In this document: positions 1-64,000 of the stretch, in pieces
Layout of the letters: each line of letters opens with the position of its first letter
Position numbering within the stretch: the stretch's first letter is position 1
Assembly (NCBI RefSeq): GCF_026625745.1
Contig: NZ_CP113061.1
Span: 3,627,001-3,691,000, forward strand
DNA from: Asticcacaulis sp. SL142
GTDB lineage: Bacteria > Pseudomonadota > Alphaproteobacteria > Caulobacterales > Caulobacteraceae
DNA length: 64,000 nt
Direction: 5' to 3'
Program-made: the position numbers and the translations under genes
Notes under the pieces: model-generated
What the model was told of the DNA's origin: nothing
Database searches by the model: none
What the model saw: the letters and a program-made list of their open reading frames with translations, nothing else

Positions 1-588
1 GTTTTTGAGCTTTGTACCGAAGGCGGACAGATTGATGGGGACTTGCGAGTCGGCCATGAAGGCGGCGTCCGCATCGCTCACGTCATGGGCGAACCCGGCC
101 TTGAACTTATCCCGGTTGATGAACGCAAAGCCATCTGACCGTGTATCGAGAACAAACTCGGTCGCCGGTGCGAAGCCCTCATATTGTTGAGCGGTCGTTT
201 CTCCGGCATCGGGCGACAAGGCGGAGACGTACACCAGCCCTGCAACCTTTGGATCGACCCCGGCTTCAGTTATGACGGTGCCGCCCCATGAATGGCCAAC
301 AAGGATGGTCGGGCCGTCTTGCTGATTCAGGGCGCGCTTGGTGGCGGCTACATCGTCTTCAAGTGAGGTCAGCGGGTTCTGAACGATAGTCACGCGGTAG
401 CCGCGCTGCGTCAGTCTGTCGTAAACCCCGCGCCAGCCGGTGCCGTCAGCAAAGGCGCCGTGAACCAGCACGACATTCTTGACAGCTTGGTTCTGCGGGA
501 TGGCTTCCTTCGCATTTGCGGGTTGAACAGCTATGATCGCCAGGGTGGCGGCTGTGGCTGCGAGGACTGTTTTGATCGTGGGTTTCAT
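1..588 (-). CDS. Secreted alpha/beta hydrolase (3' end cut by window edge)
   Basis: The first 196 residues are visible and the C-terminus lies outside the window. Residues 1-26 form a signal peptide ending in PANA before KEA, so export to the periplasm is likely. An alpha/beta-hydrolase fold is indicated by the oxyanion segment VLVHGAF (about 40-46) and the nucleophile elbow GHSWGG with Ser100. The later catalytic Asp/His are not visible. I chose the ATG at 588 because GGAG precedes it by six bases; in-frame ATGs at 594 and 600 lack such a site. The gene is divergent from an OhrR/MarR regulator and shares a promoter region full of palindromes, so it is probably that regulator's target. The family resembles small esterase-like hydrolases often found beside MarR or TetR regulators. 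The substrate is unknown. Confidence 0.85.
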   Translation of the reverse strand, partial: MKPTIKTVLAATAATLAIIAVQPANAKEAIPQNQAVKNVVLVHGAFADGTGWRGVYDRLTQRGYRVTIVQNPLTSLEDDVAATKRALNQQDGPTILVGHSWGGTVITEAGVDPKVAGLVYVSALSPDAGETTAQQYEGFAPATEFVLDTRSDGFAFINRDKFKAGFAHDVSDADAAFMADSQVPINLSAFGTKLKN

Positions 589-603
589 CGTCATCTCCAT
601 CTA

Positions 604-700
604 TACCGCGGTAACAGTTATCGCGATAAATTAAGCTTTAATTCCGGATTATTTAGCTGTCAAGCTAAAAAATTATCGCGATATTGTTTTTCGCGATATC
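604..700. promoter_or_regulatory. Four palindromic boxes between hydrolase and MarR/OhrR gene
   Basis: The divergent intergenic region holds TACCGCGGTA (604-613), TTATCGCGATAA (618-629), TTATCGCGATAT (673-684) and TCGCGATATC (691-700). The shared core is ATCGCGAT. The boxes lie within 130 bases upstream of the regulator start and directly upstream of the hydrolase start, as expected for operators of the adjacent MarR-family protein. Binding is inferred. Confidence 0.6.
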
Positions 701-731
701 ACGTATTATATAGTGGCCAAAGGAGCTTCAC

Positions 732-1199
732 ATGGCAGATCAGACAAATACGCCGCCACCTCTGGACGCCCAGTTGTGCTATTCGATCTATTCGGCCGGG
801 ATCGCCATTCAGCGTGTCTATAAGCCGCTTCTTGATGAGCTCGGGCTGACCTATCCTCAATATCTGGTGCTCAATGTTTTATGGCGAGACGATCAACAGA
901 CCGTCGGTGCTATTGCTGAGGCCCTGGCTCTGGAATCGAGCACGCTGACGCCCATGCTCAAGCGCCTCGAATCGGCAGGGCTCGTTCTTAGGACGCGGAA
1001 TCCTCAAAATGAGCGGCAGGTTATTCTGGCTTTGACGCCCGATGGACGCGCGCTGCAGTCGCGCGCCGGGTGCCTTGGTCAAGCCCTGCTTGAAGCGTCT
1101 ATGCAAAGTCCGCAAGATCTGGCTGACCTAAACAAAGGTATCAGGCATTTGCGCGATACGATCTATGCCGGGATAGATGGCTGGAGCGCGCCCGCCTGA
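732..1199 (+). CDS. MarR-family regulator, OhrR-like (organic peroxide sensor)
   Basis: A 155-residue winged-helix repressor. The N-terminal segment LDAQLCYSIYSAGIAIQRVY, with Cys16, matches the reactive-cysteine region of OhrR proteins, where peroxide oxidation of this Cys releases DNA. The following LGLTYPQYLVLNVLW and the helix-turn-helix at about residues 55-85 (TVGAIAEALALESSTLTPML) also fit OhrR. An AGGAGC ribosome-binding site lies seven bases before the ATG. It is divergent from an alpha/beta hydrolase rather than an Ohr peroxidase, so the inducer may not be a peroxide. Autoregulation through the ATCGCGAT boxes upstream is likely. Family assignment is firm; the OhrR subtype is probable. 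Confidence 0.87.
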   Translation: MADQTNTPPPLDAQLCYSIYSAGIAIQRVYKPLLDELGLTYPQYLVLNVLWRDDQQTVGAIAEALALESSTLTPMLKRLESAGLVLRTRNPQNERQVILALTPDGRALQSRAGCLGQALLEASMQSPQDLADLNKGIRHLRDTIYAGIDGWSAPA

Positions 1200-1269
1200 T
1201 CAGAGACGGCTACCAAGGCTTTTTGGTTCGGGAGGAGGCGTCACGCGCATCGCAACAATATGACTGGGA

Positions 1270-1683
1270 TCATTCCGCAGAGGGCGATTGGGTTTCGATC
1301 ATCCGTGATCGTACCTCAGAAGGGGCGGACTCAGCCCATAACAGCAGCTTATCCAATACCGGACACAGGGATTGGCCCCAATCGGTCAAGTGATATTCGA
1401 CCTTTGGCGGCACCTGCGCGTGGACTATCCGGGCGACCACGCCATCCGCTTCGAGTTGACGCAATTGCTGAATAAGCATTTTTTGGGACACGCCCGGAAT
1501 GGATCGTTCAAGGTCTGAGAACCGGCGCACCTGACCGCCAAAGAGCTGAAAAAGGATCACCAGCTTCCAGCGCCCTTCAAGCACGCGGATAATGTTCTGG
1601 ACGCTTTGTGCGGCGGTATGTGCCGTGTATTCGTCACGCTTACTTTCGGGTAAGTCCCTTACTTTTTCGTCCGTTCTTGTCAT
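1270..1683 (-). CDS. HxlR-family transcriptional regulator
   Basis: A 137-residue HxlR-type winged helix. The core runs from about residue 30 (NIIRVLEGRWKLVILFQLF) through RRFSDLERSIPGVSQKMLIQ to the wing VEYHLTDWGQSL. The usual HxlR N-terminal cysteine is absent; one Cys occurs near the C-terminus (SLCPVLDKLL). It is divergent from the SnoaL-like/SDR operon starting at 1742, with 58 bases between start codons. HxlR genes commonly control an adjacent oxidoreductase, so that pair is the likely target. I saw no clear palindromic operator in the short gap. Confidence 0.88.
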   Translation of the reverse strand: MTRTDEKVRDLPESKRDEYTAHTAAQSVQNIIRVLEGRWKLVILFQLFGGQVRRFSDLERSIPGVSQKMLIQQLRQLEADGVVARIVHAQVPPKVEYHLTDWGQSLCPVLDKLLLWAESAPSEVRSRMIETQSPSAE

Positions 1684-1741
1684 TCCTGCAGCTTATTCCT
1701 AGTTTTGTGTTGATGCAACTCAGGACGAAGAAAGTTCCGAT

Positions 1742-2068
1742 ATGATTGATCTACCTAAACCTATCGCCGACTATGTGGACGCCAATGCCCGGCTCGATGC
1801 CGGAGGGATGCTTAAATCGTTCGCGACGGACGCCGTCGTCAAAGATGAGGGCGGCACACACCAGGGCCATGCCGAGATATTGACGTGGCTAAAGTCCGCA
1901 ACAATCGCCAGTGAAGCGATCTTCACACCCGATACAGTCCGAGACGAAGAGGGGCGGTGTGTTGTGTCGGGACTGACCTCTGGTAACTTTAAGGGCAGTC
2001 CGCTGCGTTTCACCTTTCAGTTCACGATTGAAAATGACCTGATCACCGCTCTGGAGATTTCGTTATGA
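1742..2068 (+). CDS. SnoaL-like / nuclear transport factor 2 family protein
   Basis: A 108-residue single-domain NTF2-like protein. The pattern [20 protein letters not shown], then [19 protein letters not shown] and the C-terminal strand [19 protein letters not shown], is typical of SnoaL-like cone-shaped barrels that bind small hydrophobic molecules or act as isomerases or hydrolases. There is no signal peptide, so it is cytoplasmic. Its stop overlaps the start of the SDR gene by four bases (ATGA), which implies translational coupling and a shared pathway. The divergent HxlR regulator probably controls the pair. The reaction cannot be told from sequence. Confidence 0.83.
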
Positions 2069-2853
2069 TGGCACGACCTGATCCTCTGGAGTTCGAAGGC
2101 CGGCGCGTCCTCGTCACGGCTGGCACCAAGGGCGCGGGCCGGGCGACGGTGCAGCGCTTCCTGGCTGGCGGCGCGCAGGTTATCACCGCGGCCCGCGCGG
2201 CCCCGGATGCCCTGAACGGCGTCGAATTCGTGACCGCTGACCTTGCGACCGCAGAAGGTTGCGAAACTCTGGCCGAGGCGGCAAGGGCGCGTTTCGGGGG
2301 TATAGATATACTGGTGCACGTTGTTGGTGGCTCATCTTCGCCAGCTGGAGGGTTCGCGGCCCTGACGGATGAAAACTGGCAGGCGGAATTGAACCTGAAT
2401 CTTATGCCCGCTGTGCGACTGGATCGTCTGCTTGTGCCTCAGATGATCGATAGGGGGTCGGGCACGATCGTCCATGTCTCGTCGATCCAGCGCACGCTGC
2501 CTTTGCCGGAGTCCACCATAGCCTATGCAGCTGCAAAGGCGGCCCTGTCTACCTATAGTAAGGCCCTATCTAAAGAGCTTGGTCCGAAAGGTGTGCGGGT
2601 CAATGCGGTATCGCCCGGCTGGATCTACACCGAGGCCTCTGAAGAATTGATGAAACGGATATCTGAGGGCACAGGTAGCACCTTAGAGGAGGCTCGTCAG
2701 AGCGTTTTGAAGGCTCTGGGGGGGATTCCGCTTGGTCGTCCCGCCGAGCCGGCAGAGGTGGCTGAGCTCATCGCGTTTCTGGCGTCTGACCGCGCGTCAG
2801 CCATCCACGGCGCGGAGTATGTGATTGACGGCGGGACTATCCCGACGACCTGA
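2065..2853 (+). CDS. SDR-family NAD(P)-dependent oxidoreductase
   Basis: A 262-residue classical short-chain dehydrogenase. The cofactor motif TAGTKGAG lies at residues 18-25 and the structural segment HVVGGS near 85-90 takes the NNAG position. The catalytic Ser is at 139/140, with Tyr154 and Lys158 in [13 protein letters not shown] and the C-terminal GAEYVIDGG follow the family pattern. The start overlaps the SnoaL-like stop; an alternative ATG lies one codon later. The substrate is unknown, and nothing marks it as the KduD needed by the pectin genes further along. HxlR control from the divergent gene is likely. Confidence 0.9.
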
Positions 2854-2952
2854 CGCCGGACCATGGCCGTAAGAATGCCGCCTTTGTGGTGCCTAACAGC
2901 CGCGGCGTGACGGCTGAGAGCCGACTATTTTGATTATTAAGCGGGTTTAATT

Positions 2953-3378
2953 ATGAAGTTGAATATATGTCTGCTGGCGTTTTGTTTTGCAGCGCCAGCC
3001 TGGGCGGCGGTTGATAACACAATGCCTCCGGGTGGGGTGTTTGGCCTTAAGCCAGGCATTTACGCCCAAAAAGGCTCGTCGTGTGCGAAGGCGTCGAATA
3101 CCTCAGTAAGAATATATGACGGCAAATCACTCCACGCACCGTCGTCGAATGACTGCATTGCGCGCGTCGTATCGATAGAGGGTAACCGATATACCGCCGT
3201 CCAGTCCTGCCTGAGCCGAGGTAAGGACGCGGGCATTCGTTCTGATGAGAAATATGTTGTGCGTACCACCGACGCCTTGAATTTCTCGCTAAGAACCAAT
3301 TCAGGCGTATTGAGTTACGGCTATTGTCCTGCCTATGATTTGCCTGCAGCTCTCCAGACCTTCGATCCAAACAAATAA
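2953..3378 (+). CDS. Small secreted protein of unknown function
   Basis: 141 residues with a clear signal peptide (MKLNICLLAFCFAAPAWA, cleavage after about residue 18). The mature part of about 120 residues has four Cys (SSCAKAS, NDCIARV, QSCLSRG, GYCPAYD), which suggests two disulfides and a periplasmic or extracellular location. I do not recognise the family. It stands alone, 99 bases after the SDR gene and just before the left end of the IS unit, so it may be part of the accessory region. A real gene is supported by the signal peptide and the Cys pattern. Confidence 0.65.
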   Translation: MKLNICLLAFCFAAPAWAAVDNTMPPGGVFGLKPGIYAQKGSSCAKASNTSVRIYDGKSLHAPSSNDCIARVVSIEGNRYTAVQSCLSRGKDAGIRSDEKYVVRTTDALNFSLRTNSGVLSYGYCPAYDLPAALQTFDPNK

Positions 3379-3396
3379 CAACGACGCGTTGCAGTA

Positions 3397-3803
3397 CTAG
3401 GTTCTGTTGACAAAGTATGGCAGCGATATCTTTGTGGCGGCCAGGGCAAGGAATGCTGAGAAGGATGTTCGTGTCTTGTCGTATCGGGTCGCAACGCGAC
3501 GGAATTGCTTGAGGCGATTGAACATCCGCTCGATGCGGTTTCTGTCCTTGTAAACCCGGAAGTCGCAGACAGGCGGGCTCTTCCGGTTGGCCTTCGGCGG
3601 AATGACTGGTCTGATCCCATGGATCAGGAGTTCCTCGCGCAGGAAATCACCATCGTAACCCTTGTCAGCAAGGAACAGCCTCGGCTTGCCGACTGGTAGC
3701 GCCAGCAGGTTCGGAACGGCGTTGTAGTCCGAAGCCTCCCCGCCTGTCAGGACGAAGTCAAGAGGGCGTCCCTGAAATGCCGCTTGACAACCACAGGCTC
3801 ATG
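3397..3803 (-). pseudogene. IS5-family transposase, C-terminal remnant
   Basis: The open frame on the minus strand reads ...GRPLDFVLTGGEASDYNAVP, then LFLADKGYDGDFLREELL with the second catalytic Asp, then YKDRNRIERMFNRLKQFRRV with the catalytic Glu region, and ends YFVNRT. This is the last third or so of an IS427-like DDE transposase. The first catalytic Asp and the N-terminus are absent, replaced upstream by the passenger operon. The stop codon (TAG, 3399-3397) lies in the flanking DNA, one base beyond the inverted repeat, so the insertion site supplies it. No start codon is usable. Confidence 0.85.
3400..3416 (+). repeat. Left terminal inverted repeat of the IS unit
   Basis: GGTTCTGTTGACAAAGT, preceded by TA. 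It also encodes the last residues of the transposase remnant on the other strand. Confidence 0.85.
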
Positions 3804-3850
3804 TGAAAGTGTACCGATCGGTAAACAAATTACCGATCGGTACACTTTCA
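3804..3850. promoter_or_regulatory. Double palindromic operator of the TetR/DUF1348 operon
   Basis: Two copies of the palindrome TACCGATCGGTA (3812-3823 and 3831-3842) sit inside a larger perfect inverted repeat with 21-base arms (3804-3824 and 3830-3850) and a 5-base spacer. It ends 22 bases before the DUF1348 start. Position and symmetry are as expected for operators of the TetR protein encoded by the second gene. A TTGACA at 3784-3789 could be the -35 element. Confidence 0.8.
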
Positions 3851-3872
3851 TCAATTCAACAAGGAACTAGAG

Positions 3873-4337
3873 ATGTCACGTCCCCCACTCCCCCCCTTCA
3901 CCCGCGAAAGCGCCATCGAAAAGGTTCGGTTAGCCGAGGATGGCTGGAACACCAGAGACGCGGCGAAAGTTGCGCTGGCCTATACGCTCGACACCCGCTG
4001 GCGGAACCGCGTCGAGTTCGCGAGCAATCGCGAAGAAGCTCAGGCATTTCTGACACGTAAGTGGAACAAGGAGCACGAATACCGCCTCATAAAGGAGCTA
4101 TGGGCTTTCACCAGTAACCGCATCGCGGTACGCTACGCTTATGAATATCGCGACGATGGCGGCCGCTGGTACCGCGCATATGGTAACGAGAATTGGGAAT
4201 TCGCAGAGGACGGTCTGATGGCGCACAGGCACGCGAGCATCAATGAAATGCCGATTGCTGAAAGCGATCGTCTGTTCCACTGGCCTCTTGGCCGTCGGCC
4301 GGATGATCACGCCAGCCTCAGCGATCTGGGCCTCTAA
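3873..4337 (+). CDS. DUF1348 family (NTF2-like) protein
   Basis: 154 residues matching the DUF1348 family of NTF2-like proteins. It starts [20 protein letters not shown], continues [20 protein letters not shown] and [20 protein letters not shown], then [20 protein letters not shown], and ends with the acidic [15 protein letters not shown] region. No function is established that I know of. AAGGAAC lies a few bases upstream of the ATG. It is the first gene of a two-gene operon with tetR (2-base gap) behind a double operator, inside the IS unit. The arrangement suggests a detoxification or stress-response protein derepressed by a small ligand, which is inference. Confidence 0.87.
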
Positions 4338-4339
4338 TC

Positions 4340-4963
4340 ATGGCCCGCATGGTCGCTGAAAGAGCCGATGCCATAGCCCCGTTGGCGGAAGTTTTCCGAG
4401 AACATGGCTATGAAGGCGCAAGCCTTGCTTTGATCGGCAAGGCTACCGGTCTCGGCAAGGGCAGCCTCTACCACTTCTTCCCGAACGGAAAGGAAGAGAT
4501 GGTGCGGGCTGTTCTCGGCGAAATCGGCCAATGGTTCGAGGATGCCGTATATTCCCCGTTGCGTAACGAGAGCGATGCTAATGGTGCCATCCGTGCCATG
4601 CTCGCCTCGACGGACCAATATTTTCGGTCCGGCAGGCGCGTGTGCCTCGTCGGTGCCTTGGCAGTGGCCAATACGCGTGACCTCTTCGCGCAAGCCATCC
4701 GAGGTTATTTCGTAGCTTGGGTGGACGCATTGCAGTCAGCGCTTATTCGGCAGGGCCGTGAAGCCGATCAATCGCGCCTCCTCGCGGAAGAGGCAGTTCT
4801 CGCTATCCAAGGCGCAATTATTCTTTCTCGGGCAATGGACGATCCAGCCGTTTTCCAACGGGCTATCGACCAACTCCGGGGACGATTGGTGATCGAAAAC
4901 GATACCTCTAACAACAAAGGCACAACCGACGTTTCACCGCAAAATGAAGGTCGGCTTGTCTAA
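4340..4963 (+). CDS. TetR/AcrR-family transcriptional regulator
   Basis: 207 residues. The N-terminal three-helix DNA-binding domain spans about residues 5-52 (DAIAPLAEVFREHGYEGASL, then IGKATGLGKGSLYHFFPNGK). The recognition helix ends in the usual GSLYHFF. Residues 60-195 form the helical ligand domain, with CLVGALAVA typical of the group regulating DUF1348 or oxidoreductase genes. It starts two bases after the DUF1348 stop, so it is translated from the same transcript and should repress its own operon through the TACCGATCGGTA palindromes. Both genes lie within the IS5-type unit, which marks them as passengers. Confidence 0.9.
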   Translation: MARMVAERADAIAPLAEVFREHGYEGASLALIGKATGLGKGSLYHFFPNGKEEMVRAVLGEIGQWFEDAVYSPLRNESDANGAIRAMLASTDQYFRSGRRVCLVGALAVANTRDLFAQAIRGYFVAWVDALQSALIRQGREADQSRLLAEEAVLAIQGAIILSRAMDDPAVFQRAIDQLRGRLVIENDTSNNKGTTDVSPQNEGRLV

Positions 4964-5085
4964 GATTAGCGGAGATATCAACACAACGCGGAGCGGCAGG
5001 ACTTCGGGCAATCTTGCCACTCCACGAGCGGTCAAAGACCAGCGGCAGGAGTTTCGGCAAAGCGTCCGCTGGGAGACGGGACAGA

Positions 5086-5102
5086 ACTTTGTCAACAGAA
5101 CC
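5086..5102 (-). repeat. Right terminal inverted repeat of the IS unit
   Basis: Exact complement of the left 17-bp end, followed by TA (5103-5104). Confidence 0.85.
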
Positions 5103-5210
5103 TAAGTAATTTGTTAGAGCCTTGAGCCGCTTACAGATAGTGCGGGTCTGCCAAGATCCGATTGGGCTTCATTCAAGTGGGCCGGGAATCGTGAGGCGCT
5201 CAAAGACAGG

Positions 5211-5313
5211 AGTAAAAAACGACTTAAGTATGTGCAGAACAGTGAAGCTGACGCGGTCAGCGCAGCGGTAGCCGTCCCTTTGCTGAAGCCCGCTGCGCCG
5301 AGCTAAGTCGTTT
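5211..5313 (-). terminator. Large hairpin terminator after the lyase operon
   Basis: Outer 10-bp arms AAACGACTTA (5217-5226) and TAAGTCGTTT (5304-5313) enclose an inner 9-bp stem GCGCAGCGG (5260-5268)/CCGCTGCGC (5290-5298). Read on the minus strand, the outer stem runs into a T tract (5213-5219). It begins 31 bases after the stop at 5344. The 5103-5210 stretch before it holds nothing I recognise. Confidence 0.6.
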
Positions 5314-5343
5314 CGAGCGCAAGTCTATATTTCGGATTGACCG

Positions 5344-7044
5344 TCAGGTCAGCCGTTTTCGTTTTGAGGTCTGATAGTCATAGAGGGACGGGGCGGCCTC
5401 ATATGAGCTATTCACCCCCTCTATGCGGGCGGCGCGGGGATAGGTGACGGTAAGCCTGCGATTGCCATAAACGCCTATGATGTTCTCACCCACGCCCTGT
5501 TTCAGGCCGCGCAGTTCGACGGTCGCGTTCCACGGTGCGCCGCCTTCGATAACGATTTCAAGGTTCCACGTCGTGTTGTGCAGGCCATGATTGGGCTGCC
5601 AGTAGGGCGCGCCGCCACCCGCCCAGGTATCATGAACCCAGACCCCGTCAACCAGACGCGGCTGAATATGAAGCCGCACGGCATCAAACAGGTTTTCATG
5701 GTTGGCACCGGCGTGCTGGTCAATCAGTCCGCCGCGCAGAACGACCGCGCGTGAATAGACGGCGCGGGTCGCCTGAGTGTTCACGCTCAACGGATGAATA
5801 ACGGTATTGGCGACCATGAGATTGCGCACCAAGACGTTGTGCGCATTGCCGACATGCACCGAATAATGGGCTTCGCGTTCACCGGTTGTCGCTATGTCCG
5901 TCAGGGTCAGGCTGGCGCTGTCGTAGGTCAGCACGCCGGAATCGGCATTGTGGATGGTCACATCGCGCACCCAGCCGTCGAACATCTCATGCAGAGCCAG
6001 CGCGTTATAGCCTTCTTCCAGATGATGTCCAAAGGCCGGTGCATCAGGAAACTCGATGAGCAGACCTTGTATCCCCACATCGGTCAGGAAGGCTTTGCGC
6101 ACAATCCTCGCCGGTTGTTCCGCCGACACGGCATGTAGCAGCGGATCGCCCAGTTCGATGCGGTTGCCGCGAACGGATAGGATCCGCGTCGTTTGGGTGA
6201 CAAGGGCGCGGGCCGGGTTGTCATAATGGCGCTGACCGATCGGCAGGTCGGTCTCTCCGTACAGCGACCGGATGATGGCGCTGTCGCGGCCTTTGTCTGA
6301 GAACCACTGGATTTGCAGGATTTGCCCGGCCTTGATCGCACGGGCGTCCTTGACCTCAAGATGCCGCGTCCATTTCGCGCCAGAAGCCCCTGTCGTTACG
6401 ATGTCGGGGGCGGTGTCATAATCCGGCAGATATTCAGCGTAACGTGTGCCAGGGATGCCGACGCGGATAAAGCCTTCGCTCCAGCTATATTCACTGAACC
6501 AGTAGTCGACATTGCGGTCTTTTTCGATCTGGCGCTTGTTTTCTTTGCGGATATATTCGCGCAGTTCTTTAAGGCTCTGGCTTTCATCCACCAACCGCAA
6601 GGGGCGCGGGAAATAGAGCGTCGTGCCGTCATCACCACGTCCGGCCCCTTCGAGCACAAAGTCGCTGCGCTCAATGCGCATAACTTCGGTCAGGACGAAA
6701 CGGCCTTTCGGGAAACGAACGGTGACCTTGCCCGCCACCTTATGGGCGGCGGCAATGGCTTCGCGCACAGCTCTTGAATCGTCGGTCTGTCCATCGCCTT
6801 TGGCCCCAAAGTCAGCGACGTTGATGAGGGTGCCGCTGTCGGACGGAATAGCCTCCAGCCCGAAGCCGTACCCGGCGTAGGAATAATCGGCCAGGCCTTT
6901 CAGCGAAGGCAGAACCGCGGACCGCTCAAAAGGTTGCGAATTTGCCCCATGCGCCTGAGTGTAACCCGCGCCCATCATACCGGAGGCGAGAACCGTGGCG
7001 CAAAGCCGGTGCAGAGTCTCGCGGCGCGAGGGGGCGTCAGACAT
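5344..7044 (-). CDS. Exported parallel beta-helix protein, pectate-lyase superfamily
   Basis: 566 residues. The N-terminus contains SRRETLHRL and a hydrophobic stretch to about residue 33, resembling a Tat signal. From about residue 75 it follows the Pectate_lyase_3 pattern (INVADFGAKGDGQTDDSRAV, then GRFVLTEVMRI and DFVLEGAG), which starts many beta-helix polysaccharide lyases and hydrolases. Later repeats such as GWVRDVTIHNADSGVLTYDS continue the helix. I cannot assign catalytic residues or a CAZy family. It is the last gene of an operon with the PL38-like lyase (13 bases upstream), LacI and a TonB receptor, so a role on a uronic-acid-containing polymer is likely. A large hairpin terminator follows. 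Confidence 0.78.
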   Translation of the reverse strand: MSDAPSRRETLHRLCATVLASGMMGAGYTQAHGANSQPFERSAVLPSLKGLADYSYAGYGFGLEAIPSDSGTLINVADFGAKGDGQTDDSRAVREAIAAAHKVAGKVTVRFPKGRFVLTEVMRIERSDFVLEGAGRGDDGTTLYFPRPLRLVDESQSLKELREYIRKENKRQIEKDRNVDYWFSEYSWSEGFIRVGIPGTRYAEYLPDYDTAPDIVTTGASGAKWTRHLEVKDARAIKAGQILQIQWFSDKGRDSAIIRSLYGETDLPIGQRHYDNPARALVTQTTRILSVRGNRIELGDPLLHAVSAEQPARIVRKAFLTDVGIQGLLIEFPDAPAFGHHLEEGYNALALHEMFDGWVRDVTIHNADSGVLTYDSASLTLTDIATTGEREAHYSVHVGNAHNVLVRNLMVANTVIHPLSVNTQATRAVYSRAVVLRGGLIDQHAGANHENLFDAVRLHIQPRLVDGVWVHDTWAGGGAPYWQPNHGLHNTTWNLEIVIEGGAPWNATVELRGLKQGVGENIIGVYGNRRLTVTYPRAARIEGVNSSYEAAPSLYDYQTSKRKRLT

Positions 7045-7057
7045 GAGATATGTCCTT

Positions 7058-8350
7058 TCATTTCTGAGTGGTAACAGGGAAGGCCGGCAGCAGCAGGTCG
7101 TCTTCGAGATTTGAAGGTAGCGTGCGGTTTTCTATGGCTTGCGACAATTGGGCGTCGCCAAAGCCCCATGCGGCCCGCCGGAGGGTGCGTTTGGCGGCGA
7201 CCTGTTCGCGGGCTTTGCGCTTTGGATCGTTTAGGTCGAGATCGGCCTTGGGCCAGGTGCGGGCGCCGGTCAGATACGGCGTGAGATAATCAACACCCGT
7301 TTTCAGGTTGCGCCCGTCCGCTGAAGCGCGCCATAGATCGACATCGACGCACTGCGCCAGTTGGGCTGCCGACAGAGCCCCGTCCAGCGCCCATACCGAA
7401 TAATGCCATGAGCGGGTACGCGACATCTCTTGCGGGAAACTGCCGTCCGCCGCCATCTGAGCCTTTAGCCGTGTCTCGGCAAAGGCTGACAATACGGTTT
7501 TCGCTTGCGGTTCCTGACGGGCAAACAGCGAAAAATGTGCCAGCATCATATCGTAATAGATGCCGTGATTATTGGATCTGGCGCGCGCATCCCGGCAATT
7601 GTCACTATCGCGCATCCAGTTGGCCAGCGCGCCGAACCATTGCTCAAGCCCGCGCAACTCATCGGCGGTCAGCGCCCCTGACGGCGCGATCAGTCCGATG
7701 CTCTCGACGATGGGCTGAAAGCGCAGGGCGTCGATTATACCTTCACCCCGCCCGTCAGACTGGCCCGGTACGGCCTGAGCAAAGGTCAGGTTCGGGTTCA
7801 TGCGCGTTTTGGGATCAAGGAACCACACCCGCAACAGGTTTGCGGCATGGCGAGCATAGGCTTCATCACCCAGAAGACTATAAGCCAGCGACAGGGTTTG
7901 CACATCATCGCGCAGGGCCTGTGAGCGGGTCATGTCAAAGCTGGCGGTCGCGCGTTCGGGATTGACCTCACCGTCGCGGCGCACATAGGGCAGCCCGTCA
8001 GGTTTAGCGGGATCAGGCCACCAATAGGGGCCGATGCTGGCATAGTCATGAGGACTGCCGCCAGTGGGGGCGCGGGGCTTATCCGTGACGCTATATGGGC
8101 CGCGACCCAGGGCCTTATCGGCGGCTGATTTCAGGGCCTTGGCCTGTTCCGGCGAGGTGGTGATTTGGGTTTTGGCGATGGCCAGCCATTCTGGTCGCCA
8201 CAAAAATGTCCGCGCGCCCTGCGTCGCATAGCCTTCTACGCCGTCGCAGCGGGCCAGTTCCGCGCTGTGCGCAGGCCCCATCAGCATTACCCCGATCAGG
8301 CCGGATAAGAGGCCGTATTTAAGCCCGAATTTAAAATAGCGTTTCATCAC
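7058..8350 (-). CDS. Alginate-lyase-fold polysaccharide lyase, PL38-like
   Basis: 430 residues with a signal peptide (hydrophobic stretch to GPAHSA, residue 30). The segment GSPHDYASIGPYWWPDPAKP (98-117) and the conserved RSNNHGIYYD block (258-267, with His262) mark the Alginate_lyase (alpha/alpha) toroid family. The glycine/arginine-rich start of that block matches what I know of PL38, whose characterised members cut glucuronan or alginate. A Tyr/His lyase mechanism is expected but not shown. It is 18 bases downstream of lacI and 13 upstream of a beta-helix lyase-like gene in one operon. It would release unsaturated uronate oligomers in the periplasm. PL5 or another alginate lyase family is the alternative. 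Confidence 0.85.
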   Translation of the reverse strand: MMKRYFKFGLKYGLLSGLIGVMLMGPAHSAELARCDGVEGYATQGARTFLWRPEWLAIAKTQITTSPEQAKALKSAADKALGRGPYSVTDKPRAPTGGSPHDYASIGPYWWPDPAKPDGLPYVRRDGEVNPERATASFDMTRSQALRDDVQTLSLAYSLLGDEAYARHAANLLRVWFLDPKTRMNPNLTFAQAVPGQSDGRGEGIIDALRFQPIVESIGLIAPSGALTADELRGLEQWFGALANWMRDSDNCRDARARSNNHGIYYDMMLAHFSLFARQEPQAKTVLSAFAETRLKAQMAADGSFPQEMSRTRSWHYSVWALDGALSAAQLAQCVDVDLWRASADGRNLKTGVDYLTPYLTGARTWPKADLDLNDPKRKAREQVAAKRTLRRAAWGFGDAQLSQAIENRTLPSNLEDDLLLPAFPVTTQK

Positions 8351-8368
8351 GATCTCCTGGGCAAAAGG

Positions 8369-9448
8369 TCAGGTCTTGGCGTCACTCAGCGATTCCCGGC
8401 GGATAAGCGTCGACTCGACCATGGACGGCAGGTCGTCGGCCATCTCGCCGGATTTCAGCACCATTTCCGGCACCAACTTACGCACCGACAGCGCCCCCAT
8501 CTCGGCAATCGGCCAATGCACGGTCGTCAGCGATGGCCAGAGCTGCATGGCCACCGGCCCGTCATCGAAACCCACAATCGACAGGTCACCCGGCAGATTA
8601 AGCCCCCGTTCATGGGCGGCGCGCGTGACCCCGGCGGCCATCGAATCGTTGCTGGCGAAAATGACCGTGGGCGGTACAGGCGCGGTGAGCAGGACTTTGC
8701 CCGCCCTCACGCCGGACTCAAAACTGTACTCACCATCGGCAAAAAGAGTCTCATCCATCGGCAGACCGGCGTTTTGCAGGGCCTGCCGGAACCCGGCCTC
8801 GCGCTCACGGGCGGAGCGGAACCCCGCCGGGCCACGCACAAAGCCGATGCGGCGATGGCCCAGGGCTACCATATCCCGAACGACCGCCATAACGGCCTCA
8901 CGGTCGTTGGACCAGACACTGCGCGACATCATGTCGAGTTGGGCTGAGCCGACGCGGATATATTTGATGTTCATGCGCTGGCACAGTTCGCCGATATCGT
9001 CGCGCTCCGACAGAGGCGGCAGAAAGATGGCGCCCATGGGTTTTTGGCGGGTGAGGAAGGTCTCAATATCGCTCAAAAGGTGAGGTGCGCTGCGATCCAG
9101 TGGCCGTGCCGCCAGGGCGATTTCGCTGTCGGCTATGGCCGACAGTACCCCGCGCTGAAAGGTCATGGCCATGGGCGAGGTCGAGTCATGAATAAACAGG
9201 ACGATGACGAAATTCTTGCGAAACGCCAGAGCGCGCGCCTGTACATTCGGCACAAAGCCGAGCTGTTCGATGGCGGCTTCGACCTTGACCCGCGTGGAGG
9301 CTTTGAGCGCCTCACGGTTGATGACGCGGCTAACGGTCTTTTTCGACACGCCCGCCAGTTCCGCCACATCGGTGATGGTCGGCGCTGAGCCTGTTTTTCG
9401 CGGCAAGGCGACAATCGTCCCTGTCTTTTCCGTCCGTTTTTCGGTCAC
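8369..9448 (-). CDS. LacI-family transcriptional regulator
   Basis: 359 residues. The LacI helix-turn-helix and hinge lie at about residues 23-75 (PTITDVAELAGVSKKTVSRV, then NREALKASTRVKVEAAIEQL). A periplasmic-binding-protein-like ligand domain follows, with typical GHRRIGFVRGP, IFASNDSMAAGV and LSIVGFDDGP. It lies inside the lyase operon, 90 bases after the TonB receptor stop. The best candidate operators are the two perfect copies of TCGATACCGGTGTCAAT between the receptor and the esterase, whose ACCGGT centre has the CG dyad usual for LacI sites. The inducer is probably a uronate or unsaturated oligouronate, which is inference. Confidence 0.92.
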   Translation of the reverse strand: MTEKRTEKTGTIVALPRKTGSAPTITDVAELAGVSKKTVSRVINREALKASTRVKVEAAIEQLGFVPNVQARALAFRKNFVIVLFIHDSTSPMAMTFQRGVLSAIADSEIALAARPLDRSAPHLLSDIETFLTRQKPMGAIFLPPLSERDDIGELCQRMNIKYIRVGSAQLDMMSRSVWSNDREAVMAVVRDMVALGHRRIGFVRGPAGFRSAREREAGFRQALQNAGLPMDETLFADGEYSFESGVRAGKVLLTAPVPPTVIFASNDSMAAGVTRAAHERGLNLPGDLSIVGFDDGPVAMQLWPSLTTVHWPIAEMGALSVRKLVPEMVLKSGEMADDLPSMVESTLIRRESLSDAKT

Positions 9449-9470
9449 GTTGGGTCTGTACTCATGTTGT

Positions 9471-9496
9471 GATCAGCCGCCTGAACTTGGCTGATC
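9471..9496. repeat. Inverted repeat between TonB receptor and lacI
   Basis: GATCAGCC (9471-9478) and GGCTGATC (9489-9496) with a 10-base loop, starting 22 bases upstream of the lacI start. No T tract follows on the minus strand, so it may be an mRNA processing hairpin or a regulator site rather than a terminator. Confidence 0.4.
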
Positions 9497-9538
9497 GGGG
9501 GGGAATGGCAGGCGGTGGTGGCCGCCCGCCGGTTACAG

Positions 9539-12500
9539 TTAGAATTTTTTGGTTACGCTGAGCGAATAGGTAATGCCATCATAATCGGCCACGCGGTTAA
9601 AGGCTTCGACCCCTTCAAATTCCTCACGGCGCGAATTGGTGATGTTATAGACCTCAAGGCGCAGTTCAGTGGTTTTAGTGGGCGTATAGGCTCCGGAAAA
9701 ATCGAGCTGGCCACGCGGACTGACGCGGCTGGAACTGCCGGTAAAGGTCGAGCCGCCCTCAAGCAGGATTTCCGAGGCATAGTTATAGGCCAGTCGCGCC
9801 TGCCACCGGTCGTCCTCGTAATAGCCGATCAGATTGTAGGTATGGTCAGCAACGCCGTAAAGCTTTGAGCCGTTGCTGCCGCTGGAGGTGACCTTGGTGG
9901 CGTTAAAGACCATGCCGAAGTTCTGCCAGATACCCGGCAGGAAGGAAAAATCCTGCTGCATCTGGAATTCGACCCCTTCGACCTTGAGCTGATTGGGATC
10001 ATTGATGACGCGGTTGATGACGATGCGCTGATTGGCGGTTTCGGGTGTGGCCCCCTGACTGATCCGGCAAAAGCCCGTCGCGTCGATAAACATTGGGCCG
10101 TAAGATTCGCCCTCAACTTCAAAATTCTCACCTACCGGGCAGTAGTTGTTCTGCTCAATGATATTGTTTTCGATCGTCTTGTGGAAATAGCCGATGGCTA
10201 CAACATTGCCGCGCCGGTTATAGTACGACACGCCAAGGTCGAAGGCCTTTGAACTGCGGGGTTTGAGGTCAAAGCGGTTCATGTCGATACGCACCGAACT
10301 TTGGGTCTCACCTGTATCCGGATCGACATTTTCCAGCACCCGCGTTGGGGCTGGTGAAAACTCGACCATATCGAACGCTTCAAAGGTTTCATAATAGGCG
10401 GCGCGCGCCACCAGCTTGGGCGAAAAATCGACAATCAGGTTCGCTGAGGGCAACAGCGCATCGTACGACCCGCCCGCCGGTTCCGCGGGCCTGAAATAGC
10501 CGGGGCGGAAATCCGCGCTGGTGAAGCCCAGCGCCTCATAGAATTTCAAAGCCTGATCCTCGATCAATCCGGTCAGATCGGCCTTAACATAGCGCAGGCC
10601 CAGATTGCCGCGTACCGGCCAACTTGCGGCTGTTTCCAGAAAATCGAACTTGGTTTGGGCAAAGGCTTCGAGGTTTTCGCGCGAGGCCCGAAAGTTCTGA
10701 CCGGCCACCCGGTTGAGCGGAAAGCGTTGGATCATGCCCGACAGTTCGTTGCGCGGCGCCAGTTCCAGTATTTTCTGATAGGTGATGCGGCTGCGGGCGG
10801 CGGGCGTCAGTTCCGGGAAGAAGTTGGCCAGTTGCGCCGTCGTCATCGTGAAGCCGACATTGGTCGGCACTGTGTTTAGCACCGGGAATATCTGCTGCTC
10901 GATCAGGCGGTAATCGACCGACCAGAAATTATCAAGCTCGGCATTGGGCGCACCCGATCCAAAGAAATCACCGCCGCGTGTGACCGCATCGTTGAGCTTG
11001 AAGATGTCGCTGGTCAGTTTGTTGAGTTGCAGGCCCAGATTGGCGTTTTCCTGATAGATCTGACGGGCCTTTTCCTTGGAGTAATAGACGCCAAAATTCA
11101 CCGTAGTGAAGGGTCCAAAATTGACATCACGCTCGGCCTTAAGATCGAGCGCATACATATTACGCCGTACCCGAAGATTAGCGCCGCTGGCGGTCACGAC
11201 GACGTTTTCAGGGCGCAGGCCGTTGCGCGCCTGAGTGCCATTGCCGCCGCTGACCGTATAGGGGCCGGTCGCGGTCAACAGGCGGCTGGGCAGGTTAAGA
11301 TCGAACAGGTAGTTCTTATAGTTGCCCAGGCCGGTATCAATGATGGCGGTAATGCCGTTGGTGGTGTTGTCTATGCCGTCGCCGTCGGGGTCCGTGCGAC
11401 CGGTGGTTGGCTGGATGCGGTGCTCATAAAGATATTCATCGCGCGTCCCCAGGGCTTCGGAGATCGTGCCGATGGCATTGATTTGCCAGCCGCCCGTATT
11501 GAAGTTCACCTGCGGATAAAGGGCAAAGCTTTCGTCAATTGACGGCATGCCGCGATTACCGATGGGTAACTGCACATCGCTGGCCTGCACCTTATTGACG
11601 ACATAGACGTTTTCAACCGTACCGTCCGAGCCGCGGTCGAACTGACCGACCAGAACCGGATCACTGAGCGGCGTTACGATCCCGGTCGTATCGGAGGCAA
11701 ACGCGGTGAGTATATCGAGGTTGGCTTCATCAAGCTCACGGCGCGTCGCGATCCCATCAAGGCGAATATTTAGATTATCATTGACGCGCCACTCAAAACC
11801 GGCAGCCCCTGACAGGCGGGAGCCGTCCGATGTGCGTGAATATTGCCGGACTTCTGAGGGGAAGACCACCTGATTGGCGACGCCGTCGGTGGTGGCCGGA
11901 ATAGCAAAGGCCGGATTGCTGGCCGCCAGTTGCGTCAGGCGCGCAGCGCTATAGGCCGTGTAGGCGTTGATGCGGATGGTGTCGCGCCGGAAATTCTGAC
12001 GGGAATAGGACAGGGTGCCATAGACGCCGAAGTTGGGTGTGAATTTCTTTGAGCCGGTCAGGAAAAAGGCCGGATTGAGTTTTTCCGTGGACTCTTCCCA
12101 CTGAGTTTCAATTCTGAACACGCCGCCGTCTTTGCGCGACAGGGCCGGACGGATGCGCAGATTGACGATGGACCCAAGCCCACCGGCGGGCATATCGGCC
12201 GAAAACGACTTAATCACATCCGCCCCGCCAAAGATGGCGGCATCATATATCCCAAACGGATTACCTGATCCGCGGGTGCCAAGCGTAGGGGCGGCAATGC
12301 TTTGGCCCATAACGGTGGTTTTGGTGTATTCGCTGGGCAGGCCGCGCACGCTGATCGAGGCATCGCGCCGGTCATCCGAGCGGTTGATCTGCACGCCCGG
12401 AATGCGTTGCAGGGCTTCGCCCAGATTGAGATCCGGGGTCGAGCCGATATCGTCAGCGGAAATGCCGTCCAGAATGACATCGGCCTTGCGGCGGATTTCA

Positions 12501-12691
12501 AGCGCGTCATTGAGCGATCCACGTATGCCGCGCACGACCACAACCTCAATATCTTCTTCCGCTAGAGGCGTTTGCGTTTCCGAAGCGGTTTGCGCCGTCG
12601 CGCCACTGCATAAACTGGCGAGCGCCACTGTGCCCAGGCACAATGCCTTCAAGGGGCGGCGCCCCCTTCCCTGAGAATTGATCATTGGCAT
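9539..12691 (-). CDS. TonB-dependent receptor (uronate-polymer locus)
   Basis: 1,050 residues. A signal peptide (ALCLGTVALASLCSGATAQ) is followed by a TonB-box-like EDIEVVVVRGIRGSLNDAL and a plug domain with GISADDIGSTPDLNLGEALQ and GVQINR. A 22-strand barrel then runs to the C-terminal ITYSLSVTKKF with the terminal Phe expected for outer-membrane assembly. It belongs to the large Caulobacterales/xanthomonad TonB receptor group for plant carbohydrates. There is no STN domain, so it is a transporter and not a signal transducer. It is the first gene of the minus-strand operon with lacI and two lyase-like genes, and is divergent from the esterase across two operators. The likely cargo is an oligouronide. 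Confidence 0.9.
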   Translation of the reverse strand: MPMINSQGRGRRPLKALCLGTVALASLCSGATAQTASETQTPLAEEDIEVVVVRGIRGSLNDALEIRRKADVILDGISADDIGSTPDLNLGEALQRIPGVQINRSDDRRDASISVRGLPSEYTKTTVMGQSIAAPTLGTRGSGNPFGIYDAAIFGGADVIKSFSADMPAGGLGSIVNLRIRPALSRKDGGVFRIETQWEESTEKLNPAFFLTGSKKFTPNFGVYGTLSYSRQNFRRDTIRINAYTAYSAARLTQLAASNPAFAIPATTDGVANQVVFPSEVRQYSRTSDGSRLSGAAGFEWRVNDNLNIRLDGIATRRELDEANLDILTAFASDTTGIVTPLSDPVLVGQFDRGSDGTVENVYVVNKVQASDVQLPIGNRGMPSIDESFALYPQVNFNTGGWQINAIGTISEALGTRDEYLYEHRIQPTTGRTDPDGDGIDNTTNGITAIIDTGLGNYKNYLFDLNLPSRLLTATGPYTVSGGNGTQARNGLRPENVVVTASGANLRVRRNMYALDLKAERDVNFGPFTTVNFGVYYSKEKARQIYQENANLGLQLNKLTSDIFKLNDAVTRGGDFFGSGAPNAELDNFWSVDYRLIEQQIFPVLNTVPTNVGFTMTTAQLANFFPELTPAARSRITYQKILELAPRNELSGMIQRFPLNRVAGQNFRASRENLEAFAQTKFDFLETAASWPVRGNLGLRYVKADLTGLIEDQALKFYEALGFTSADFRPGYFRPAEPAGGSYDALLPSANLIVDFSPKLVARAAYYETFEAFDMVEFSPAPTRVLENVDPDTGETQSSVRIDMNRFDLKPRSSKAFDLGVSYYNRRGNVVAIGYFHKTIENNIIEQNNYCPVGENFEVEGESYGPMFIDATGFCRISQGATPETANQRIVINRVINDPNQLKVEGVEFQMQQDFSFLPGIWQNFGMVFNATKVTSSGSNGSKLYGVADHTYNLIGYYEDDRWQARLAYNYASEILLEGGSTFTGSSSRVSPRGQLDFSGAYTPTKTTELRLEVYNITNSRREEFEGVEAFNRVADYDGITYSLSVTKKF

Positions 12692-12749
12692 TTCCTTGTG
12701 ATGGGCTGTTTTTTTGCCCTTTAACCCTGCTTATATTGGTAGTTCTGAA

Positions 12750-12852
12750 TCGATACCGGTGTCAATAATGAATCTTTTCAAGTAATTTATGCCTTATTTT
12801 AAAAGGATTATGACGAGTTTTGGTTTGCAAAATAAATTGACACCGGTATCGA
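12750..12852. promoter_or_regulatory. Two inverted copies of a LacI-type operator
   Basis: TCGATACCGGTGTCAAT at 12750-12766 and its exact reverse complement at 12836-12852 lie in the gap between the TonB receptor (start 12691) and the esterase (start 12913). The 69-base AT-rich interval would let one repressor act on both divergent promoters, possibly by looping. The core ACCGGTGTCA recurs at 35742-35751. The LacI protein encoded at 8369-9448 is the obvious candidate ligand. Confidence 0.75.
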
Positions 12853-12912
12853 AAAATGAATAATCTCCCTCAAAAGCCTCGCCCAATGGTGCGGGATAAA
12901 AGGGAGATACGC

Positions 12913-14874
12913 ATGATCAGGACGACCGCCCTTCGCGGGCTGTTTATGGCTGGGCTTTGCGCAGGCTTTGCCGCTCAGGCCGACACGCCATTCAGGATCG
13001 ATCCGTTATTTAGCGACCATATGGTCGTGCAGCGGGGTAAACCGGTCACGGTGCGCGGTGACGGCCGGGCCGGAGCCACGGTAACGGTCGGGTTTGCCGG
13101 AATGACTGCTAAAGGCCAGATCGATGCGGATGGCAGGTGGGCCGTCATCCTGCCGCCGGTGCCTGATGGCGCCAAAGGTATAATGGACATCAATGTGTCG
13201 GGTGGCGAAACACAGCGTCTCAAAGATGTGGTGGCGGGCGATGTGTTCCTGTGTTCCGGGCAGTCGAATATGGACCTGTCGGTCAGCGATACGGCCTATC
13301 CCAAGCGCACGGCTGAGGAGGGGGGCGGCAAACCCATCCGCCTGTTTAAGGTTGCCCGCACCGCCAGCGCGCAGCCGCAAAGCTGGGTCACGCCGGAAAT
13401 CGGCTGGGCACCGGCGGGGCCTGACAGCTTACCGTCCTTTTCCGCCGCCTGCTGGCATATGGCTAAGTCGCTGGTGGCGGCCAACACTGGCGCACCTATT
13501 GGCGTTATTCAGGCCTCATGGGGCGGCACGTCGATCGAGGACTGGCTTTCCGGTGGCGCGCTGAAGACCGTGCCTCAGTATCGTGAGGATGTTGACCGCC
13601 TGAGCCAGTATGCCGGCGATCCGCAAGCGGCTACGCAGGAACGTATCGCCGCAACCGAGGCTTGGGCGCAAACCGCCGATCCGCAAGGTGTGGCGGCAGG
13701 CTATCACTTGGCGGCCTTTGACGATTCCGCTTGGCCAGAAATCTCGCTGCCCGGTGTGTGGGAGCGCTCCGGCATCGCGGCTTTACGCAGTTTCGACGGC
13801 CTGATGTGGTTCCGCCGTAGTCTTGATCTGACCGTAGCGCAGGCCATTGGGCCTGCTATCCTGCGATTGGGGCGTATTGATGAACGCGATCAGGTCTGGA
13901 TCAATGGTCAGGTCGTGGGCGCGACCCTGCTGGGCAGCGAAACCCGCGCCTATGTTGTCCCCATGGGCGTCCTCAAGGCTGGACGCAATGTCATTGCCAT
14001 CCGTGTGCTCGATGAACGCGGGGCGGGCGGACTGATGGGCAAGGCCTCGGATGTGCGGCTCGATCTGACGGCGGGCGCGTCCGTTGATCTCAGTGGTGCG
14101 TGGCGCTACCAGACCGGCCGCGCACGCCGCATCTGGAAAACCCCGCCGCCGTTTGTGCCGTGGGCTGCGCCGCGCGGTATCAGCATGTTGTGGAATGGCA
14201 TGATAGCCCCCCTGCATGGCTTTCCGCTCAAAGGGATCGCCTGGTATCAGGGCGAAACCAATACCAGCGAGGCTGAAAACTATGGGGCGCTCCTGACCCT
14301 GTGGGCGTCATCGTGGCGTGAGGAATTTAACGATCCATCCCTGCCGGTCGTTATTGCCCAACTGCCGGGATATGGCCCGCGCAGTGCCGTGCCGACCGAC
14401 AATGACTGGGCAAAACTGCGGGAGGCCCAGCGCCTTATGGTGGCTCAGGATCCGCACGCAGGGCTGGCGGTTCTGATTGATCTGGGGGTGTCCTATGATA
14501 TTCACCCGGCCCACAAAGATGAAGTCGGGGCTCGGTTGAGTAACGAAATGCTGCGTCTGGCCTATGGCCGCAAAGTCCTGTCCGCGCCGTCGCCGGTTAA
14601 GGCAGAGGCCGCGGGCGACGGCATCCGTGTGCAGTTTAAAGATACCGGGGGTGGGCTTATGGCCTATGGGTCGCATGACGCGGCGGCGTTCGAATTGTGT
14701 GACTCTGACGCAAAGTGCCGGTTCGCGACGGCGCAGGTGGACGGTGACGCGGTTCGCCTGCCCGCCGATCCGCAGGCCCGTCAGGTTCGCTATGCCTGGC
14801 AGGGCTCTCCGCCGGTTAATCTCTATGGCAAGAGCGGTCTGCCGGTGGTGCCGTTTGCCATAAATATACCGTAA
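12913..14874 (+). CDS. Sialate O-acetylesterase-type SGNH esterase
   Basis: 653 residues from the ATG at 12913, chosen because AGGGAGATA precedes it and a signal peptide (RTTALRGLFMAGLCAGFAAQ) follows; an ATG at 12856 would add 19 charged residues. The nucleophile motif CSGQSNMDLS has Ser118. The catalytic Asp-x-x-His region is IHPAHKDEVGARLS near residue 530. A jelly-roll insert resembling a GH2 sugar-binding domain lies at about 250-400 (FDDSAWPEISLPGVWERSG, FRRSLDL). Such proteins remove acetyl groups from plant polysaccharides in this setting more often than from sialic acid. It is divergent from the TonB receptor and upstream of an ExuT-like transporter, which fits deacetylation of acetylated pectin or glucuronan. 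Confidence 0.88.
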   Translation: MIRTTALRGLFMAGLCAGFAAQADTPFRIDPLFSDHMVVQRGKPVTVRGDGRAGATVTVGFAGMTAKGQIDADGRWAVILPPVPDGAKGIMDINVSGGETQRLKDVVAGDVFLCSGQSNMDLSVSDTAYPKRTAEEGGGKPIRLFKVARTASAQPQSWVTPEIGWAPAGPDSLPSFSAACWHMAKSLVAANTGAPIGVIQASWGGTSIEDWLSGGALKTVPQYREDVDRLSQYAGDPQAATQERIAATEAWAQTADPQGVAAGYHLAAFDDSAWPEISLPGVWERSGIAALRSFDGLMWFRRSLDLTVAQAIGPAILRLGRIDERDQVWINGQVVGATLLGSETRAYVVPMGVLKAGRNVIAIRVLDERGAGGLMGKASDVRLDLTAGASVDLSGAWRYQTGRARRIWKTPPPFVPWAAPRGISMLWNGMIAPLHGFPLKGIAWYQGETNTSEAENYGALLTLWASSWREEFNDPSLPVVIAQLPGYGPRSAVPTDNDWAKLREAQRLMVAQDPHAGLAVLIDLGVSYDIHPAHKDEVGARLSNEMLRLAYGRKVLSAPSPVKAEAAGDGIRVQFKDTGGGLMAYGSHDAAAFELCDSDAKCRFATAQVDGDAVRLPADPQARQVRYAWQGSPPVNLYGKSGLPVVPFAINIP

Positions 14875-14958
14875 CGCCGTCCGTAAGCTTTCGGCAGAGG
14901 TGACACGGCGACGGGTTTGACCCATGATCGCTAAAACACAGGGGCGGGCGTACACAGA

Positions 14959-16185
14959 ATGACCACAGGCACACGCCGCGAGCGATGGCTGATCGTTGGC
15001 CTGATTTTTCTGGCGTCGTGTCTGACCTATATGGACCGGCAGATGTTCGGTCTGCTTAAACCCGTGATGCAAGCCGATCTGGGCTGGTCGGAACTCGATT
15101 ATTCCGGTGTCGTGATTGCGTTCCATGCGGCCTTTGTGGTCGGGTTTCTGACGTTCGGGCCGGTCATGGATCGCTTTGGGGCTCGCCGGGGGTATGCGGC
15201 GGCCTTTTCCCTGTGGGCGGCGGCGCACACGGCGCTGGGGCTGGCCAGCAGCCTTATGCAGTTTGGCCTTATCCGCTTTTTGTTAGGCGTGGGGGAATCC
15301 GGTACCTTTCCCGCCCGACTCAAGGCGGTGTCCGAATGGTTTCCTCCGCAGGAACGCGCGCTGGCCATCGGGGTGTTTAATGCCGGGGCGTCGACCGGGG
15401 CGCTGTTGACGCTGGCTCTGGTGCCGGTGCTGACGCAATTCTATGGCTGGCGCGGGGCCTTTGTCGGAACGGGCCTGCTCAGTCTGCTGTGGCTAGGGCT
15501 ATGGCTGGCGTTTTATCGCCGCCCGCCCAATGCTGATCCGTCCGCGTGGCGACAGGGCTTGACCTGGACGGTATTTGCCGAATTGATGCGGCACCGGCAG
15601 GCTTGGGTCTATGTGGCGGTTAAGTTCCTGACCGTCCCCGTCTGGTGGCTTTACCTGTTCTGGTTGCCTGATTTTCTGTACCGCAATCACCAGCTTGATC
15701 TGGGTGTATTTGGTGTGCCGCTACTGGCGATCTTTGTACTGGCCGATGTCGGCAGCGTGGCCGGGGGTTGGACATCTTCGGCCCTGATCGCCAAAGGGGC
15801 CTCGGTTGGTCGCGCCCGCATGACGGTTATGGCAGTATGCGCGGTTCTGATTTTACCGCTCATCGCCGTGCCGTTCAGCCCGTGGCTGGGGCTGTCGGTC
15901 GCCATCATCGCCGTAGCCGCCGCGGCCCATCAGGCGTTTTCAGCCAATCTCCTGTCCCTGCCGTCCGACCTGTTTCCGAAAGAGGTCGTCGGCAGCATCG
16001 TAGGCGTTGGCGGGGCTGCCGGCGCCATAGGTGCTATTCTAATGGCACTGTTTTCGGGCGTGGTGCTGGAATTTATGCAGTCCTACGTTCCGATATTTTG
16101 TGTGGCTGGCGTGGTCTATGGTATTGCAACCTTGATCATTATTTTCAGCCGGGTTTACTCAGTGATCCCAGAAAAAATCGATTGA
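14959..16185 (+). CDS. MFS transporter, hexuronate (ExuT-like) family
   Basis: 408 residues with 12 predicted membrane segments. The N-terminus RWLIVGLIFLASCLTYMDRQ and the segment FLLGVGESGTFPARLKAVSE are hallmarks of the anion:cation symporter branch that includes ExuT. The MFS loop motif is present as DRFGARRGYA. It follows the esterase by 84 bases on the same strand and probably shares its operator-controlled promoter. It would move galacturonate, glucuronate or an unsaturated product across the inner membrane. Substrate is inferred from the family and neighbours. It ends in a convergent arrangement with the alkaline phosphatase gene, with no strong terminator visible in the 54-base gap. 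Confidence 0.88.
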   Translation: MTTGTRRERWLIVGLIFLASCLTYMDRQMFGLLKPVMQADLGWSELDYSGVVIAFHAAFVVGFLTFGPVMDRFGARRGYAAAFSLWAAAHTALGLASSLMQFGLIRFLLGVGESGTFPARLKAVSEWFPPQERALAIGVFNAGASTGALLTLALVPVLTQFYGWRGAFVGTGLLSLLWLGLWLAFYRRPPNADPSAWRQGLTWTVFAELMRHRQAWVYVAVKFLTVPVWWLYLFWLPDFLYRNHQLDLGVFGVPLLAIFVLADVGSVAGGWTSSALIAKGASVGRARMTVMAVCAVLILPLIAVPFSPWLGLSVAIIAVAAAAHQAFSANLLSLPSDLFPKEVVGSIVGVGGAAGAIGAILMALFSGVVLEFMQSYVPIFCVAGVVYGIATLIIIFSRVYSVIPEKID

Positions 16186-16239
16186 TGTCAGCTAACCAGA
16201 TATCCAGGGCGGAACTCTATTTATGTTTTTGTGGTCTGG

Positions 16240-17640
16240 CTATTTCATTGACATAGCGTAATTCATGACATCATACAGAAAGGTCGATTCCACCGTGCCG
16301 GAAATCAGGTGCGCTTGCGGGCCGGAAGCATAGACCGGCACATCTTCGCCGGTGTGCTGGGCGCTCGATAGCGGCACCAGGGTCGGCTGTTTGAAATCGG
16401 GTGCCAGTGCCTCATCCTGCGTCAGATCATGATCGTGCGGCCCCAGCGCAGATGGGCCGGAGGCGTAGGCCAACACCGTGCGGCCCTTACCGTTTTTATC
16501 CGGCTCATTGACACCGCGATTGCGGGCAAGGCCCATGATCGGTTCTTCGCGGGTAGAGCCCGCCGATTGAGTCAGGCCGTGGCTGTGGTCGGCGGTAACG
16601 ATGATCAGAGTGTCTCTGGCATCAGTTTTACTGAGGGCGACCTGCACGGCCTTATCCAGTTCATCGACATCGGTCAGCGCCCGGTAAGCATTGTTCTGAT
16701 GGTGCCATTTATCGATGGCGGCCGATTCCACCAGCAGGAAAAAGCCGTCAGGATCGTTGGACAAAACCTCAATGGCCTTGGCGGTCATGTCGGCCAGGTT
16801 GGGGACTTCGGTCTGGTTCTTATGATCGACGACCGAGGGCAGATCGCCCTCAGCAAACAGGCCGAGCAGTTTTGAGGTGTTGTTTGCATCGACCGCGCTT
16901 AGGGCTGATTTTCCGGTCACGACCTGAGCTTTGGCTTGTGCGGCCCAAACCTTCGTCAGGTCTTGGTCCTTACGCTTGCCGCCATCTGCAACGGTCTGAA
17001 AACGCGCCAGATCACCGCCCAGCACCACATCCATGCGGACATCTTCGGCGGCTTCGACCATTTGGCGGGCCAGATCGACACACCCGGATTTGGCAGCGTC
17101 GGCGGGCAGTTCTGAATCTGAGCGCCAGCCGCGGGTGGATGTGTGGCCATAGGCTCCGGCCGGTGTGGCGTCGGTGATTCCAGAGGTGGTCACGACGCCT
17201 GCGGATTTGCCCATGCGCTTGGCCTGTTCGGCTATGGTCGGGATATGGGTTGCCCTGAGCGCGCAGGCCTTTGAGGTGACCGTGGCATCAACCCCGATCG
17301 CGCCATTGATGGTCTTAACGCCGGTAGTGATGGCGGAAATGCCGTTGGCCGAGTCGGTGACAAACTTATCGGCCGAATAGGTCTTGGAAAACGCCGAATA
17401 GGGCAGGGTCTCAAAGGTCAGCCGATAGGACGCGCCGTCCTGCCCACGCGCCTGTCCGGCCATGATGCGGCCAGCGGTGACCGAATTGATGCCCATGCCG
17501 TCGCCGATAAACAGGATGATGTTTTTGGCTTTACCGGTATTGGGCGTGCGCGCCAAAGCCACGTCCAGAGCCGGGGAGGCCGGTTGCGCCCATACCGGTG
17601 TGGTTATGAGGGCGGTAGCGAGACACAGGGCGGCTTTCAT
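16240..17640 (-). CDS. Alkaline phosphatase (PhoA-type)
   Basis: 466 residues from the ATG at 17640, chosen because GGAG lies seven bases upstream and the signal peptide MKAALCLATALITTPVWA starts there; the longer frame adds six residues. Zinc/magnesium ligand Asp47 (LFIGDGMG), the nucleophile Ser97 in TDSANG, and the later VTADHSHG and SAQHTGEDVPVYASGP metal-binding blocks are all present, so it should be active on periplasmic phosphomonoesters. It lies 64 bases beyond the stop of the STN-TonB receptor, past a strong terminator, so it is probably transcribed separately. It may release phosphate or sugars from phosphorylated substrates. Confidence 0.93.
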   Translation of the reverse strand: MKAALCLATALITTPVWAQPASPALDVALARTPNTGKAKNIILFIGDGMGINSVTAGRIMAGQARGQDGASYRLTFETLPYSAFSKTYSADKFVTDSANGISAITTGVKTINGAIGVDATVTSKACALRATHIPTIAEQAKRMGKSAGVVTTSGITDATPAGAYGHTSTRGWRSDSELPADAAKSGCVDLARQMVEAAEDVRMDVVLGGDLARFQTVADGGKRKDQDLTKVWAAQAKAQVVTGKSALSAVDANNTSKLLGLFAEGDLPSVVDHKNQTEVPNLADMTAKAIEVLSNDPDGFFLLVESAAIDKWHHQNNAYRALTDVDELDKAVQVALSKTDARDTLIIVTADHSHGLTQSAGSTREEPIMGLARNRGVNEPDKNGKGRTVLAYASGPSALGPHDHDLTQDEALAPDFKQPTLVPLSSAQHTGEDVPVYASGPQAHLISGTVESTFLYDVMNYAMSMK

Positions 17641-17659
17641 CGGTGTACTCCTCAGCAAA

Positions 17660-17698
17660 ATTACAAAATCCCGCCCGGTGTTGGAGAACCGGGCGGGA
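17660..17698 (-). terminator. Rho-independent terminator after STN-TonB receptor
   Basis: A 10-bp perfect GC-rich stem, CCCGCCCGGT (17670-17679) and ACCGGGCGGG (17688-17697), with an 8-base loop. On the minus strand it is followed by ATTTTGTAATTTT. It separates the receptor (stop 17722) from the phosphatase gene. Confidence 0.85.
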
Positions 17699-17721
17699 GG
17701 TCATCAGGTTACGGGCGGGAA

Positions 17722-20700
17722 CTAGAACTTGGCCCGAACCCCGATGGAGACGGTGCGGCCATTATAGGTATAGCCGCCGAACTGGCCGTTCTGGGCGAAC
17801 TGCCACTGGGCTTCGTTGGTCAGGTTCTGGGCTTCGGCCACGATGCTGTAGCGGTCATCGATCTTATAGCTGATATTGCCGTCGAGCGAGCCGTATTCTT
17901 TTTCGTTCAGGTTGCTCAGGCCGCCGGTGCCGACCGAGGCCAGTACATCATCGACCCATGAATAGGACAGGCGCGCGCCCAGCTTATCCTTTTCATAGAA
18001 GACGGTGATGTTGTAGCTGTTCTCCGCCACGTTCTGCATCTTGTCCTTAAGGGTGGCCGAATAGGTCGCCTCAGAATCTGTCCAGGTATAGTTGGCCAGC
18101 GCGCCCAGACCATCGAACGGGGCGGGCAGGAACTTAAAGTTCTGCTGCCAGGCCAGCTCAAAGCCCTTGACCCAGGCTTCGCCGCCATTGACCGGCGCGG
18201 TCAGCAGGTAGTTCTGGCCGTCGATAGCAATTGTGGTGTTCTGGTTATACACAAAGGTGGTGATGTCCTTATAGAACACCCCGCCGATCAGGGCCGAACC
18301 CGGTGCGAAGTACCACTCGGCGGTCAGGTCGAACTGATTGGCCTCAAACGGATCGAGCAGCGGATTGCCGCCGACGGCAGTAAAGACCGTACCCGATGAA
18401 TTAAGCGTCAGGCGCGGCGACAGGTCAGCCAGTGATGGACGGGTGATGACCTTGGCGGCGGCGGCATGGATTTGAATGTCGTCGCGCAGTTCGTAGACAA
18501 AGTTGGCACTCGGTAGGGTGTCCTTATAGGTCTTATCAAAGCTGACCGGCACGGCGGCAGAGCCGGTGTCGGCATGGCCCTGTGAGGTCTGGTCGGTTTC
18601 GGCATAGCGTACACCGATTTCACCGCGTAGGGACCGCTCGAACACCATGGTGTCGATATTGGTGGCGACATAGGCGGCCTTGATCTTTTCGGCCACATAA
18701 TATGAGTTTCTCAGATCGCCGCGCGCCGGGGCGGCATTGGCGATGGCTGATGTGTCCAGAATAGCCAGAAATGCATCGCGGTTTGGCAGCAGCCAGGTCT
18801 GGGGCAGGGTGCCGGACACTTCGCTCAGGAAGTCGTCTTCGGGGAAGCCGTCATAGAACTCACGGCCGAACAGGGTGTTGTTGCCGCCGATGGTCTGACC
18901 TGACTTATTGCGGGTGAAGTTGATATCGCGGCGGTTATATTCACGCGAACGGTCACGGAATTTGACGCCGCCGGAAATCTGGCTGAACACGCCCCAGCTC
19001 AGGTCGCGTTTGGCGTCGAACTGGACGGCATCTTCTTCGTCGGTCGAGTCGTTGATGCGCCATTCCAGACGGCGGAACGGCAGGATCGGATCGTTCAGGT
19101 CGCGGGTCAGGAAATCAAGGCTGGGTACCCCATCACCAACTTGCGGGATATAAAACTCTAACGCGCCGGAATTGCCCAGTACGCGGGTGCGGGTGATCGG
19201 CTTATCGGTATTGGAGTAGGCGCGCGCCACATAGACGCTGCCCGACAGATCCCATTCGCCCAGACGATGCTTGACGGTCAGATCGGTCAGCATGTTGTCG
19301 TGGGTCAGGTAGTCGATCTCACGGCCGATCTGGGTGCTGGTTGAGGTGGTGCGCCCGCCGACGAGGGCGCCATTTTCAACCTTTGCGGTGCCAGGCACCA
19401 GCGATGACAAAACGAAATCAGCCGAATAGGTCAGTTCGTCATAGAAGTTGTCGAGATAGGTGTAAAAGCTGGTCAGGGCGATTTCGGTATTTTCGGTCGG
19501 GCGCCATTGCAGAGCGGCGGTCAGGCCATAGCGTTCGCGGCGTTCGCGCTCCAGGGTCGGGCGCACAGCGGACGGGGTGAAGTTGGTATCGGTGACACCG
19601 TCGCCGGTGACATCGATCTTATTGGCCGCCCAGCTTACGCCGGTGATGCGATCCGAACGCAGGGAGCGGATGCCGTAATTGGCGGAGACCAGCGCGCCAA
19701 ACGTGCGGTCTTCGTTGTTCCAGCTAATGAGGGCCGATGCCTTGGGATCAACCTTATCGGCCAGTTCAACATAGGTGGTGGTCAGGCTGACCGAGGTCGT
19801 CGGTTTTTTGAAATCAAGCGGCTTAAAGGTGCGGATGTTGATCGTGCCGCCGATGGCACCTTCGTCAAGTGAGGCCAGCGGCGACTTGATGACTTCGACG
19901 CCGGAAACCAGTTCTGACGCCATGGTGTCAAAGCGGAACTGGCGGCCCGACTGGCCCGAGTCGCGGACGTTTTCGTTCACGGCGGCGCTGCGGCCATCGA
20001 TGGTCACGTTCTGGAAGTTGGGGCCAAGGCCGCGCACCCGCACGAACAGACCTTCGCCACGGTCGCGGGTGATGGAGATTCCCGGCACGCGCTGCAGCGC
20101 TTCGGCAATGTTGTTGGACGGGAACTTACCGATATCTTCGGCATTGATGACGTCGATGACGTTGACGGCCTTGCGTTTCTCATTGAGCGACTTAGCCAGT
20201 GAGCTTCTGAAACCGGTGACGACAACTTCTTCGATGGCTTCGGGGGCGGTGGTGTCCGCTTGCGGGACTGAGGCTGCGGCCATAACCGGGGTGACGGTTT
20301 GGGCGGTAGCTTTTGTGACACCGGCTTTGACGATCACCGTATCGCCCTTGAGGCTATAGCTCAGGTTCTGACCGGACAGCAGGCTGCCCAGAGCCTGATC
20401 TACACTGATGTTGCCCTTGACGCCGCGGGTGGTCTTACCGGCCAGAAGGGCGGGGTCAGCGACGACCTGCACGCCCGATGTGCGCGACAACTGCACCAGA
20501 GCGGTGTTCAGGTCACCGGCCTTAATGTCAACCGTGACGACGCGGTTGGCGACGGTCTGGGCCTGCGCGGTGACGGCGACCATGCCCGCCCCCAGATTGA
20601 GCGCGGCCAGCGACGCCGACAGGCATAGAATGCGATGAAAATTAAAAGTCAAAACCAGATCCCCATGAATAGATTGCTCAGCCCCAGTGACGAGCGTCTT

Positions 20701-20745
20701 ACGGTTAAAGGGACGGATGAGAGACGGATTTACCCGACAGGTCAT
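17722..20745 (-). CDS. TonB-dependent receptor with STN signalling domain
   Basis: 1,007 residues as the longest frame. After a signal peptide (CLSASLAALNLGAGMVAVTA) comes a Secretin/TonB N-terminal domain at about residues 70-140 (VDIKAGDLNTALVQLSRTSG, then VDQALGSLLSGQNLSYSLKG). A TonB box-like EEVVVTGFRSSL, plug and barrel follow, ending VSIGVRAKF. The STN domain is the part that talks to a FecR protein in FecA-type surface signalling. It lies 38 bases downstream of fecR and the sigma gene, so the three form one operon-like set. The start is uncertain: the first 35 residues are not signal-like and a TTG near 20652 could be the true start. Ligand unknown. Confidence 0.9.
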   Translation of the reverse strand: MTCRVNPSLIRPFNRKTLVTGAEQSIHGDLVLTFNFHRILCLSASLAALNLGAGMVAVTAQAQTVANRVVTVDIKAGDLNTALVQLSRTSGVQVVADPALLAGKTTRGVKGNISVDQALGSLLSGQNLSYSLKGDTVIVKAGVTKATAQTVTPVMAAASVPQADTTAPEAIEEVVVTGFRSSLAKSLNEKRKAVNVIDVINAEDIGKFPSNNIAEALQRVPGISITRDRGEGLFVRVRGLGPNFQNVTIDGRSAAVNENVRDSGQSGRQFRFDTMASELVSGVEVIKSPLASLDEGAIGGTINIRTFKPLDFKKPTTSVSLTTTYVELADKVDPKASALISWNNEDRTFGALVSANYGIRSLRSDRITGVSWAANKIDVTGDGVTDTNFTPSAVRPTLERERRERYGLTAALQWRPTENTEIALTSFYTYLDNFYDELTYSADFVLSSLVPGTAKVENGALVGGRTTSTSTQIGREIDYLTHDNMLTDLTVKHRLGEWDLSGSVYVARAYSNTDKPITRTRVLGNSGALEFYIPQVGDGVPSLDFLTRDLNDPILPFRRLEWRINDSTDEEDAVQFDAKRDLSWGVFSQISGGVKFRDRSREYNRRDINFTRNKSGQTIGGNNTLFGREFYDGFPEDDFLSEVSGTLPQTWLLPNRDAFLAILDTSAIANAAPARGDLRNSYYVAEKIKAAYVATNIDTMVFERSLRGEIGVRYAETDQTSQGHADTGSAAVPVSFDKTYKDTLPSANFVYELRDDIQIHAAAAKVITRPSLADLSPRLTLNSSGTVFTAVGGNPLLDPFEANQFDLTAEWYFAPGSALIGGVFYKDITTFVYNQNTTIAIDGQNYLLTAPVNGGEAWVKGFELAWQQNFKFLPAPFDGLGALANYTWTDSEATYSATLKDKMQNVAENSYNITVFYEKDKLGARLSYSWVDDVLASVGTGGLSNLNEKEYGSLDGNISYKIDDRYSIVAEAQNLTNEAQWQFAQNGQFGGYTYNGRTVSIGVRAKF

Positions 20746-20783
20746 TTCGTGAATTATTCATGACATGCCTAAGCTTATGTATT

Positions 20784-21740
20784 TCAACGTATAATTATTG
20801 ACCCGTTTTCGCGGGCGACCTCAAAGCCGTGCACAACCGCCAGGGTCTCCAACTGGCTTTGCGGGTCATCGAGGCGCAAACGGCCGATGATGCGCTTATC
20901 TTTCAGGGCCGCGTTTTCAAAGCGGATGGCCACACCGGAGCGGCGGGTAAATTCCTGCGCGACTCGCTCTAAGCTCCAGTTATCGGGCTCGATCCAGCCG
21001 GCGCGCCAGTCACCACCGTCCGGATCAAAGGCCGCCAGCGGTGTGATGGCACCATCCGCCAGGCGCGCCCTCATGCCGCGGGTGAACAGGCCAAATTTAC
21101 GGTCGTTGCCCTTGAGCCTGACCTTGCCCTCATAGACATTCAGTTCAACGCCATCCGGCATATAGCTTAGGTTAAACTGGGTGCCTAAGACCCGGACATC
21201 GCCGCCATCGAGCGCGACCGTAAAGGGCCGGTCGGCATCTTTGGCGACGGCAAAATAGGCCTCCCCCTGGCTTAGGCGCACATGACGGCGATAGGGGGTT
21301 ATGCGGGCTTCCACGCGGCTGGCACCATTGATATGCAGATCGGTGCCATCGCTTAAGCGCACCTCACGCGGCTGTCCGGCCTCCGTTTCATAGACGCTGA
21401 GCGGTGTGAACTGATCATACACGACCGGCGGCAGCAAGAAGGCGGCAACTGCGACCGCAGCGGCGGCCATGATGCCACCGGCCATGAACCTACGCCGCGT
21501 CGCCTTCACGGCAGCTATATTGACGGCAGGCGGGGTGTCAAAGGCCGCCAGCGCATCGTTCAACGCCGCGTCGCGCGCCACACGCATCAGGGTATCATAG
21601 GCGATCCGGTGGCGGGGATCGCGCGTGATCCACTCATCGAAGGCTGCGGTCGTGAACTTTGTATCGTGCAGCTGGCGATCAACAAATCCGGCGGCAACGT
21701 CCCAAATGGTGTCTGTGATATCCGCCGTCTCAGGAGTCAT
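20784..21740 (-). CDS. FecR-family anti-sigma/sigma-regulator protein
   Basis: 318 residues. Residues 1-85 are the cytoplasmic FecR N-terminal domain (AAGFVDRQLHDTKFTTAAFD, then EWITRDPRHRIAYDTLMRV). A membrane segment lies at about 90-107 (MAGGIMAAAAVAVAAFLLPP). The periplasmic FecR domain follows (TEAGQPREVRLSDGTDLHIN, then GEAYFAVAKDADRPFTV) and a C-terminal STN-like segment ends DDPQSQLETLAVVHGFEV. It overlaps the sigma-factor gene by 11 bases, indicating coupling. It should hold or activate the sigma factor in response to the downstream STN-TonB receptor. Confidence 0.9.
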   Translation of the reverse strand: MTPETADITDTIWDVAAGFVDRQLHDTKFTTAAFDEWITRDPRHRIAYDTLMRVARDAALNDALAAFDTPPAVNIAAVKATRRRFMAGGIMAAAAVAVAAFLLPPVVYDQFTPLSVYETEAGQPREVRLSDGTDLHINGASRVEARITPYRRHVRLSQGEAYFAVAKDADRPFTVALDGGDVRVLGTQFNLSYMPDGVELNVYEGKVRLKGNDRKFGLFTRGMRARLADGAITPLAAFDPDGGDWRAGWIEPDNWSLERVAQEFTRRSGVAIRFENAALKDKRIIGRLRLDDPQSQLETLAVVHGFEVARENGSIIIR

Positions 21741-22248
21741 ATTTTACGCGCTTCTTTTCGGCTTTTTCGAGATGGTCGTGCAGTTGGCGCAGGGCCCGTG
21801 AGATATGTTTTTCGACGGCGTCAGGACTAAGGTTCAGGGCCTTGCCAATCTCTTCGCAGGTTTCGCCCCGGACGCGCCTACGGATCAGTACTTCGCGCCG
21901 CAGCGGCGGCATCCCTTTTAAGGCATCCGTGAAAACATCCAGTCGCTGGCGGTGCATCAGGATCTGCTCCGGCAAGGGTTGATTGCAGGCAAGGTCAGTG
22001 TCGATTTCTTCGGTGGGACGCGCTTTGGCAGCCCGGAAATGGTCGTTAATCAGGTTGGTGGCGATGGTGCGGGCCAGAGCGGTGAGGTTCTCGACGGCGT
22101 GGCGGCGACTGTAGCTGATCAGGCGGGTCAGGGTTTCCTGGACCACATCTTCGCGCACGGCCTCATCGCGCACCTTGCCCGCGACAAACTGCATGAGACG
22201 GCCGCGCTCCTGCGGCACCCAGAAATGTTCGGGTAGTCCTGTGGCCAT
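21730..22248 (-). CDS. RNA polymerase sigma-70 factor, FecI-like ECF
   Basis: 172 residues with region 2 (REDVVQETLTRLISYSRRHA and the following LARTIATNLINDHFRA) and region 4 (LRREVLIRRRVRGETCEEIG, then NLSPDAVEKHISRALRQL). There is no extra domain, as expected for an ECF sigma. It heads the set sigma, FecR, STN-TonB receptor. In such systems binding of substrate at the receptor releases the sigma factor to transcribe the receptor and linked genes. The target promoter cannot be fixed from one example. The 80-base gap upstream separates it from ligD, whose stop lies at 22329. Confidence 0.9.
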   Translation of the reverse strand: MATGLPEHFWVPQERGRLMQFVAGKVRDEAVREDVVQETLTRLISYSRRHAVENLTALARTIATNLINDHFRAAKARPTEEIDTDLACNQPLPEQILMHRQRLDVFTDALKGMPPLRREVLIRRRVRGETCEEIGKALNLSPDAVEKHISRALRQLHDHLEKAEKKRVKYDS

Positions 22249-22328
22249 GCCTGCTGAATAGACGGCTTGGGTGACAGTTATATTACAACGTCATTGTTGC
22301 AACGCCTATCGGTCCGCCTATTCAACCC

Positions 22329-24875
22329 TCACGACTGAATGCCGAGTGCTGTCAATATCTTGCCGGACAGAGATTGCTTAACCTCAAATATATCCGCCCA
22401 CGGATCGGTTTTGAGGGTTGTGAGGCGCTTAGGCACCGTGGCAATGGTAAACTCATCCGGTTTAAGTTTGGGGGGCAACTCATCCCAGGCGATCGGCGTG
22501 GCCACGGTCGCACCATCACGGGCACGCACGGCAAAGGGGGCAATGGCGGTGGCGGTATAGTCGTTGCGTAGATAGTCGATGAAGACCTTACCTTTGCGCG
22601 CGGCCTTTGACGCCGTGGCGATATAGCGCTTAGGGTTATCGTGCGCCATCGACTGGGCAATGACGCGGGTAAAGGCCTTGATGGCGTCCCAGTCATGCTC
22701 AGGCATGATCGGCACGGTAACATGCAGGCCCTTGCCGCCGGTGGTTTTCAGGAAGCTTTGCAGGCCAAACTCAGCCATGCGATCGCGCACCTCGGTAGCG
22801 CCCGCGATAACATCCTCCCATTTGGCGTCTGGATCCGGATCGAGGTCGAAAATCATCCGGTCAGGCCGGTCATGACCCGAGGCCATGCAGCCCCACGGAT
22901 GGATTTCAATCACCCCCCATTGGATCAGGCTGATCAGGCCCTTGGCGTCTTCAATCATGATGTAGGATTCGCGCCGGCCCTTGACCTTGATGCCGCTGTC
23001 CTTGACGTGGGCCATTTTGGCCAGACCCATGTGGCGCTGGAAAAAGCAGTCACCACCAATGCCTTCCGGGCAGCGAATCATCGAGATCGGCCGTCCGGCA
23101 ATGTGGGGCAGGATATGGTCGGCAACGCTGAAGTAATATTGGGCGATATCGACCTTGGTGATATTCGTGCCTGGATAGACAATGCGGTCAGGGTGGGAGA
23201 TACGCACGCCGCCGACCTCAGAGTCTTTTGAGGACTTGCGCGGGGCAGTGGGTTTGGTTTTGGGGGCCACCCTGACCTCCTTTTCAGCTTCGGTCTCAGC
23301 CTTGGCGGTTTTGACGGCGTAGTCGCGGCTGACCTCTGTGGCCGGTTTGTCATCGCGCAGGCCCTGAAACGACGGGTGGCGCAGGCGGCCGTCTGAGGTC
23401 CACTCGCCGAACTGCACCTCGGCCACCAGCTTAGGCGTCACCCAGTTCGCCCCGCGTCGGGCCAGGGCCGGCACGCCCTCAAACGGATTATCATCAGCCA
23501 GGGTATCGAGGCGTCTGCGCAGGTCTATAGAGCTATCAGCCGTAAAACCGGTGCCGACCTTGCCCGCATAGATCAGGCGATCCTCGTCATAATAACCGAC
23601 CAGCAGCGCAGCGATGCCGCGTCCGCCCTTAGCGGGCAGGGTAAAGCCGCCAATGACAAATTCCTGACGCTTATGGCACTTGATCTTCAGCCACGACTTG
23701 CCGCGGCCTGAGCTATAGGGGGCATCAGCCCGTTTAGAGATCAGGCCCTCCATATCCATGTCGCAGATTTGCTGATGAAAGCTGTCGCCTTTTTTTGTAA
23801 AGTGCTCCGAATAGTTGATGCGATCATCGGTATCGGCGGCGTTCAGCATGGCTTCCAACTTGGCCTTGCGATCCAGCAGGGGCAGGGCGCGCAGGTCTTC
23901 GCCGTCCAGATGCAGGAAATCGAAAACGTAATATTGCAACGGGGCGCTATCCTCCCCACTCAAGGTCGCCTGCAGGGCTTTAAAATTGATGCGGCCATCA
24001 TCATCTACGGCCACGATTTCGCCGTCGAGTATGGCGGATTTTACCGGCAGACGGCCCAAAATTTCCGGCAGGGGCGCAAACTTGGCGGTCCAGTCTAACC
24101 CCGTGCGGGTTAGGAGGCGGGCGGTGCCATTCTCGATCAGCGCCTGTATTCGGTAGCCATCAAATTTGATTTCATGCACCCATTTATCGCCTTGCGGGAT
24201 GCTGACGGCCAAGGTCGCGAGTTCGGGCGGGACGAATTTGAGTTTCCCTGACTTGGCGGCCTTGGCAGGGGTGTCTTTTGGGCGCGAGTTCCAGACGTTA
24301 TTGCCCGCTTTGGCGATGTCGTCCATCGACCGGCCACTGATGATGGAGGTGGCCATAGTCTCCAGCCAGCTTTCCGCATCGTCTGTTGTGGATGCTTCAT
24401 CCTTATGCTTGATTAGCAGCCAGTTGGCGCGTCCCTTATCTTGCGGACGCGGTTTCATGCGCACCAGCGCCCAGTCGCCGGTCAAACGCTGCCCATGCAG
24501 CCGGAATTTGAGATTGCCGTCTTTTAAGCCCTTATGTGGGTCTTCCAGCGGCTCCCATGTCCCTTCGTCCCACATCATGACCGTGCCCCCGCCGTACTGG
24601 CCTTTGGGGATAATGCCCTCAAAACTGCCGTAACTGACGGGGTGGCCCTCGGTTTCGACCGCCAGCCGTTTATCATCGGGGTTGAGACTGGGCCCGCGGG
24701 TTACGGCCCAGGATTTCAGCACCCCGTCCAGTTCCAACCGGAAATCATAATGCAGACGGGTGGCGGCATGTTTCTGGATCAGGTAGCGAAATCCGCTGCC
24801 ATCGCCCAGCTTACCTTCCGGTTCGGCGGTTTTGGTAAAATCGCGCTTCTGATTATAAAGGTCGAGACTTGCCAT
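22329..24875 (-). CDS. ligD: DNA ligase D (NHEJ ligase/polymerase/phosphoesterase)
   Basis: 848 residues in the order phosphoesterase, ligase, polymerase. The phosphoesterase spans about 25-170 (HAATRLHYDFRLELDGVLKS, then GIIPKGQYGGGTVMMWDEG). The ligase starts near 215, with the adenylated lysine Lys237 in HEIKFDGYR and DGEIVAVDDDG, GLISKRADAPY and WLKIKC downstream. The polymerase/primase covers about 550-848, with SHPDRIVYPG at its start and LIQWGVIEIHPWGC, FDLDPDP and KTTGGKGLHVTVP. It joins double-strand breaks with Ku. It starts directly after the Ku stop (TAAATG), so the two are co-transcribed and probably translationally coupled. Confidence 0.95.
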   Translation of the reverse strand: MASLDLYNQKRDFTKTAEPEGKLGDGSGFRYLIQKHAATRLHYDFRLELDGVLKSWAVTRGPSLNPDDKRLAVETEGHPVSYGSFEGIIPKGQYGGGTVMMWDEGTWEPLEDPHKGLKDGNLKFRLHGQRLTGDWALVRMKPRPQDKGRANWLLIKHKDEASTTDDAESWLETMATSIISGRSMDDIAKAGNNVWNSRPKDTPAKAAKSGKLKFVPPELATLAVSIPQGDKWVHEIKFDGYRIQALIENGTARLLTRTGLDWTAKFAPLPEILGRLPVKSAILDGEIVAVDDDGRINFKALQATLSGEDSAPLQYYVFDFLHLDGEDLRALPLLDRKAKLEAMLNAADTDDRINYSEHFTKKGDSFHQQICDMDMEGLISKRADAPYSSGRGKSWLKIKCHKRQEFVIGGFTLPAKGGRGIAALLVGYYDEDRLIYAGKVGTGFTADSSIDLRRRLDTLADDNPFEGVPALARRGANWVTPKLVAEVQFGEWTSDGRLRHPSFQGLRDDKPATEVSRDYAVKTAKAETEAEKEVRVAPKTKPTAPRKSSKDSEVGGVRISHPDRIVYPGTNITKVDIAQYYFSVADHILPHIAGRPISMIRCPEGIGGDCFFQRHMGLAKMAHVKDSGIKVKGRRESYIMIEDAKGLISLIQWGVIEIHPWGCMASGHDRPDRMIFDLDPDPDAKWEDVIAGATEVRDRMAEFGLQSFLKTTGGKGLHVTVPIMPEHDWDAIKAFTRVIAQSMAHDNPKRYIATASKAARKGKVFIDYLRNDYTATAIAPFAVRARDGATVATPIAWDELPPKLKPDEFTIATVPKRLTTLKTDPWADIFEVKQSLSGKILTALGIQS

Positions 24876-25763
24876 TTAGCTGGCCTTTTTGCGCGGCGCT
24901 TTGGTGGAAGTTTTGGCGGTGGCGGGTTTGGCTTTCGTCGTCGTCTTGGGTTTGGCCTTTGCGGTGGGCTTTGTCGCTGGTTTGTCACCCTCTTTATCCT
25001 GCAAACTTTTGCGCAGGGCATCCATCAGGTTGATGACCTTGGCGGCTGGGCGATCCTCTTCAACGGCGGTCGGTTCACGGTTTTCGATCTTGGAATCAAT
25101 CAGGTCCTGCAAGGCCTGGCGGTAGTGATCCTTAAACTTACCCGCGTCGAAATTAGCCGTTTTGCGCCGGATCAGTTCCTTGGCCAAGTCCAGTTCTTCG
25201 GAGGATGCCTTGGCGTCGATATCTTCAAAATAAGGGTCCGATTCGCGCAGTTCATCCTCATAACGTAGGGTGTGCAGCAACAACCCGCTGCCGCAAGGCT
25301 TGACCGAACATAACCGCTCGCGCCCGCCGATCGCCAATTGGCCTAAGCCCACCTTTTTAGTCTGGCGCAGGGCATCGCGGATCACGGCAAAGGTGTCTTC
25401 GTCGGCTGATTTTTGCGGGGCGACGAAATAGGGGCTGTCGAAATAGATATCGTCAATGTCAGCCGCGGCGGCAAACTGCACGATATCGAGCGTGCGCAAT
25501 GACGGGATTTTCAAATCCTTGATCTCATCCGGTTCGATCAGGACATATTCACCCTTTTCAACCTCATAGCCCTTAATGATATCGTCGCGCTCGACCTCGG
25601 TGCCGTCGTCGGTGACGTTCTGGTGGCGGATTCGCTGACCAGTTTTGCGGTAGATTTCGTGCATGGCAATGGTGCGCGAACGATTGAGCGCCGAATAGAT
25701 ACTGACCGGCAAGGTCACCAGCGACATGCGCAAATTGCCGCTCCAATAGGGTCGCAAAGCCAT
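24876..25763 (-). CDS. ku: Ku DNA end-binding protein
   Basis: 295 residues. It starts MALRPYWSGNLRMSLVTLPV, the usual bacterial Ku opening, and carries the ring-forming core (RIRHQNVTDDGTEVERDDII, GYEVEKGEYVLIEPDEI, and LRYEDELRE) up to about residue 245. Residues 255-295 form a Lys/Ala/Thr-rich tail like those that bind DNA in bacterial Ku proteins. It binds double-strand ends and recruits LigD, which follows with no gap. It is divergent from an FAD oxidoreductase gene, 99 bases away. No regulator or sporulation signal is visible. Confidence 0.95.
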   Translation of the reverse strand: MALRPYWSGNLRMSLVTLPVSIYSALNRSRTIAMHEIYRKTGQRIRHQNVTDDGTEVERDDIIKGYEVEKGEYVLIEPDEIKDLKIPSLRTLDIVQFAAAADIDDIYFDSPYFVAPQKSADEDTFAVIRDALRQTKKVGLGQLAIGGRERLCSVKPCGSGLLLHTLRYEDELRESDPYFEDIDAKASSEELDLAKELIRRKTANFDAGKFKDHYRQALQDLIDSKIENREPTAVEEDRPAAKVINLMDALRKSLQDKEGDKPATKPTAKAKPKTTTKAKPATAKTSTKAPRKKAS

Positions 25764-25862
25764 TTTGGCCTCCGGATATGGGTTTCGTCAGAGGGTGCGC
25801 TTACCTCGCGTAAAAAGTCAGTCGGAATGTCATTTTTATATGGCGCACCGTACGCTTGGAAA

Positions 25863-27071
25863 ATGCTTACCAAATCCAAAGACCTGCGCACCGGCAATCC
25901 GTTATGGCTGTCTAAGCCTAAGCCGCGCATTCCGACCTCAAAACTGACCAAAGATCAGCGCACCGATATCGTCATTATCGGGGCCGGTATTACTGGCGCT
26001 ATGGCCGCTGAATCCCTAAGTGCGGCCGGTTTTAAGATCATTCTGCTTGACCGGCGCGGGCCGCTGAAAGGGGCAACCTCGGCCTCCACCGCCCTGTTGC
26101 AGTATGAGATCGACACGCCGCTGACCGTGCTGTTGGGCCAGATCGGGCGCGATAAGGCCATGCGGGCCTGGCGGCGGTCTAAGCTGGCGCTGGAGAGCCT
26201 TCATGCGCGGATATCGTCTCTGGGGTTGAAATGCGATGTAAAGCCAGTCTGTTCGCTGTTTCTGGCGGGCAATGTTCTGGACGCGGATGGTCTTAAAGAA
26301 GAGGCCAAAAACCGAAATGAAATCGGGCTTTATACCGATTACCTCACCCGCGACATGTTGAAAAACGATCACGATATCCGCCGAATCGCCGCCCTTAAGG
26401 CCTATGATAATCTGTCGGTCAATCCGGTCAAACTGGCCGGTGGGTTTCTGCTCAAGGCCATAGGCCAGGGCGCGCAGGTCTTTGCGCCGGTGACCGCCGA
26501 GAGGGTCGAGACCCACCGCGACGGCGCCGATGTAATCACCGCTGAGGGGCCGGTGATCCGTGCCCGCTACGTCATCTATGCTAGCGGCTATGAGATGCCG
26601 AAAGATATCCGCACCCGTCGCCATAGCCTCAATTCGACCTACGCCATCGCCACCCGCCCACAACCGGATAAGCTGTGGCCGCAGAAATGCCTGATCTGGG
26701 AAGCGTCTGATCCTTATCTCTATATGCGTTGCACGGCGGATGGCCGAGTTATCTGCGGCGGTGAGGACGAGGAATTTGAGGACGAGGACAAGCGTGACGG
26801 GATGCTTACCGAAAAGGTCGCGCGGCTGGAGGCCAAGCTTAAGGACATATTTCCACAGCTTGACACCAAGGCCGATTTTGCTTGGTGCGGCTCATTCGGG
26901 GCCTCAGCCACCGGCTTGCCGACCATAGGCGCGGTGCCGGGTAAGGCCAATGTGTTTGCCATTATGGCTTACGGCGGAAATGGTATTACGTTCAGCCGGT
27001 TAGGGGCGGAACTTCTGACCACGACGCTCACCGGCGGGCAGGACCCCGAGGCGGATTTATTTGAGTTTTGA
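25863..27071 (+). CDS. FAD-dependent oxidoreductase (DAO family)
   Basis: 402 residues from the ATG at 25863. The Rossmann motif VIIGAGITGAMAAESL has the GxGxxG glycines at 40, 42 and 45. The acceptor LLDRRGPLKGATSASTALLQ follows, and the C-terminal FAD contact is DFAWCGSFGASATGLPTIGA, then YGGNGITFSRLGAELL. This is the DAO amino-acid/sarcosine oxidase-like fold; the substrate is unknown. The start is not certain: an in-frame ATG at 25827 would add 12 residues, and neither has a strong ribosome-binding site. It is divergent from Ku and lies 45 bases before the heme oxygenase on the same strand, so the two may form an operon. Confidence 0.88.
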   Translation: MLTKSKDLRTGNPLWLSKPKPRIPTSKLTKDQRTDIVIIGAGITGAMAAESLSAAGFKIILLDRRGPLKGATSASTALLQYEIDTPLTVLLGQIGRDKAMRAWRRSKLALESLHARISSLGLKCDVKPVCSLFLAGNVLDADGLKEEAKNRNEIGLYTDYLTRDMLKNDHDIRRIAALKAYDNLSVNPVKLAGGFLLKAIGQGAQVFAPVTAERVETHRDGADVITAEGPVIRARYVIYASGYEMPKDIRTRRHSLNSTYAIATRPQPDKLWPQKCLIWEASDPYLYMRCTADGRVICGGEDEEFEDEDKRDGMLTEKVARLEAKLKDIFPQLDTKADFAWCGSFGASATGLPTIGAVPGKANVFAIMAYGGNGITFSRLGAELLTTTLTGGQDPEADLFEF

Positions 27072-27116
27072 ATTCGGGGGCTTGCCCGTTTAGACTGTTG
27101 CTGAACGGAGTGCAGC

Positions 27117-27716
27117 ATGAACCAGATCCCGGCGCAGGATAGCCGTGCCAGACGCCTGAAAGCTCTGACCAGCGGGACGCATGATCGGCTGGATAAGGCG
27201 ATTATGGTTGGTGATCCGTTTGCCAACCGCGCGAACTATGCGAAATTTCTGAAGGTTCAGTATCTGTTTCACCGTGATATTGCCGCACTTTATCAGGTAG
27301 CCGAACTGGAGGGTTTACTGCCTGATCTGGTCGGGCGGCGCCGGTTTGAGGCGGTGGCGCAGGATTTGGCCGATCTTGGGGTGGCGGATATTCAGGGACT
27401 TGAGGCCGATCCCGCGCGATTTGTGGCCGGGGAGATCATTGATGTTCCGACGGCCTTGGGGTGGCTTTATGTCGCCGAAGGCTCCAGTCTTGGAGCGGCC
27501 TTTCTGCTTAAATTCGCCGCAAAACTGGGGCTGAATGCCAAATACGGTGCCCGTCATCTGGCGCCGGCGGATGAGGGACGGGGGTTGCACTGGCGCACCT
27601 TTACGGCCGCACTTGACAGCATCGACCTGACGGCGGAAGAAGACGCGCGCGTTGTGTCCGGCGCTGAAGCGGCTTTTGTGAGCGTGCACGCGCGGGTGCG
27701 GCAATTTTTTGACTGA
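27117..27716 (+). CDS. Biliverdin-producing heme oxygenase
   Basis: 199 residues. The proximal heme ligand is His22 in LTSGTHDRLDKAI. The family block ALGWLYVAEGSSLGAAFLLK, with the distal-helix glycines, is present, followed by GRGLHWRTF. The reaction opens heme to biliverdin, CO and iron. Similar proteins supply chromophore to bacteriophytochromes, but no phytochrome gene is in the window. It lies 45 bases after the FAD oxidoreductase. Iron recovery or biliverdin for a distant photoreceptor are both possible. It is convergent with kduI. Confidence 0.88.
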   Translation: MNQIPAQDSRARRLKALTSGTHDRLDKAIMVGDPFANRANYAKFLKVQYLFHRDIAALYQVAELEGLLPDLVGRRRFEAVAQDLADLGVADIQGLEADPARFVAGEIIDVPTALGWLYVAEGSSLGAAFLLKFAAKLGLNAKYGARHLAPADEGRGLHWRTFTAALDSIDLTAEEDARVVSGAEAAFVSVHARVRQFFD

Positions 27717-27737
27717 CTAATCGGCGCCGGTTTTACA

Positions 27738-28586
27738 TCAAGCCAACTGACATAGATCCAGTTCGTTGAAATCGCCGTAGTCGAGGTTCTCCCCGCCCAT
27801 CGCCCAGATAAAGGCGTAGTTGGATGTGCCGGCACCGCAATGGATCGACCACGGCGGACAGATCACGGCCTGCTCATTGGCGGCGATCAGGTGGCGGGTA
27901 TTGTCGGGCTGTCCCATAAAGTGAAACACCCGGTCATTGGCGCCCATATCAAAGTAAAAATAGGCTTCTGAGCGGCGGTCATGCAGGTGCGGCGGCATGG
28001 TGTTCCAGACGCTGCCGGGTTTAAGCAGGGTCAAGCCCAGCAGAAGCTGCGCCGATCGGCAGACGCGCGGTACGATCAACTGATGGATGGTGCGCTCATT
28101 GGAGGTTTCAAGGCTGCCGCGTTCCAGCGGCTGACTGTCCTTAAGGGCAATGCGCACGGTCGGGTAGGGTTGATGCGACGGGGTGGACGCCAGATAAAAG
28201 CGCGCCGGTTTGTCCGGGCTGTCGCTTTCAAACGATACATCACCGCTACCACTGCCGATATATAGCGCATCGAGCGGGGCAAGCGAAAACGCCACGCCGT
28301 CGACGCGCACAACACCCGCGCCTGAACCGACATTGACCACACCCATTTCCCGCCGGTCCAGCAGCGAGGTGCCGGCCGCCGAGGGCGGTTCGGTCAACCT
28401 CGGTAATGCCACCGCCGTGCTGACGGGGGCTGCCCCGCCGATGACGAGGCGTTCCTGATGGACATAGTTGAGCCGGATATCATCGGTCGCAAACAGATCG
28501 GTGATCAAATATCGATCTCGTAGGGCCTTGGTGTCAGCCGTCGCCAGTTGGTCAGGATGGGTGGCGTAATAGGTCTTATGAAACAC
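27738..28586 (-). CDS. kduI: 5-dehydro-4-deoxy-D-glucuronate isomerase (KduI)
   Basis: 282 residues matching KduI over the full length of about 280. The opening [20 protein letters not shown] and the cupin metal-binding segment [18 protein letters not shown] with its His and Glu ligands are clear, as are [20 protein letters not shown] and the ending near [20 protein letters not shown]. The enzyme converts the ring-opened unsaturated uronate from pectin to 3-deoxy-D-glycero-2,5-hexodiulosonate in the cytoplasm. It is the third gene of a tight operon (7-base gap to Ogl, 11-base gap from Ogl to GH105). The next enzyme, KduD, is not in the window. Confidence 0.96.
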
Positions 28587-28593
28587 GTTACAC

Positions 28594-29970
28594 TTAACCC
28601 TTCACAGGCGCGCGGGTCGGTTTGACCTCAACCGCATAGACATGGTTGTCACCGTGCATATTGGAGCAGAACACGATCCACTTATCGTCGGGCGTAAAGC
28701 GCAGATTGGGCTCCAGCCGGTAGTCGTGGGCCGACATATCGACCAGACGGGTGGAGGTGAACTTTTCAATGGTGATCAGGTCGTCATCATATGACGGCAG
28801 GTCGGCATCGACGATGGTGACGGCCTCCAGCAGTGATATCCATTTGCCATCGGGCGCGTGAGCCACCATGTCAAAATCACCGCCGTCGCTGGCAAAGGTC
28901 ACCCCGTCATGGGCGACGTTGAAGTGCACGCCCCAGTCGTTTTGTTCGACCCGTTTCCAGACGCGCTTGCCGGTCGCCAGTTCAAGACCTGCGACCCAGA
29001 ACACCTGACCGCGCGGCGTTTGCAGGTCAAACCACAGCCACTTGCCGTCCTGGCTGAAGAACTCATGGCCCCAGATTTCCATATTCATGGTGCGGGTGTG
29101 GACTGAGCGCAGGTTGGTGCCATCAGCATTGATCAGCTTGATGCGATCCACCCGGTGCCACGGCCCTTCCATGCAAAAGCGGATCAGATTCGGATCGGTC
29201 GGTGAAAACTGGGCGTGGCCGATCCATTCTTCGGTGCTGTAGATGACTTTGCGCGTGCCGGTCTTGATGTCGATGGTAAACAGCTCGGCGGGCACACGCG
29301 AGGCCCAGCGCTCCAGCATCCGCACACCCTTCGCCTTGGCGAAGTTGAGCGGCTTACCGTCGGGCCCAAGGGCGGCATATTCGGCCTGACCGAACTTTTC
29401 AAGGCTGTCCTTGTCCTTGGGCTGCAACGGTTTGGCACCGTATGCGACCGTGCCGAGCAGCACCGTGTCGTCAGCGTTCATGGCGCTGATCTGACCGGCA
29501 GGGATGCGGGCGACCTGACGCTTTTTCTTCGTGTCGATATTGATGGCAAAGATGGTCTTGGGCCGGTCGGCGGGCAGGGCCTCACCCGCATCGGTGACGG
29601 CGTAATAGATGTCGCGCGATTTACGGGCGGCGAACAAAAGGTCATTCCCTGCGCCGGTAACCAGCGGTGTCACTTTCCAGGTTTTGAGATCAACCGTCTG
29701 AATGCCGGTCGGCGATTTGATGACCATGATATCGCCCTGCGGCGTGTAGACATGGCGGTAGAAGTACATGCCCTGCGCACCGGCCTCTTCCGACACACGG
29801 ATAATGCGGTGGCCGGTTTTGGGGTCTATCCAATCTTTCGGGATTGGGCCTGCAGGCTTTGCAGGAGTCGCGGGCGCGGTTTGCGCGCTGGCCTGCGTCA
29901 TCGACATACCAATAGCCGAGGCTCCGGCCAGAAAGCCTTTGAGGGCGGTGCGGCGTGTTCCGGTGGTCAT
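28594..29970 (-). CDS. ogl: Oligogalacturonate lyase family protein (PL22-like)
   Basis: 458 residues. The first 30 contain [20 protein letters not shown], a twin-arginine-type signal, so it appears exported, while the classical enterobacterial Ogl is cytoplasmic. The seven-bladed propeller has the family start [20 protein letters not shown] and the metal-binding [20 protein letters not shown], with [14 protein letters not shown] and [19 protein letters not shown] further on. It should split unsaturated digalacturonate or short oligomers into monomers used by KduI (next gene). Gene order is GH105-DUF4861, this gene, then kduI. Confidence 0.93.
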
Positions 29971-29981
29971 GGCGGTACTCC

Positions 29982-32219
29982 TTACTTAACGGGCGCGAAT
30001 GAAAAGGTCTGGGACTTCACAAAGGCGTCCCATGCCTCACGCGATTTGAAATCAAGCCCGCCGTCCCAGGCCGAGCCCATGTAGTAGGTAAAGGGCTTGC
30101 CCGGTGTGACCTTCAGCAGGATCAGGTAGTTTTCAGCGTCCTCAGTGAAGCCTGTGACCATGGCCGGATCAGCGGCGATGGTAATGCCGATGCTGCCGTT
30201 GACGCTGGCCGGTTCCCAGAAGCTCAAAGTCCCGGATTTGGCATCCTTGGTGACGATGCCATTGCCCGCATCGCCTTTGCGTTTGATGATGCCAATGGCG
30301 ACGATCAGCGGATCTTTGGTATCCGAAGAGATGGTCGAGGTCATGCGCGTGAAGTTCGACCCCAGCGGCAGTGAAAACGTCCGTGTCTCCCAGACTTTGC
30401 GCGTTACATCGACCGGCCACGGGCGGTAATCAACCTTGAATTTGGCTTCGTCCCCGCCGGTTTTCAGGATCTCATATGTGCTGAAATTACGCGATGTCCA
30501 CAGCTTATTGTCATACCAGATGCCAAGCCCACCCGCCCCGCGGCCACGCCCGACATCGTAATAATCTAAGCCTTCGCCGCGATCGACGTGGTAGTTCGGG
30601 AACTTAAGCTGGCGGTCCATATAGGGGTAGCGCACGCGCTTCGCCCAGACATCAATGCCGGAGCCGGACGGGGCTTCGCGGGCTTCCAGAGCGGGGCCAT
30701 AGATGCGGTGGGCGACCTTATCATTTTCCCAAAGCAGGTCATCAAACCGGTCGGGCGCAAAGCGGGCGACGGCGCGCGGGGTGTGATCAGCGGGCGGAGT
30801 CAGTTTTTCAACATTGGCCGGGCGTTTTAGCGTGGCCGGATCGTAGGCGAGGGCGCGGGTCGCGCGCATTTCGGCAGCGCGGCGCTTTTTCTCTTCGTCG
30901 CCAATGACCGTCACCGGCGCAATCGGCTGCGGCGTGGTGGCAAAGATCGTGGCTTCATCGTCGCGGGCCGGTTCGGCTTCGGGCAGGGCCTGCGTTGCCC
31001 CATTCAGATTCATGACCTCGATCCCGGCCAACAGATAAGCCCCTGTCGCATAGGGCCCGACATCCTCGGCTTTGGTGGGCACCGGGCGGTCGCCGGTCTT
31101 TTGCGCCGCGCCGATCAGACCGTTGGCCAGGACATGGCGGTTAAGCGCCGCCCAGCCTTTGAGTGCTGACGGTTGATAGGTCGCGCGGTCGAGCAGGCCG
31201 TGGTTGATCCCCCAGGCCAGGGCATAAACAAAGAACGCCGAGCCCGACGTTTCCGCTTCGGGGAAAGACTTCGGATCGTTGAGATCGGTCGCCCACAGGC
31301 CGTCGGGGCGTTGTAAGTCTTTGATGCGGGCCGCCATCTTGGTGAAGGTGGTGACGTAAAACTCGCGGCCCTCAAAATCCGCCGGCATGGACTCCAGCGT
31401 GCGCGCCAGCCCCCCCATGACCCAGCCATTGCCGCGTGACCAGTAGATCGGCTGGCCACCCGCGCCCTTATGATGTTCGTCCTTAAAGCGCTCATCCCGC
31501 AGGAACAGGCGGTCGTCTTCGACCCACAGGCGGGCTGCCGTGCGCCGCCATTCCTTATCCATCGCCTTGAGGTATTTCATATCACCGGTCAGCGCGGTCT
31601 GACGCGCCAGAACGGGCGGGGCCATATAGAGCGCGTCACACCACCACCAGATCAGGCTTTCCGTCTCCTGAGCGCGGTTCAGGTGCGGCACCATGTAATC
31701 CAGACGCTGCTGCAAGGGCATGATCACGCCTTGCTGGCCACGGCGGGCATAGATTTCCTGATAGAGATCACCAATCGCCACATCGTCGGCATTGAGCAGC
31801 AGGCGCTCGGCCCGCGCGCCGCGAAAGGCGTAGTTATAGTGTTCGGCAGTGGCGGTCAAAAACCGCAGAATGTCTGTATTGTCGGACTCGCGCGCCAGAC
31901 GCGCTGCGCCGACATAGAAGGTGGCGGCCACCCAGTTGGACGAAATTTCCGACAGGTTTGAGCCGGTCGAAAGCTGGATGGGGCGGCGGCTCATGTCAGC
32001 GATTTGCGACGCAGCGACATAGTCCAGCGCGGACAAAACGGACTGACGCGACGGGACGCTGGCCGGCGAAAACTCAAGATCGGGTCGTGCGGGGGGGGTA
32101 AGCCAACGGGTCTCAATACCAGCCACCTGAGCAGGGGCGGACGTTTGCGCATAGGCGGGTATCGCGCCGATCATGGCCAGTGACAGGGCTGAGGACAGCA
32201 TAATCGCGCGCATATTCAT
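29982..32219 (-). CDS. GH105 unsaturated uronyl hydrolase fused to DUF4861
   Basis: 745 residues with a signal peptide (MRAIMLSSALSLAMIGAIPA). Residues about 60-400 are GH105 (SNWVAATFYVGAARLA, ADDVAIGDLYQEIY, WWWCDALYMAPP with the catalytic-position Asp195, then YWSRGNGWVMGGLA). Residues about 455-745 match DUF4861 (RFDDLLWENDKVAHRIYGPA, GLDYYDVGRGRGAGGLG, and DGGLDFKSREAWDAFV). GH105 removes the unsaturated uronate left by lyases from pectin or rhamnogalacturonan fragments. DUF4861 has no function known to me but occurs in pectin loci. It begins the Ogl-KduI operon and lies just past the TonB receptor terminator. Joining both in one protein suggests they act on the same fragment. Confidence 0.93.
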   Translation of the reverse strand: MNMRAIMLSSALSLAMIGAIPAYAQTSAPAQVAGIETRWLTPPARPDLEFSPASVPSRQSVLSALDYVAASQIADMSRRPIQLSTGSNLSEISSNWVAATFYVGAARLARESDNTDILRFLTATAEHYNYAFRGARAERLLLNADDVAIGDLYQEIYARRGQQGVIMPLQQRLDYMVPHLNRAQETESLIWWWCDALYMAPPVLARQTALTGDMKYLKAMDKEWRRTAARLWVEDDRLFLRDERFKDEHHKGAGGQPIYWSRGNGWVMGGLARTLESMPADFEGREFYVTTFTKMAARIKDLQRPDGLWATDLNDPKSFPEAETSGSAFFVYALAWGINHGLLDRATYQPSALKGWAALNRHVLANGLIGAAQKTGDRPVPTKAEDVGPYATGAYLLAGIEVMNLNGATQALPEAEPARDDEATIFATTPQPIAPVTVIGDEEKKRRAAEMRATRALAYDPATLKRPANVEKLTPPADHTPRAVARFAPDRFDDLLWENDKVAHRIYGPALEAREAPSGSGIDVWAKRVRYPYMDRQLKFPNYHVDRGEGLDYYDVGRGRGAGGLGIWYDNKLWTSRNFSTYEILKTGGDEAKFKVDYRPWPVDVTRKVWETRTFSLPLGSNFTRMTSTISSDTKDPLIVAIGIIKRKGDAGNGIVTKDAKSGTLSFWEPASVNGSIGITIAADPAMVTGFTEDAENYLILLKVTPGKPFTYYMGSAWDGGLDFKSREAWDAFVKSQTFSFAPVK

Positions 32220-32270
32220 AAGGTAATCCTTTAAGCTATAAACAGATCGATTTTAACGCTGACCTTAAGG

Positions 32271-32305
32271 AAAAAAGGTCCGGCCCCAACGAATCAGGGC
32301 CGGAC
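32271..32305 (-). terminator. Rho-independent terminator after TonB receptor gene
   Basis: A 9-bp stem GTCCGGCCC (32278-32286) and GGGCCGGAC (32297-32305), followed on the minus strand by CTTTTTT. It separates the receptor (stop 32331) from the GH105 operon; partial read-through would allow tuned co-expression. Confidence 0.85.
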
Positions 32306-32330
32306 AGGGCCAGGAGAGTATCCGTTAAAA

Positions 32331-35300
32331 TCAGAAGGTCGTGGTTACACCCACATAGTAACGGCGACCGGAGTACAGAGTATCGAAGACGTATGGGGTA
32401 CCTCCGCCAATGTCACGCAGTTCGTCCGGCGCATAACGGGTGACGGTATCATCCAGCAGGTTCTTGCCTTCGATGAAGAACTCAAGGTTCTTATTGACCT
32501 TATAAGAGGCGCGGCCATCCAGAGACTTTGAGCCGTTCTTATAGACGGGGGTAACCGTCTTGAAGTAACTGGTGGCACCGCCGGCGGGTGGCAGGTCTAT
32601 GCCGATAGCGTTTTGAACCGCTTCGGTAGGCACACGGTTTGTACCTTCGGAAGCGTCGATACGGTTATAGTAGAAGTCCCGTTCCTGATAGGCGATACGG
32701 GCGTTGATACGGCCGTCATCATACCAGAAGTTGATATTGTAGTAGTAGCTTGATTGATTGATCGGAGGCAAAGGCTTGCCGGTCAGCGGATCGACGGCCG
32801 TGTAGCTGGCGTTGTCTTCTGTGGTCGAGTAGTTGAATCCACCGCCTGTATATCTCAGGAAGCTGGGCAGGAACGTAAAGGCGGTACGGGCGGCGACTTC
32901 GAAGCCGGTTTGTTTCAGACCGCCATCGCCATCCCGATAGGTGGGGGCGATATAGGTGTTGCCTTCCAGTTCATATTCCGGAAGCACAACATCATCATCA
33001 GGCCGTCCGGTTTTGACGTCGATAGAGTAGGTTCCAACGCTTACCTGGGTATCGCGGTTCGGATACCATTCCAGCGACAGGTTTTGAGTGGTGGCTTCAT
33101 AGCCTTTAAGCTCCGGGTTGCCGATACGGCCTGAGCATCTCTTTTCGCTGACAGGTTCGCTCTCAACGTCAGCATCGGCATCATTCCAGTAGCCGGGGAA
33201 GGCTACGCCCAGTTCTTCCAGGGTCGCCTGGTCGGCGGCGCTGATGAAGTTACAGGTGGATGCCGATGTGCCGGTAAGCTGGGTCATGCTGGGCCGGGCG
33301 CGTTGTTTTGCGCTCGCATAGCGGATAACCAGTTGATCTTCGATCGGCCAGATCGCCAGGTTGAAGCTCGGCAGGAAGTCTTCGGATTCGCGGGAAATTT
33401 CCGTTGTCCGGCGTGAGACCAGTGTGGTGACCGTCGGGTCGACACCCACAGCACCGGCACGGATCGCGGCAATGTCCACGGGATCAAGCGTGGTTGTCTG
33501 GAAGTTAACCGAAGGGGCCGCCTCAACCTTGATCTTCTGATAGCGGACGCCGAGGTTACCCATGACATCCATACCAAACAGGCGGGTTTCAAAGTCACCC
33601 ATTAGGTAGGCTGACGTGGTCAGTTCTGTGGTCGAGTAGCTGGGGCGCGTATAGGTCTTGCCGTCCGAAGCGATACATTCATACAGGCAATCAAGATTGT
33701 GCGCGCTGAGATCAGCATACTTGCTCAGAGTGCCATAGAAATCATCGAAATCAAACGCTTTCCAGGAATCTATCAGGCTGCCGCGATCGGGCATACCGTT
33801 GAAATAGTTGGCGCCGGGCAAGGTGATCAGGCTGTTGTTGATCAACTCTTCATACTGAGCTCGCGTCAGCATATGTTCCTTTTCCAGTCGATCCTGACTG
33901 GTGCTGATCGTATTGATGGTGGTGGAACCGAACTGACAGTTGGCATTGGTGACGGTCGGGTCGCAGAACTTGACATAGTCAAGGCTTCTGGCGCGAGACA
34001 GGGTGACACCCGGCGCAATCAGGAAGCCACCTTCACGCCATGTCTGGTTCTCACGATTGGTATGAGAGCCACCGAACTTAATGGATTTCAGCGGCCCGAA
34101 ATTATCGAAGCTACGCGTCACATCCATCTGATAGTTCCACTCTTTGTTCTTATCTGCCTGAGGTGTGTACTCAAGACGTGCCGTTGTGCCGGGGTTTTGG
34201 AAGACGCCGGGACGCACGCCGCCCAAGCCTGTTGAACGGTTGTCAGGGGCGGTTGGGTAGTATGACGCGGGGTTGTTCAGATCGAAGTTAGGCACCTCGA
34301 AGGTCCAAAGGCCATTTTCCGGGATCATATAGAAGCGCGCCTGAGGAATGGAGGCGATGATCTTAAAGGCATCGTCTTCGCGTTCACCCTTGGCAAAACC
34401 GTATTGGATACGGGCTTTCGCGACCCACTGATCGCGTTTGAAATCGGCACCGACCTGGGAATAGTGCTGCTCATTGGTGCGCTGAATGTCACGAACCTGG
34501 CTGTCGTAGTTCAAGGTAGTAACGCCGTTACCTCTGATCAGGTCGTACTGCGTGACGTAGTGGTTTTCATTGACCACGACGTTACGCATATTGGTGGACA
34601 ATATGCCGGAGGCGTTGGTCGATCCGGTCGGGGCTATGATTTGCAGGTTATAGGCCTGAAAATCCTGCTTGCGAATATTCGGGTTATATGAGGCAAAAAT
34701 GGTCAGGTCGTCGTTTACACGGTAGTCCGCACGCAACTGGAACGAGGTGCGGGTATCGCGGCGGTTTTCACGACGCATACGTGGCAGGGACGGCGTAAAG
34801 TCTTCCCATTGCGCATAGCAGTTCAGACGGCTGTTGATACCAGTGGTGGGCAGGGCCGCACAACCGGCCTTGGTCGTGACGGCTGCGGCTACCGGGTCAT
34901 ATGGTGTGGTAAAGGATTTTTCCGGCGAATTGTCGTGATCGCCAAAGGGTTGGTAGCCAACCTGCTTGTCCGACACGCTGTTGAAATCGGTTGAGGTGCG
35001 GGCATCGTCATAGGTGGCGTTGAACAAAACCCCCAGACGACCATCAAGGAACTTGCGCGTGAAAATAGTGTTGATGCGCGGCGACCAGTGACCATCCAGC
35101 GTATTCTTTTGATACTGAACATTTAACTTATACAGCGGCTTGGCGAAATCCAGACCGTTACGCTGCTCGATCTTGACCGTGCCGCCGACGCCGCCGGAAC
35201 GCATGTCAGCGGTCTGACCCTTGATGACGTCCACGCTCTTGATCAGATCGGACGACATATCGCCCAGTCCGGTGACCGAACGACCGTTTTGCGAGTCGGT

Positions 35301-35687
35301 TGGCAACATGGACATGCCGTCAACTTCGATGCGGATAAGATCGGCGGCCTGACCGCGGATCGTAAAGCCGCCGGTATCGCCGGAATCGGTGACGTCGAGG
35401 GCCACACCGGCGATGCGGGCGATGGCTTCACCGACGTTCTTGTCCGGGAAGTTGCCGACGTCATCAGCGACGATCGAATCCTGAGTGGTGGCGGCGCGTT
35501 TTTTACGATTGATGGCCGATTGTTCAGCTCTACGGGCGCCGACGACGATAACTTCCTGCACATCGTCCGTGGTGGTGGCTTCCGGTGCCGTCGTCGCAGC
35601 GTCCTGTGCCTGGACGGTTCCCGCCAGCGCTATCGACATCGCCAGCGCCGAAGCGCCCAGCAAATATTTAAATTCCTTGTGTTTCAT
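32331..35687 (-). CDS. TonB-dependent receptor (pectin locus)
   Basis: 1,118 residues, signal peptide LLGASALAMSIALAGTVQAQ. The TonB box-like EVIVVGARRAEQSAINRKKR leads to a plug with GDTGGFTIRGQAADLIRIEV. The barrel ends YSGRRYYVGVTTTF with terminal Phe. It carries four or more Cys in extracellular loops (for example NLDCLYECIASDG), unusual for this class and maybe forming disulfides. There is no STN domain. It has its own promoter region with an operator core shared with the first locus (35741-35751), and lies between the GH28/PL10 pair and the GH105 operon. Likely cargo is an oligogalacturonide or rhamnogalacturonan fragment. Confidence 0.92.
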   Translation of the reverse strand: MKHKEFKYLLGASALAMSIALAGTVQAQDAATTAPEATTTDDVQEVIVVGARRAEQSAINRKKRAATTQDSIVADDVGNFPDKNVGEAIARIAGVALDVTDSGDTGGFTIRGQAADLIRIEVDGMSMLPTDSQNGRSVTGLGDMSSDLIKSVDVIKGQTADMRSGGVGGTVKIEQRNGLDFAKPLYKLNVQYQKNTLDGHWSPRINTIFTRKFLDGRLGVLFNATYDDARTSTDFNSVSDKQVGYQPFGDHDNSPEKSFTTPYDPVAAAVTTKAGCAALPTTGINSRLNCYAQWEDFTPSLPRMRRENRRDTRTSFQLRADYRVNDDLTIFASYNPNIRKQDFQAYNLQIIAPTGSTNASGILSTNMRNVVVNENHYVTQYDLIRGNGVTTLNYDSQVRDIQRTNEQHYSQVGADFKRDQWVAKARIQYGFAKGEREDDAFKIIASIPQARFYMIPENGLWTFEVPNFDLNNPASYYPTAPDNRSTGLGGVRPGVFQNPGTTARLEYTPQADKNKEWNYQMDVTRSFDNFGPLKSIKFGGSHTNRENQTWREGGFLIAPGVTLSRARSLDYVKFCDPTVTNANCQFGSTTINTISTSQDRLEKEHMLTRAQYEELINNSLITLPGANYFNGMPDRGSLIDSWKAFDFDDFYGTLSKYADLSAHNLDCLYECIASDGKTYTRPSYSTTELTTSAYLMGDFETRLFGMDVMGNLGVRYQKIKVEAAPSVNFQTTTLDPVDIAAIRAGAVGVDPTVTTLVSRRTTEISRESEDFLPSFNLAIWPIEDQLVIRYASAKQRARPSMTQLTGTSASTCNFISAADQATLEELGVAFPGYWNDADADVESEPVSEKRCSGRIGNPELKGYEATTQNLSLEWYPNRDTQVSVGTYSIDVKTGRPDDDVVLPEYELEGNTYIAPTYRDGDGGLKQTGFEVAARTAFTFLPSFLRYTGGGFNYSTTEDNASYTAVDPLTGKPLPPINQSSYYYNINFWYDDGRINARIAYQERDFYYNRIDASEGTNRVPTEAVQNAIGIDLPPAGGATSYFKTVTPVYKNGSKSLDGRASYKVNKNLEFFIEGKNLLDDTVTRYAPDELRDIGGGTPYVFDTLYSGRRYYVGVTTTF

Positions 35688-35740
35688 GGTTTCCTACCCC
35701 TTTTTTTGGTGATGGTTTTTTGGTGGTTCAATCGTCGCGC

Positions 35741-35751
35741 TACCGGTGTCA
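35741..35751. promoter_or_regulatory. Third copy of the LacI-type operator core
   Basis: TACCGGTGTCA, 53 bases upstream of the TonB receptor start, matches the centre of the two perfect 17-bp operators at 12750 and 12836. The outer bases differ (CGCTACCGGTGTCATTT), so it is a weaker match. Confidence 0.55.
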
Positions 35752-35783
35752 TTTTATGTAGCGCGGTTATGGGCTAATGGCCT

Positions 35784-37217
35784 TTAGGTCAGACCGGTTA
35801 TATTTTCGGTATTCTCCAGAATGATCTTCCCCCCGTTTTGGGCCACGATCCGGCTGCGGGCGACATGCACGTTGCGGGCGTGGCGAATGACGCCGAACTG
35901 AGCGGCTTCGATATCGATGTCCTCAAGGTGGATGTCCGAAAGCGGTGCGTCCGGATAGGCCTCAAGCTCGATGGCGGTTTTCAGCCCGCGCGCTCTGACG
36001 CGGCTGATGTGGATGTCGTGGACCTGCGGCAGGCCCTTATCCTTGGGCACCTGCGTGGTCAGGGTTGTCCAGTAGGACGGGTAATCGGTCAGGTCGTCCG
36101 GAATCTTGGCGTAGGAATAGGCCGGAAACCAGTTGAGGTTGATGCGAATGCCGGTTTCGGCCTCACTCACGTCGATGTCGCGGATATGGATGTCTGAGGC
36201 CCTGCCGCCGCGCGTGGCGGCCGATTTAAACAGTATGCCGTAACGCACTGGCCCGACGACCTTAAGGCCGTAAACCCGTACATTGCGGATGCCGCCGGAG
36301 GTTTCCGACCCAAACGTGATTCCGGCATAGGCGGTGCGCACGGTTGAGTTGCGGATGACGACATTCTCGGTCGGGCGGTTGACCCTCAAGCCATCGGCGT
36401 CGCGTCCGGCCTTAAGGCACAGGGCGTCGTCATTGGCGTCGATATCGGCATTTTCGACCAAGACCGTATGGGAGGAATCGATGTCGACGCCGTCGGTCGA
36501 CGGGCCCTTGCCATCAACGTTGTTGCGTACCGTAATGCCAGAGACTTTGACATTGTTGGAATAGACGACCTGCACCGTCCAGAAACCGGAGCGGGTCAGC
36601 ATCAGGCCGCCGCCCAGTTCGACGCGACTGGAATTATAGATCTGGATCAGGCGCGGGCGCTTGGCGTCATAATCGGCCGCCCAGCGCAGGCCACGGGCTT
36701 CGTAATCATAGCGGATCGAATTGAAGCGCTCCCAGAACACCTTGCCATTGCCGTCGATCGTGCCTTCACCATAGATTTTGACATCGCTTTGGCCGTAGAC
36801 ATTGAGCAGGGCCGACGGCCACGACAGCTCAATCCCCGCGATGCGCGTCGGCATATCCGGATAGCCCGCGATATCCTGCTCACCCATCAGGGTCACGCCC
36901 TTATCAAGACGAAGCGCCATGCCGGATTTCAGGAACAAAGATCCGGTCAGATAGGTGCCGGGTTTGAGCACCAGAGTGCCATGAACCGCGGCTGTGGCGT
37001 CAATGGCCCGTTGCAGGGCGGCGGTATCATTGGTGATGCCGTCACCTTTAGCACCGTAGGCTGATGCGTGGATAACCGCGTCGGTCAGGTCCTTCGGAGC
37101 GTCAATGGCGATGTCGTCGGCATCGGCGGCAAGTGCTGGCACGCCCAAGCCAAAGCCCGTCGCCGCCACCGTAGCGCAGGTCATTTTCAGGAAAAGGCGT
37201 CGCACGAAAGGGGCCAT
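35784..37217 (-). CDS. GH28 polygalacturonase-family protein
   Basis: 477 residues from the ATG at 37217, chosen because it overlaps the stop of the preceding pectate lyase gene as TAATG; a longer frame adds seven residues. The start APFVRRLFLKMTCATVAATG is a Tat-like signal. GH28 motifs follow: the nucleophile-region STDGVDID with Asp242, the paired DD (263-264) in ANDDALCL, then ITFGSETSGGIRNV and YGILFKSA. The usual GHG is GSE here, as in some exo-acting and rhamnogalacturonan members. It should hydrolyse polygalacturonate or rhamnogalacturonan outside the cytoplasm. PL10 lies directly upstream in one transcript. Confidence 0.92.
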   Translation of the reverse strand: MAPFVRRLFLKMTCATVAATGFGLGVPALAADADDIAIDAPKDLTDAVIHASAYGAKGDGITNDTAALQRAIDATAAVHGTLVLKPGTYLTGSLFLKSGMALRLDKGVTLMGEQDIAGYPDMPTRIAGIELSWPSALLNVYGQSDVKIYGEGTIDGNGKVFWERFNSIRYDYEARGLRWAADYDAKRPRLIQIYNSSRVELGGGLMLTRSGFWTVQVVYSNNVKVSGITVRNNVDGKGPSTDGVDIDSSHTVLVENADIDANDDALCLKAGRDADGLRVNRPTENVVIRNSTVRTAYAGITFGSETSGGIRNVRVYGLKVVGPVRYGILFKSAATRGGRASDIHIRDIDVSEAETGIRINLNWFPAYSYAKIPDDLTDYPSYWTTLTTQVPKDKGLPQVHDIHISRVRARGLKTAIELEAYPDAPLSDIHLEDIDIEAAQFGVIRHARNVHVARSRIVAQNGGKIILENTENITGLT

Positions 37218-38512
37218 TACGGGTTCGCAGCCTTCCATGCCAGATAGGCGTCAATGGCCTTTTGCGGGCTGTTGCCGTACCAGGAATAGCCGTTGCGGCG
37301 GCCCTTGGAGATTTCATTGACATCGTTATGGATGAACTTACTCCAGTCGCCGAAGATCGGCTTACCCGTCCTGATGTCGTAATTGCGCGACCAGATCGGC
37401 CCAGCACCGGGCTTGGCGATCAGCTTACGGCCTTCTTCGGGACTGACCGAGGTAAAGGCCACGTCGTAAACCGCATGATCTTTGAGCCATTGAACGCCGG
37501 TATGGACCGCCGCTTTGAGTTGGGGTGAGGGGTTGGATTGGCGCATCAGGAACAGCAGAACATCGCTGCTTTCGGCGCTGGCCAGCGAGCGTGGCTCATA
37601 GTTGCGGGCCGAGATGGGCTTTAAAGTCAGAGCATCGACCTGCTGCGGCCAGACGGTCTTTTTGCCGTTCACAACCACCTGCGAGTCCAGAATGATCTTG
37701 ACGGCGCGCGCGCTGGCGGCTCCAGCCTTCTGGCGCAGTTCCGCAGGCACAAAAGCGAAATCGGCATGGCCTTCGGCGACGTCTTCTAAAATATCAGCGG
37801 CCTTGGCCACCGCATTGTCATTAAAGGTGATGCCGTCATGGAAGCCTCCCTCCAGCGGATAGTTCTGCGGCCAGCCGCCATTGGGGTACTGGGCCATCAG
37901 CAGGTAGGTCACGCCCTTAATGATGCTGGCGCGGTAGGCGTCACCCTCGGCACCCGGTAACTGCGCCTGAACCTTGCCCAAAAAGCGCATTTCGGTGGTG
38001 GTGGCGTCGTTATCGAGCGTGCCGACAAAGGTCCAGAACTGGTCGCGCGGTTCATCAAAGCTGCCGGTGCCGACCGTCATGGTCTCGGCATTATTACTAT
38101 AGCGCTGGCCTTTGAGACGCGGCGGTTTGGTGCGATCCTGATTCTTGCTCCAGCCGCCGGACGGGGTTTGAAAGCTGACGATCGTATCGGCTATCGCGCG
38201 CGCCTCAGCCGTGGCATACCACGCTGCGTCCTTATTCAGCACCATCTTGCCGCTGCCCGCGGTAGGTGGGGGCGGGGCGGCCTCGCCGGGTTGAAGCTCT
38301 GCGGCCAAGGTGGCGCGGTCAAAGGTCATCTGCTGCTCGGACCTCAGAATATAGGCGCTCCACGCCGCGCGATCCGCCTCAGCCACCTCACTCAGGCGTG
38401 TCACACTGACCTCAGTCGCCGGGGTATTGACCCCGATGACCGCCGCCGTGGCGTGCGCTGCAAACACCATTCCGATTACCGGGATTGCGCCCGACCATCT
38501 ACCCAGTTTCAT
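37217..38512 (-). CDS. pelA: Pectate lyase, PL10 family
   Basis: 431 residues, signal peptide ending ATAAV near residue 26. The PL10 core covers about 125-425: QTPSGGWSKNQDRTKPPR, GSFDEPRDQFWTFVGTLDND, MAQYPNGGWPQNYPLEGGF, and the Arg-containing RNGYSWYGNSPQ block. The N-terminal region (about 30-120) is less conserved. It cleaves polygalacturonate by beta-elimination, giving unsaturated ends for GH105, Ogl and KduI. It starts the two-gene operon with GH28 (TAATG overlap). The upstream 347-base gap has no operator like the one before the TonB receptors. Confidence 0.94.
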   Translation of the reverse strand: MKLGRWSGAIPVIGMVFAAHATAAVIGVNTPATEVSVTRLSEVAEADRAAWSAYILRSEQQMTFDRATLAAELQPGEAAPPPPTAGSGKMVLNKDAAWYATAEARAIADTIVSFQTPSGGWSKNQDRTKPPRLKGQRYSNNAETMTVGTGSFDEPRDQFWTFVGTLDNDATTTEMRFLGKVQAQLPGAEGDAYRASIIKGVTYLLMAQYPNGGWPQNYPLEGGFHDGITFNDNAVAKAADILEDVAEGHADFAFVPAELRQKAGAASARAVKIILDSQVVVNGKKTVWPQQVDALTLKPISARNYEPRSLASAESSDVLLFLMRQSNPSPQLKAAVHTGVQWLKDHAVYDVAFTSVSPEEGRKLIAKPGAGPIWSRNYDIRTGKPIFGDWSKFIHNDVNEISKGRRNGYSWYGNSPQKAIDAYLAWKAANP

Positions 38513-38859
38513 TTCCGTCCCTATTATCGGATTATTATTTCAAAAACGATACGTTAGGTCTGAGCGGCTGTAAACGAAAATGCTCGATTTCGACGGATTT
38601 TTTGCAAATGTTTTTATTAGTGAATGGTAACTCGTTTCATGCCAATTTATTTGAAATAAAAAGGCCTTAATTCGAGTATTTGTATGATTAAATATGCTTC
38701 TTAGTGACGTCGCAGAGTCTGTACTGACTTTGCCTTAAGGTGCCGCTTAACGGGACGCTGCGCGGTTTTCTGAGGCGTCAGAGGTGCCGTCTTAGCCGCA
38801 CAGACGCAAATATCGTTCCGATAATTGAAACTTCATATTGATAATGAAGCGCATTAAGG
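38513..38859. other. Intergenic stretch without a gene
   Basis: An AT-rich promoter-side half lies near 38513-38700. A 6-bp hairpin CTTCAT/ATGAAG (38831-38849) follows the DUF4450 stop on the minus strand and may be a weak terminator. TTAA-N8-TTAA at 38735-38750 has the wrong spacing for a CtrA box. No ORF is convincing. Confidence 0.5.
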
Positions 38860-41800
38860 TCAGTGTTCCAGACTGACGCCCATCAGGCCGATGACCACCT
38901 CATTGGCGACGGCGCGCACACTCAAGCTTTTGAGGGTTTTCGACGGATCGAGATCGAGCGCCAGCACATTGGCCGCGCCACCGTCGATTTTTTCACGGTC
39001 CTTCCGGCCTTTTGACTCCGGCCCTGGCACCCAGACCTTACCGGTTTTCAGATCGACCCGGACGGGGGCTTCACCGCACAGGCGGAACTGATAGTCGTCG
39101 ATGAAGTAGTCGCGCTCGATCGGCCACCAATTGTCGGGGTTGCGCAGTTCCAGATTTGCGGTGGTCCCGTCGGTATAGGTGACGATGACCTCACCATTGG
39201 TGATGCGGCTTTGCATGTGGTTGGTCGATCCGGCCATCAGCAGATAGGCGCGTTTCGCCTTGCCGGACAGCTTGACGCTGATCTCATCGGGGTAGTTGTC
39301 CCACAGGGAGGCAAAGGCGATGTTGTTGGTATCGCCTGCCGGGGTTTTGAAGTTTAACCCTTTGATCGGCGTGATCTGCCCGCCGGAGGCGCGTAAGGCC
39401 TTATCATCAATAGTGGCGGTGGCATTGACGTGACCGGCCCAGGCTCCAATGCCTTGGGCGGGCATGGCAAGCGACACGAAAGGCGAGCGTGGTGAGCGGT
39501 ACTTACCCGGTGCGAAGATCGCCGTAACCTTATCGTTAAAGGCCGCGCTGATATCGATCGGCTCAACCGCAGCCGTGCCGCTGGCCCAGACCGGTGCATT
39601 GACCGGACAGGTGGCGGGTAGAGTGGGCGTAGCATCGAGCGCGTACCATTCAAACGCGCCCTGACGCTTCTGGCTGAACGGCGCGGTGGCAGCCACGGTC
39701 GTGGTTTTCGCGGCATCAATCGCCTGACCGGCCCAGACGATGCGAATTTCGGCGGCGGCTGACAATGGCGCTTCGATGCGCAGTTTCGGTGCGCCGACGC
39801 TTTTGAGGGCCGTCCACTTTACCGGCTGACCGTTGACGGTGACGGCTTCCACACCATCCTGACGGGCAGGGATATCTAGGACTGTGCGTTCAAAGGTTTT
39901 GCCGGTCTGGCTGACCTGCCACGTCTCAATCTGTCCTTCGCGCTTAAACCCGAACGTCAGGTTCGGGTGGGTCAGGCGGGCATGATCCCATTCGGCCGGA
40001 AAGCCGGGGGTGAGCGTCAATGTGTGGCTTAAGGCATCGGGCTTGACGCCAAACAGGCCTTCAACCACGGTGCGCGACATCACACCGGCGCCATCGGCAA
40101 AGTCGCGCTGGCTTTCACGGCGGTAGACATCGAGGTAGTTCAGGCTGCCGACATTGCCGGGGGCGATGCCCATAAAGAAGCTGGCCAAAATGCCGCCGCG
40201 GGTGATTTCATAGGCCGTATCGGATCGTCCCGCCTGCCACAGCCCCAGCGCGGTATGTAGGTTTTCACCCATGACGACATTGTTGATCGACCAGCTATAG
40301 GGCATCCAGTCGGTGCTGGGCAGCATCCGGTAGGGGCGGTCGTTCGGGACATTTTCGCCGGTCACCGGCAGGGGCTTGAAGCTGCGTTCAATATCGGCGG
40401 CCATGCGGGCCGCCTCAAAGGCATCAGGCACGCCGGAGTCCATGGTGTGATAAAAGCTCCATACGCCATAGCTGGGGTGGAGCATTTGTCCACCCAGATA
40501 GTCTTTATATTCGCCAAACGCGCCGCGATCTTCCATCCACAGGTGGGTTTTCATGGCCTTGGCGATTAGGGCGGCCTCGGCCTCATAAGGGGCGGGGTCT
40601 TTACCGATCAGGCGGGCGAGGCGGGCGACCATGCGGTTATGATAGAGGTTATAGGCGGTCGTGTAGGCGACCCCGCCGCCGCTATATTGCACATCATCCG
40701 ACGCCCAGATGGCGGCATAGGCTTCATAGAGCGGCAGCTTATCGGGGCCGAACTCACGGCGGAATAGGCGCTGCTCCCACGCCAGATGGCGCTCTAACGC
40801 AGGCCAGACTTCGCGGGCATAGTCCAGATCGCCGGTCCACAGGATATGGCGGAACATGGCGTCGAAAAAGCCGATGTTCATATCATAGTGGGTGTTGGAC
40901 AGGTCGCCATTGGTATGCAGCCCAACCGGATTGCGGGCCAGATTGGTGGCCTCTTCGGCGGGAGCCACATGATCGGGGATGAGCTTGATGTTCTGCTTGC
41001 GCGTCCACAGGTTCAGGTTTTCCCGCGCCCGGTCGTGCCAGCCCAGGGCATCGAGCGCATAAGGGCCGCGCCAGCCCAGCAGTCGCGCCCGCCAGGCGAT
41101 TGCGCCGTGGGTAATGCCGCCGCCAGCGTCATTGACATCCCACAGGGCATCGGCGGCGACATTGAGCGCGCCCATAGCGGCATCAAGATGCGGATCGGGG
41201 GTTTCGGTACGCACGCGATTACGCAAGGTCTCAAAATGGCGGCGGGTCAGATCGAACTGGGCGGCGAGGTCTTTGGCCGCGTAGGGGGCAATGGTGGTGA
41301 CGGTGTTGGGGCCGGTGCCGGTATTGCCGGCGGTGACATCGCGGTAATCGCCCAGTTCAGGCGCGGCCCCTTTGCGGGTGACCTGCACCGTCAAGAACAC
41401 CGGTTTGTCGGTCAGTTTGAGGTGACCGATCACGACCTTTGTGGGGGCCTCGGCGGAGGATGCTAATAAAGCCGCCGGATCAGCCCACATTTGCGCATCG
41501 GCCAGCCTGATCGTGACGGGGGCGGAGACCGTGCCGGTTAACCCTGAGTTTTTGCCATCGGCGGTAAAGCCCTGCTTCATCAATCCGTAGCGGGTATCGG
41601 CGGCGACCTCCGGCTTGAACTGGAAATACTCGCTGATCGGCACATTTTCAGTCCCGATATCGCCGTCGCGTTTGCCGCGTACACCGTTACCGCCGCCAAA
41701 CGCGAACACCAGTTCCGCCCCCTTGGGCAGGGTGTGACCGGTCGCGCGCACCGATAGGCCTTCAACCGAATGATAGGCGATGACCTCAAGCTCGATCCGG

Positions 41801-42228
41801 CCATTTGGCCCTAGCAGCGGGTCACGGATAGTATAAAGCATCTCACCGGGGCGGTAGCGGGTCTCGATCTCTGCCGCATCACTGAACCACTTCACCCCCG
41901 CCGATGTGCGTACGCCTAAGCGGACATTGCCGCCACGGCCGGGCAGATAAAGCGAAAACTCCGGCTTATCACCCGCATCAACCCGAAAGGCCGTGTGGCC
42001 GCCGTAAAGGGCGCGGTTGAAATATTCCGCGCCATTGCGAATAATGAAATCGCCGCCCTCTGGCCGGTAGCGCATCGGCGTTGCCAGTTGTCCCTCAAGG
42101 TTCGGCGTCAGGCCGCGCGTGGCCGACGGCACGGCCGACTGAGCCAAAACCTGCGGGCTGTAGCTTAAGGCCGGTGTGGCCAGCAGCAGGCACCACAGGG
42201 CGGCAGTCGATCGCAGGTTACGGGGCAT
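38860..42228 (-). CDS. DUF4450-domain protein, predicted glycan-active enzyme
   Basis: 1,122 residues with signal peptide (LWCLLLATPALSYSPQVLAQ). It starts PNLEGQLATPMRYRPEGGDF and FNRALYGGHTAFRVDAGDKP, which matches DUF4450. An (alpha/alpha)6-like region with LLGWRGPYALDALGWHDR, then ASDDVQYSGGGVAYTTAYNL and MPYSWSINNVVMGENLHTAL spans about 330-720, like glycogen-debranching or rhamnosidase-type toroids. The C-terminal 400 residues look like beta-sandwich binding domains. DUF4450 proteins occur in pectin-degradation loci, but I know no assigned activity. The gene follows the (alpha/alpha)6 glycosidase-like gene by 39 bases in one operon. Confidence 0.85.
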   Translation of the reverse strand: MPRNLRSTAALWCLLLATPALSYSPQVLAQSAVPSATRGLTPNLEGQLATPMRYRPEGGDFIIRNGAEYFNRALYGGHTAFRVDAGDKPEFSLYLPGRGGNVRLGVRTSAGVKWFSDAAEIETRYRPGEMLYTIRDPLLGPNGRIELEVIAYHSVEGLSVRATGHTLPKGAELVFAFGGGNGVRGKRDGDIGTENVPISEYFQFKPEVAADTRYGLMKQGFTADGKNSGLTGTVSAPVTIRLADAQMWADPAALLASSAEAPTKVVIGHLKLTDKPVFLTVQVTRKGAAPELGDYRDVTAGNTGTGPNTVTTIAPYAAKDLAAQFDLTRRHFETLRNRVRTETPDPHLDAAMGALNVAADALWDVNDAGGGITHGAIAWRARLLGWRGPYALDALGWHDRARENLNLWTRKQNIKLIPDHVAPAEEATNLARNPVGLHTNGDLSNTHYDMNIGFFDAMFRHILWTGDLDYAREVWPALERHLAWEQRLFRREFGPDKLPLYEAYAAIWASDDVQYSGGGVAYTTAYNLYHNRMVARLARLIGKDPAPYEAEAALIAKAMKTHLWMEDRGAFGEYKDYLGGQMLHPSYGVWSFYHTMDSGVPDAFEAARMAADIERSFKPLPVTGENVPNDRPYRMLPSTDWMPYSWSINNVVMGENLHTALGLWQAGRSDTAYEITRGGILASFFMGIAPGNVGSLNYLDVYRRESQRDFADGAGVMSRTVVEGLFGVKPDALSHTLTLTPGFPAEWDHARLTHPNLTFGFKREGQIETWQVSQTGKTFERTVLDIPARQDGVEAVTVNGQPVKWTALKSVGAPKLRIEAPLSAAAEIRIVWAGQAIDAAKTTTVAATAPFSQKRQGAFEWYALDATPTLPATCPVNAPVWASGTAAVEPIDISAAFNDKVTAIFAPGKYRSPRSPFVSLAMPAQGIGAWAGHVNATATIDDKALRASGGQITPIKGLNFKTPAGDTNNIAFASLWDNYPDEISVKLSGKAKRAYLLMAGSTNHMQSRITNGEVIVTYTDGTTANLELRNPDNWWPIERDYFIDDYQFRLCGEAPVRVDLKTGKVWVPGPESKGRKDREKIDGGAANVLALDLDPSKTLKSLSVRAVANEVVIGLMGVSLEH

Positions 42229-42267
42229 TTTGGCATTTCCTCTGGAGTTTTTTTATACTTGATGCGG

Positions 42268-44541
42268 TTAAAGCGAAGGTCGGATACCTTCGACCTTGAC
42301 CTTCCAGTCCTTGGGGAAGCCGGGGGCGTGGCCGGTCTGGTCGTCCCAGCCACCGGCCATCAGGGCAATCGCCAGCAACAACCCACCATTTGACGGGAAA
42401 TAGGTTTCCGCCGCCCGCTGATAGCCATGCCCGTCAAGGCCCGCGTCGGCCTGCACACCCGCACCCGTCGCGGTCGGCACGAACGCGGCGGCATGGGCAT
42501 CCAGATGGACGCGCGGGGTCATGCCGCTTGTGCCAAATTTATTGTTTTTGGCGTCGAAAAACAGCCAGTCGATGGCCTCATCCGGCGCGCCCAACCGTGT
42601 GGCGGTCATGGCCATCATCGGATAGTCCCAGCCCCAGGTCTGACGCAGATCCCAGTCACGCTTCATCCGGTCGAGTGTATTACGCATCACCGGTTTATCG
42701 ACATCGCGTCCGGGCAGCCAGCCGAGCGGCATCAGGAACGACATGTGGTCGCGGTTCTGGCAGGTCTCGGCAATCGCATTGCTTTTGCAGGTATCTGCCG
42801 CCTTATCCCAGAAACCGGGTTCTGAGCCGACCGGCAGGTAAAGCCCGTCCTTTTGCGGCAGGTCCGGCCATTTGGCCAGAACCGCGTCCCAGTCGGCGCG
42901 GCGCGGCTGACCCGTTCGTTCGCGCCAGCTTTGGGCGGTCTCGATCCCCCAGCGGAAATAGGCCAGTTCAAACATCGGATTAAAAGTGGTCAGCGGCGGG
43001 AAGTTTTCCTGTACCGGAATAACCGGCGGGCCGAGGCGATAGCGACCGGATGCGGTATCCAGTACCATGATCGAGGCCAGCAGATCGGCGCTGTCCTCGA
43101 CCAGTTGGCCATAGGTTTTCAGGACTCGTTGATCGCCGCCAGCACGATAAAGCAATTCCGACATATAGATCGGGTGCGGCTGCTGCCACAGGATGAAGGG
43201 AGAGACTTTTGAGGGGCTGTCGGCACCATCAGGGCCGATCATCTTGGGCCACCACGCGCCCTTGACACCCTGTTCGTCGGCGCGGACGCGGGCCTTGGGC
43301 AGGAAGGTGGTATACCAGCCGAGGCTTTTCTCCAGCAACTGCGGTCGACCCCACAGGGCAAAATGTGCCGAATGCCACGGATGCATCTCAAGGTGCGACT
43401 TGCCGTTCCAGCTATTGGAAAACAGCCCTTCTTCCTGCGGCGGGAAGGCCCCTGCAGCATTCACGGCCATCAGATATTGCGACAGGATAATCCGGCGTTC
43501 CAGTTCGGTCGCGCGCGGATCGGGGCTGCCCGCCAGCTCGACCATGCCGCCGTTTGACCAATAGTCGCGCCAGTGACGCTCCGCCGCCGTTTTCGCGTCC
43601 GCTGGGCTGGGCAGGTCGAGGGCAGGGGTATTGGCAAACGCCGCCGTGACCGTCAGGGTTTTGGCTTTTGAGGTGGCGCGATAGGTGTGGGCTTCAGCTT
43701 TTTCGACGGACGCACCGGGGGCATGGATGCGGCTGTAATAGACCGTGTCATCAATCTGGCGTTTCAGGCGGATATCGCCAGCCTTGCGCGAAACTTCAGT
43801 CGTGCTGTGGCCATCAGGGTTTGTCCAGTCTGACGGATCGGGATTGAGGGATTTTGATACGCCGGGAAAGCGCACGGTCACACCCAATCGGTCCTGCGCC
43901 ACCAGAGCGGAGGTCACCTCGGCCATGATCGCATCCTGATCGGCCAAGACGCGGGTCACAACTGTGACGGCCTCGCCATCGTATATAAACCGGCTGGTCA
44001 GGGTGCCGGTCCACATATCCAGCGTCTGATGCGTGTCTTTTATATCCGCGAATTTTGCAGGCGTGCCGTCCCTGGCGCGCAGGTCGAGCGACACCCGCCC
44101 CAGAGAAAAGCGGTGCGGGTTTTCGCGGATGTAGGCTATGGCCGGATTGGTCGCCGCGTCGGCCCAGTCCTTAATATAGCCATAGCGGCGGGTGTGGCCG
44201 TTCACCTCGATCGGGACTTGAGTGTCAGCGACGGTGTAGCCGTTTGGATTGGGAAAGCTATGCCAGGCCCATTGGGCTTCGGTCAGCAGGGGCGCGATTT
44301 TACTATAGGGTTCGGTGAAGGTCTGAAGGCCGGTGATGTCGGCGGTAAAGCCGATATTGCCGTTGCCCAGCATCAGGGGGGCATGAGGATCGATTGTCGT
44401 CAAAACCGGATTATGGCGCCGGACCAGACGTTCGCGATCTATCCGGCCTGCGCGGGCAGCGTGGGCGGGCGGGCTGAGCAGAGAGGCGCTTGCCGCGGCG
44501 GCAGCGGTCATCATCAGGTGTCGGCGCGAAAGATTCGGCAC
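42268..44541 (-). CDS. Tat-exported (alpha/alpha)6 glycoside hydrolase-like protein
   Basis: 757 residues. The N-terminal SRRHLMMTAAAAASASLLSP is a good Tat signal. The beta-sandwich domain (about 50-320) with MLGNGNIGFTADITGLQTF resembles GH95/GH65-type enzymes. The helical barrel from about 335 contains FSNSWNGKSHLEMHPWHSAH, then WWPKMIGPDGADSPSKVSPF, RDHMSFLMPLG and ETYFPSNGGLLLAIALMAGG. The acid is probably the Glu in SHLEMH, but I cannot confirm it. The pair with DUF4450 in the pectin locus suggests removal of a side-chain sugar such as rhamnose, fucose or galacturonate. The specific family is uncertain. Confidence 0.8.
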   Translation of the reverse strand: MPNLSRRHLMMTAAAAASASLLSPPAHAARAGRIDRERLVRRHNPVLTTIDPHAPLMLGNGNIGFTADITGLQTFTEPYSKIAPLLTEAQWAWHSFPNPNGYTVADTQVPIEVNGHTRRYGYIKDWADAATNPAIAYIRENPHRFSLGRVSLDLRARDGTPAKFADIKDTHQTLDMWTGTLTSRFIYDGEAVTVVTRVLADQDAIMAEVTSALVAQDRLGVTVRFPGVSKSLNPDPSDWTNPDGHSTTEVSRKAGDIRLKRQIDDTVYYSRIHAPGASVEKAEAHTYRATSKAKTLTVTAAFANTPALDLPSPADAKTAAERHWRDYWSNGGMVELAGSPDPRATELERRIILSQYLMAVNAAGAFPPQEEGLFSNSWNGKSHLEMHPWHSAHFALWGRPQLLEKSLGWYTTFLPKARVRADEQGVKGAWWPKMIGPDGADSPSKVSPFILWQQPHPIYMSELLYRAGGDQRVLKTYGQLVEDSADLLASIMVLDTASGRYRLGPPVIPVQENFPPLTTFNPMFELAYFRWGIETAQSWRERTGQPRRADWDAVLAKWPDLPQKDGLYLPVGSEPGFWDKAADTCKSNAIAETCQNRDHMSFLMPLGWLPGRDVDKPVMRNTLDRMKRDWDLRQTWGWDYPMMAMTATRLGAPDEAIDWLFFDAKNNKFGTSGMTPRVHLDAHAAAFVPTATGAGVQADAGLDGHGYQRAAETYFPSNGGLLLAIALMAGGWDDQTGHAPGFPKDWKVKVEGIRPSL

Positions 44542-44875
44542 GGTTGGGTCCTTTTTGTTGCCTCGCGGAGACCAATTACCTTACGGGCTGGTCTCACATT
44601 TTTATATTTTGTATCATTATGTGGATATCCGTTCCGGTATGCCGGACGGAGGTTTCTAAAATTAGTAAGGTAAGGCAAAAGCCGCATCAAGGCTAAAAAC
44701 GATCAGATGTGGCTCGAAACTGATCGGAATGGATCAAATTTAGCGTTATCGGCTGTGAATTTTTGCCTGAAAATGATCGCGTGGTGAGTTTTTAAATATA
44801 AAATGCCTATCATATACGGCAATGGCTTGTCCAAATGCCGCATAAAGATGAAACGCCTGTTTCGGAAATTGACGT
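44542..44875. other. Intergenic stretch upstream of the glycosidase operon
   Basis: Promoter region for the minus-strand operon. It contains an inverted repeat GAGACCA (44568-44574)/TGGTCTC (44589-44595) and a small hairpin TCCGG/CCGGA near 44632-44645. No ACCGGTGTCA core is present, so this operon is not obviously in the LacI regulon. No gene is convincing. Confidence 0.5.
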
Positions 44876-45499
44876 CTAAAACCGGCCCATGCTGGTCTGG
44901 AGGTTCTGGTGTTGGGACAGCGGTGTGTTACCGGGGTCAAGCGGCGACATATGCCAGCCATCACCCACCGGCTCAAACCTCACCGGCGAGGCATTGGGGC
45001 TGGTGTGCATTTCACCCAGATAAAGTTTGCTGACGACGCGGAACGGGATGCCGTGAAAGACAAACAGGCTGATTTCGTTGTTTTTTCTGTGATCAATCAG
45101 AGACGATGATACACGCGTGAATACGTCGCTCAACGGTTCGGCATCGAGCGGGTAGTGGCGGCCATCCAAATCAGCTTCGGGGTTCATGATTTCGCCCATG
45201 TCTCGGCGCAGGATTTCGACTTCGGGCAGGGTTAGTCCCTCAAAGGCGCCGAAATTGCGCTCAATCAGGCGCGGGTCGGTCTCGACCTCAAGACCTACGG
45301 CATGGGCGACGGTCTCCGCCGTCTCCCGCGCCCGCGACAGGGGCGAGGTCACGATCTTGGTCAGGCCCTGTCCGGTCAGTAACTGCGCCGCGACCCGCGC
45401 CTGCTCACGGCCAATCTCATTGAGCGCAATGTCGGTTGAACCTTGCAGCCTGAGCGCGGCATTCCAGTCGGTCTGGCCGTGGCGGAGGACGTAAAACAT
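44876..45499 (-). CDS. Histidine phosphatase family protein
   Basis: 207 residues. It opens MFYVLRHGQTDWNAALRLQG with the RHG motif (phosphohistidine His8), then has TSPLSRARETAETVA and the acid/base-region IERNFGAFEGLTLPEVE, and a second His in FVFHGIPFRVVSKL. This is the phosphoglycerate-mutase-like branch-1 fold acting on small phosphomonoesters; the substrate is unknown. There is no signal peptide. It stands alone between the pectin locus and the broken lipoprotein gene. Confidence 0.92.
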   Translation of the reverse strand: MFYVLRHGQTDWNAALRLQGSTDIALNEIGREQARVAAQLLTGQGLTKIVTSPLSRARETAETVAHAVGLEVETDPRLIERNFGAFEGLTLPEVEILRRDMGEIMNPEADLDGRHYPLDAEPLSDVFTRVSSSLIDHRKNNEISLFVFHGIPFRVVSKLYLGEMHTSPNASPVRFEPVGDGWHMSPLDPGNTPLSQHQNLQTSMGRF

Positions 45500-45612
45500 G
45501 GCGTAGGCTCAACATTTATTGCGGATTCGTTGTCTGATAGGATGATTTGCTTATAAAGCCTACCCTGCAGACAAATTTTCGCAATATGGCTGTCTAGTGT
45601 ACCGGCCGATTG

Positions 45613-47165
45613 TTATCTGAGCGAGATCCCAACCAAGCGCACCGGTATCACATTGTTTTGGATATATAGCTTGAAATCCGGTGATATCGCCAGGTTACCG
45701 CTCATGGGGTACGACCAGACACTTTGCCGTGTCACTAAATCGATAGCATACACCGCTTTATCAGTACTTATGAATGCCAGATTATCTGCCAAGACAACAT
45801 TGCCCACGAAGGAGGTGTCTGCAATTGGCGGAACCCATGTCCAAGCCACGCTTCCATCGCTTTCGTTAATGACTTCAAAGCGTGGCGGCGTATTTTTCGC
45901 CGTGTAAATCAAGCCCTTGGCATAGGCAGGTGCAATCGAATATCCCTGCGTTGTCGCCATAGTACGGATTTGTTGGCTATGTCAAACCTTATCAAGGGCC
46001 TGGACGCATAGTATCCCCCTTGGCCACTGAGGGCAATGACCGTATTATTAGCTGCGATTATAGGGCTGCCGTAATAATCGTATCCATTCCAGGTGCCCAA
46101 GGGATCGGTAATGGCAGCATTCACCGCCCCGGTCGCGCGATTAAAAACCATAAGGCCAGAGCCTGATGTATAATAGACATATGCGTCGTCTACGGCTGGG
46201 GATTGACCGCCCCAGGCGTTTCCTATCGTAGACATGGTTCGCCAGTTAATGTCGCCGTTTAGGTCTGAGTGACTACTCACTTCTCCGCCATAATAACCAG
46301 ATGCGACGTAAAAGTTATCTTTAAACGGCACTGCAGCACCTGGCATGGTCCACTGCGCATAAAATATCGACTTATAAAGGTATGTGCCTTTAACGGCATC
46401 AAAGACATAAACGGCATTGTCCTGCGAACTGCCGATGGCAGGAACATAGATTTTACCATTATGCGACGATGGTGTCCCGATACTGGCAATGTTTGGAATA
46501 CTGGTGTTCCAGTTTGTAGTGCCAGTTACTTCGTTAACGGCAAAAACAGTTCCGGGATATGAGAAGGAGCTGCCACGGGTGATGACCACGTTGCCGCCGT
46601 ATGTGGTTACGGCACTTATTCCACTCCCTGTGCTTTCAGGATGGTTCCATTCCCATGCCTTGGCAAACTTGGTTGGATCAAGCGTGACATGCACATAGCC
46701 GGTGTGAGAGGTGTTTCTCTGGTGAGTCTGCCAATCCTGTAACTTTACGTTTATGTAGTAATTATAAGTGGTCGCTGACCCTGCGTGGACATTGGTGCAG
46801 GCCACTTCGCGGCATAGCCGGAACGTGATATTGCCTTTGTAGTCGCCACCACCAAGGTCCGGCAAGGTTTGGGCCGTGATTGTGTAGGTGCTGCTGGTGG
46901 CACCGGCGGCAGCCGTTACCGAAGCGAAAACGGTTTTATCATACTGCACATCAGCTATGGCGCCTGCGGGAATAGTCCCGCTTAATGTCGCCGTAGTCGT
47001 CAAGATTGTCTGCGTATTACCTTCGGTAGCAGACGCGCTGCCGCTGGAGGCTGACAAAGATATCTGCAAGGGAGGAGGGGGCGGTGCGCTGCTTCCACCG
47101 CCTCCACCACCGCCGCACGCCGACAACATGAGCGCGGAGCTCATGGCAAAAAAGGTCTTATTCAT
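45613..47165 (-). pseudogene. PQQ-like beta-propeller lipoprotein, frameshifted
   Basis: A single gene in two frames. Bases 47165-45909 encode 418 residues: a lipoprotein signal with lipobox LSAC (residue 17), a Gly then Pro low-complexity linker, a domain about 35-140 with two Cys, and PQQ-like propeller repeats (for example VYVFDAVKGTYLYKS and FNRATGAVNAAITD). Bases 45960-45613 continue the propeller in another frame (GLIYTAKNTPPRFEVINESD, then NLAFISTDKAVYAIDL). The switch is near 45960-45975, where IANKSVLW should run into TMATTQGYSIAP; one base (or 1+3n) is missing. Either the gene is broken or there is a sequencing error. The propeller probably has a periplasmic binding or assembly role. 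Confidence 0.78.
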
Positions 47166-47283
47166 GGTAAGTCGCCCCCGTAGTATTCGGTATTATATTA
47201 AGTTTTTTAAATCCGGGGTGTCAAGGGGGCTGCGCACAACTTTAGGAAGGCGCGGGCGTATCCGGCAGGTCTTGGTACTCTAA

Positions 47284-47715
47284 TCAAAGCTTTGATTTGA
47301 TACGGGCAGCGAGGTCTTTGAGTTCGGCGAGATCGGCCATCTGACCGGACGCATGGGCGCGTGGGGCGGTGTCATCCCAGGCCGGGATAATATGGAAATG
47401 AATGTGAAATACCGTCTGTCCGGCGGCTTGCCCATTGAACTGAGCGATACGGATACCGTCGGGCTCAAGTGCTGATCTGACCGCGCGGCCGATTTTTTGG
47501 GTATGGGCGATCAGGTATTGCAGGTCTTCGCAGCGAATATCAAACAGGTTGCGCGCCGACACCTTGGGGATCACCAGCGTATGGCCCTTGGCCTGCGGGA
47601 AAGCGTCCATAAAGCTCAAAATCCGGGCATCCTCATAGACCTTGGCGCACGGAATATCGCCGCTTAAGATCTTGGCGAAGATGTTCTTTGGGTCGTAGTC
47701 ACCGTAAAGGCTCAT
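47284..47715 (-). CDS. HIT family protein (HinT-like nucleotide hydrolase)
   Basis: 143 residues. It starts NIFAKILSGDIPCAKVYEDA and reaches the histidine triad HIHFHIIPAWD, which is the active site for hydrolysis of nucleotide phosphoramidates. HTLVIPKVSARNLFDI is also typical. It is cytoplasmic, with no added domain. It stands alone on the minus strand and is divergent from crcB with 86 bases between starts. Confidence 0.94.
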   Translation of the reverse strand: MSLYGDYDPKNIFAKILSGDIPCAKVYEDARILSFMDAFPQAKGHTLVIPKVSARNLFDIRCEDLQYLIAHTQKIGRAVRSALEPDGIRIAQFNGQAAGQTVFHIHFHIIPAWDDTAPRAHASGQMADLAELKDLAARIKSKL

Positions 47716-47801
47716 GAAATCGGCTCGTCCATCAGGGAATGAGGTTATATAATCTCTCTAAAGGACTATGCCTTGCCCGCCAAGACAGGTAATGAGAGCG
47801 A

Positions 47802-48191
47802 ATGTTGAATTGGGTGCTTATTGCCGCGGGTGGCGCGATTGGCTCGGTCGGGCGGTACGGATTGTGGCGCGTGAGTGCGCTTTATCTGCCGATGGGCGGC
47901 TGGCCCTATGCGACCTTTGCCGCCAATGTGTTGGGTGGGTTGCTGATGGGTGTGCTCATGGCCTTTGTCATGCGCGCACAGGCCCCGATGGAGGTCGAGC
48001 GTCTGCGGCTGTTTGTTGGCGTTGGGATTTTAGGTGGGTTCACCACCTTTTCGACCTTTTCGCTGGAGGTCGTGCAGATGCTGGAGCGGCGCGACTATGT
48101 CCTGGCCGGCAGCTATGCGTTATTATCTGTTTTACTGGCGGTGGGGGCCGTCATTGTCGGTCTTTATCTGACCCGAAAGTTTGTGTTTTAA
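47802..48191 (+). CDS. crcB: Fluoride efflux transporter CrcB/Fluc
   Basis: 129 residues with four membrane helices. The conserved GGAIGSVGRYGLWR, FAANVLGGLLMG with the pore Asn, and GILGGFTTFSTFSLEV, with the Phe/Ser/Thr box lining the fluoride path, are all present. It works as a dual-topology dimer in the inner membrane. The pseudouridine synthase gene follows with one base between them, so the two are one operon. I looked for a fluoride riboswitch in 47716-47801 and saw no convincing match. Confidence 0.94.
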   Translation: MLNWVLIAAGGAIGSVGRYGLWRVSALYLPMGGWPYATFAANVLGGLLMGVLMAFVMRAQAPMEVERLRLFVGVGILGGFTTFSTFSLEVVQMLERRDYVLAGSYALLSVLLAVGAVIVGLYLTRKFVF

Positions 48192-48192
48192 G

Positions 48193-49200
48193 ATGTCGAA
48201 CGAAGTCAAAACCCTTTATGTCACTGACGGCGAAGACGGCGTGCGCGTCGATAAGTTCTTCAAGCGCCGCTGGCCGCACATCAACCACATCCAGCTCAAT
48301 AAGCTGCTGCGGTCGGGTCAGGTGCGCGTCGATGGTGGCCGGGTCAAGGCCGACACCCGCCTGAGCACCGGATCGACCGTGCGCGTGCCGCCGCTGCCCG
48401 CCGCCCCATCTGAGGATCAGCAAAAGCGCGAACGGGCGACGCTCAGCCCCCATGAGATCAAATACGCCAAGTCCTTAGTGCTGTATGAGGACGAGGACGT
48501 TATCGCCATCAATAAGCCCGCGGGGCTGGCGGTTCAGGGCGGCACCAAGACCAAGAACCACGTTGATCGCCTGTTGTCGGCGTGGGGTGAGGGGCTGGAG
48601 CGCCCACGTCTGGTCCACCGCCTTGACCGCGATACGTCCGGCGTCCTGCTGCTGGGTAAGACCCCCAATGCCGCCGCCCGTCTGGCCGGAGCGTTTGCCC
48701 GTCGTAAAGCCCATAAGACCTATTGGGCGCTGGTCGCCGGTAACCCTAAGCCCGAAGAAGGCTATATCGACACGCCTTTGATCAAAAAGGGCTTTAACGA
48801 CCGCGAAATCGTCATGCCTGCTGATATCAAAGAGCAGGGCGCCGAGGCGGCTGAGACCGAATATGTCACCATTTCCCGCGCTGGTCCGCGCGTGTCATGG
48901 ATGGCCCTGCGCCCTCATACCGGCCGCACCCATCAGCTTCGCGCCCACATGAAGGCGATCGGTCATTCGATCCTGGGCGATCCGAAATATGCCGATGAAA
49001 AATCAGGCGAACTGAGCGTCGGCTTAGGTCTGCAACTGCATCACCGCCGGATTGAACTGCCGCACCCGACTCACGGGACGCTGATCGTCGAGGCGCCACT
49101 TGATCCGGTGATTGAGGCGGGCTTTGCGCGCTTTGGGTTTACGCCCGATGAAGCCGAGACCGACCCGTTCGCCAAATCGGGCAAGAAGCGGTCACGGTAA
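48193..49200 (+). CDS. RluC/RluD-family 23S rRNA pseudouridine synthase
   Basis: 335 residues from the ATG at 48193; a TTG at 48181 in the crcB 3' end is an alternative. An S4 RNA-binding domain covers about 15-65 (VRVDKFFKRRWPHINHIQLN). The catalytic motif HRLDRDTSG has Asp145. The later FNDREIVMP and PHTGRTHQLRAHMKAIGHSI blocks are complete. By length and motifs it is RluC-like; which uridines it modifies cannot be told. It follows crcB by one base. Confidence 0.92.
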   Translation: MSNEVKTLYVTDGEDGVRVDKFFKRRWPHINHIQLNKLLRSGQVRVDGGRVKADTRLSTGSTVRVPPLPAAPSEDQQKRERATLSPHEIKYAKSLVLYEDEDVIAINKPAGLAVQGGTKTKNHVDRLLSAWGEGLERPRLVHRLDRDTSGVLLLGKTPNAAARLAGAFARRKAHKTYWALVAGNPKPEEGYIDTPLIKKGFNDREIVMPADIKEQGAEAAETEYVTISRAGPRVSWMALRPHTGRTHQLRAHMKAIGHSILGDPKYADEKSGELSVGLGLQLHHRRIELPHPTHGTLIVEAPLDPVIEAGFARFGFTPDEAETDPFAKSGKKRSR

Positions 49201-49335
49201 ATGGTTTAGGCGAAGTATTACCGCTGTAATTTGTATGATCATTATTGTGCAATTTTTGCGTTATTTGTAGTTTCAATTTGTCAAATTTGATCTAAATTGA
49301 TTGTTTAAATACATAATAGATAAAAGTAAGCCCCG

Positions 49336-50013
49336 ATGAGTTTGAAGCTGGCGGTTTTTGATGTGGACGGCACCCTGGTGGACAGCCGCGGCCCGATTTT
49401 ACAGGCCCTGATCGAAGGTGCCAGCGCCGTGGGGCTTGCTGCGCCATCCTATGAAGAGGCACGCCACATTGTCGGTCTGTCGTTGGTTGAGGCTCTGCAA
49501 CACCTGCGACCAGAGGCTGATGCGGCCCTGATCGATGCCTATGCTCATGAGTACAAACAAGCGTTTTTACGCTTTCATGCCGATCCGGATTTCCGTGAAA
49601 TTCTTTATCCCGGTGCCGAGGCGACCTTACTGCGCCTTAAGGCCGAAGGCTGGTTGATTGGTATGGCGACCGGCAAATCGCGCCGCGGGGTAAACCGCGT
49701 GCTGGATGTGTTTGGCTGGCGCGACCTGTTCGATGCCACCTATTGCGGTGATGATGGCCCGTCAAAGCCACACCCGTTTATGGTGACGGAAAACATGCGT
49801 GTATTGGGGGTTGATGCTGCCCAAACCCTGATGATCGGCGATGCGTCGTTTGATATGCGTATGGCTCGTGAGGCCCGCGCCTATGCCATTGGGGTGTCGT
49901 GGGGTTTCCATACGGTTGAGGAACTGGATGCCGCCGGTGCCCATCAGATCGTGCATGATTTCAATGAGCTGGACGTGGCACTCAACGCTTTTGAGGCCCG
50001 CGCGGTTGCGTAA
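49336..50013 (+). CDS. HAD-superfamily hydrolase, phosphoglycolate phosphatase-like
   Basis: 225 residues. Motif I is FDVDGTLVDS (Asp9 nucleophile, Asp11), motif II is MATGKSRRG, motif III the Lys in CGDDGPSKPHPF, and motif IV LMIGDASFDMRMAREA. The alpha-helical cap domain lies between about residues 15 and 80, as in Gph-type phosphatases. It lies between rluC and the ATP12 chaperone gene on the same strand, an order I associate with alphaproteobacteria (HAD next to ATP12), so the genes may be co-transcribed. The 135-base upstream gap is AT-rich with no feature I can name. Confidence 0.9.
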   Translation: MSLKLAVFDVDGTLVDSRGPILQALIEGASAVGLAAPSYEEARHIVGLSLVEALQHLRPEADAALIDAYAHEYKQAFLRFHADPDFREILYPGAEATLLRLKAEGWLIGMATGKSRRGVNRVLDVFGWRDLFDATYCGDDGPSKPHPFMVTENMRVLGVDAAQTLMIGDASFDMRMAREARAYAIGVSWGFHTVEELDAAGAHQIVHDFNELDVALNAFEARAVA

Positions 50014-50040
50014 AGCGCTCAGGCGCTCTATTTGACAGCT

Positions 50041-50790
50041 ATGAACGAGCCCAAAGATAAACCCGCCAAAGACGCTGATAAGATCGGCTTTCGCCCTAAG
50101 CGCTTCTGGAAAGAGGCCGCGTTTGCGCACACGCCCGAAGGTTTTGCGGTGACACTGGATGGCCGCTCCGCCAAAACGCCCGCAGGCAAAACTCTGGCCC
50201 TGCCCAATTTCGCGCTGGCCGCCAAGGTCGCTGCAGAATGGAACGCGGTCGGTGAGGTTGTTGAATTTAACGACATGCCGCTGACGCGCCTCGCTTACGC
50301 CGCTATCGACCGTATGGGCGATACGCTGGAGGAAATGCTGAGGGAAATCAATCGCTACGCCGAAACCGACCTGTTGTGCTATCCGGCGGACTATCCAGAG
50401 GAGCTGACAGCGCGCGAATCCGCAGGCTGGGCCCCTGTGCTGAACTGGGCTGAAAAGGAACTGGGCCTGCGGTTTGTACAGAACCTGTCGATTGTCCATA
50501 AGCCGCAACCGGAAGCGACCGTGGCGGCGCTAAAGGATCTGGTGGCGCAGGCCAGTACCTATGAACGGGCCGGGATCATGGCGGCAACGCCACTGTTTGG
50601 GTCGGTCATTTTGGCGCTGGCTTTGTTCAAGGGGCGCGTGACGGGCGATGAGGCGCACGCCTTGTCGCGCATCGGTGAGGCGTTTCAGGCCGAGACTTGG
50701 GGGGATGATGCCGAAGCGCGCGCCCGCGCAGAGGCCCACCGGGCGCAGGCGCAAAGCCTTGAGGACTGGTTTAAGGCGTTAAAAGTTTAG
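50041..50790 (+). CDS. ATP12-family F1-ATPase assembly chaperone
   Basis: 249 residues from ATG 50041; a TTG at 50032 would add three. The ATP12 block RFWKEAAFAHTPEGFAVTLD and LDGRSAKTPAGKTLALPN start the N-terminal domain, and PLTRLAYAAIDRMGD, ETDLLCYPADYPEELTAREs and the end region FQAETWGDDAEARARAE are typical. Mitochondrial Atp12p binds the F1 alpha subunit; the bacterial relatives are known mainly in alphaproteobacteria. It is 27 bases after the HAD gene. Confidence 0.92.
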   Translation: MNEPKDKPAKDADKIGFRPKRFWKEAAFAHTPEGFAVTLDGRSAKTPAGKTLALPNFALAAKVAAEWNAVGEVVEFNDMPLTRLAYAAIDRMGDTLEEMLREINRYAETDLLCYPADYPEELTARESAGWAPVLNWAEKELGLRFVQNLSIVHKPQPEATVAALKDLVAQASTYERAGIMAATPLFGSVILALALFKGRVTGDEAHALSRIGEAFQAETWGDDAEARARAEAHRAQAQSLEDWFKALKV

Positions 50791-50798
50791 GCCCAATG

Positions 50799-51170
50799 TT
50801 AGGCCCGATAATCGTGATCGTGGCGGGCCACACGGCGGCGCACATCGATCTGACCGATCATAGTCAGAAGCACGATATGGAAATCGGCAATCAGCGCCCA
50901 CAGCGGATAGATAAGCTTTGAGCCGTCATGCTTTTCGACGACGGTGTGGGCGATCCAGGCCAGAGCGTAACTGACAATCAATCCCGCCAGAAACAGCAGG
51001 GGATTGCCGTCCCAGATCGCTACCAGAAGCGTCGCCACACTGATAGCTATGGCCGCATAGTGCATAAGCCGCGACAAGGGCTGGCGCGGATGACTTAAGT
51101 AATGGTCGAAAAAGTGGATATATCTTTTGAACTGGGGCTCGGCTTCAGCCTGCGGTTGCGGGGTTTCCAT
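50799..51170 (-). CDS. DUF962/Mpo1-like small membrane protein
   Basis: 123 residues. Conserved HYLSHPRQPLSRLMHYAAI, then WIAHTVVEKHDGSKLIYPLW and ALIADFHI match the Mpo1/YGL010w family, whose yeast member is an iron-dependent 2-hydroxy fatty acid dioxygenase; the His pattern (HYLSHP, MHY, WIAH, EKH) is kept. Two to three membrane segments lie at about 40-80 and 95-110. It is convergent with ATP12 (8-base gap). Activity in bacteria is not proven to my knowledge. Confidence 0.8.
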   Translation of the reverse strand: METPQPQAEAEPQFKRYIHFFDHYLSHPRQPLSRLMHYAAIAISVATLLVAIWDGNPLLFLAGLIVSYALAWIAHTVVEKHDGSKLIYPLWALIADFHIVLLTMIGQIDVRRRVARHDHDYRA

Positions 51171-51380
51171 CTGTCCTTAGTCCTTATTTGAAATGCGGAT
51201 ACTTTTATCGGATCAGTATTGGTCCACGATTATGGAAGTTCACAGGCGCATTGGCATAAGACGTCGCGATAGCCATATCTGGCGTGGACTTAAACAGAAT
51301 AATACCACGCTATGTATTCAGACGGCAGAGGATTGGCGGTTAACAGTCATCACACCTTTGTGTGCGGTGTTTTGTGACCG

Positions 51381-51773
51381 TCAATTATCTTGTTTGTTAA
51401 TATTCGTTTGTAGCTGCCCGACGGCTTGGTCAGCCGCGCTCAAGAGCTTGCCTAAGTGTTGAATGTCAGCATGTGAGGGTGAAAACTCAACGCTACGCAG
51501 GTAATCGATCAAATTTGAGCGTGCTGCGGAGGGTTGCTCGACAATTTTAATGCCTTTGCGACGGTCATACATATGCCCGTGATCAGCAAAATTTGCGCGG
51601 GCGGCGCTCAAAGAGTATCGTCTGTTAGGTTCGCGACGAACATCATTGGCATCGTGATCATCCTGACCGTCATCTTCCCACCAGCAGATCACGCATATTT
51701 CGCCGCGTGGTCCACGAGCATTTAATGTCGGAAATTTACAGCACGGGCAAAGGGTTGGACGAGGATAGGTCAT
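51381..51773 (-). CDS. CPCC-family cysteine-rich protein
   Basis: 130 residues with LCPCCKFPTLNARGPRGEIC, the CPCC hallmark (Cys9, 11, 12), and VICWWEDDGQDDHDANDVRR, where the second Cys pair completes a zinc-ribbon-like site. The C-terminal half is helical. The family has no established function that I know of. The gene is followed 9 bases before the DUF1801 gene's stop region on the same strand; the 210-base gap upstream (51171-51380) holds no gene. Confidence 0.8.
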   Translation of the reverse strand: MTYPRPTLCPCCKFPTLNARGPRGEICVICWWEDDGQDDHDANDVRREPNRRYSLSAARANFADHGHMYDRRKGIKIVEQPSAARSNLIDYLRSVEFSPSHADIQHLGKLLSAADQAVGQLQTNINKQDN

Positions 51774-51782
51774 ATCTTGTAC

Positions 51783-52205
51783 TCATAATCTTTCACCCGG
51801 TAATTGGCTAGCCTGTTTGATCCAGTTGGTAAACTGGGCCTCATCGAACGGGCGGTCCTGATAGATGTCGAGATAGCGAACCTCGGCCTGTTTCGATTTA
51901 CTGGGCGGCACCGGGGCGAGTGAGGTGCCGCGAAAGAAGGTTACCTTGACGTACTTGGTGAAACAATGGAACGCCACGAACCAGTGGTCATCGCGGACGC
52001 CGTAAAACGGTGTGTTCCATTTGACGGCCTTATGCACGCCGGGGACGGTCTGTTCGATGAGTGCATCCAGGCGGCGGCCTATATCGCGCTTCCACTCCGG
52101 CATAGCGGCAATATAGGCCTGAACCGGCCCGTCGCCATAGCCCTTTGGGATTTGCGGATTACCGCCGGACAGTAGAACGGGTTTATCGGTTTTTGTCTCA
52201 GTCAT
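51783..52205 (-). CDS. DUF1801 domain protein
   Basis: 140 residues. GDGPVQAYIAAMPEWKRDIG, then TVPGVHKAVKWNTPFYGVRD and FHCFTKYVKVTFFRG are the DUF1801 (YdhG-like) pattern. Proteins of this family are sometimes called iron chaperones by homology to frataxin-like folds, but the role is unclear. No signal peptide. It shares orientation with the CPCC gene (10-base gap), so they may be an operon, with this gene upstream. Confidence 0.85.
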   Translation of the reverse strand: MTETKTDKPVLLSGGNPQIPKGYGDGPVQAYIAAMPEWKRDIGRRLDALIEQTVPGVHKAVKWNTPFYGVRDDHWFVAFHCFTKYVKVTFFRGTSLAPVPPSKSKQAEVRYLDIYQDRPFDEAQFTNWIKQASQLPGERL

Positions 52206-52322
52206 CAGGGCCTCCCGGTGTGGCGATCGGCCATATAACCATGATATCGCTCACGGACGGTTACAAAACATAATTTCAAATGTGACTGGGTGAGGGCTGG
52301 ACTTTATCTCGCAGATGCAATA

Positions 52323-52338
52323 ATGACAGCGCTGTCAT
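52323..52338. promoter_or_regulatory. Perfect 16-bp palindrome before the small ORF
   Basis: ATGACAGCGCTGTCAT with a central CG, of the length and symmetry of a LacI-family operator. It lies 33 bases upstream of the ATG of the 24-codon ORF. The cognate regulator is unknown; its half site TGACA differs from the ACCGGTGTCA operators above. Confidence 0.6.
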
Positions 52339-52370
52339 AGATGTTTTGTGTGTTGTCTGGAGAAAAATTC

Positions 52371-52445
52371 ATGGAAAAGTTGTTTGAAAACTTTATCGCC
52401 GCCCTGATCGCCATGGGCTTTGCGCCCGGCTCAGCGTCGAACTAA
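52371..52445 (+). CDS. Putative 24-residue peptide
   Basis: A 25-codon ORF with a strong GGAGA ribosome-binding site (52359-52363) eight bases before its ATG. The peptide begins MEKLFENFIAALIAMGF and ends in a small Pro/Gly/Ser tail; the first part is an amphipathic or membrane-binding helix. A perfect palindrome lies just upstream. I do not recognise it. It may encode a regulatory leader peptide, a small membrane peptide or a toxin-like peptide, or it may be chance. Confidence 0.45.
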   Translation: MEKLFENFIAALIAMGFAPGSASN

Positions 52446-52462
52446 GTCTGAGATTTCGTCTC

Positions 52463-52520
52463 ATTCCCCGTCCGTCAGCCCTTCGGGCTGCCACCTCCCC
52501 ATCTTTGATAGGGAGGAGAT
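52463..52520 (+). repeat. Palindromic intergenic repeat, copy 1
   Basis: Contains GTCCGTCAGCCCTTCGGGCT, then GCCACCTCCCC and GGGAGGAG, which fold into two hairpins. It ends one base before the stop codon of the downstream minus-strand acetyltransferase gene. Related copies lie at 53768, 62880 and 62981. Confidence 0.7.
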
Positions 52521-53669
52521 TTAAGAGAGATTTTTAAATGGTGAGCCTTCTTTACTACTACTTTCAATATAAGCAGCAACAGCGTCGCGCTCGCGGTTGA
52601 GGTAATGCTCGATCGGCGTGCGTAACGCCTTATCGCGAATATAATGGGCGGAATAGACCGCCTGCGGCAGATAGCCCCGCGCCAGTTTGTGTTCGCCTTG
52701 CGCCCCGGCTTCGACCCGCTTGAGGCCATGCGCGATGGCATAGTCGATGGCCTGATAATAGCAGACCTCGAAATGCAGGAACGGCACCTGGCGGTTACAG
52801 CCCCATTGCCGGCCGTACAGCGTATCGCCCCCCAGATAATTGATTGCCCCGGCAATCGGTTGATCCCCGTCATAGGCAAAGATCAGCACGATCTTATCGC
52901 GCATCCGCTCCGTGATCAGGCTGAAAAAGTCGCGATTGAGATAGGGGCGGCCCCATTTGCGATCAGACGTATCTTCAATAAATTCATACAGATGATCAAG
53001 GTGGGCTTCGGTTATGTCCGTGCCCGTAATGACGCGCATATCCAGATGGCTGAGGTCGCGCCGTTCGCGCCGGATGACCTTGCGCCGGTTGGATGACAGG
53101 GCGGCCAGAAAATCATCAAACGTGCCGTAGTCGCGATTTTCCCACCAGAACTGCTGATCCTGGCGCAACAACAATCCCCTTTCGCCCATCATTTGCCATT
53201 CGTCGTGGGTGGGGAAGGTGACGTGCAGAGACGACAGCCGGTTGTGGTCGCACAGGTTTATGGCGGCGCGCACCAGTGCCTGTTTCGTTGCGATATCCGC
53301 CGCCAGCAGGCGTGATCCGGTCACGGGTGTGAACGGCACCGAGGCTTGCAGTTTTGGGTAATATCTACCGCCCGCACTTTCATAGGCCTGCGCCCACGAC
53401 TGATCGAAGACATATTCGCCATATGAATGGGTTTTGACATAGAGTGGCATGGCCCCGCGTAGCGCCCCGGCTTCATCGCGGCCCAGCAGGTGGACAGGTT
53501 GCCAGCCCGCGTCTTCGCCGACGCAACCGGTGGCCTCCAGCGCCTCAAGATAGGCGTGGCTGGTGAAAGGGTTGGCGTCGATTGTCAGTGCATCCCACTC
53601 TGAGGCGTCAACCTCGCGCAGGCTGTTGCACAGGGTGATGGTTAGGGAGGGCTGATCGGTGTCGGGCAT
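52521..53669 (-). CDS. GNAT-fold acyltransferase, FemAB-like (PF04339-type)
   Basis: 382 residues of the Peptidogalycan-synthesis/recognition (PF04339-type) group. It starts LTITLCNSLREVDASEWDAL and has NPFTSHAYLEALEATGCVGE, then LYVKTHSYGEYVFDQSWAQA and FHHAR-like motif replaced by the family pattern WWENRDYGTFDDFLAALSSN. The C-terminal NAT half holds GGDTLYGRQWGCNRQVPFLH and EAGAQGEHKLARGYLP. Relatives are annotated as GNAT or FemAB; the substrate is unknown. A palindromic repeat sits directly 3' of its stop. Confidence 0.85.
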   Translation of the reverse strand: MPDTDQPSLTITLCNSLREVDASEWDALTIDANPFTSHAYLEALEATGCVGEDAGWQPVHLLGRDEAGALRGAMPLYVKTHSYGEYVFDQSWAQAYESAGGRYYPKLQASVPFTPVTGSRLLAADIATKQALVRAAINLCDHNRLSSLHVTFPTHDEWQMMGERGLLLRQDQQFWWENRDYGTFDDFLAALSSNRRKVIRRERRDLSHLDMRVITGTDITEAHLDHLYEFIEDTSDRKWGRPYLNRDFFSLITERMRDKIVLIFAYDGDQPIAGAINYLGGDTLYGRQWGCNRQVPFLHFEVCYYQAIDYAIAHGLKRVEAGAQGEHKLARGYLPQAVYSAHYIRDKALRTPIEHYLNRERDAVAAYIESSSKEGSPFKNLS

Positions 53670-53704
53670 AAGGCTAATCTAGTTCGCCTTTGCGAAAGCA
53701 CAAT

Positions 53705-53734
53705 GAAAAACCCGCAGATTTGTGCTCTGCGGGT
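53705..53734 (-). terminator. Rho-independent terminator after the RidA gene
   Basis: Stem ACCCGCAGA (53710-53718) and TCTGCGGGT (53726-53734). On the minus strand it is followed by TTTTTCATTG. It lies 95 bases after the RidA stop and 35 bases before the acetyltransferase start. Confidence 0.75.
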
Positions 53735-53767
53735 CTTATACGTTGGTGACGTGAGGTGGGACAGATA

Positions 53768-53825
53768 CCCCTCCGTCATTTTCGCAATCGCTCAAATGCC
53801 ACCTCCCCATGAAATGGGGAGGAGA
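53768..53825 (+). repeat. Palindromic intergenic repeat, copy 2
   Basis: CCCTCCGTCA, then GCCACCTCCCCAT and ATGGGGAGGAG. The GGGGAGGAG end lies four bases before the RidA stop codon (53829), the same placement as copy 1. Confidence 0.72.
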
Positions 53826-53828
53826 TTA

Positions 53829-54299
53829 TTACCGCCGGTCCTTGACCTCGATCTGGGCATCGATTTCGACCGCGAAACCCAGCGGGATCTTATACATGCC
53901 AACGGCCGAGCGGGCGTGCTTGCCCGCTTCGCCCAGCACCTCAACCATCAGGTCTGAGCAGCCGTTGATGACCTTGGGGATGTCGTAAAAATCAGGGCCG
54001 GCCTGCACGAACGCATTCAGTTTCAGCACGCGCACAACATTATCGAGGTCGCCGTCACAGGCGGCCTGCATCTGGGCCAGCAGGTTCAGTCCGCAAATCC
54101 GGGCGGCTTTCACGCCGTCTTCCAGCGACACGTCAACGCCAACCGTGCCCTTGATGCCGCCGTTGGCATCGACCGAGATCTGGCCCGAAATGTTCACGAT
54201 ATTGCCGGTGCGGGTATAGGAGACGTAGTTGGCCACCGGCGTGGCGGCGGCGGGCAAAGTGATGCCGAGGGAGTCCAGGCGGGCCTTAACTTGAGACAT
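53829..54299 (-). CDS. RidA family protein
   Basis: 156 residues of the YjgF/YER057c/UK114 family, YabJ-like longer subgroup. SYTRTGNIVNISGQISVDAN, then ICGLNLLAQMQAACDGDLDN and VLKLNAFVQAGPDFYDIPKV are clear. The deaminase Arg usually near the C-terminus appears as GKHARSAVGM. RidA hydrolyses reactive 2-aminoacrylate and similar enamines. No signal peptide. A terminator hairpin and a repeat lie downstream. Confidence 0.92.
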   Translation of the reverse strand: MSQVKARLDSLGITLPAAATPVANYVSYTRTGNIVNISGQISVDANGGIKGTVGVDVSLEDGVKAARICGLNLLAQMQAACDGDLDNVVRVLKLNAFVQAGPDFYDIPKVINGCSDLMVEVLGEAGKHARSAVGMYKIPLGFAVEIDAQIEVKDRR

Positions 54300-54529
54300 G
54301 GAGGTTACCTTTGTGAGTGGGCAGGGTGGTTGGCGCCTTATAAGCCAAACCCCAAGGCTTTTAGAAGCGGTAATTTTCAGCAGGCTTAGTGTGTGGCGGC
54401 CATAAGATACCGTTTGCGTTTACCTTTTGTTACCTTCCTTTTCACCTCGCCTTAAGACAGTTGGTGTAGAGATTTAGCCTAAAGGTGAGCGAATCGTCTC
54501 TTTGAGGCGGGCTCTATATGGAATTGGTG

Positions 54530-54898
54530 ATGACCCCTAAAAAAGTCCTGATCGTTGAGGATAACGAGCTGAACATGAAGCTGTTTCATGATCTGCTTGA
54601 TGCGCAGGGCTATGAGACCCTGCAAACCCACGAAGGGCTTCAGGCTCTGTCGCTGGCGCGTAAGCACCTGCCGGATCTGATCCTGATGGACATTCAGTTG
54701 CCGGAGATTTCCGGTCTTGAAGTCACCAAGTGGCTGAAAGAGGACGATGAACTGTCGCATATTCCGGTGGTGGCGGTAACCGCCTTTGCCATGAAGGGCG
54801 ATGAGGAGCGCATCCGCGACGGCGGTTGTGAGGCCTATATCTCAAAGCCGATTTCGGTGGCGCATTTTCTGGATACCGTGCGGCGTTATTTAGGCTGA
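54530..54898 (+). CDS. divK: Single-domain response regulator DivK
   Basis: 122 residues from the ATG at 54530; the longer frame adds four residues not found in Caulobacter DivK. It matches DivK along its length: [20 protein letters not shown], phosphoacceptor Asp54 in [20 protein letters not shown], and [20 protein letters not shown]. DivK is the receiver-only protein that polar kinase DivJ phosphorylates and PleC dephosphorylates, acting on CtrA through DivL. It lies 13 bases before pleD, as in Caulobacter. No clear CtrA box was found in the 230-base gap upstream. Confidence 0.96.
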
Positions 54899-54911
54899 TC
54901 GGGTAGGGATC

Positions 54912-56279
54912 ATGACCGCCAAGGTTCTTATTGTCGATGATACCCCCGCCAACGTAAAGCTGCTTCAGGCCAAGCTGGAAGCGGACTATTACGATGTGAT
55001 CGTGGCGGCAAACGGTGATGAGGCGATCTCAAAAGCGGTGACCGAACAGCCGGATATCATCCTGCTCGATGTTATGATGCCGGGCATGGATGGTTATGCC
55101 ACCTGCCGCTGGCTGAAAGACCATGCCGCCACCAGCCATATCCCGATCATTCTGGTCACGGCCCTTGACGGCCAGAGCGACCGGCTGTCCGGTTTAAAGG
55201 CTGGCGCCGATGATTTCCTGACCAAGCCGGTGGATATTGCCCTGCTGACCGCGCGCCTGCGCTCTCTGGTGCGGCTTAAGGTCATGATCGATGAATTGCG
55301 CCAGCGCGAAGCCTCCAGCCGGCGCCTGGGCATGATCGATGAGGCTGACCGTCAGCGCCAGATGTCGGCCCCCGGCAATGTCTTTATCATCGATGACAAT
55401 GAACGTCAGGCCGAGCGGTTGATGGGGCTATTGGGTGCCAATCACCGCTGCGCCTACGAGACCGATACCGCCCGCGCGCTGGAGATTGCCGCAAAAAGGG
55501 TCGATCTGGTGATTATCAACCTGTCGGCCAGAGGGTTTGATCCGCTGCGGCTGATTGCGCAACTCAGGTCACATGAGGCCACACGCCACAAGCCGATCCT
55601 TGGCATTGCCAGCGCCGAAGACCGCACCGGCCTGCTTAAGGCGCTGGAACTGGGTGCTAATGACATTATCGTGCGTCCGGTCGATGGGCAGGAACTGTCA
55701 GCCCGCGTCAAAACCCTCATTCACCGCAAACGCTATGCCGATCATCTGCGGGTATCGCTTGACCGCACCATGGAACTGGCGGTGACCGATACTCTGACCG
55801 GCCTGAATAATCGCCGCTTTATGGATCATCAGTTGCTGCGTCTGGTCGCCAAGGCCATCAAGGGCGGGCCCAAGGTGTCGCTGCTGCTGGTCGATATCGA
55901 CCACTTCAAAAAGGTCAATGACACCTATGGCCACGACGGCGGCGATGAGGTCTTAAAAGAATTTGCGCGCAGGCTCGGCCACAATGTCCGCGCTATTGAT
56001 CTGCCCTGCCGGATGGGCGGGGAAGAGTTCGTGGTGATCATGCCCGAAACCGAAGCCAAGGATGCCGCCATGATCGCTGAGCGAGTGAGGGCGCAGGTGG
56101 CGGCCAAGCCGTTTGAACTGGCCGATGGGCGCACGCTCGATGTGACCATATCGGTCGGGGTGTCGACCTCCAAGGGTGCGGGGGATACACCTGATACCCT
56201 GATGAAACGCGCCGATCAGGCCGTTTACGAAGCCAAGCAGGCGGGCCGGAATAGGGTTATCGTCAAAGCCGCCGCCTGA
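54912..56279 (+). CDS. pleD: Diguanylate cyclase response regulator PleD
   Basis: 455 residues in the order REC1, REC2, GGDEF. REC1 has Asp53 in IILLDVMMPGMDGY. REC2 (about 155-280) lacks the phosphoacceptor (VDLVIINLSARGFD), as in Caulobacter PleD. The cyclase domain has the active site GGEEF near residue 370 with the inhibitory I-site RAID just before it. It makes c-di-GMP at the stalked pole when phosphorylated, promoting flagellum loss and stalk formation. It follows divK by 13 bases in one operon. A large nested inverted repeat lies directly 3'. Confidence 0.97.
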   Translation: MTAKVLIVDDTPANVKLLQAKLEADYYDVIVAANGDEAISKAVTEQPDIILLDVMMPGMDGYATCRWLKDHAATSHIPIILVTALDGQSDRLSGLKAGADDFLTKPVDIALLTARLRSLVRLKVMIDELRQREASSRRLGMIDEADRQRQMSAPGNVFIIDDNERQAERLMGLLGANHRCAYETDTARALEIAAKRVDLVIINLSARGFDPLRLIAQLRSHEATRHKPILGIASAEDRTGLLKALELGANDIIVRPVDGQELSARVKTLIHRKRYADHLRVSLDRTMELAVTDTLTGLNNRRFMDHQLLRLVAKAIKGGPKVSLLLVDIDHFKKVNDTYGHDGGDEVLKEFARRLGHNVRAIDLPCRMGGEEFVVIMPETEAKDAAMIAERVRAQVAAKPFELADGRTLDVTISVGVSTSKGAGDTPDTLMKRADQAVYEAKQAGRNRVIVKAAA

Positions 56280-56280
56280 G

Positions 56281-56388
56281 AAAAATCGCGGTATTTGGAC
56301 TATCTGGGCGTCGCCGTCGCTGGCAGGTACAAAAGTACCTGCAGCGCTAGGCTCCTGCAGCTAGTCTCAAATCTCACGATTTTACCTT
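56281..56388. repeat. Large nested inverted repeat after pleD
   Basis: Outer arms begin AAAATCGcGgtATTTGgACTA (lower case marks mismatched bases) at 56283 and return as their imperfect complement near 56365-56388. Inside is a perfect GCAGGTAC/GTACCTGC hairpin (56331-56350). The whole region of about 107 bases folds on itself between convergent pleD and the sterol desaturase gene. It may be a bidirectional terminator or a small non-autonomous mobile repeat. Confidence 0.6.
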
Positions 56389-56406
56389 ATGCAAAAGGCT
56401 GAAAAC

Positions 56407-57132
56407 TCACGATTTATGCACATCGCGAAATAGCAGCATGTCTTTGACGCGGCTTGATTTCTCGGCATCAAAACCGCAGGTTTCCGGCCCGTCTTGAGGA
56501 TTGGCATAGGTGCCAAACAGCATGTCCCAGACTGGCAGACCATAGTTTTGGCGGTGATGATCGCGTTGGTGATGAATGCGGTGCATTTCCGGTCTTTGGG
56601 TGATGTATCCCAGCCATCTGGGGGTACGCTTATCGGCATGGGCCACCAGATCAAACAGCACCGCCAGGATGAGTGCCAACGCCAGAGACAGGCCGTTTAC
56701 GCCCAAAATGCCGTAAGCAACACCCACGTTCAAAAGCACCGCCATCAGGGAATCGAGGGGATGAAGATAAAATGCCGTCAGGGCTTCTATTCGTTGCGGC
56801 GCGTGGTGCAACTGATGAGTAAGGCGCCACAGTGTATCGGATTCATGGGTGGCACGGTGCCACCAGTAGGCCAGAAGGCTTGATAATAAAAAGGCAAGTA
56901 CCCCGCCTGTGACCGGGTCGACATGCTGCTGCATATGCAGGAAAGACGATTTTGAGATCAGTGTCTCGAACACGAAGCCTGCACCGACAATCACCGCGAA
57001 GTTCACAGCGTTGAGTCCGCCCGCGATCAATTGCCAGCGCTTGTCACAGGTCGCCCCTGATGCCGGGGCAATAACTTCATGAGTAAATATGAGGGTGAAA
57101 GTTAGAGCGGTAATAAAATAGACCACAATCAT
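56407..57132 (-). CDS. Sterol desaturase / fatty acid hydroxylase family protein
   Basis: 241 residues, about five membrane segments. The diiron His motifs are WWHRATHES (near 92), LHHAPQRIE and MHRIHHQRDHH (near 205), the complete set for this family. Members hydroxylate or desaturate lipids, carotenoids or sterols at the membrane. Substrate unknown. It is convergent with pleD. Confidence 0.92.
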   Translation of the reverse strand: MIVVYFITALTFTLIFTHEVIAPASGATCDKRWQLIAGGLNAVNFAVIVGAGFVFETLISKSSFLHMQQHVDPVTGGVLAFLLSSLLAYWWHRATHESDTLWRLTHQLHHAPQRIEALTAFYLHPLDSLMAVLLNVGVAYGILGVNGLSLALALILAVLFDLVAHADKRTPRWLGYITQRPEMHRIHHQRDHHRQNYGLPVWDMLFGTYANPQDGPETCGFDAEKSSRVKDMLLFRDVHKS

Positions 57133-57201
57133 AAACCCGTCCCCCGGATGCGAAGCCTGAGCTTTATAGCTTTGAGGTTCTCCCTTATCAATGCACTGCC
57201 C

Positions 57202-59370
57202 TTATTTGGGTTTCACGGACTTCGGCGCGCCGTAGCCCGATCCGAACCGGCGGCTAAGGCTGATCGATATCACCGGAGCCTGCCGTGAGGCGTAGCTCAG
57301 GCCGCGGGAATCGCGCGTTTCGGTCACAAACTTCGTTTTGGTAGTCCTCAGCACATCGGTTGCCATAACCGTCAGAGTCAGGGGCGGCGACAACGCGTGA
57401 TTATAGGTCGCCATGACGCTGGTGTTGCCGACCATATAGCCATAATCGTTGATCTGCTTGCCCACGGAATTGAGGTTCAGCGAGATGCCGTGGCCTTTTT
57501 TTGAATAGTAGTTCAGGCCGATCTGGCTGTTGACCGTTACCTGCGACCGATCCGGCATGTCGGGGAGGGTCATAGCCATTTCAAAGACCGTCAGCGTCGT
57601 ATTGAACGACAGGTTCGGCCTTATCTGGCTTCGGTAATCGAACTGCACGCCGGTCTGCTCGCTGCGGCCAGCGTTGCGGCGGGAGACCAGAACCACCTGA
57701 TTGCCGGCATTTTGCGGGTCGTCTATGAAGGTGCGGACATTGCTGATGATCTTGCGGTTTTGCAGGCGGTAGGCGCGCACCGACAGGCTGGTCATGTCCT
57801 TGGCGTATTCGTAAGACGTTTCAAACGAGTCGGTTTCCTGCGGTTTCAGGTCGGGCGTGCCGACGCTGACCAATTGCGCCCCGCCGTATCGCTGGGACGG
57901 ATTAAGGTCCCAGGCGCCTGGCCGTTGCAGGCGGCGCGAATAGTTGAACCGGATTTTCTTGTGCTCCGATATGACATAGGTCGCAAAGGCGCTGGGGTTC
58001 AGATTGGTGTAGTCGACCTTAACCGGCGCGCCGGTTGCGGCATTGCGGCTCTCGAAACTGAGCCCTTCGGCCCGTAAGCCCCCAAGCACCACCCAGTGAT
58101 CGCCCAGCATGGTCTGCCAGGTGGCATAGGCCGCGCGGATGGTTTGCCTGTAGGTAAACGGGTTGCTGAAGGCCGGATTGAGCGCAGGCGTCTCAACGCC
58201 CGGCGTATACAGGAAGCTGCTCTCATTATTATTGTCGGCATCATCGTGGGTGATCTGAAGGCCGGTGGTAACCTCGCCGGATTCCAGACCTTTGTTATAA
58301 TCGACGCTGAAGACGGCGGTGGTGGCTTCGGAGCGGTTAAGGGAATTCTGCGCCCGTGGGCCCTGATTTTCGGGCAGGGACGACAGGCTGTAGAAGGAGA
58401 GGTTATCACCACGGTTGGTCGATGTGTTGCGATTGACCTTCAGATCGACCTTGAGCGCATCGCCCGCCGTAGCACCCGTGCGCGTCCAGCCCAGCCCAAG
58501 GGTCTGGGTTTCGTTGTCAAACCGTGAGGTTAAGTCGCTGTCGTAAAGGTCGGTGGGCGTGCCATTAGCGTCTGACCTTCGGGTCTGGCCTTCGCCGCCG
58601 TCAGTGCCGGAGGAGGACAGGTAGCTGAACTGACCACTGAGCGAATCGTTGTCATCCAGTTGGTAGTCAATCGAACCGTTGATCACGTTTGACCGGCTTT
58701 TAACCGTCGACCGGTTTGTCTGATCCGTGGTGATGACCGGGCGGCCATCGGGGGTCAGTTGCGCCAGATCAAAGGCAGAGTGGGATTCGCTTTTGTAATC
58801 GGCGATATTGGCAAAGACCGAGGCGGTCAGCTTATCCCTGTTGTACTGAAAAACGCCATTGACCATGCCAGCGCCGTTTGACGACACTTGCACGGTTGTG
58901 CTGGCGAACCAGCCCGGCGGCAGGGACCGCTTGGTCACGATATTGATGATGCCGCCAGTGCCGTTTGAGCCATATTGCGCGCCGGGGGTTGAGATGACCT
59001 CAATTGAGGCGATCATACTTGATGGCATGGAGCGCAGGGCGGCGGCGCGGTTATCGCCAACATACATCAGCCAAGGGCGGCCATTGACCATGACCTGGGC
59101 CTGATTGCCGCGGATCGTCACGCCGCCTTCGGCATCGACCGCGACGCCCGGAATTTTCTTAAGCGTATCATCCGCTGTGGCAGTGTCATGGTCAGGGTCT
59201 TTGGTGACGTCATAGACCTGACGGTCGGCGCGGTTGAGCGGCTTTTTGCCTTTGATGGTGACGGTCGGGGTTTCATCTTTAGGCTTAGTTGTTTCCTGCG
59301 CCCAGGCCGGATGACTTAGGGCGACGGTGACCCACCACAAACAGGCCAGTTTTCGTTTGATGTCCCCCAT
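57202..59370 (-). CDS. TonB-dependent receptor, outer-membrane barrel (OMP_b-brl_3-type)
   Basis: 722 residues from the ATG at 59370, chosen because a signal peptide (KRKLACLWWVTVALSHPAWA) follows at once; the longer frame adds 58 residues that are not signal-like. The plug has TADDTLKKIPGVAVDAEGGV and GGIINIVTKRSLP, and the barrel ends ISISLSRRFG, followed by a short Lys/Pro tail past the usual terminal Phe. It has no nearby enzyme genes; ligand unknown. Confidence 0.88.
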   Translation of the reverse strand: MGDIKRKLACLWWVTVALSHPAWAQETTKPKDETPTVTIKGKKPLNRADRQVYDVTKDPDHDTATADDTLKKIPGVAVDAEGGVTIRGNQAQVMVNGRPWLMYVGDNRAAALRSMPSSMIASIEVISTPGAQYGSNGTGGIINIVTKRSLPPGWFASTTVQVSSNGAGMVNGVFQYNRDKLTASVFANIADYKSESHSAFDLAQLTPDGRPVITTDQTNRSTVKSRSNVINGSIDYQLDDNDSLSGQFSYLSSSGTDGGEGQTRRSDANGTPTDLYDSDLTSRFDNETQTLGLGWTRTGATAGDALKVDLKVNRNTSTNRGDNLSFYSLSSLPENQGPRAQNSLNRSEATTAVFSVDYNKGLESGEVTTGLQITHDDADNNNESSFLYTPGVETPALNPAFSNPFTYRQTIRAAYATWQTMLGDHWVVLGGLRAEGLSFESRNAATGAPVKVDYTNLNPSAFATYVISEHKKIRFNYSRRLQRPGAWDLNPSQRYGGAQLVSVGTPDLKPQETDSFETSYEYAKDMTSLSVRAYRLQNRKIISNVRTFIDDPQNAGNQVVLVSRRNAGRSEQTGVQFDYRSQIRPNLSFNTTLTVFEMAMTLPDMPDRSQVTVNSQIGLNYYSKKGHGISLNLNSVGKQINDYGYMVGNTSVMATYNHALSPPLTLTVMATDVLRTTKTKFVTETRDSRGLSYASRQAPVISISLSRRFGSGYGAPKSVKPK

Positions 59371-59436
59371 GCGCGCCACCCTCACACCTGCATATTTATA
59401 CCATATACGAAAAGTTGAGAGTGCCAAGTGATGCGG

Positions 59437-59474
59437 CCAAACAAAAACCGCGCAGGTTGTCCTGCGCGGTTTTA
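59437..59474 (-). terminator. Terminator after rpmG (bidirectional)
   Basis: A 13-bp perfect stem AAAACCGCGCAGG (59444-59456) and CCTGCGCGGTTTT (59461-59473) with a TTGT loop. The minus-strand T tract supports termination of rpmG. Confidence 0.85.
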
Positions 59475-59500
59475 TGTATTCGGTCGCTGAAAGCGGAAGA

Positions 59501-59668
59501 CTACTTAATCTTGCCTTCGCGGAATTCGACGTGCTTACGCACAACCGGATCGTACTTCTTCAGTACCATCTTTTCGGTCTTGGTGCGGGCGTTCTTCTTG
59601 GTGACGTAGAAGAAGCCGGTGTCCGCCGTCGAGTTCAGGCGGATCTTAATAGAGGCTGGTTTAGCCAT
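59501..59668 (-). CDS. rpmG: 50S ribosomal protein L33
   Basis: 55 residues from the ATG at 59668 ([20 protein letters not shown]); the longer frame adds 25 residues upstream. [20 protein letters not shown] and [12 protein letters not shown] are as in alphaproteobacterial L33, which lacks the four zinc Cys of the other form. A strong terminator follows. It lies 162 bases upstream of rnr's stop (59831), on the same strand. Confidence 0.97.
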
Positions 59669-59830
59669 GATGAAAATCCTTATTAACGGGTGCGCACCGG
59701 CGCGAGCCGTCGCAGAAATTCTTAAGAGCGGGGGATATGACAAAGACCAAGTGATAAGTCAACAATCTTAGCAGAAAAAACGTCGTAAATTAGCAGAGAG
59801 AAGGTTTTAAACCTTTCACTGACAATAACG

Positions 59831-62212
59831 CTATCTCCGCTTTTTCCCGCCTTTGCCACCTTTCCCCGCCTTCTTCTCGGTCACGCCCTTGGTGCGCCCC
59901 TTGGAAGGCCCCTTCGGCGGGCCGCCGGTCGGGCGGCGCGCCGGGTTGCGGGAATCAGCCCGGACCCGTGCCCCCAGACGCGGACGGGGCATATTCGGGT
60001 CATGCGGTTCAGGCTCGCTCTTGGCCTCAAACACCAGCCCGCCGGTCAGCGGCATAGCCTCCATCAGCTTAACGACAATTGAGCCGCCCAGGCGCCAGCG
60101 CTGATGGGTGCGCTCCCCCACGAGGGCATGGGCCTTATCGTCATGGATGTAGTAATCATCACGCAGGGACGACACTGGCACAATCCCGTCCGCACCGGTA
60201 TCGAGCAGGCGCACAAACAGGCCAAAGCGTGTGACCCCAACGATCCGCCCGGCGAAATTAGCCCCGACATGTTCTTCTAAGTACGCCGCGATATAGCGCT
60301 CAATGGCTTCGCGCTCGGCCGCCATAGAGCGCCGTTCCGTGGCGGTGATGTGGTCGGCGGTGTCGCTTAAGGTCTTGACCTCATAGTCGGTCAGGCCGTC
60401 ATCGCCCAGCTTGAGCGCGCGGATCAGGGCCCGGTGCACGATCAAGTCAGCATAACGCCGGATCGGCGAGGTAAAGTGGGCATAGCGATCAAGATTAAGC
60501 CCGAAGTGGCCGAAGTTTTCCGCCGAATAATGGGCCTGCATCTGGGTGCGCAGGACGACTTCGTTGATGATTTCCGAATGCGGGCCTTCACGCTGGCTAT
60601 CCAGCAGCTTGTTAAAGCGCAAAGTGTTGGGCGCTTCACCCTTGTTCCAGGGCAGGCCGATGGTGTGTAGAAAATCCGCCAGATTGGTGATCTTTTCCAG
60701 CGAAGGAGTCTCGTGGACACGGTAGATCAGCGGTGATTTGTGCTTTTCCAACGTCTCTGCCGCGCTGACATTGGCCTGAATCATCATCTCTTCGATCAGG
60801 CCGTGTGCCTCAAGCGACACGCGCGGCTCAATCGCGATGACATTGCCCTCTTTGTCGAGGTGAACCTTGCGTTCCGGCGAATGGATATGCAGCGGACCGC
60901 GCACATTGCGGCCCTTGGTCAGGCAGGCGTGCGCCGCCCAAAGGGGCTTAAGCAGGCTGTCCAGCAGGGGGGCGGTCTTATCGTCCGGCTCACCATCAAT
61001 GGCGGACTGGGCCTGCTCATAGCTAAGCTTGGCTGCCGAGCGCATCAGGCCGCGCACGAACTTATGGGCGATCTTGGTGCCGGAGGCGTCAAACACCATC
61101 CGCACAGCAAGCGTGGCGCGGTTCTCATTTTCCTGCAGCGAACACAGGCCTGACGACAGCACATGCGGCAGCATGGGTTCCACGCGGTCGGGCAGGTAGG
61201 TCGAGTTGCCCTTTTCGCGGGCGTCACGGTCCAGCGATGAGCCGGGCTTCACATAGTGGGCGACATCGGCAATGGCGACCCAGACCACATAGCCGCCGGG
61301 ATTGGCTTCATCGTCGTCAGGATGGGCGTAGACGGCGTCATCGTGGTCCTTGGCGTCCATCGGGTCGATGGTCACAAAGGGCAGATCACGCAAGTCGGTG
61401 CGGCCTTTGAGGTCGGGTGCGGTGGCCGATTTGGCCTCATCCTCGGTCGAGGTCTTGAACCCGATCGGCAGGCCGTGGGCATGCACCGCCATGACCGAGC
61501 CAACCTTGGGGTCGGTTTCATGGCCGACGATCTCGATCAGGGTGGCCGGTTGCGGGCCATAGCGGGTCAGGCCCCCTTGCGGACGGGCCATGACGACATC
61601 GCCGTCTTTGAGTTTATCGAGATCCGCGCCGGTCAGGACATAGTTTTCCTTGGACTTGCGGTTGACGCTTTCCAGACGGATTTCTGGCTGGCCTTTTGCC
61701 TTTTTGGTTTTGCGCACCACGCCGATGACCTTGGGCGCGCCCTGATCCAACACCTTGATCAGATGGGCGATCCATTCGTCAGCCGCTTTTTCAAAGCGCA
61801 CATAGACGCGGTCGCCCAAACCCGGCGGGGTTTGGGCTGCGGATTTCTTGAGCGGGGCGAGGCGGGCGAGCGGGGATTTGTCGTTGTCGTCTTTACCCCA
61901 TTTGACCCAAAGTTCCCCATCGACATCCTGTGAGATGACGCTTCCAGCGCCGGTATCGGGCAGTACGCCTTGCGCACCAAAGGTCTTGCGACCGCGTTTA
62001 TCGAGCTTTCCGGCTTCCGACAGGGCTTTCAGCCGCTGCCTAAGTGCCCGTCTGTCATCACCTTTGAGGCCAAACTTACGGGCGAGATCATTGACATCGA
62101 CTTCGCGGGCGGCGCTCAGCGCCTCAAGCAAGGTGTCATCGTCGGGCAGGCCCGCAGAGCTACGTGGTGGGGTGGGTGCGCGGGGCGGCTTGGGGATTTT
62201 TATCATCGCCAA
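59831..62212 (-). CDS. rnr: Ribonuclease R
   Basis: 793 residues. An N-terminal HTH/cold-shock region (about 25-200), the RNB catalytic domain with DPMDAKDHDDA (Asp ligands for Mg) near 285 and GNSTYLPDRVEPMLP downstream, then an S1 domain (AGRIVGVTRFGLFVRLLDTG, near 660-740). The C-terminus is a Lys/Arg/Gly-rich tail. It degrades structured RNA 3' to 5'. It is on the minus strand with rpmG downstream and the small exported protein upstream; the order topA, rnr, rpmG is a common alphaproteobacterial arrangement. Confidence 0.96.
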   Translation of the reverse strand: MAMIKIPKPPRAPTPPRSSAGLPDDDTLLEALSAAREVDVNDLARKFGLKGDDRRALRQRLKALSEAGKLDKRGRKTFGAQGVLPDTGAGSVISQDVDGELWVKWGKDDNDKSPLARLAPLKKSAAQTPPGLGDRVYVRFEKAADEWIAHLIKVLDQGAPKVIGVVRKTKKAKGQPEIRLESVNRKSKENYVLTGADLDKLKDGDVVMARPQGGLTRYGPQPATLIEIVGHETDPKVGSVMAVHAHGLPIGFKTSTEDEAKSATAPDLKGRTDLRDLPFVTIDPMDAKDHDDAVYAHPDDDEANPGGYVVWVAIADVAHYVKPGSSLDRDAREKGNSTYLPDRVEPMLPHVLSSGLCSLQENENRATLAVRMVFDASGTKIAHKFVRGLMRSAAKLSYEQAQSAIDGEPDDKTAPLLDSLLKPLWAAHACLTKGRNVRGPLHIHSPERKVHLDKEGNVIAIEPRVSLEAHGLIEEMMIQANVSAAETLEKHKSPLIYRVHETPSLEKITNLADFLHTIGLPWNKGEAPNTLRFNKLLDSQREGPHSEIINEVVLRTQMQAHYSAENFGHFGLNLDRYAHFTSPIRRYADLIVHRALIRALKLGDDGLTDYEVKTLSDTADHITATERRSMAAEREAIERYIAAYLEEHVGANFAGRIVGVTRFGLFVRLLDTGADGIVPVSSLRDDYYIHDDKAHALVGERTHQRWRLGGSIVVKLMEAMPLTGGLVFEAKSEPEPHDPNMPRPRLGARVRADSRNPARRPTGGPPKGPSKGRTKGVTEKKAGKGGKGGKKRR

Positions 62213-62264
62213 TATGTACGGCAGAGTCGGCCCTTAAGCCATATCGTAGGGGGCATAAATCAGG

Positions 62265-62858
62265 CTATTTTTGAATGTATGCTCTTATCGCCTTGACGCC
62301 ATTGATAACAGTTTCACAGTTTCGGTTGGTTTCAAAGCAATCCCGCGGGATCGACGCTTTGTGCAGTTCGAAATAAACGCCATCATTCGTCGAAAAAGAG
62401 GCATGCCATCCTTCTTCAGCACCAGTATAGGTTTCTCCTCGCGGATAAAGCCTCCTGAGTTCGGCGACGGTCATGCCGACCTTTGCGCCTTTTGCTGTCA
62501 CAAAGTAATTTGATATCGTCTCGATCCTGTCGATGGCGGGGCTATCCAAAGCGGTTGCTGCTATCACGATAACGTCGGGGCAAACGTCTATTTCGTGTCT
62601 TAGGTAATCGTCACCATCTGATGCATATTGCTCGGTTTTCAGTTTGAAACGGGGCGTCAGCGATTTTATGCTGCTGCCGAGTTCGATTGATCCGATGGCG
62701 CTTAGGCTTAAGGTCTTGGGCTCTGCACAAGCTTGAGCTTCAGAAGATACCGTGAAAACACAGACTGATGCGATAGCCATGAATATCGATTTTTCCAGCA
62801 CTGATGTTCCCCCAAATACAGTCTCAGCGAAAATGCCAGCATATTCAGGCGGCGGCAA
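62265..62858 (-). CDS. Hypothetical exported protein
   Basis: 197 residues in the longest frame, probably starting further in: MAIASVCVFTVSSEAQACAE at 62780 is signal-like, and a GTG near 62801 is also possible. The mature part has Cys at about ACAEPK, VCPDV and a final pair near DCFETNRNCETV. VGMTVAELRRLYPRGETYTG is a pattern seen in proteins of unknown function. It lies between the topA and rnr genes. I do not recognise it. Confidence 0.55.
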   Translation of the reverse strand: MPPPEYAGIFAETVFGGTSVLEKSIFMAIASVCVFTVSSEAQACAEPKTLSLSAIGSIELGSSIKSLTPRFKLKTEQYASDGDDYLRHEIDVCPDVIVIAATALDSPAIDRIETISNYFVTAKGAKVGMTVAELRRLYPRGETYTGAEEGWHASFSTNDGVYFELHKASIPRDCFETNRNCETVINGVKAIRAYIQK

Positions 62859-62879
62859 GCGGTTCTTGGGGCTGGCGTT

Positions 62880-62935
62880 CCTCTCCTCCCCACGGGTGGG
62901 GAGGTGGCGCGGCGAAGTCCGCGACGGAGGGGTGT
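62880..62935 (-). repeat. Palindromic intergenic repeat, copy 3 (inverted)
   Basis: Same consensus as copies 1, 2 and 4 but on the minus strand: CCCTCCGTCGC, then GCCACCTCCCC and GGGGAGGAG. It lies directly upstream of the hypothetical exported protein. Confidence 0.7.
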
Positions 62936-62980
62936 TCTTACTTAATCTTGAGCGCCGGAGTGTTCACAATTGCGGCGCTA

Positions 62981-63050
62981 TCCCCCTCCGTCATCCCTCC
63001 ATTGGCGGTCTTCCACCTCCCCATTGCTGCGCAACAGGGAGGAGGGGGGG
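62981..63050 (+). repeat. Palindromic intergenic repeat, copy 4
   Basis: CCCCCTCCGTCATCC, then CCACCTCCCCATTG and AGGGAGGAGG. It ends 17 bases before the topA stop, the same orientation as copies 1 and 2, and forms an inverted pair with copy 3. Confidence 0.7.
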
Positions 63051-63066
63051 AGCGAACTACCTAACC

Positions 63067-64000
63067 TTACGCCTCGGCCTTTTTCTTTGCGGGGGCTTTT
63101 TTAGCCGGGGCTTTCTTGGCGGCGGGTTTTTTGGCCGCCGTGGTCTTGGTTGCCGCGGTCTTGGCCGGAGCCTTTTTCGCCGTAGCTTTTTTCACGCCAC
63201 CTTTGGCTGCGATCAGTTCAAGCGCCTGCTCCAGCGTCACCTCTTCGGGCGTTATGTCCTTGGGCAGGGTGGCGTTGACCTTACCGCATTTGACATAGGG
63301 GCCATAGCGGCCGGACATGACCTGAATGGGCTCATCATTATCAGGATGTTTGCCTAAGTCTTTCAGCGGTGCGGCCGCGGAACCCTTACCCTTGGCATTG
63401 GCTTTTTTCTCGGCCAGCATGACGACAGCGCGGTTGATGCCGACCTCAAAAATCTCATCGAAATTGGCAAGGTTCGCGTATGTCCCGTCATTGGCAATGA
63501 ACGGCCCGAAGCGCCCCAAGCCCGCGGTAATCGGCTTGTTATTTTCCGGATTGATGCCGATTTCGCGCGGCAGAGACAACAGCTTAAGCCCGCGTTCCAG
63601 ATCGATCGATGCCGGTGGCCAGGCCTTGGGCAATGATGATCGCTTAGGTTTATCCTCTTTCGATTCCGCTTCGCCCAACTGCACATAGGGGCCAAAGCGC
63701 CCGATTTTCAAGGAGACGACCTTATCCGTGGCCGGGTCAACGCCCAGCTCGCGGTCGCCGGAGGCACCACCGTCCTCAGACGCGCTTTCAGGGTTGCCGA
63801 CGGGCCGGGTGAACTTACATTCCGGATAGTTGGAGCAGCCGATAAACGCCCCAAACCGTGAGGTTTTCAGGCTTAGCAGACCATTGGAACAGGACGGGCA
63901 GGCGCGTGGATTGGTGCCGTCGCCTTTGTCAGGGAAGATATGCGGCCCCAAGGCATCATTGAGGCGGTCGAGCACCTCAGAGACGCGGAATTCCTGCACC
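63067..64000 (-). CDS. topA: DNA topoisomerase I, C-terminal part (5' cut by window edge)
   Basis: About 311 residues of the C-terminus, continuing past the window. Zinc-finger CPSCSNGLLSLKTSRFGAFI, then CSNYPECKFTRP, is followed by three Toprim-tail repeats (IGRFGPYVQLGE, LGRFGPFIANDG and SGRYGPYVKCGK) and a Lys/Ala-rich tail (KKAPAKTAATKTTAAKKPAA), as in alphaproteobacterial TopA. It relaxes negative supercoils. The stop lies next to palindromic repeat copy 4. Confidence 0.93.
   Translation of the reverse strand, partial: VQEFRVSEVLDRLNDALGPHIFPDKGDGTNPRACPSCSNGLLSLKTSRFGAFIGCSNYPECKFTRPVGNPESASEDGGASGDRELGVDPATDKVVSLKIGRFGPYVQLGEAESKEDKPKRSSLPKAWPPASIDLERGLKLLSLPREIGINPENNKPITAGLGRFGPFIANDGTYANLANFDEIFEVGINRAVVMLAEKKANAKGKGSAAAPLKDLGKHPDNDEPIQVMSGRYGPYVKCGKVNATLPKDITPEEVTLEQALELIAAKGGVKKATAKKAPAKTAATKTTAAKKPAAKKAPAKKAPAKKKAEA

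Follow-up and report, generated by a model that had tools for sequence, protein, structure and literature searches.

Unsaturated monouronates are converted to their 5-keto form by KdgF, a small cupin. Unsaturated uronyl hydrolases of family GH105 are represented by solved structures such as YteR and 4ce7 from Nonlabens ulvanivorans, and two dehydratases have been described to work ahead of such hydrolases. The ulvan dehydratase P29_PDnc, for which Asp, Arg and Lys have been proposed as catalytic residues, prepares the ends on which P33_GH105 acts (excerpts of PMC8511951), and its gene has been reported with 622 residues (excerpts of PMC6168547). Similarly, the glucuronate dehydratase BcGDH (GH154, i.e. 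DUF2264) prepares ends for GH88 in the breakdown of chondroitin (excerpts of PMC12269599). A search of open-licence PubMed Central, which lacks most subscription papers, yielded no relevant paper on DUF4861, PF16153 or BT3233, nor on a uronate mutarotase. Here we describe a protein in which a GH105 hydrolase and a DUF4861 domain are joined, and we use the genomic context of the DUF4861 family to derive what this domain may do.

The window, i.e. the whole stretch of 64,000 nucleotides of Asticcacaulis sp. SL142 that was analysed, carries a pectin locus that includes the following genes (coordinates are window positions):

27738-28586, reverse strand: KduI, 5-dehydro-4-deoxy-D-glucuronate isomerase (383.8 bits against a cut-off of 250)
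28594-29970, reverse strand: PL22-like oligogalacturonate lyase, 11 bp past the stop of the fusion
29982-32219, reverse strand: GH105-DUF4861 fusion gene, 745 aa, export predicted
32331-35687, reverse strand: TonB-dependent receptor, upstream of the fusion
35784-37238, reverse strand: GH28 polygalacturonase family, upstream of the fusion
37217-38512, reverse strand: pectate lyase (PF09492, TIGR02474), PL10 (309 bits against a cut-off of 189.8)

The KduI gene follows the PL22 gene after 7 bp. The first-pass annotation of this DNA had proposed fragments of rhamnogalacturonan as substrates for an activity test; the joint presence of the PL10 pectate lyase, GH28, PL22 and KduI suggests, at the level of gene content, that the locus targets homogalacturonan instead. 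A homologue of the pectate lyase, the GH28 protein or the PL22 protein of the window is found in 25 of the 27 related fused loci (L001-L023, L025-L027 and L030), the exceptions being L012, which lies near a contig end, and L023.

Three other features of the window deserve mention. Adjacent LigD and Ku genes (bacterial end joining; 22329-25763, reverse strand) lie close to the pectin locus. A 757-aa ORF (42268-44541, reverse strand) gave no Pfam, NCBIfam or credible PDB match, and has a homologue in 15 of 56 DUF4861 loci. In a second polysaccharide region (5344-9448, reverse strand), a gene of the alginate lyase family PF05426 sits beside one with the pectate-lyase fold and a LacI regulator; homologues of this PF05426 gene neighbour DUF4861 in Sphingopyxis.

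The fusion ORF starts with ATG, runs without interruption and can be divided as follows:

32145-32219, reverse strand: Sec-type signal peptide, residues 1-25 (read by eye)
31008-31937, reverse strand: GH105 (PF07470) domain, residues 95-404 (Pfam match)
30819-31007, reverse strand: linker, residues 405-467, parts of it with low predicted confidence
30009-30818, reverse strand: DUF4861 (PF16153) domain, residues 468-737, short form (Pfam match; predicted supersandwich fold)
30531-30731, reverse strand: conserved stretch with W497, E498, R505, Y507, D523, K527, H544, D552, G561 and G563 (alignment)

The earlier description, of one exported 745-residue protein with a complete GH105 domain followed by DUF4861, stood up well, with a qualification for the second half. 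The N-terminus (MNMRAIMLSSALSLAMIGAIPAYAQ) was judged by eye to be a Sec signal, in line with export. The GH105 half belongs to its family by the curated PF07470 cut-off across the catalytic domain (E 7.9e-65, 219.6 bits against 26.6, profile positions 28-350 of 352). Its Asp195, the catalytic Asp of the WWxD motif, aligns with the catalytic Asp143 of YteR and is Asp in 38 of the 39 rows filled at that column; the D143N entry of YteR also appears in the structural comparison of the whole fusion model. The second half likewise belongs to DUF4861 by the PF16153 gathering score (E 7.3e-54, 183.6 bits against 22.3), the match covering profile positions 100-370 of 380, so that the first ~100 positions of the family are absent. 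Separate DUF4861 genes of Alphaproteobacteria lack the same positions and begin at about the same point, and the domain is therefore a short form rather than a damaged copy. It falls outside the NCBIfam equivalog BT_3233_fam (NF058564), with 220.5 bits and thus below the cut-off of 320. At E 0.01 the fusion matches PF07470 and PF16153 only, and neither PF10022 (GH154/DUF2264) nor PF01263.

The union of the two domains in one ORF is common. A search for related loci returned 79, and 28 of them encode both domains as a single ORF; these come from Asticcacaulis, Brevundimonas, Niveispirillum, Sphingomonas, Croceibacterium and one Verrucomicrobia bin. Searches of whole genomes added 16 distinct fused ORFs, the one in the window included, to give 44 distinct ORFs (49 counted minus five duplicates). 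An artefact of assembly or frameshift is ruled out by this number. In one locus (L150) the order of the domains is reversed, i.e. DUF4861-GH105, and in another (L123) DUF4861 is joined to a pectinesterase domain, an arrangement that was confirmed there and on the basis of which the similar ORFs in L127 and L128 were labelled DUF4861-CE8. Together with two trees that favour separate origins, these observations argue that GH105 and DUF4861 were not joined by chance. The DUF4861 tree (95 rows; L078 and L109 were left out as degenerate) requires nine changes between the fused and the separate state, with at least six forced by the starred branches for the separate state, and the GH105 tree (67 rows) requires nine changes, at least seven of them forced. 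Both trees were computed by quick searches and leave many forks open, so that they give the number of events in outline only; three such changes may, for instance, represent one gain and two losses. Unions of GH105 and DUF4861 are likely already present in public domain tables. Gene calls in the high-GC loci were based on codon-position GC.

The clearest case of independent formation lies in the same Asticcacaulis genome. The GH105 half of this second fusion (L080; C1:1191875-1193800) groups with sphingomonad GH105s that have DUF4861 as a separate gene, and its DUF4861 half lies in the other deep clade. The mixed ancestry of this protein (with that in L106) and the reversed order in L150 rule out an origin by a single fusion. 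In L028, GH105 and DUF4861 are encoded separately, with a four-base overlap between the two genes; the GH105 groups with a fused one and retains a linker-like tail, and the DUF4861 groups with separate ones.

Other GH105 proteins are extended in different ways. A Pseudoduganella ORF of 1353 aa (L024:7271-11332, forward strand) contains a GH105 domain 83.5% identical to that of the window and no DUF4861, with about 970 residues without identified domain ahead of GH105. Bacteroidota ORFs of ~1190-1200 aa (L058, L066 and L078) carry GH105 at the C-terminal end, behind about 880 residues without identified domain. Acidobacterial GH105 ORFs (L060:9707-11806 and L070:9476-11680, both forward strand) have an extra C-terminal stretch that, judged by motifs, we take to resemble two VOC/glyoxalase domains; such a partner could act on the released keto-uronate.

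The tie between DUF4861 and GH105, in fusions as well as between operon partners, extends far beyond chance. Of 27 Proteobacterial loci with a separate DUF4861 gene, which span up to about 21 kb, 22 also contain a GH105 ORF. In Bacteroidota, DUF4861 occurs at 83 places in 60 of 296 sampled genomes, and for at least 26 of these places a GH88/105 gene is found no more than 500 bp away, without exception on the same strand, and for at least 42 within 10 kb, where 0.13 and 0.92 would be expected at random if the clustering of genes and phylogeny are ignored. At the level of genomes, PF07470 is present in 59 of the 60 Bacteroidota with DUF4861 versus 42 of the 236 without (p 3e-33, ignoring kinship and with at most six candidates scored per genome). 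The phylum of the Verrucomicrobia bin (G385) has DUF4861 in 46 of 194 sampled genomes.

The neighbours of DUF4861 were also compared at places without a listed GH105. Among the matches listed, 41 of the 83 Bacteroidota places have no GH105 within 10 kb, and from these 20 windows, mostly the best-scoring, of ~17 kb each (one of 12.8 kb) were drawn and compared with 20 control windows taken at round coordinates in the same genomes. KduI, UxaC or UxuA was found in 12 of the 20 case windows versus none of the 20 controls (Fisher p 2e-5); Pfam searches on representatives confirmed KduI, UxaC and UxuA, as well as KDPG aldolase, PfkB kinase and parts of TRAP transporters. A single control (L207) contained other uronate genes, namely DctM, DctP, KDG kinase, KDPG aldolase and two SDR matches. 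Six of the 20 case windows (L172, L176, L179, L184, L186 and L188) gave no match to any query protein; within this group, L176 holds a rhamnogalacturonan lyase, L184 a GH28 and L188 a DUF2264 gene. In L184, a Bacteroidota locus, the GH28 and DUF4861 genes (6641-8002 and 7989-9278, both reverse) share 14 bases. Windows of this kind, in which no gene of uronate catabolism was matched, speak against the role on uronates proposed below. Other loci place DUF4861 among such genes: in L037 the genes for KduI, a KduD-like SDR and a PfkB kinase run directly into DUF4861, and in L191, L178 and L180 it forms part of operons for the catabolism of monomeric uronates or for TRAP transport.

The occurrence of DUF4861 in uronate operons without GH105, as well as next to GH154-type dehydratases and PF05426 lyases (a homologue of the PF05426 protein of the window is found in 14 of the 27 separate-gene loci), implies that the common element is the uronate, likely the product of GH105. 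The source of the unsaturated ends varies from locus to locus (PL10/PL22, PF05426 or DUF2264), but DUF4861 is retained, and GH105 and KduI are met again and again. This variable source, the recurrent GH105 and KduI, and the genes for monomeric uronates and their transport fit a role of DUF4861 on the uronate after its release more naturally than one on the polymer. The first-pass annotation had suggested that DUF4861 acts on, or binds, the same unsaturated fragment as GH105: the connection with GH105 was borne out, the single pectin fragment was not and gives way to the uronate itself, and, as far as sequence and gene context go, 'acts on' appears better supported than 'binds'.

Binding is the content of a quite unlikely alternative, in which DUF4861 would be a non-catalytic carbohydrate-binding or tethering domain that holds GH105 on uronate-rich chains. 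It would account for the fact that DUF4861 is fused to more than one type of enzyme and on either side, and the supersandwich fold predicted for DUF4861 is often that of an accessory domain. Nevertheless, most members of the family stand alone (in 93 of 146 DUF4861 ORFs, duplicate loci included, neither GH105 nor an assigned pectinesterase is attached), the presence of DUF4861 in the operons for monomeric uronates or TRAP transport (L191, L178 and L180) speaks against a chain-binding module, and its invariant residues are charged rather than aromatic.

These residues were derived from 133 distinct DUF4861 domains from Proteobacteria, Bacteroidota and the phylum of G385. Glu498, Asp523, Lys527, Asp552, G561 and G563 (numbering of the window protein) are invariant in all 133, and Arg505 (131), Tyr507 (131), Trp497 (130) and His544 (128) nearly so. 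All ten are kept in the 48 fused copies, and the conserved polar residues whose loss from fusions would have spoken against a function there show no variation in either the fused (48/48) or the separate (85/85) copies.

The AlphaFold2 model of the DUF4861 domain alone is good (pLDDT 88.4, pTM 0.89) and adopts a galactose-mutarotase-like supersandwich. Its best structural matches are the N-terminal domain of GH65 (VIA Z 14.0) and GH38 (13.9); YidC (12.6), the PL12 lyase HepC (12.4) and galactose mutarotase GalM (4bze; Z 12.4, rmsd 3.6, 197 aligned) also appear, GalM as one of many supersandwich chains. Since this fold also occurs in non-catalytic domains, even in YidC, it does not by itself indicate a function; the model is compatible with a mutarotase and no proof of one. 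Solved structures, when searched with DUF4861 by phmmer and by profile, yielded nothing credible, and hhalign found no match to aldose 1-epimerases, for which the profile was shallow. By its model DUF4861 shares the fold of Aldose 1-epimerase (PF01263), and it lacks the sequence match, and a shared fold does not amount to membership. How the two domains are arranged relative to each other in the full-length model should not be relied on (pTM 0.61; whole-chain matches to two-domain lyases have an rmsd over 20).

The C-terminal domains of PL12 and PL17 lyases have the fold predicted for DUF4861, which raises the option that DUF4861 is a lyase or hydrolase that cuts the glycosidic bond next to the uronate and thereby supplies the substrate of GH105. 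The invariant acidic and basic residues could serve such catalysis. In PL12 and PL17 lyases, however, a helical domain contributes most of the active site, and DUF4861 has no such domain. The loci, moreover, often already contain a lyase, and we regard this option as very improbable.

The main enzymatic rival would place DUF4861 one step earlier, as a uronate dehydratase that makes the 4,5-unsaturated end from a saturated terminal GalA or GlcA for GH105. The two oligosaccharide dehydratases known so far each have a GH105 or GH88 hydrolase as partner, as far as the excerpts of PMC8511951 and PMC12269599 describe, and the invariant Asp and Lys and nearly invariant Arg of DUF4861 are similar in kind to the Asp, Arg and Lys proposed for P29_PDnc; the pairing of DUF4861 with GH28 (L184) and with pectinesterase also fits a supply of saturated ends. 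The spacing of the mutated residues of P29_PDnc, when sought in the ORFs of L001-L079, gave only chance matches with three mismatches. Against this role stands the position of DUF2264, the family of the beta-glucuronate dehydratase BcGDH, whose gene comes immediately after DUF4861 or the fusion in nine distinct Proteobacterial loci (L034, L035, L036, L038, L039, L041 and L107, and the fusions L080 and L106) and lies 340 bases before DUF4861 in L188; the DUF2264 protein of L038 and the copy in the Asticcacaulis genome match PDB entries 9o4u, 9nwf and 8oi4. In coordinate order, the locus of the second fusion consists of GH2, a 944-residue ORF, an IclR regulator, DUF2264, GH105-DUF4861 and KduI; outside the 944-residue ORF, none of the scanned proteins belongs to a lyase family. 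A second dehydratase beside DUF2264 would look redundant unless the substrates differ, and in the window the lyases already make unsaturated ends. A dehydratase is for these reasons demoted rather than dismissed: it is unlikely, and less so only if DUF2264 and DUF4861 act on different sugars.

Taken together, we consider DUF4861 to be a uronate enzyme paired with GH105, with a probability of roughly 0.7; that it is catalytic at all is our inference. The fusion would then be a periplasmic protein of two enzymes. Its GH105 half, judged by family and locus, would hydrolyse the terminal 4,5-unsaturated galacturonyl residue from the products of pectate lyase, and its DUF4861 half would take over the uronate handled by GH105. 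A mutarotase-like or ring-opening reaction on the released 4-deoxy-5-keto-uronate before uptake fits the fold, the export and the neighbours, and we put it forward tentatively, at somewhat less than even odds; in other hosts DUF4861 would perform the same reaction on free uronates, and its product would be what the cell takes up and KduI then uses. The most far-reaching version, which we hold as speculative, is that DUF4861 constitutes an exported uronate-processing family with Glu498, Asp523, Lys527 and Asp552 as candidate active site and represents a periplasmic step, hitherto unassigned, between the hydrolysis of unsaturated uronyl residues and uptake, the window protein being bifunctional and passing 4-deoxy-5-keto-uronate between its active sites. 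The fusion noticed in the first-pass annotation is thus real and informative, and its meaning was guessed in the right direction, the biochemical step being a prediction.

The link of DUF4861 with uronates, the four invariant polar residues and the natural fused and separate versions together make the function directly testable. DUF4861 is present in roughly one in five of the Bacteroidota genomes sampled and one in four of those of the G385 phylum, and its function would complete the picture of how pectin and further polysaccharides of uronic acids are used by bacteria of the gut, of soil and of freshwater.

Among described systems, the GH105 hydrolases are closest to the first half of the fusion: the nearest solved structure is 4ce7, an unsaturated rhamnoglycuronyl hydrolase (E 1.5e-63), and, for 4ce7 and YteR, nearly the whole domain aligns, the catalytic Asp included, and the predicted fold matches. 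The solved relatives are chains of 359-445 residues, whereas the fusion carries DUF4861 in addition. With the DUF4861/BT3233 family (PF16153, NF058564) the second half shares a score above the PF16153 cut-off and all invariant residues; it differs in the missing N-terminal ~100 positions, a score below that of the equivalog and the junction with GH105. BcGDH resembles the proposed arrangement in that it acts on uronates together with an unsaturated uronyl hydrolase, and genes of its family adjoin DUF4861, but it belongs to another family, to which the fusion has no PF10022 match. P29_PDnc is, like DUF4861, a partner of GH105, and KdgF acts at a point of the pathway that is similar to the step proposed here for DUF4861.
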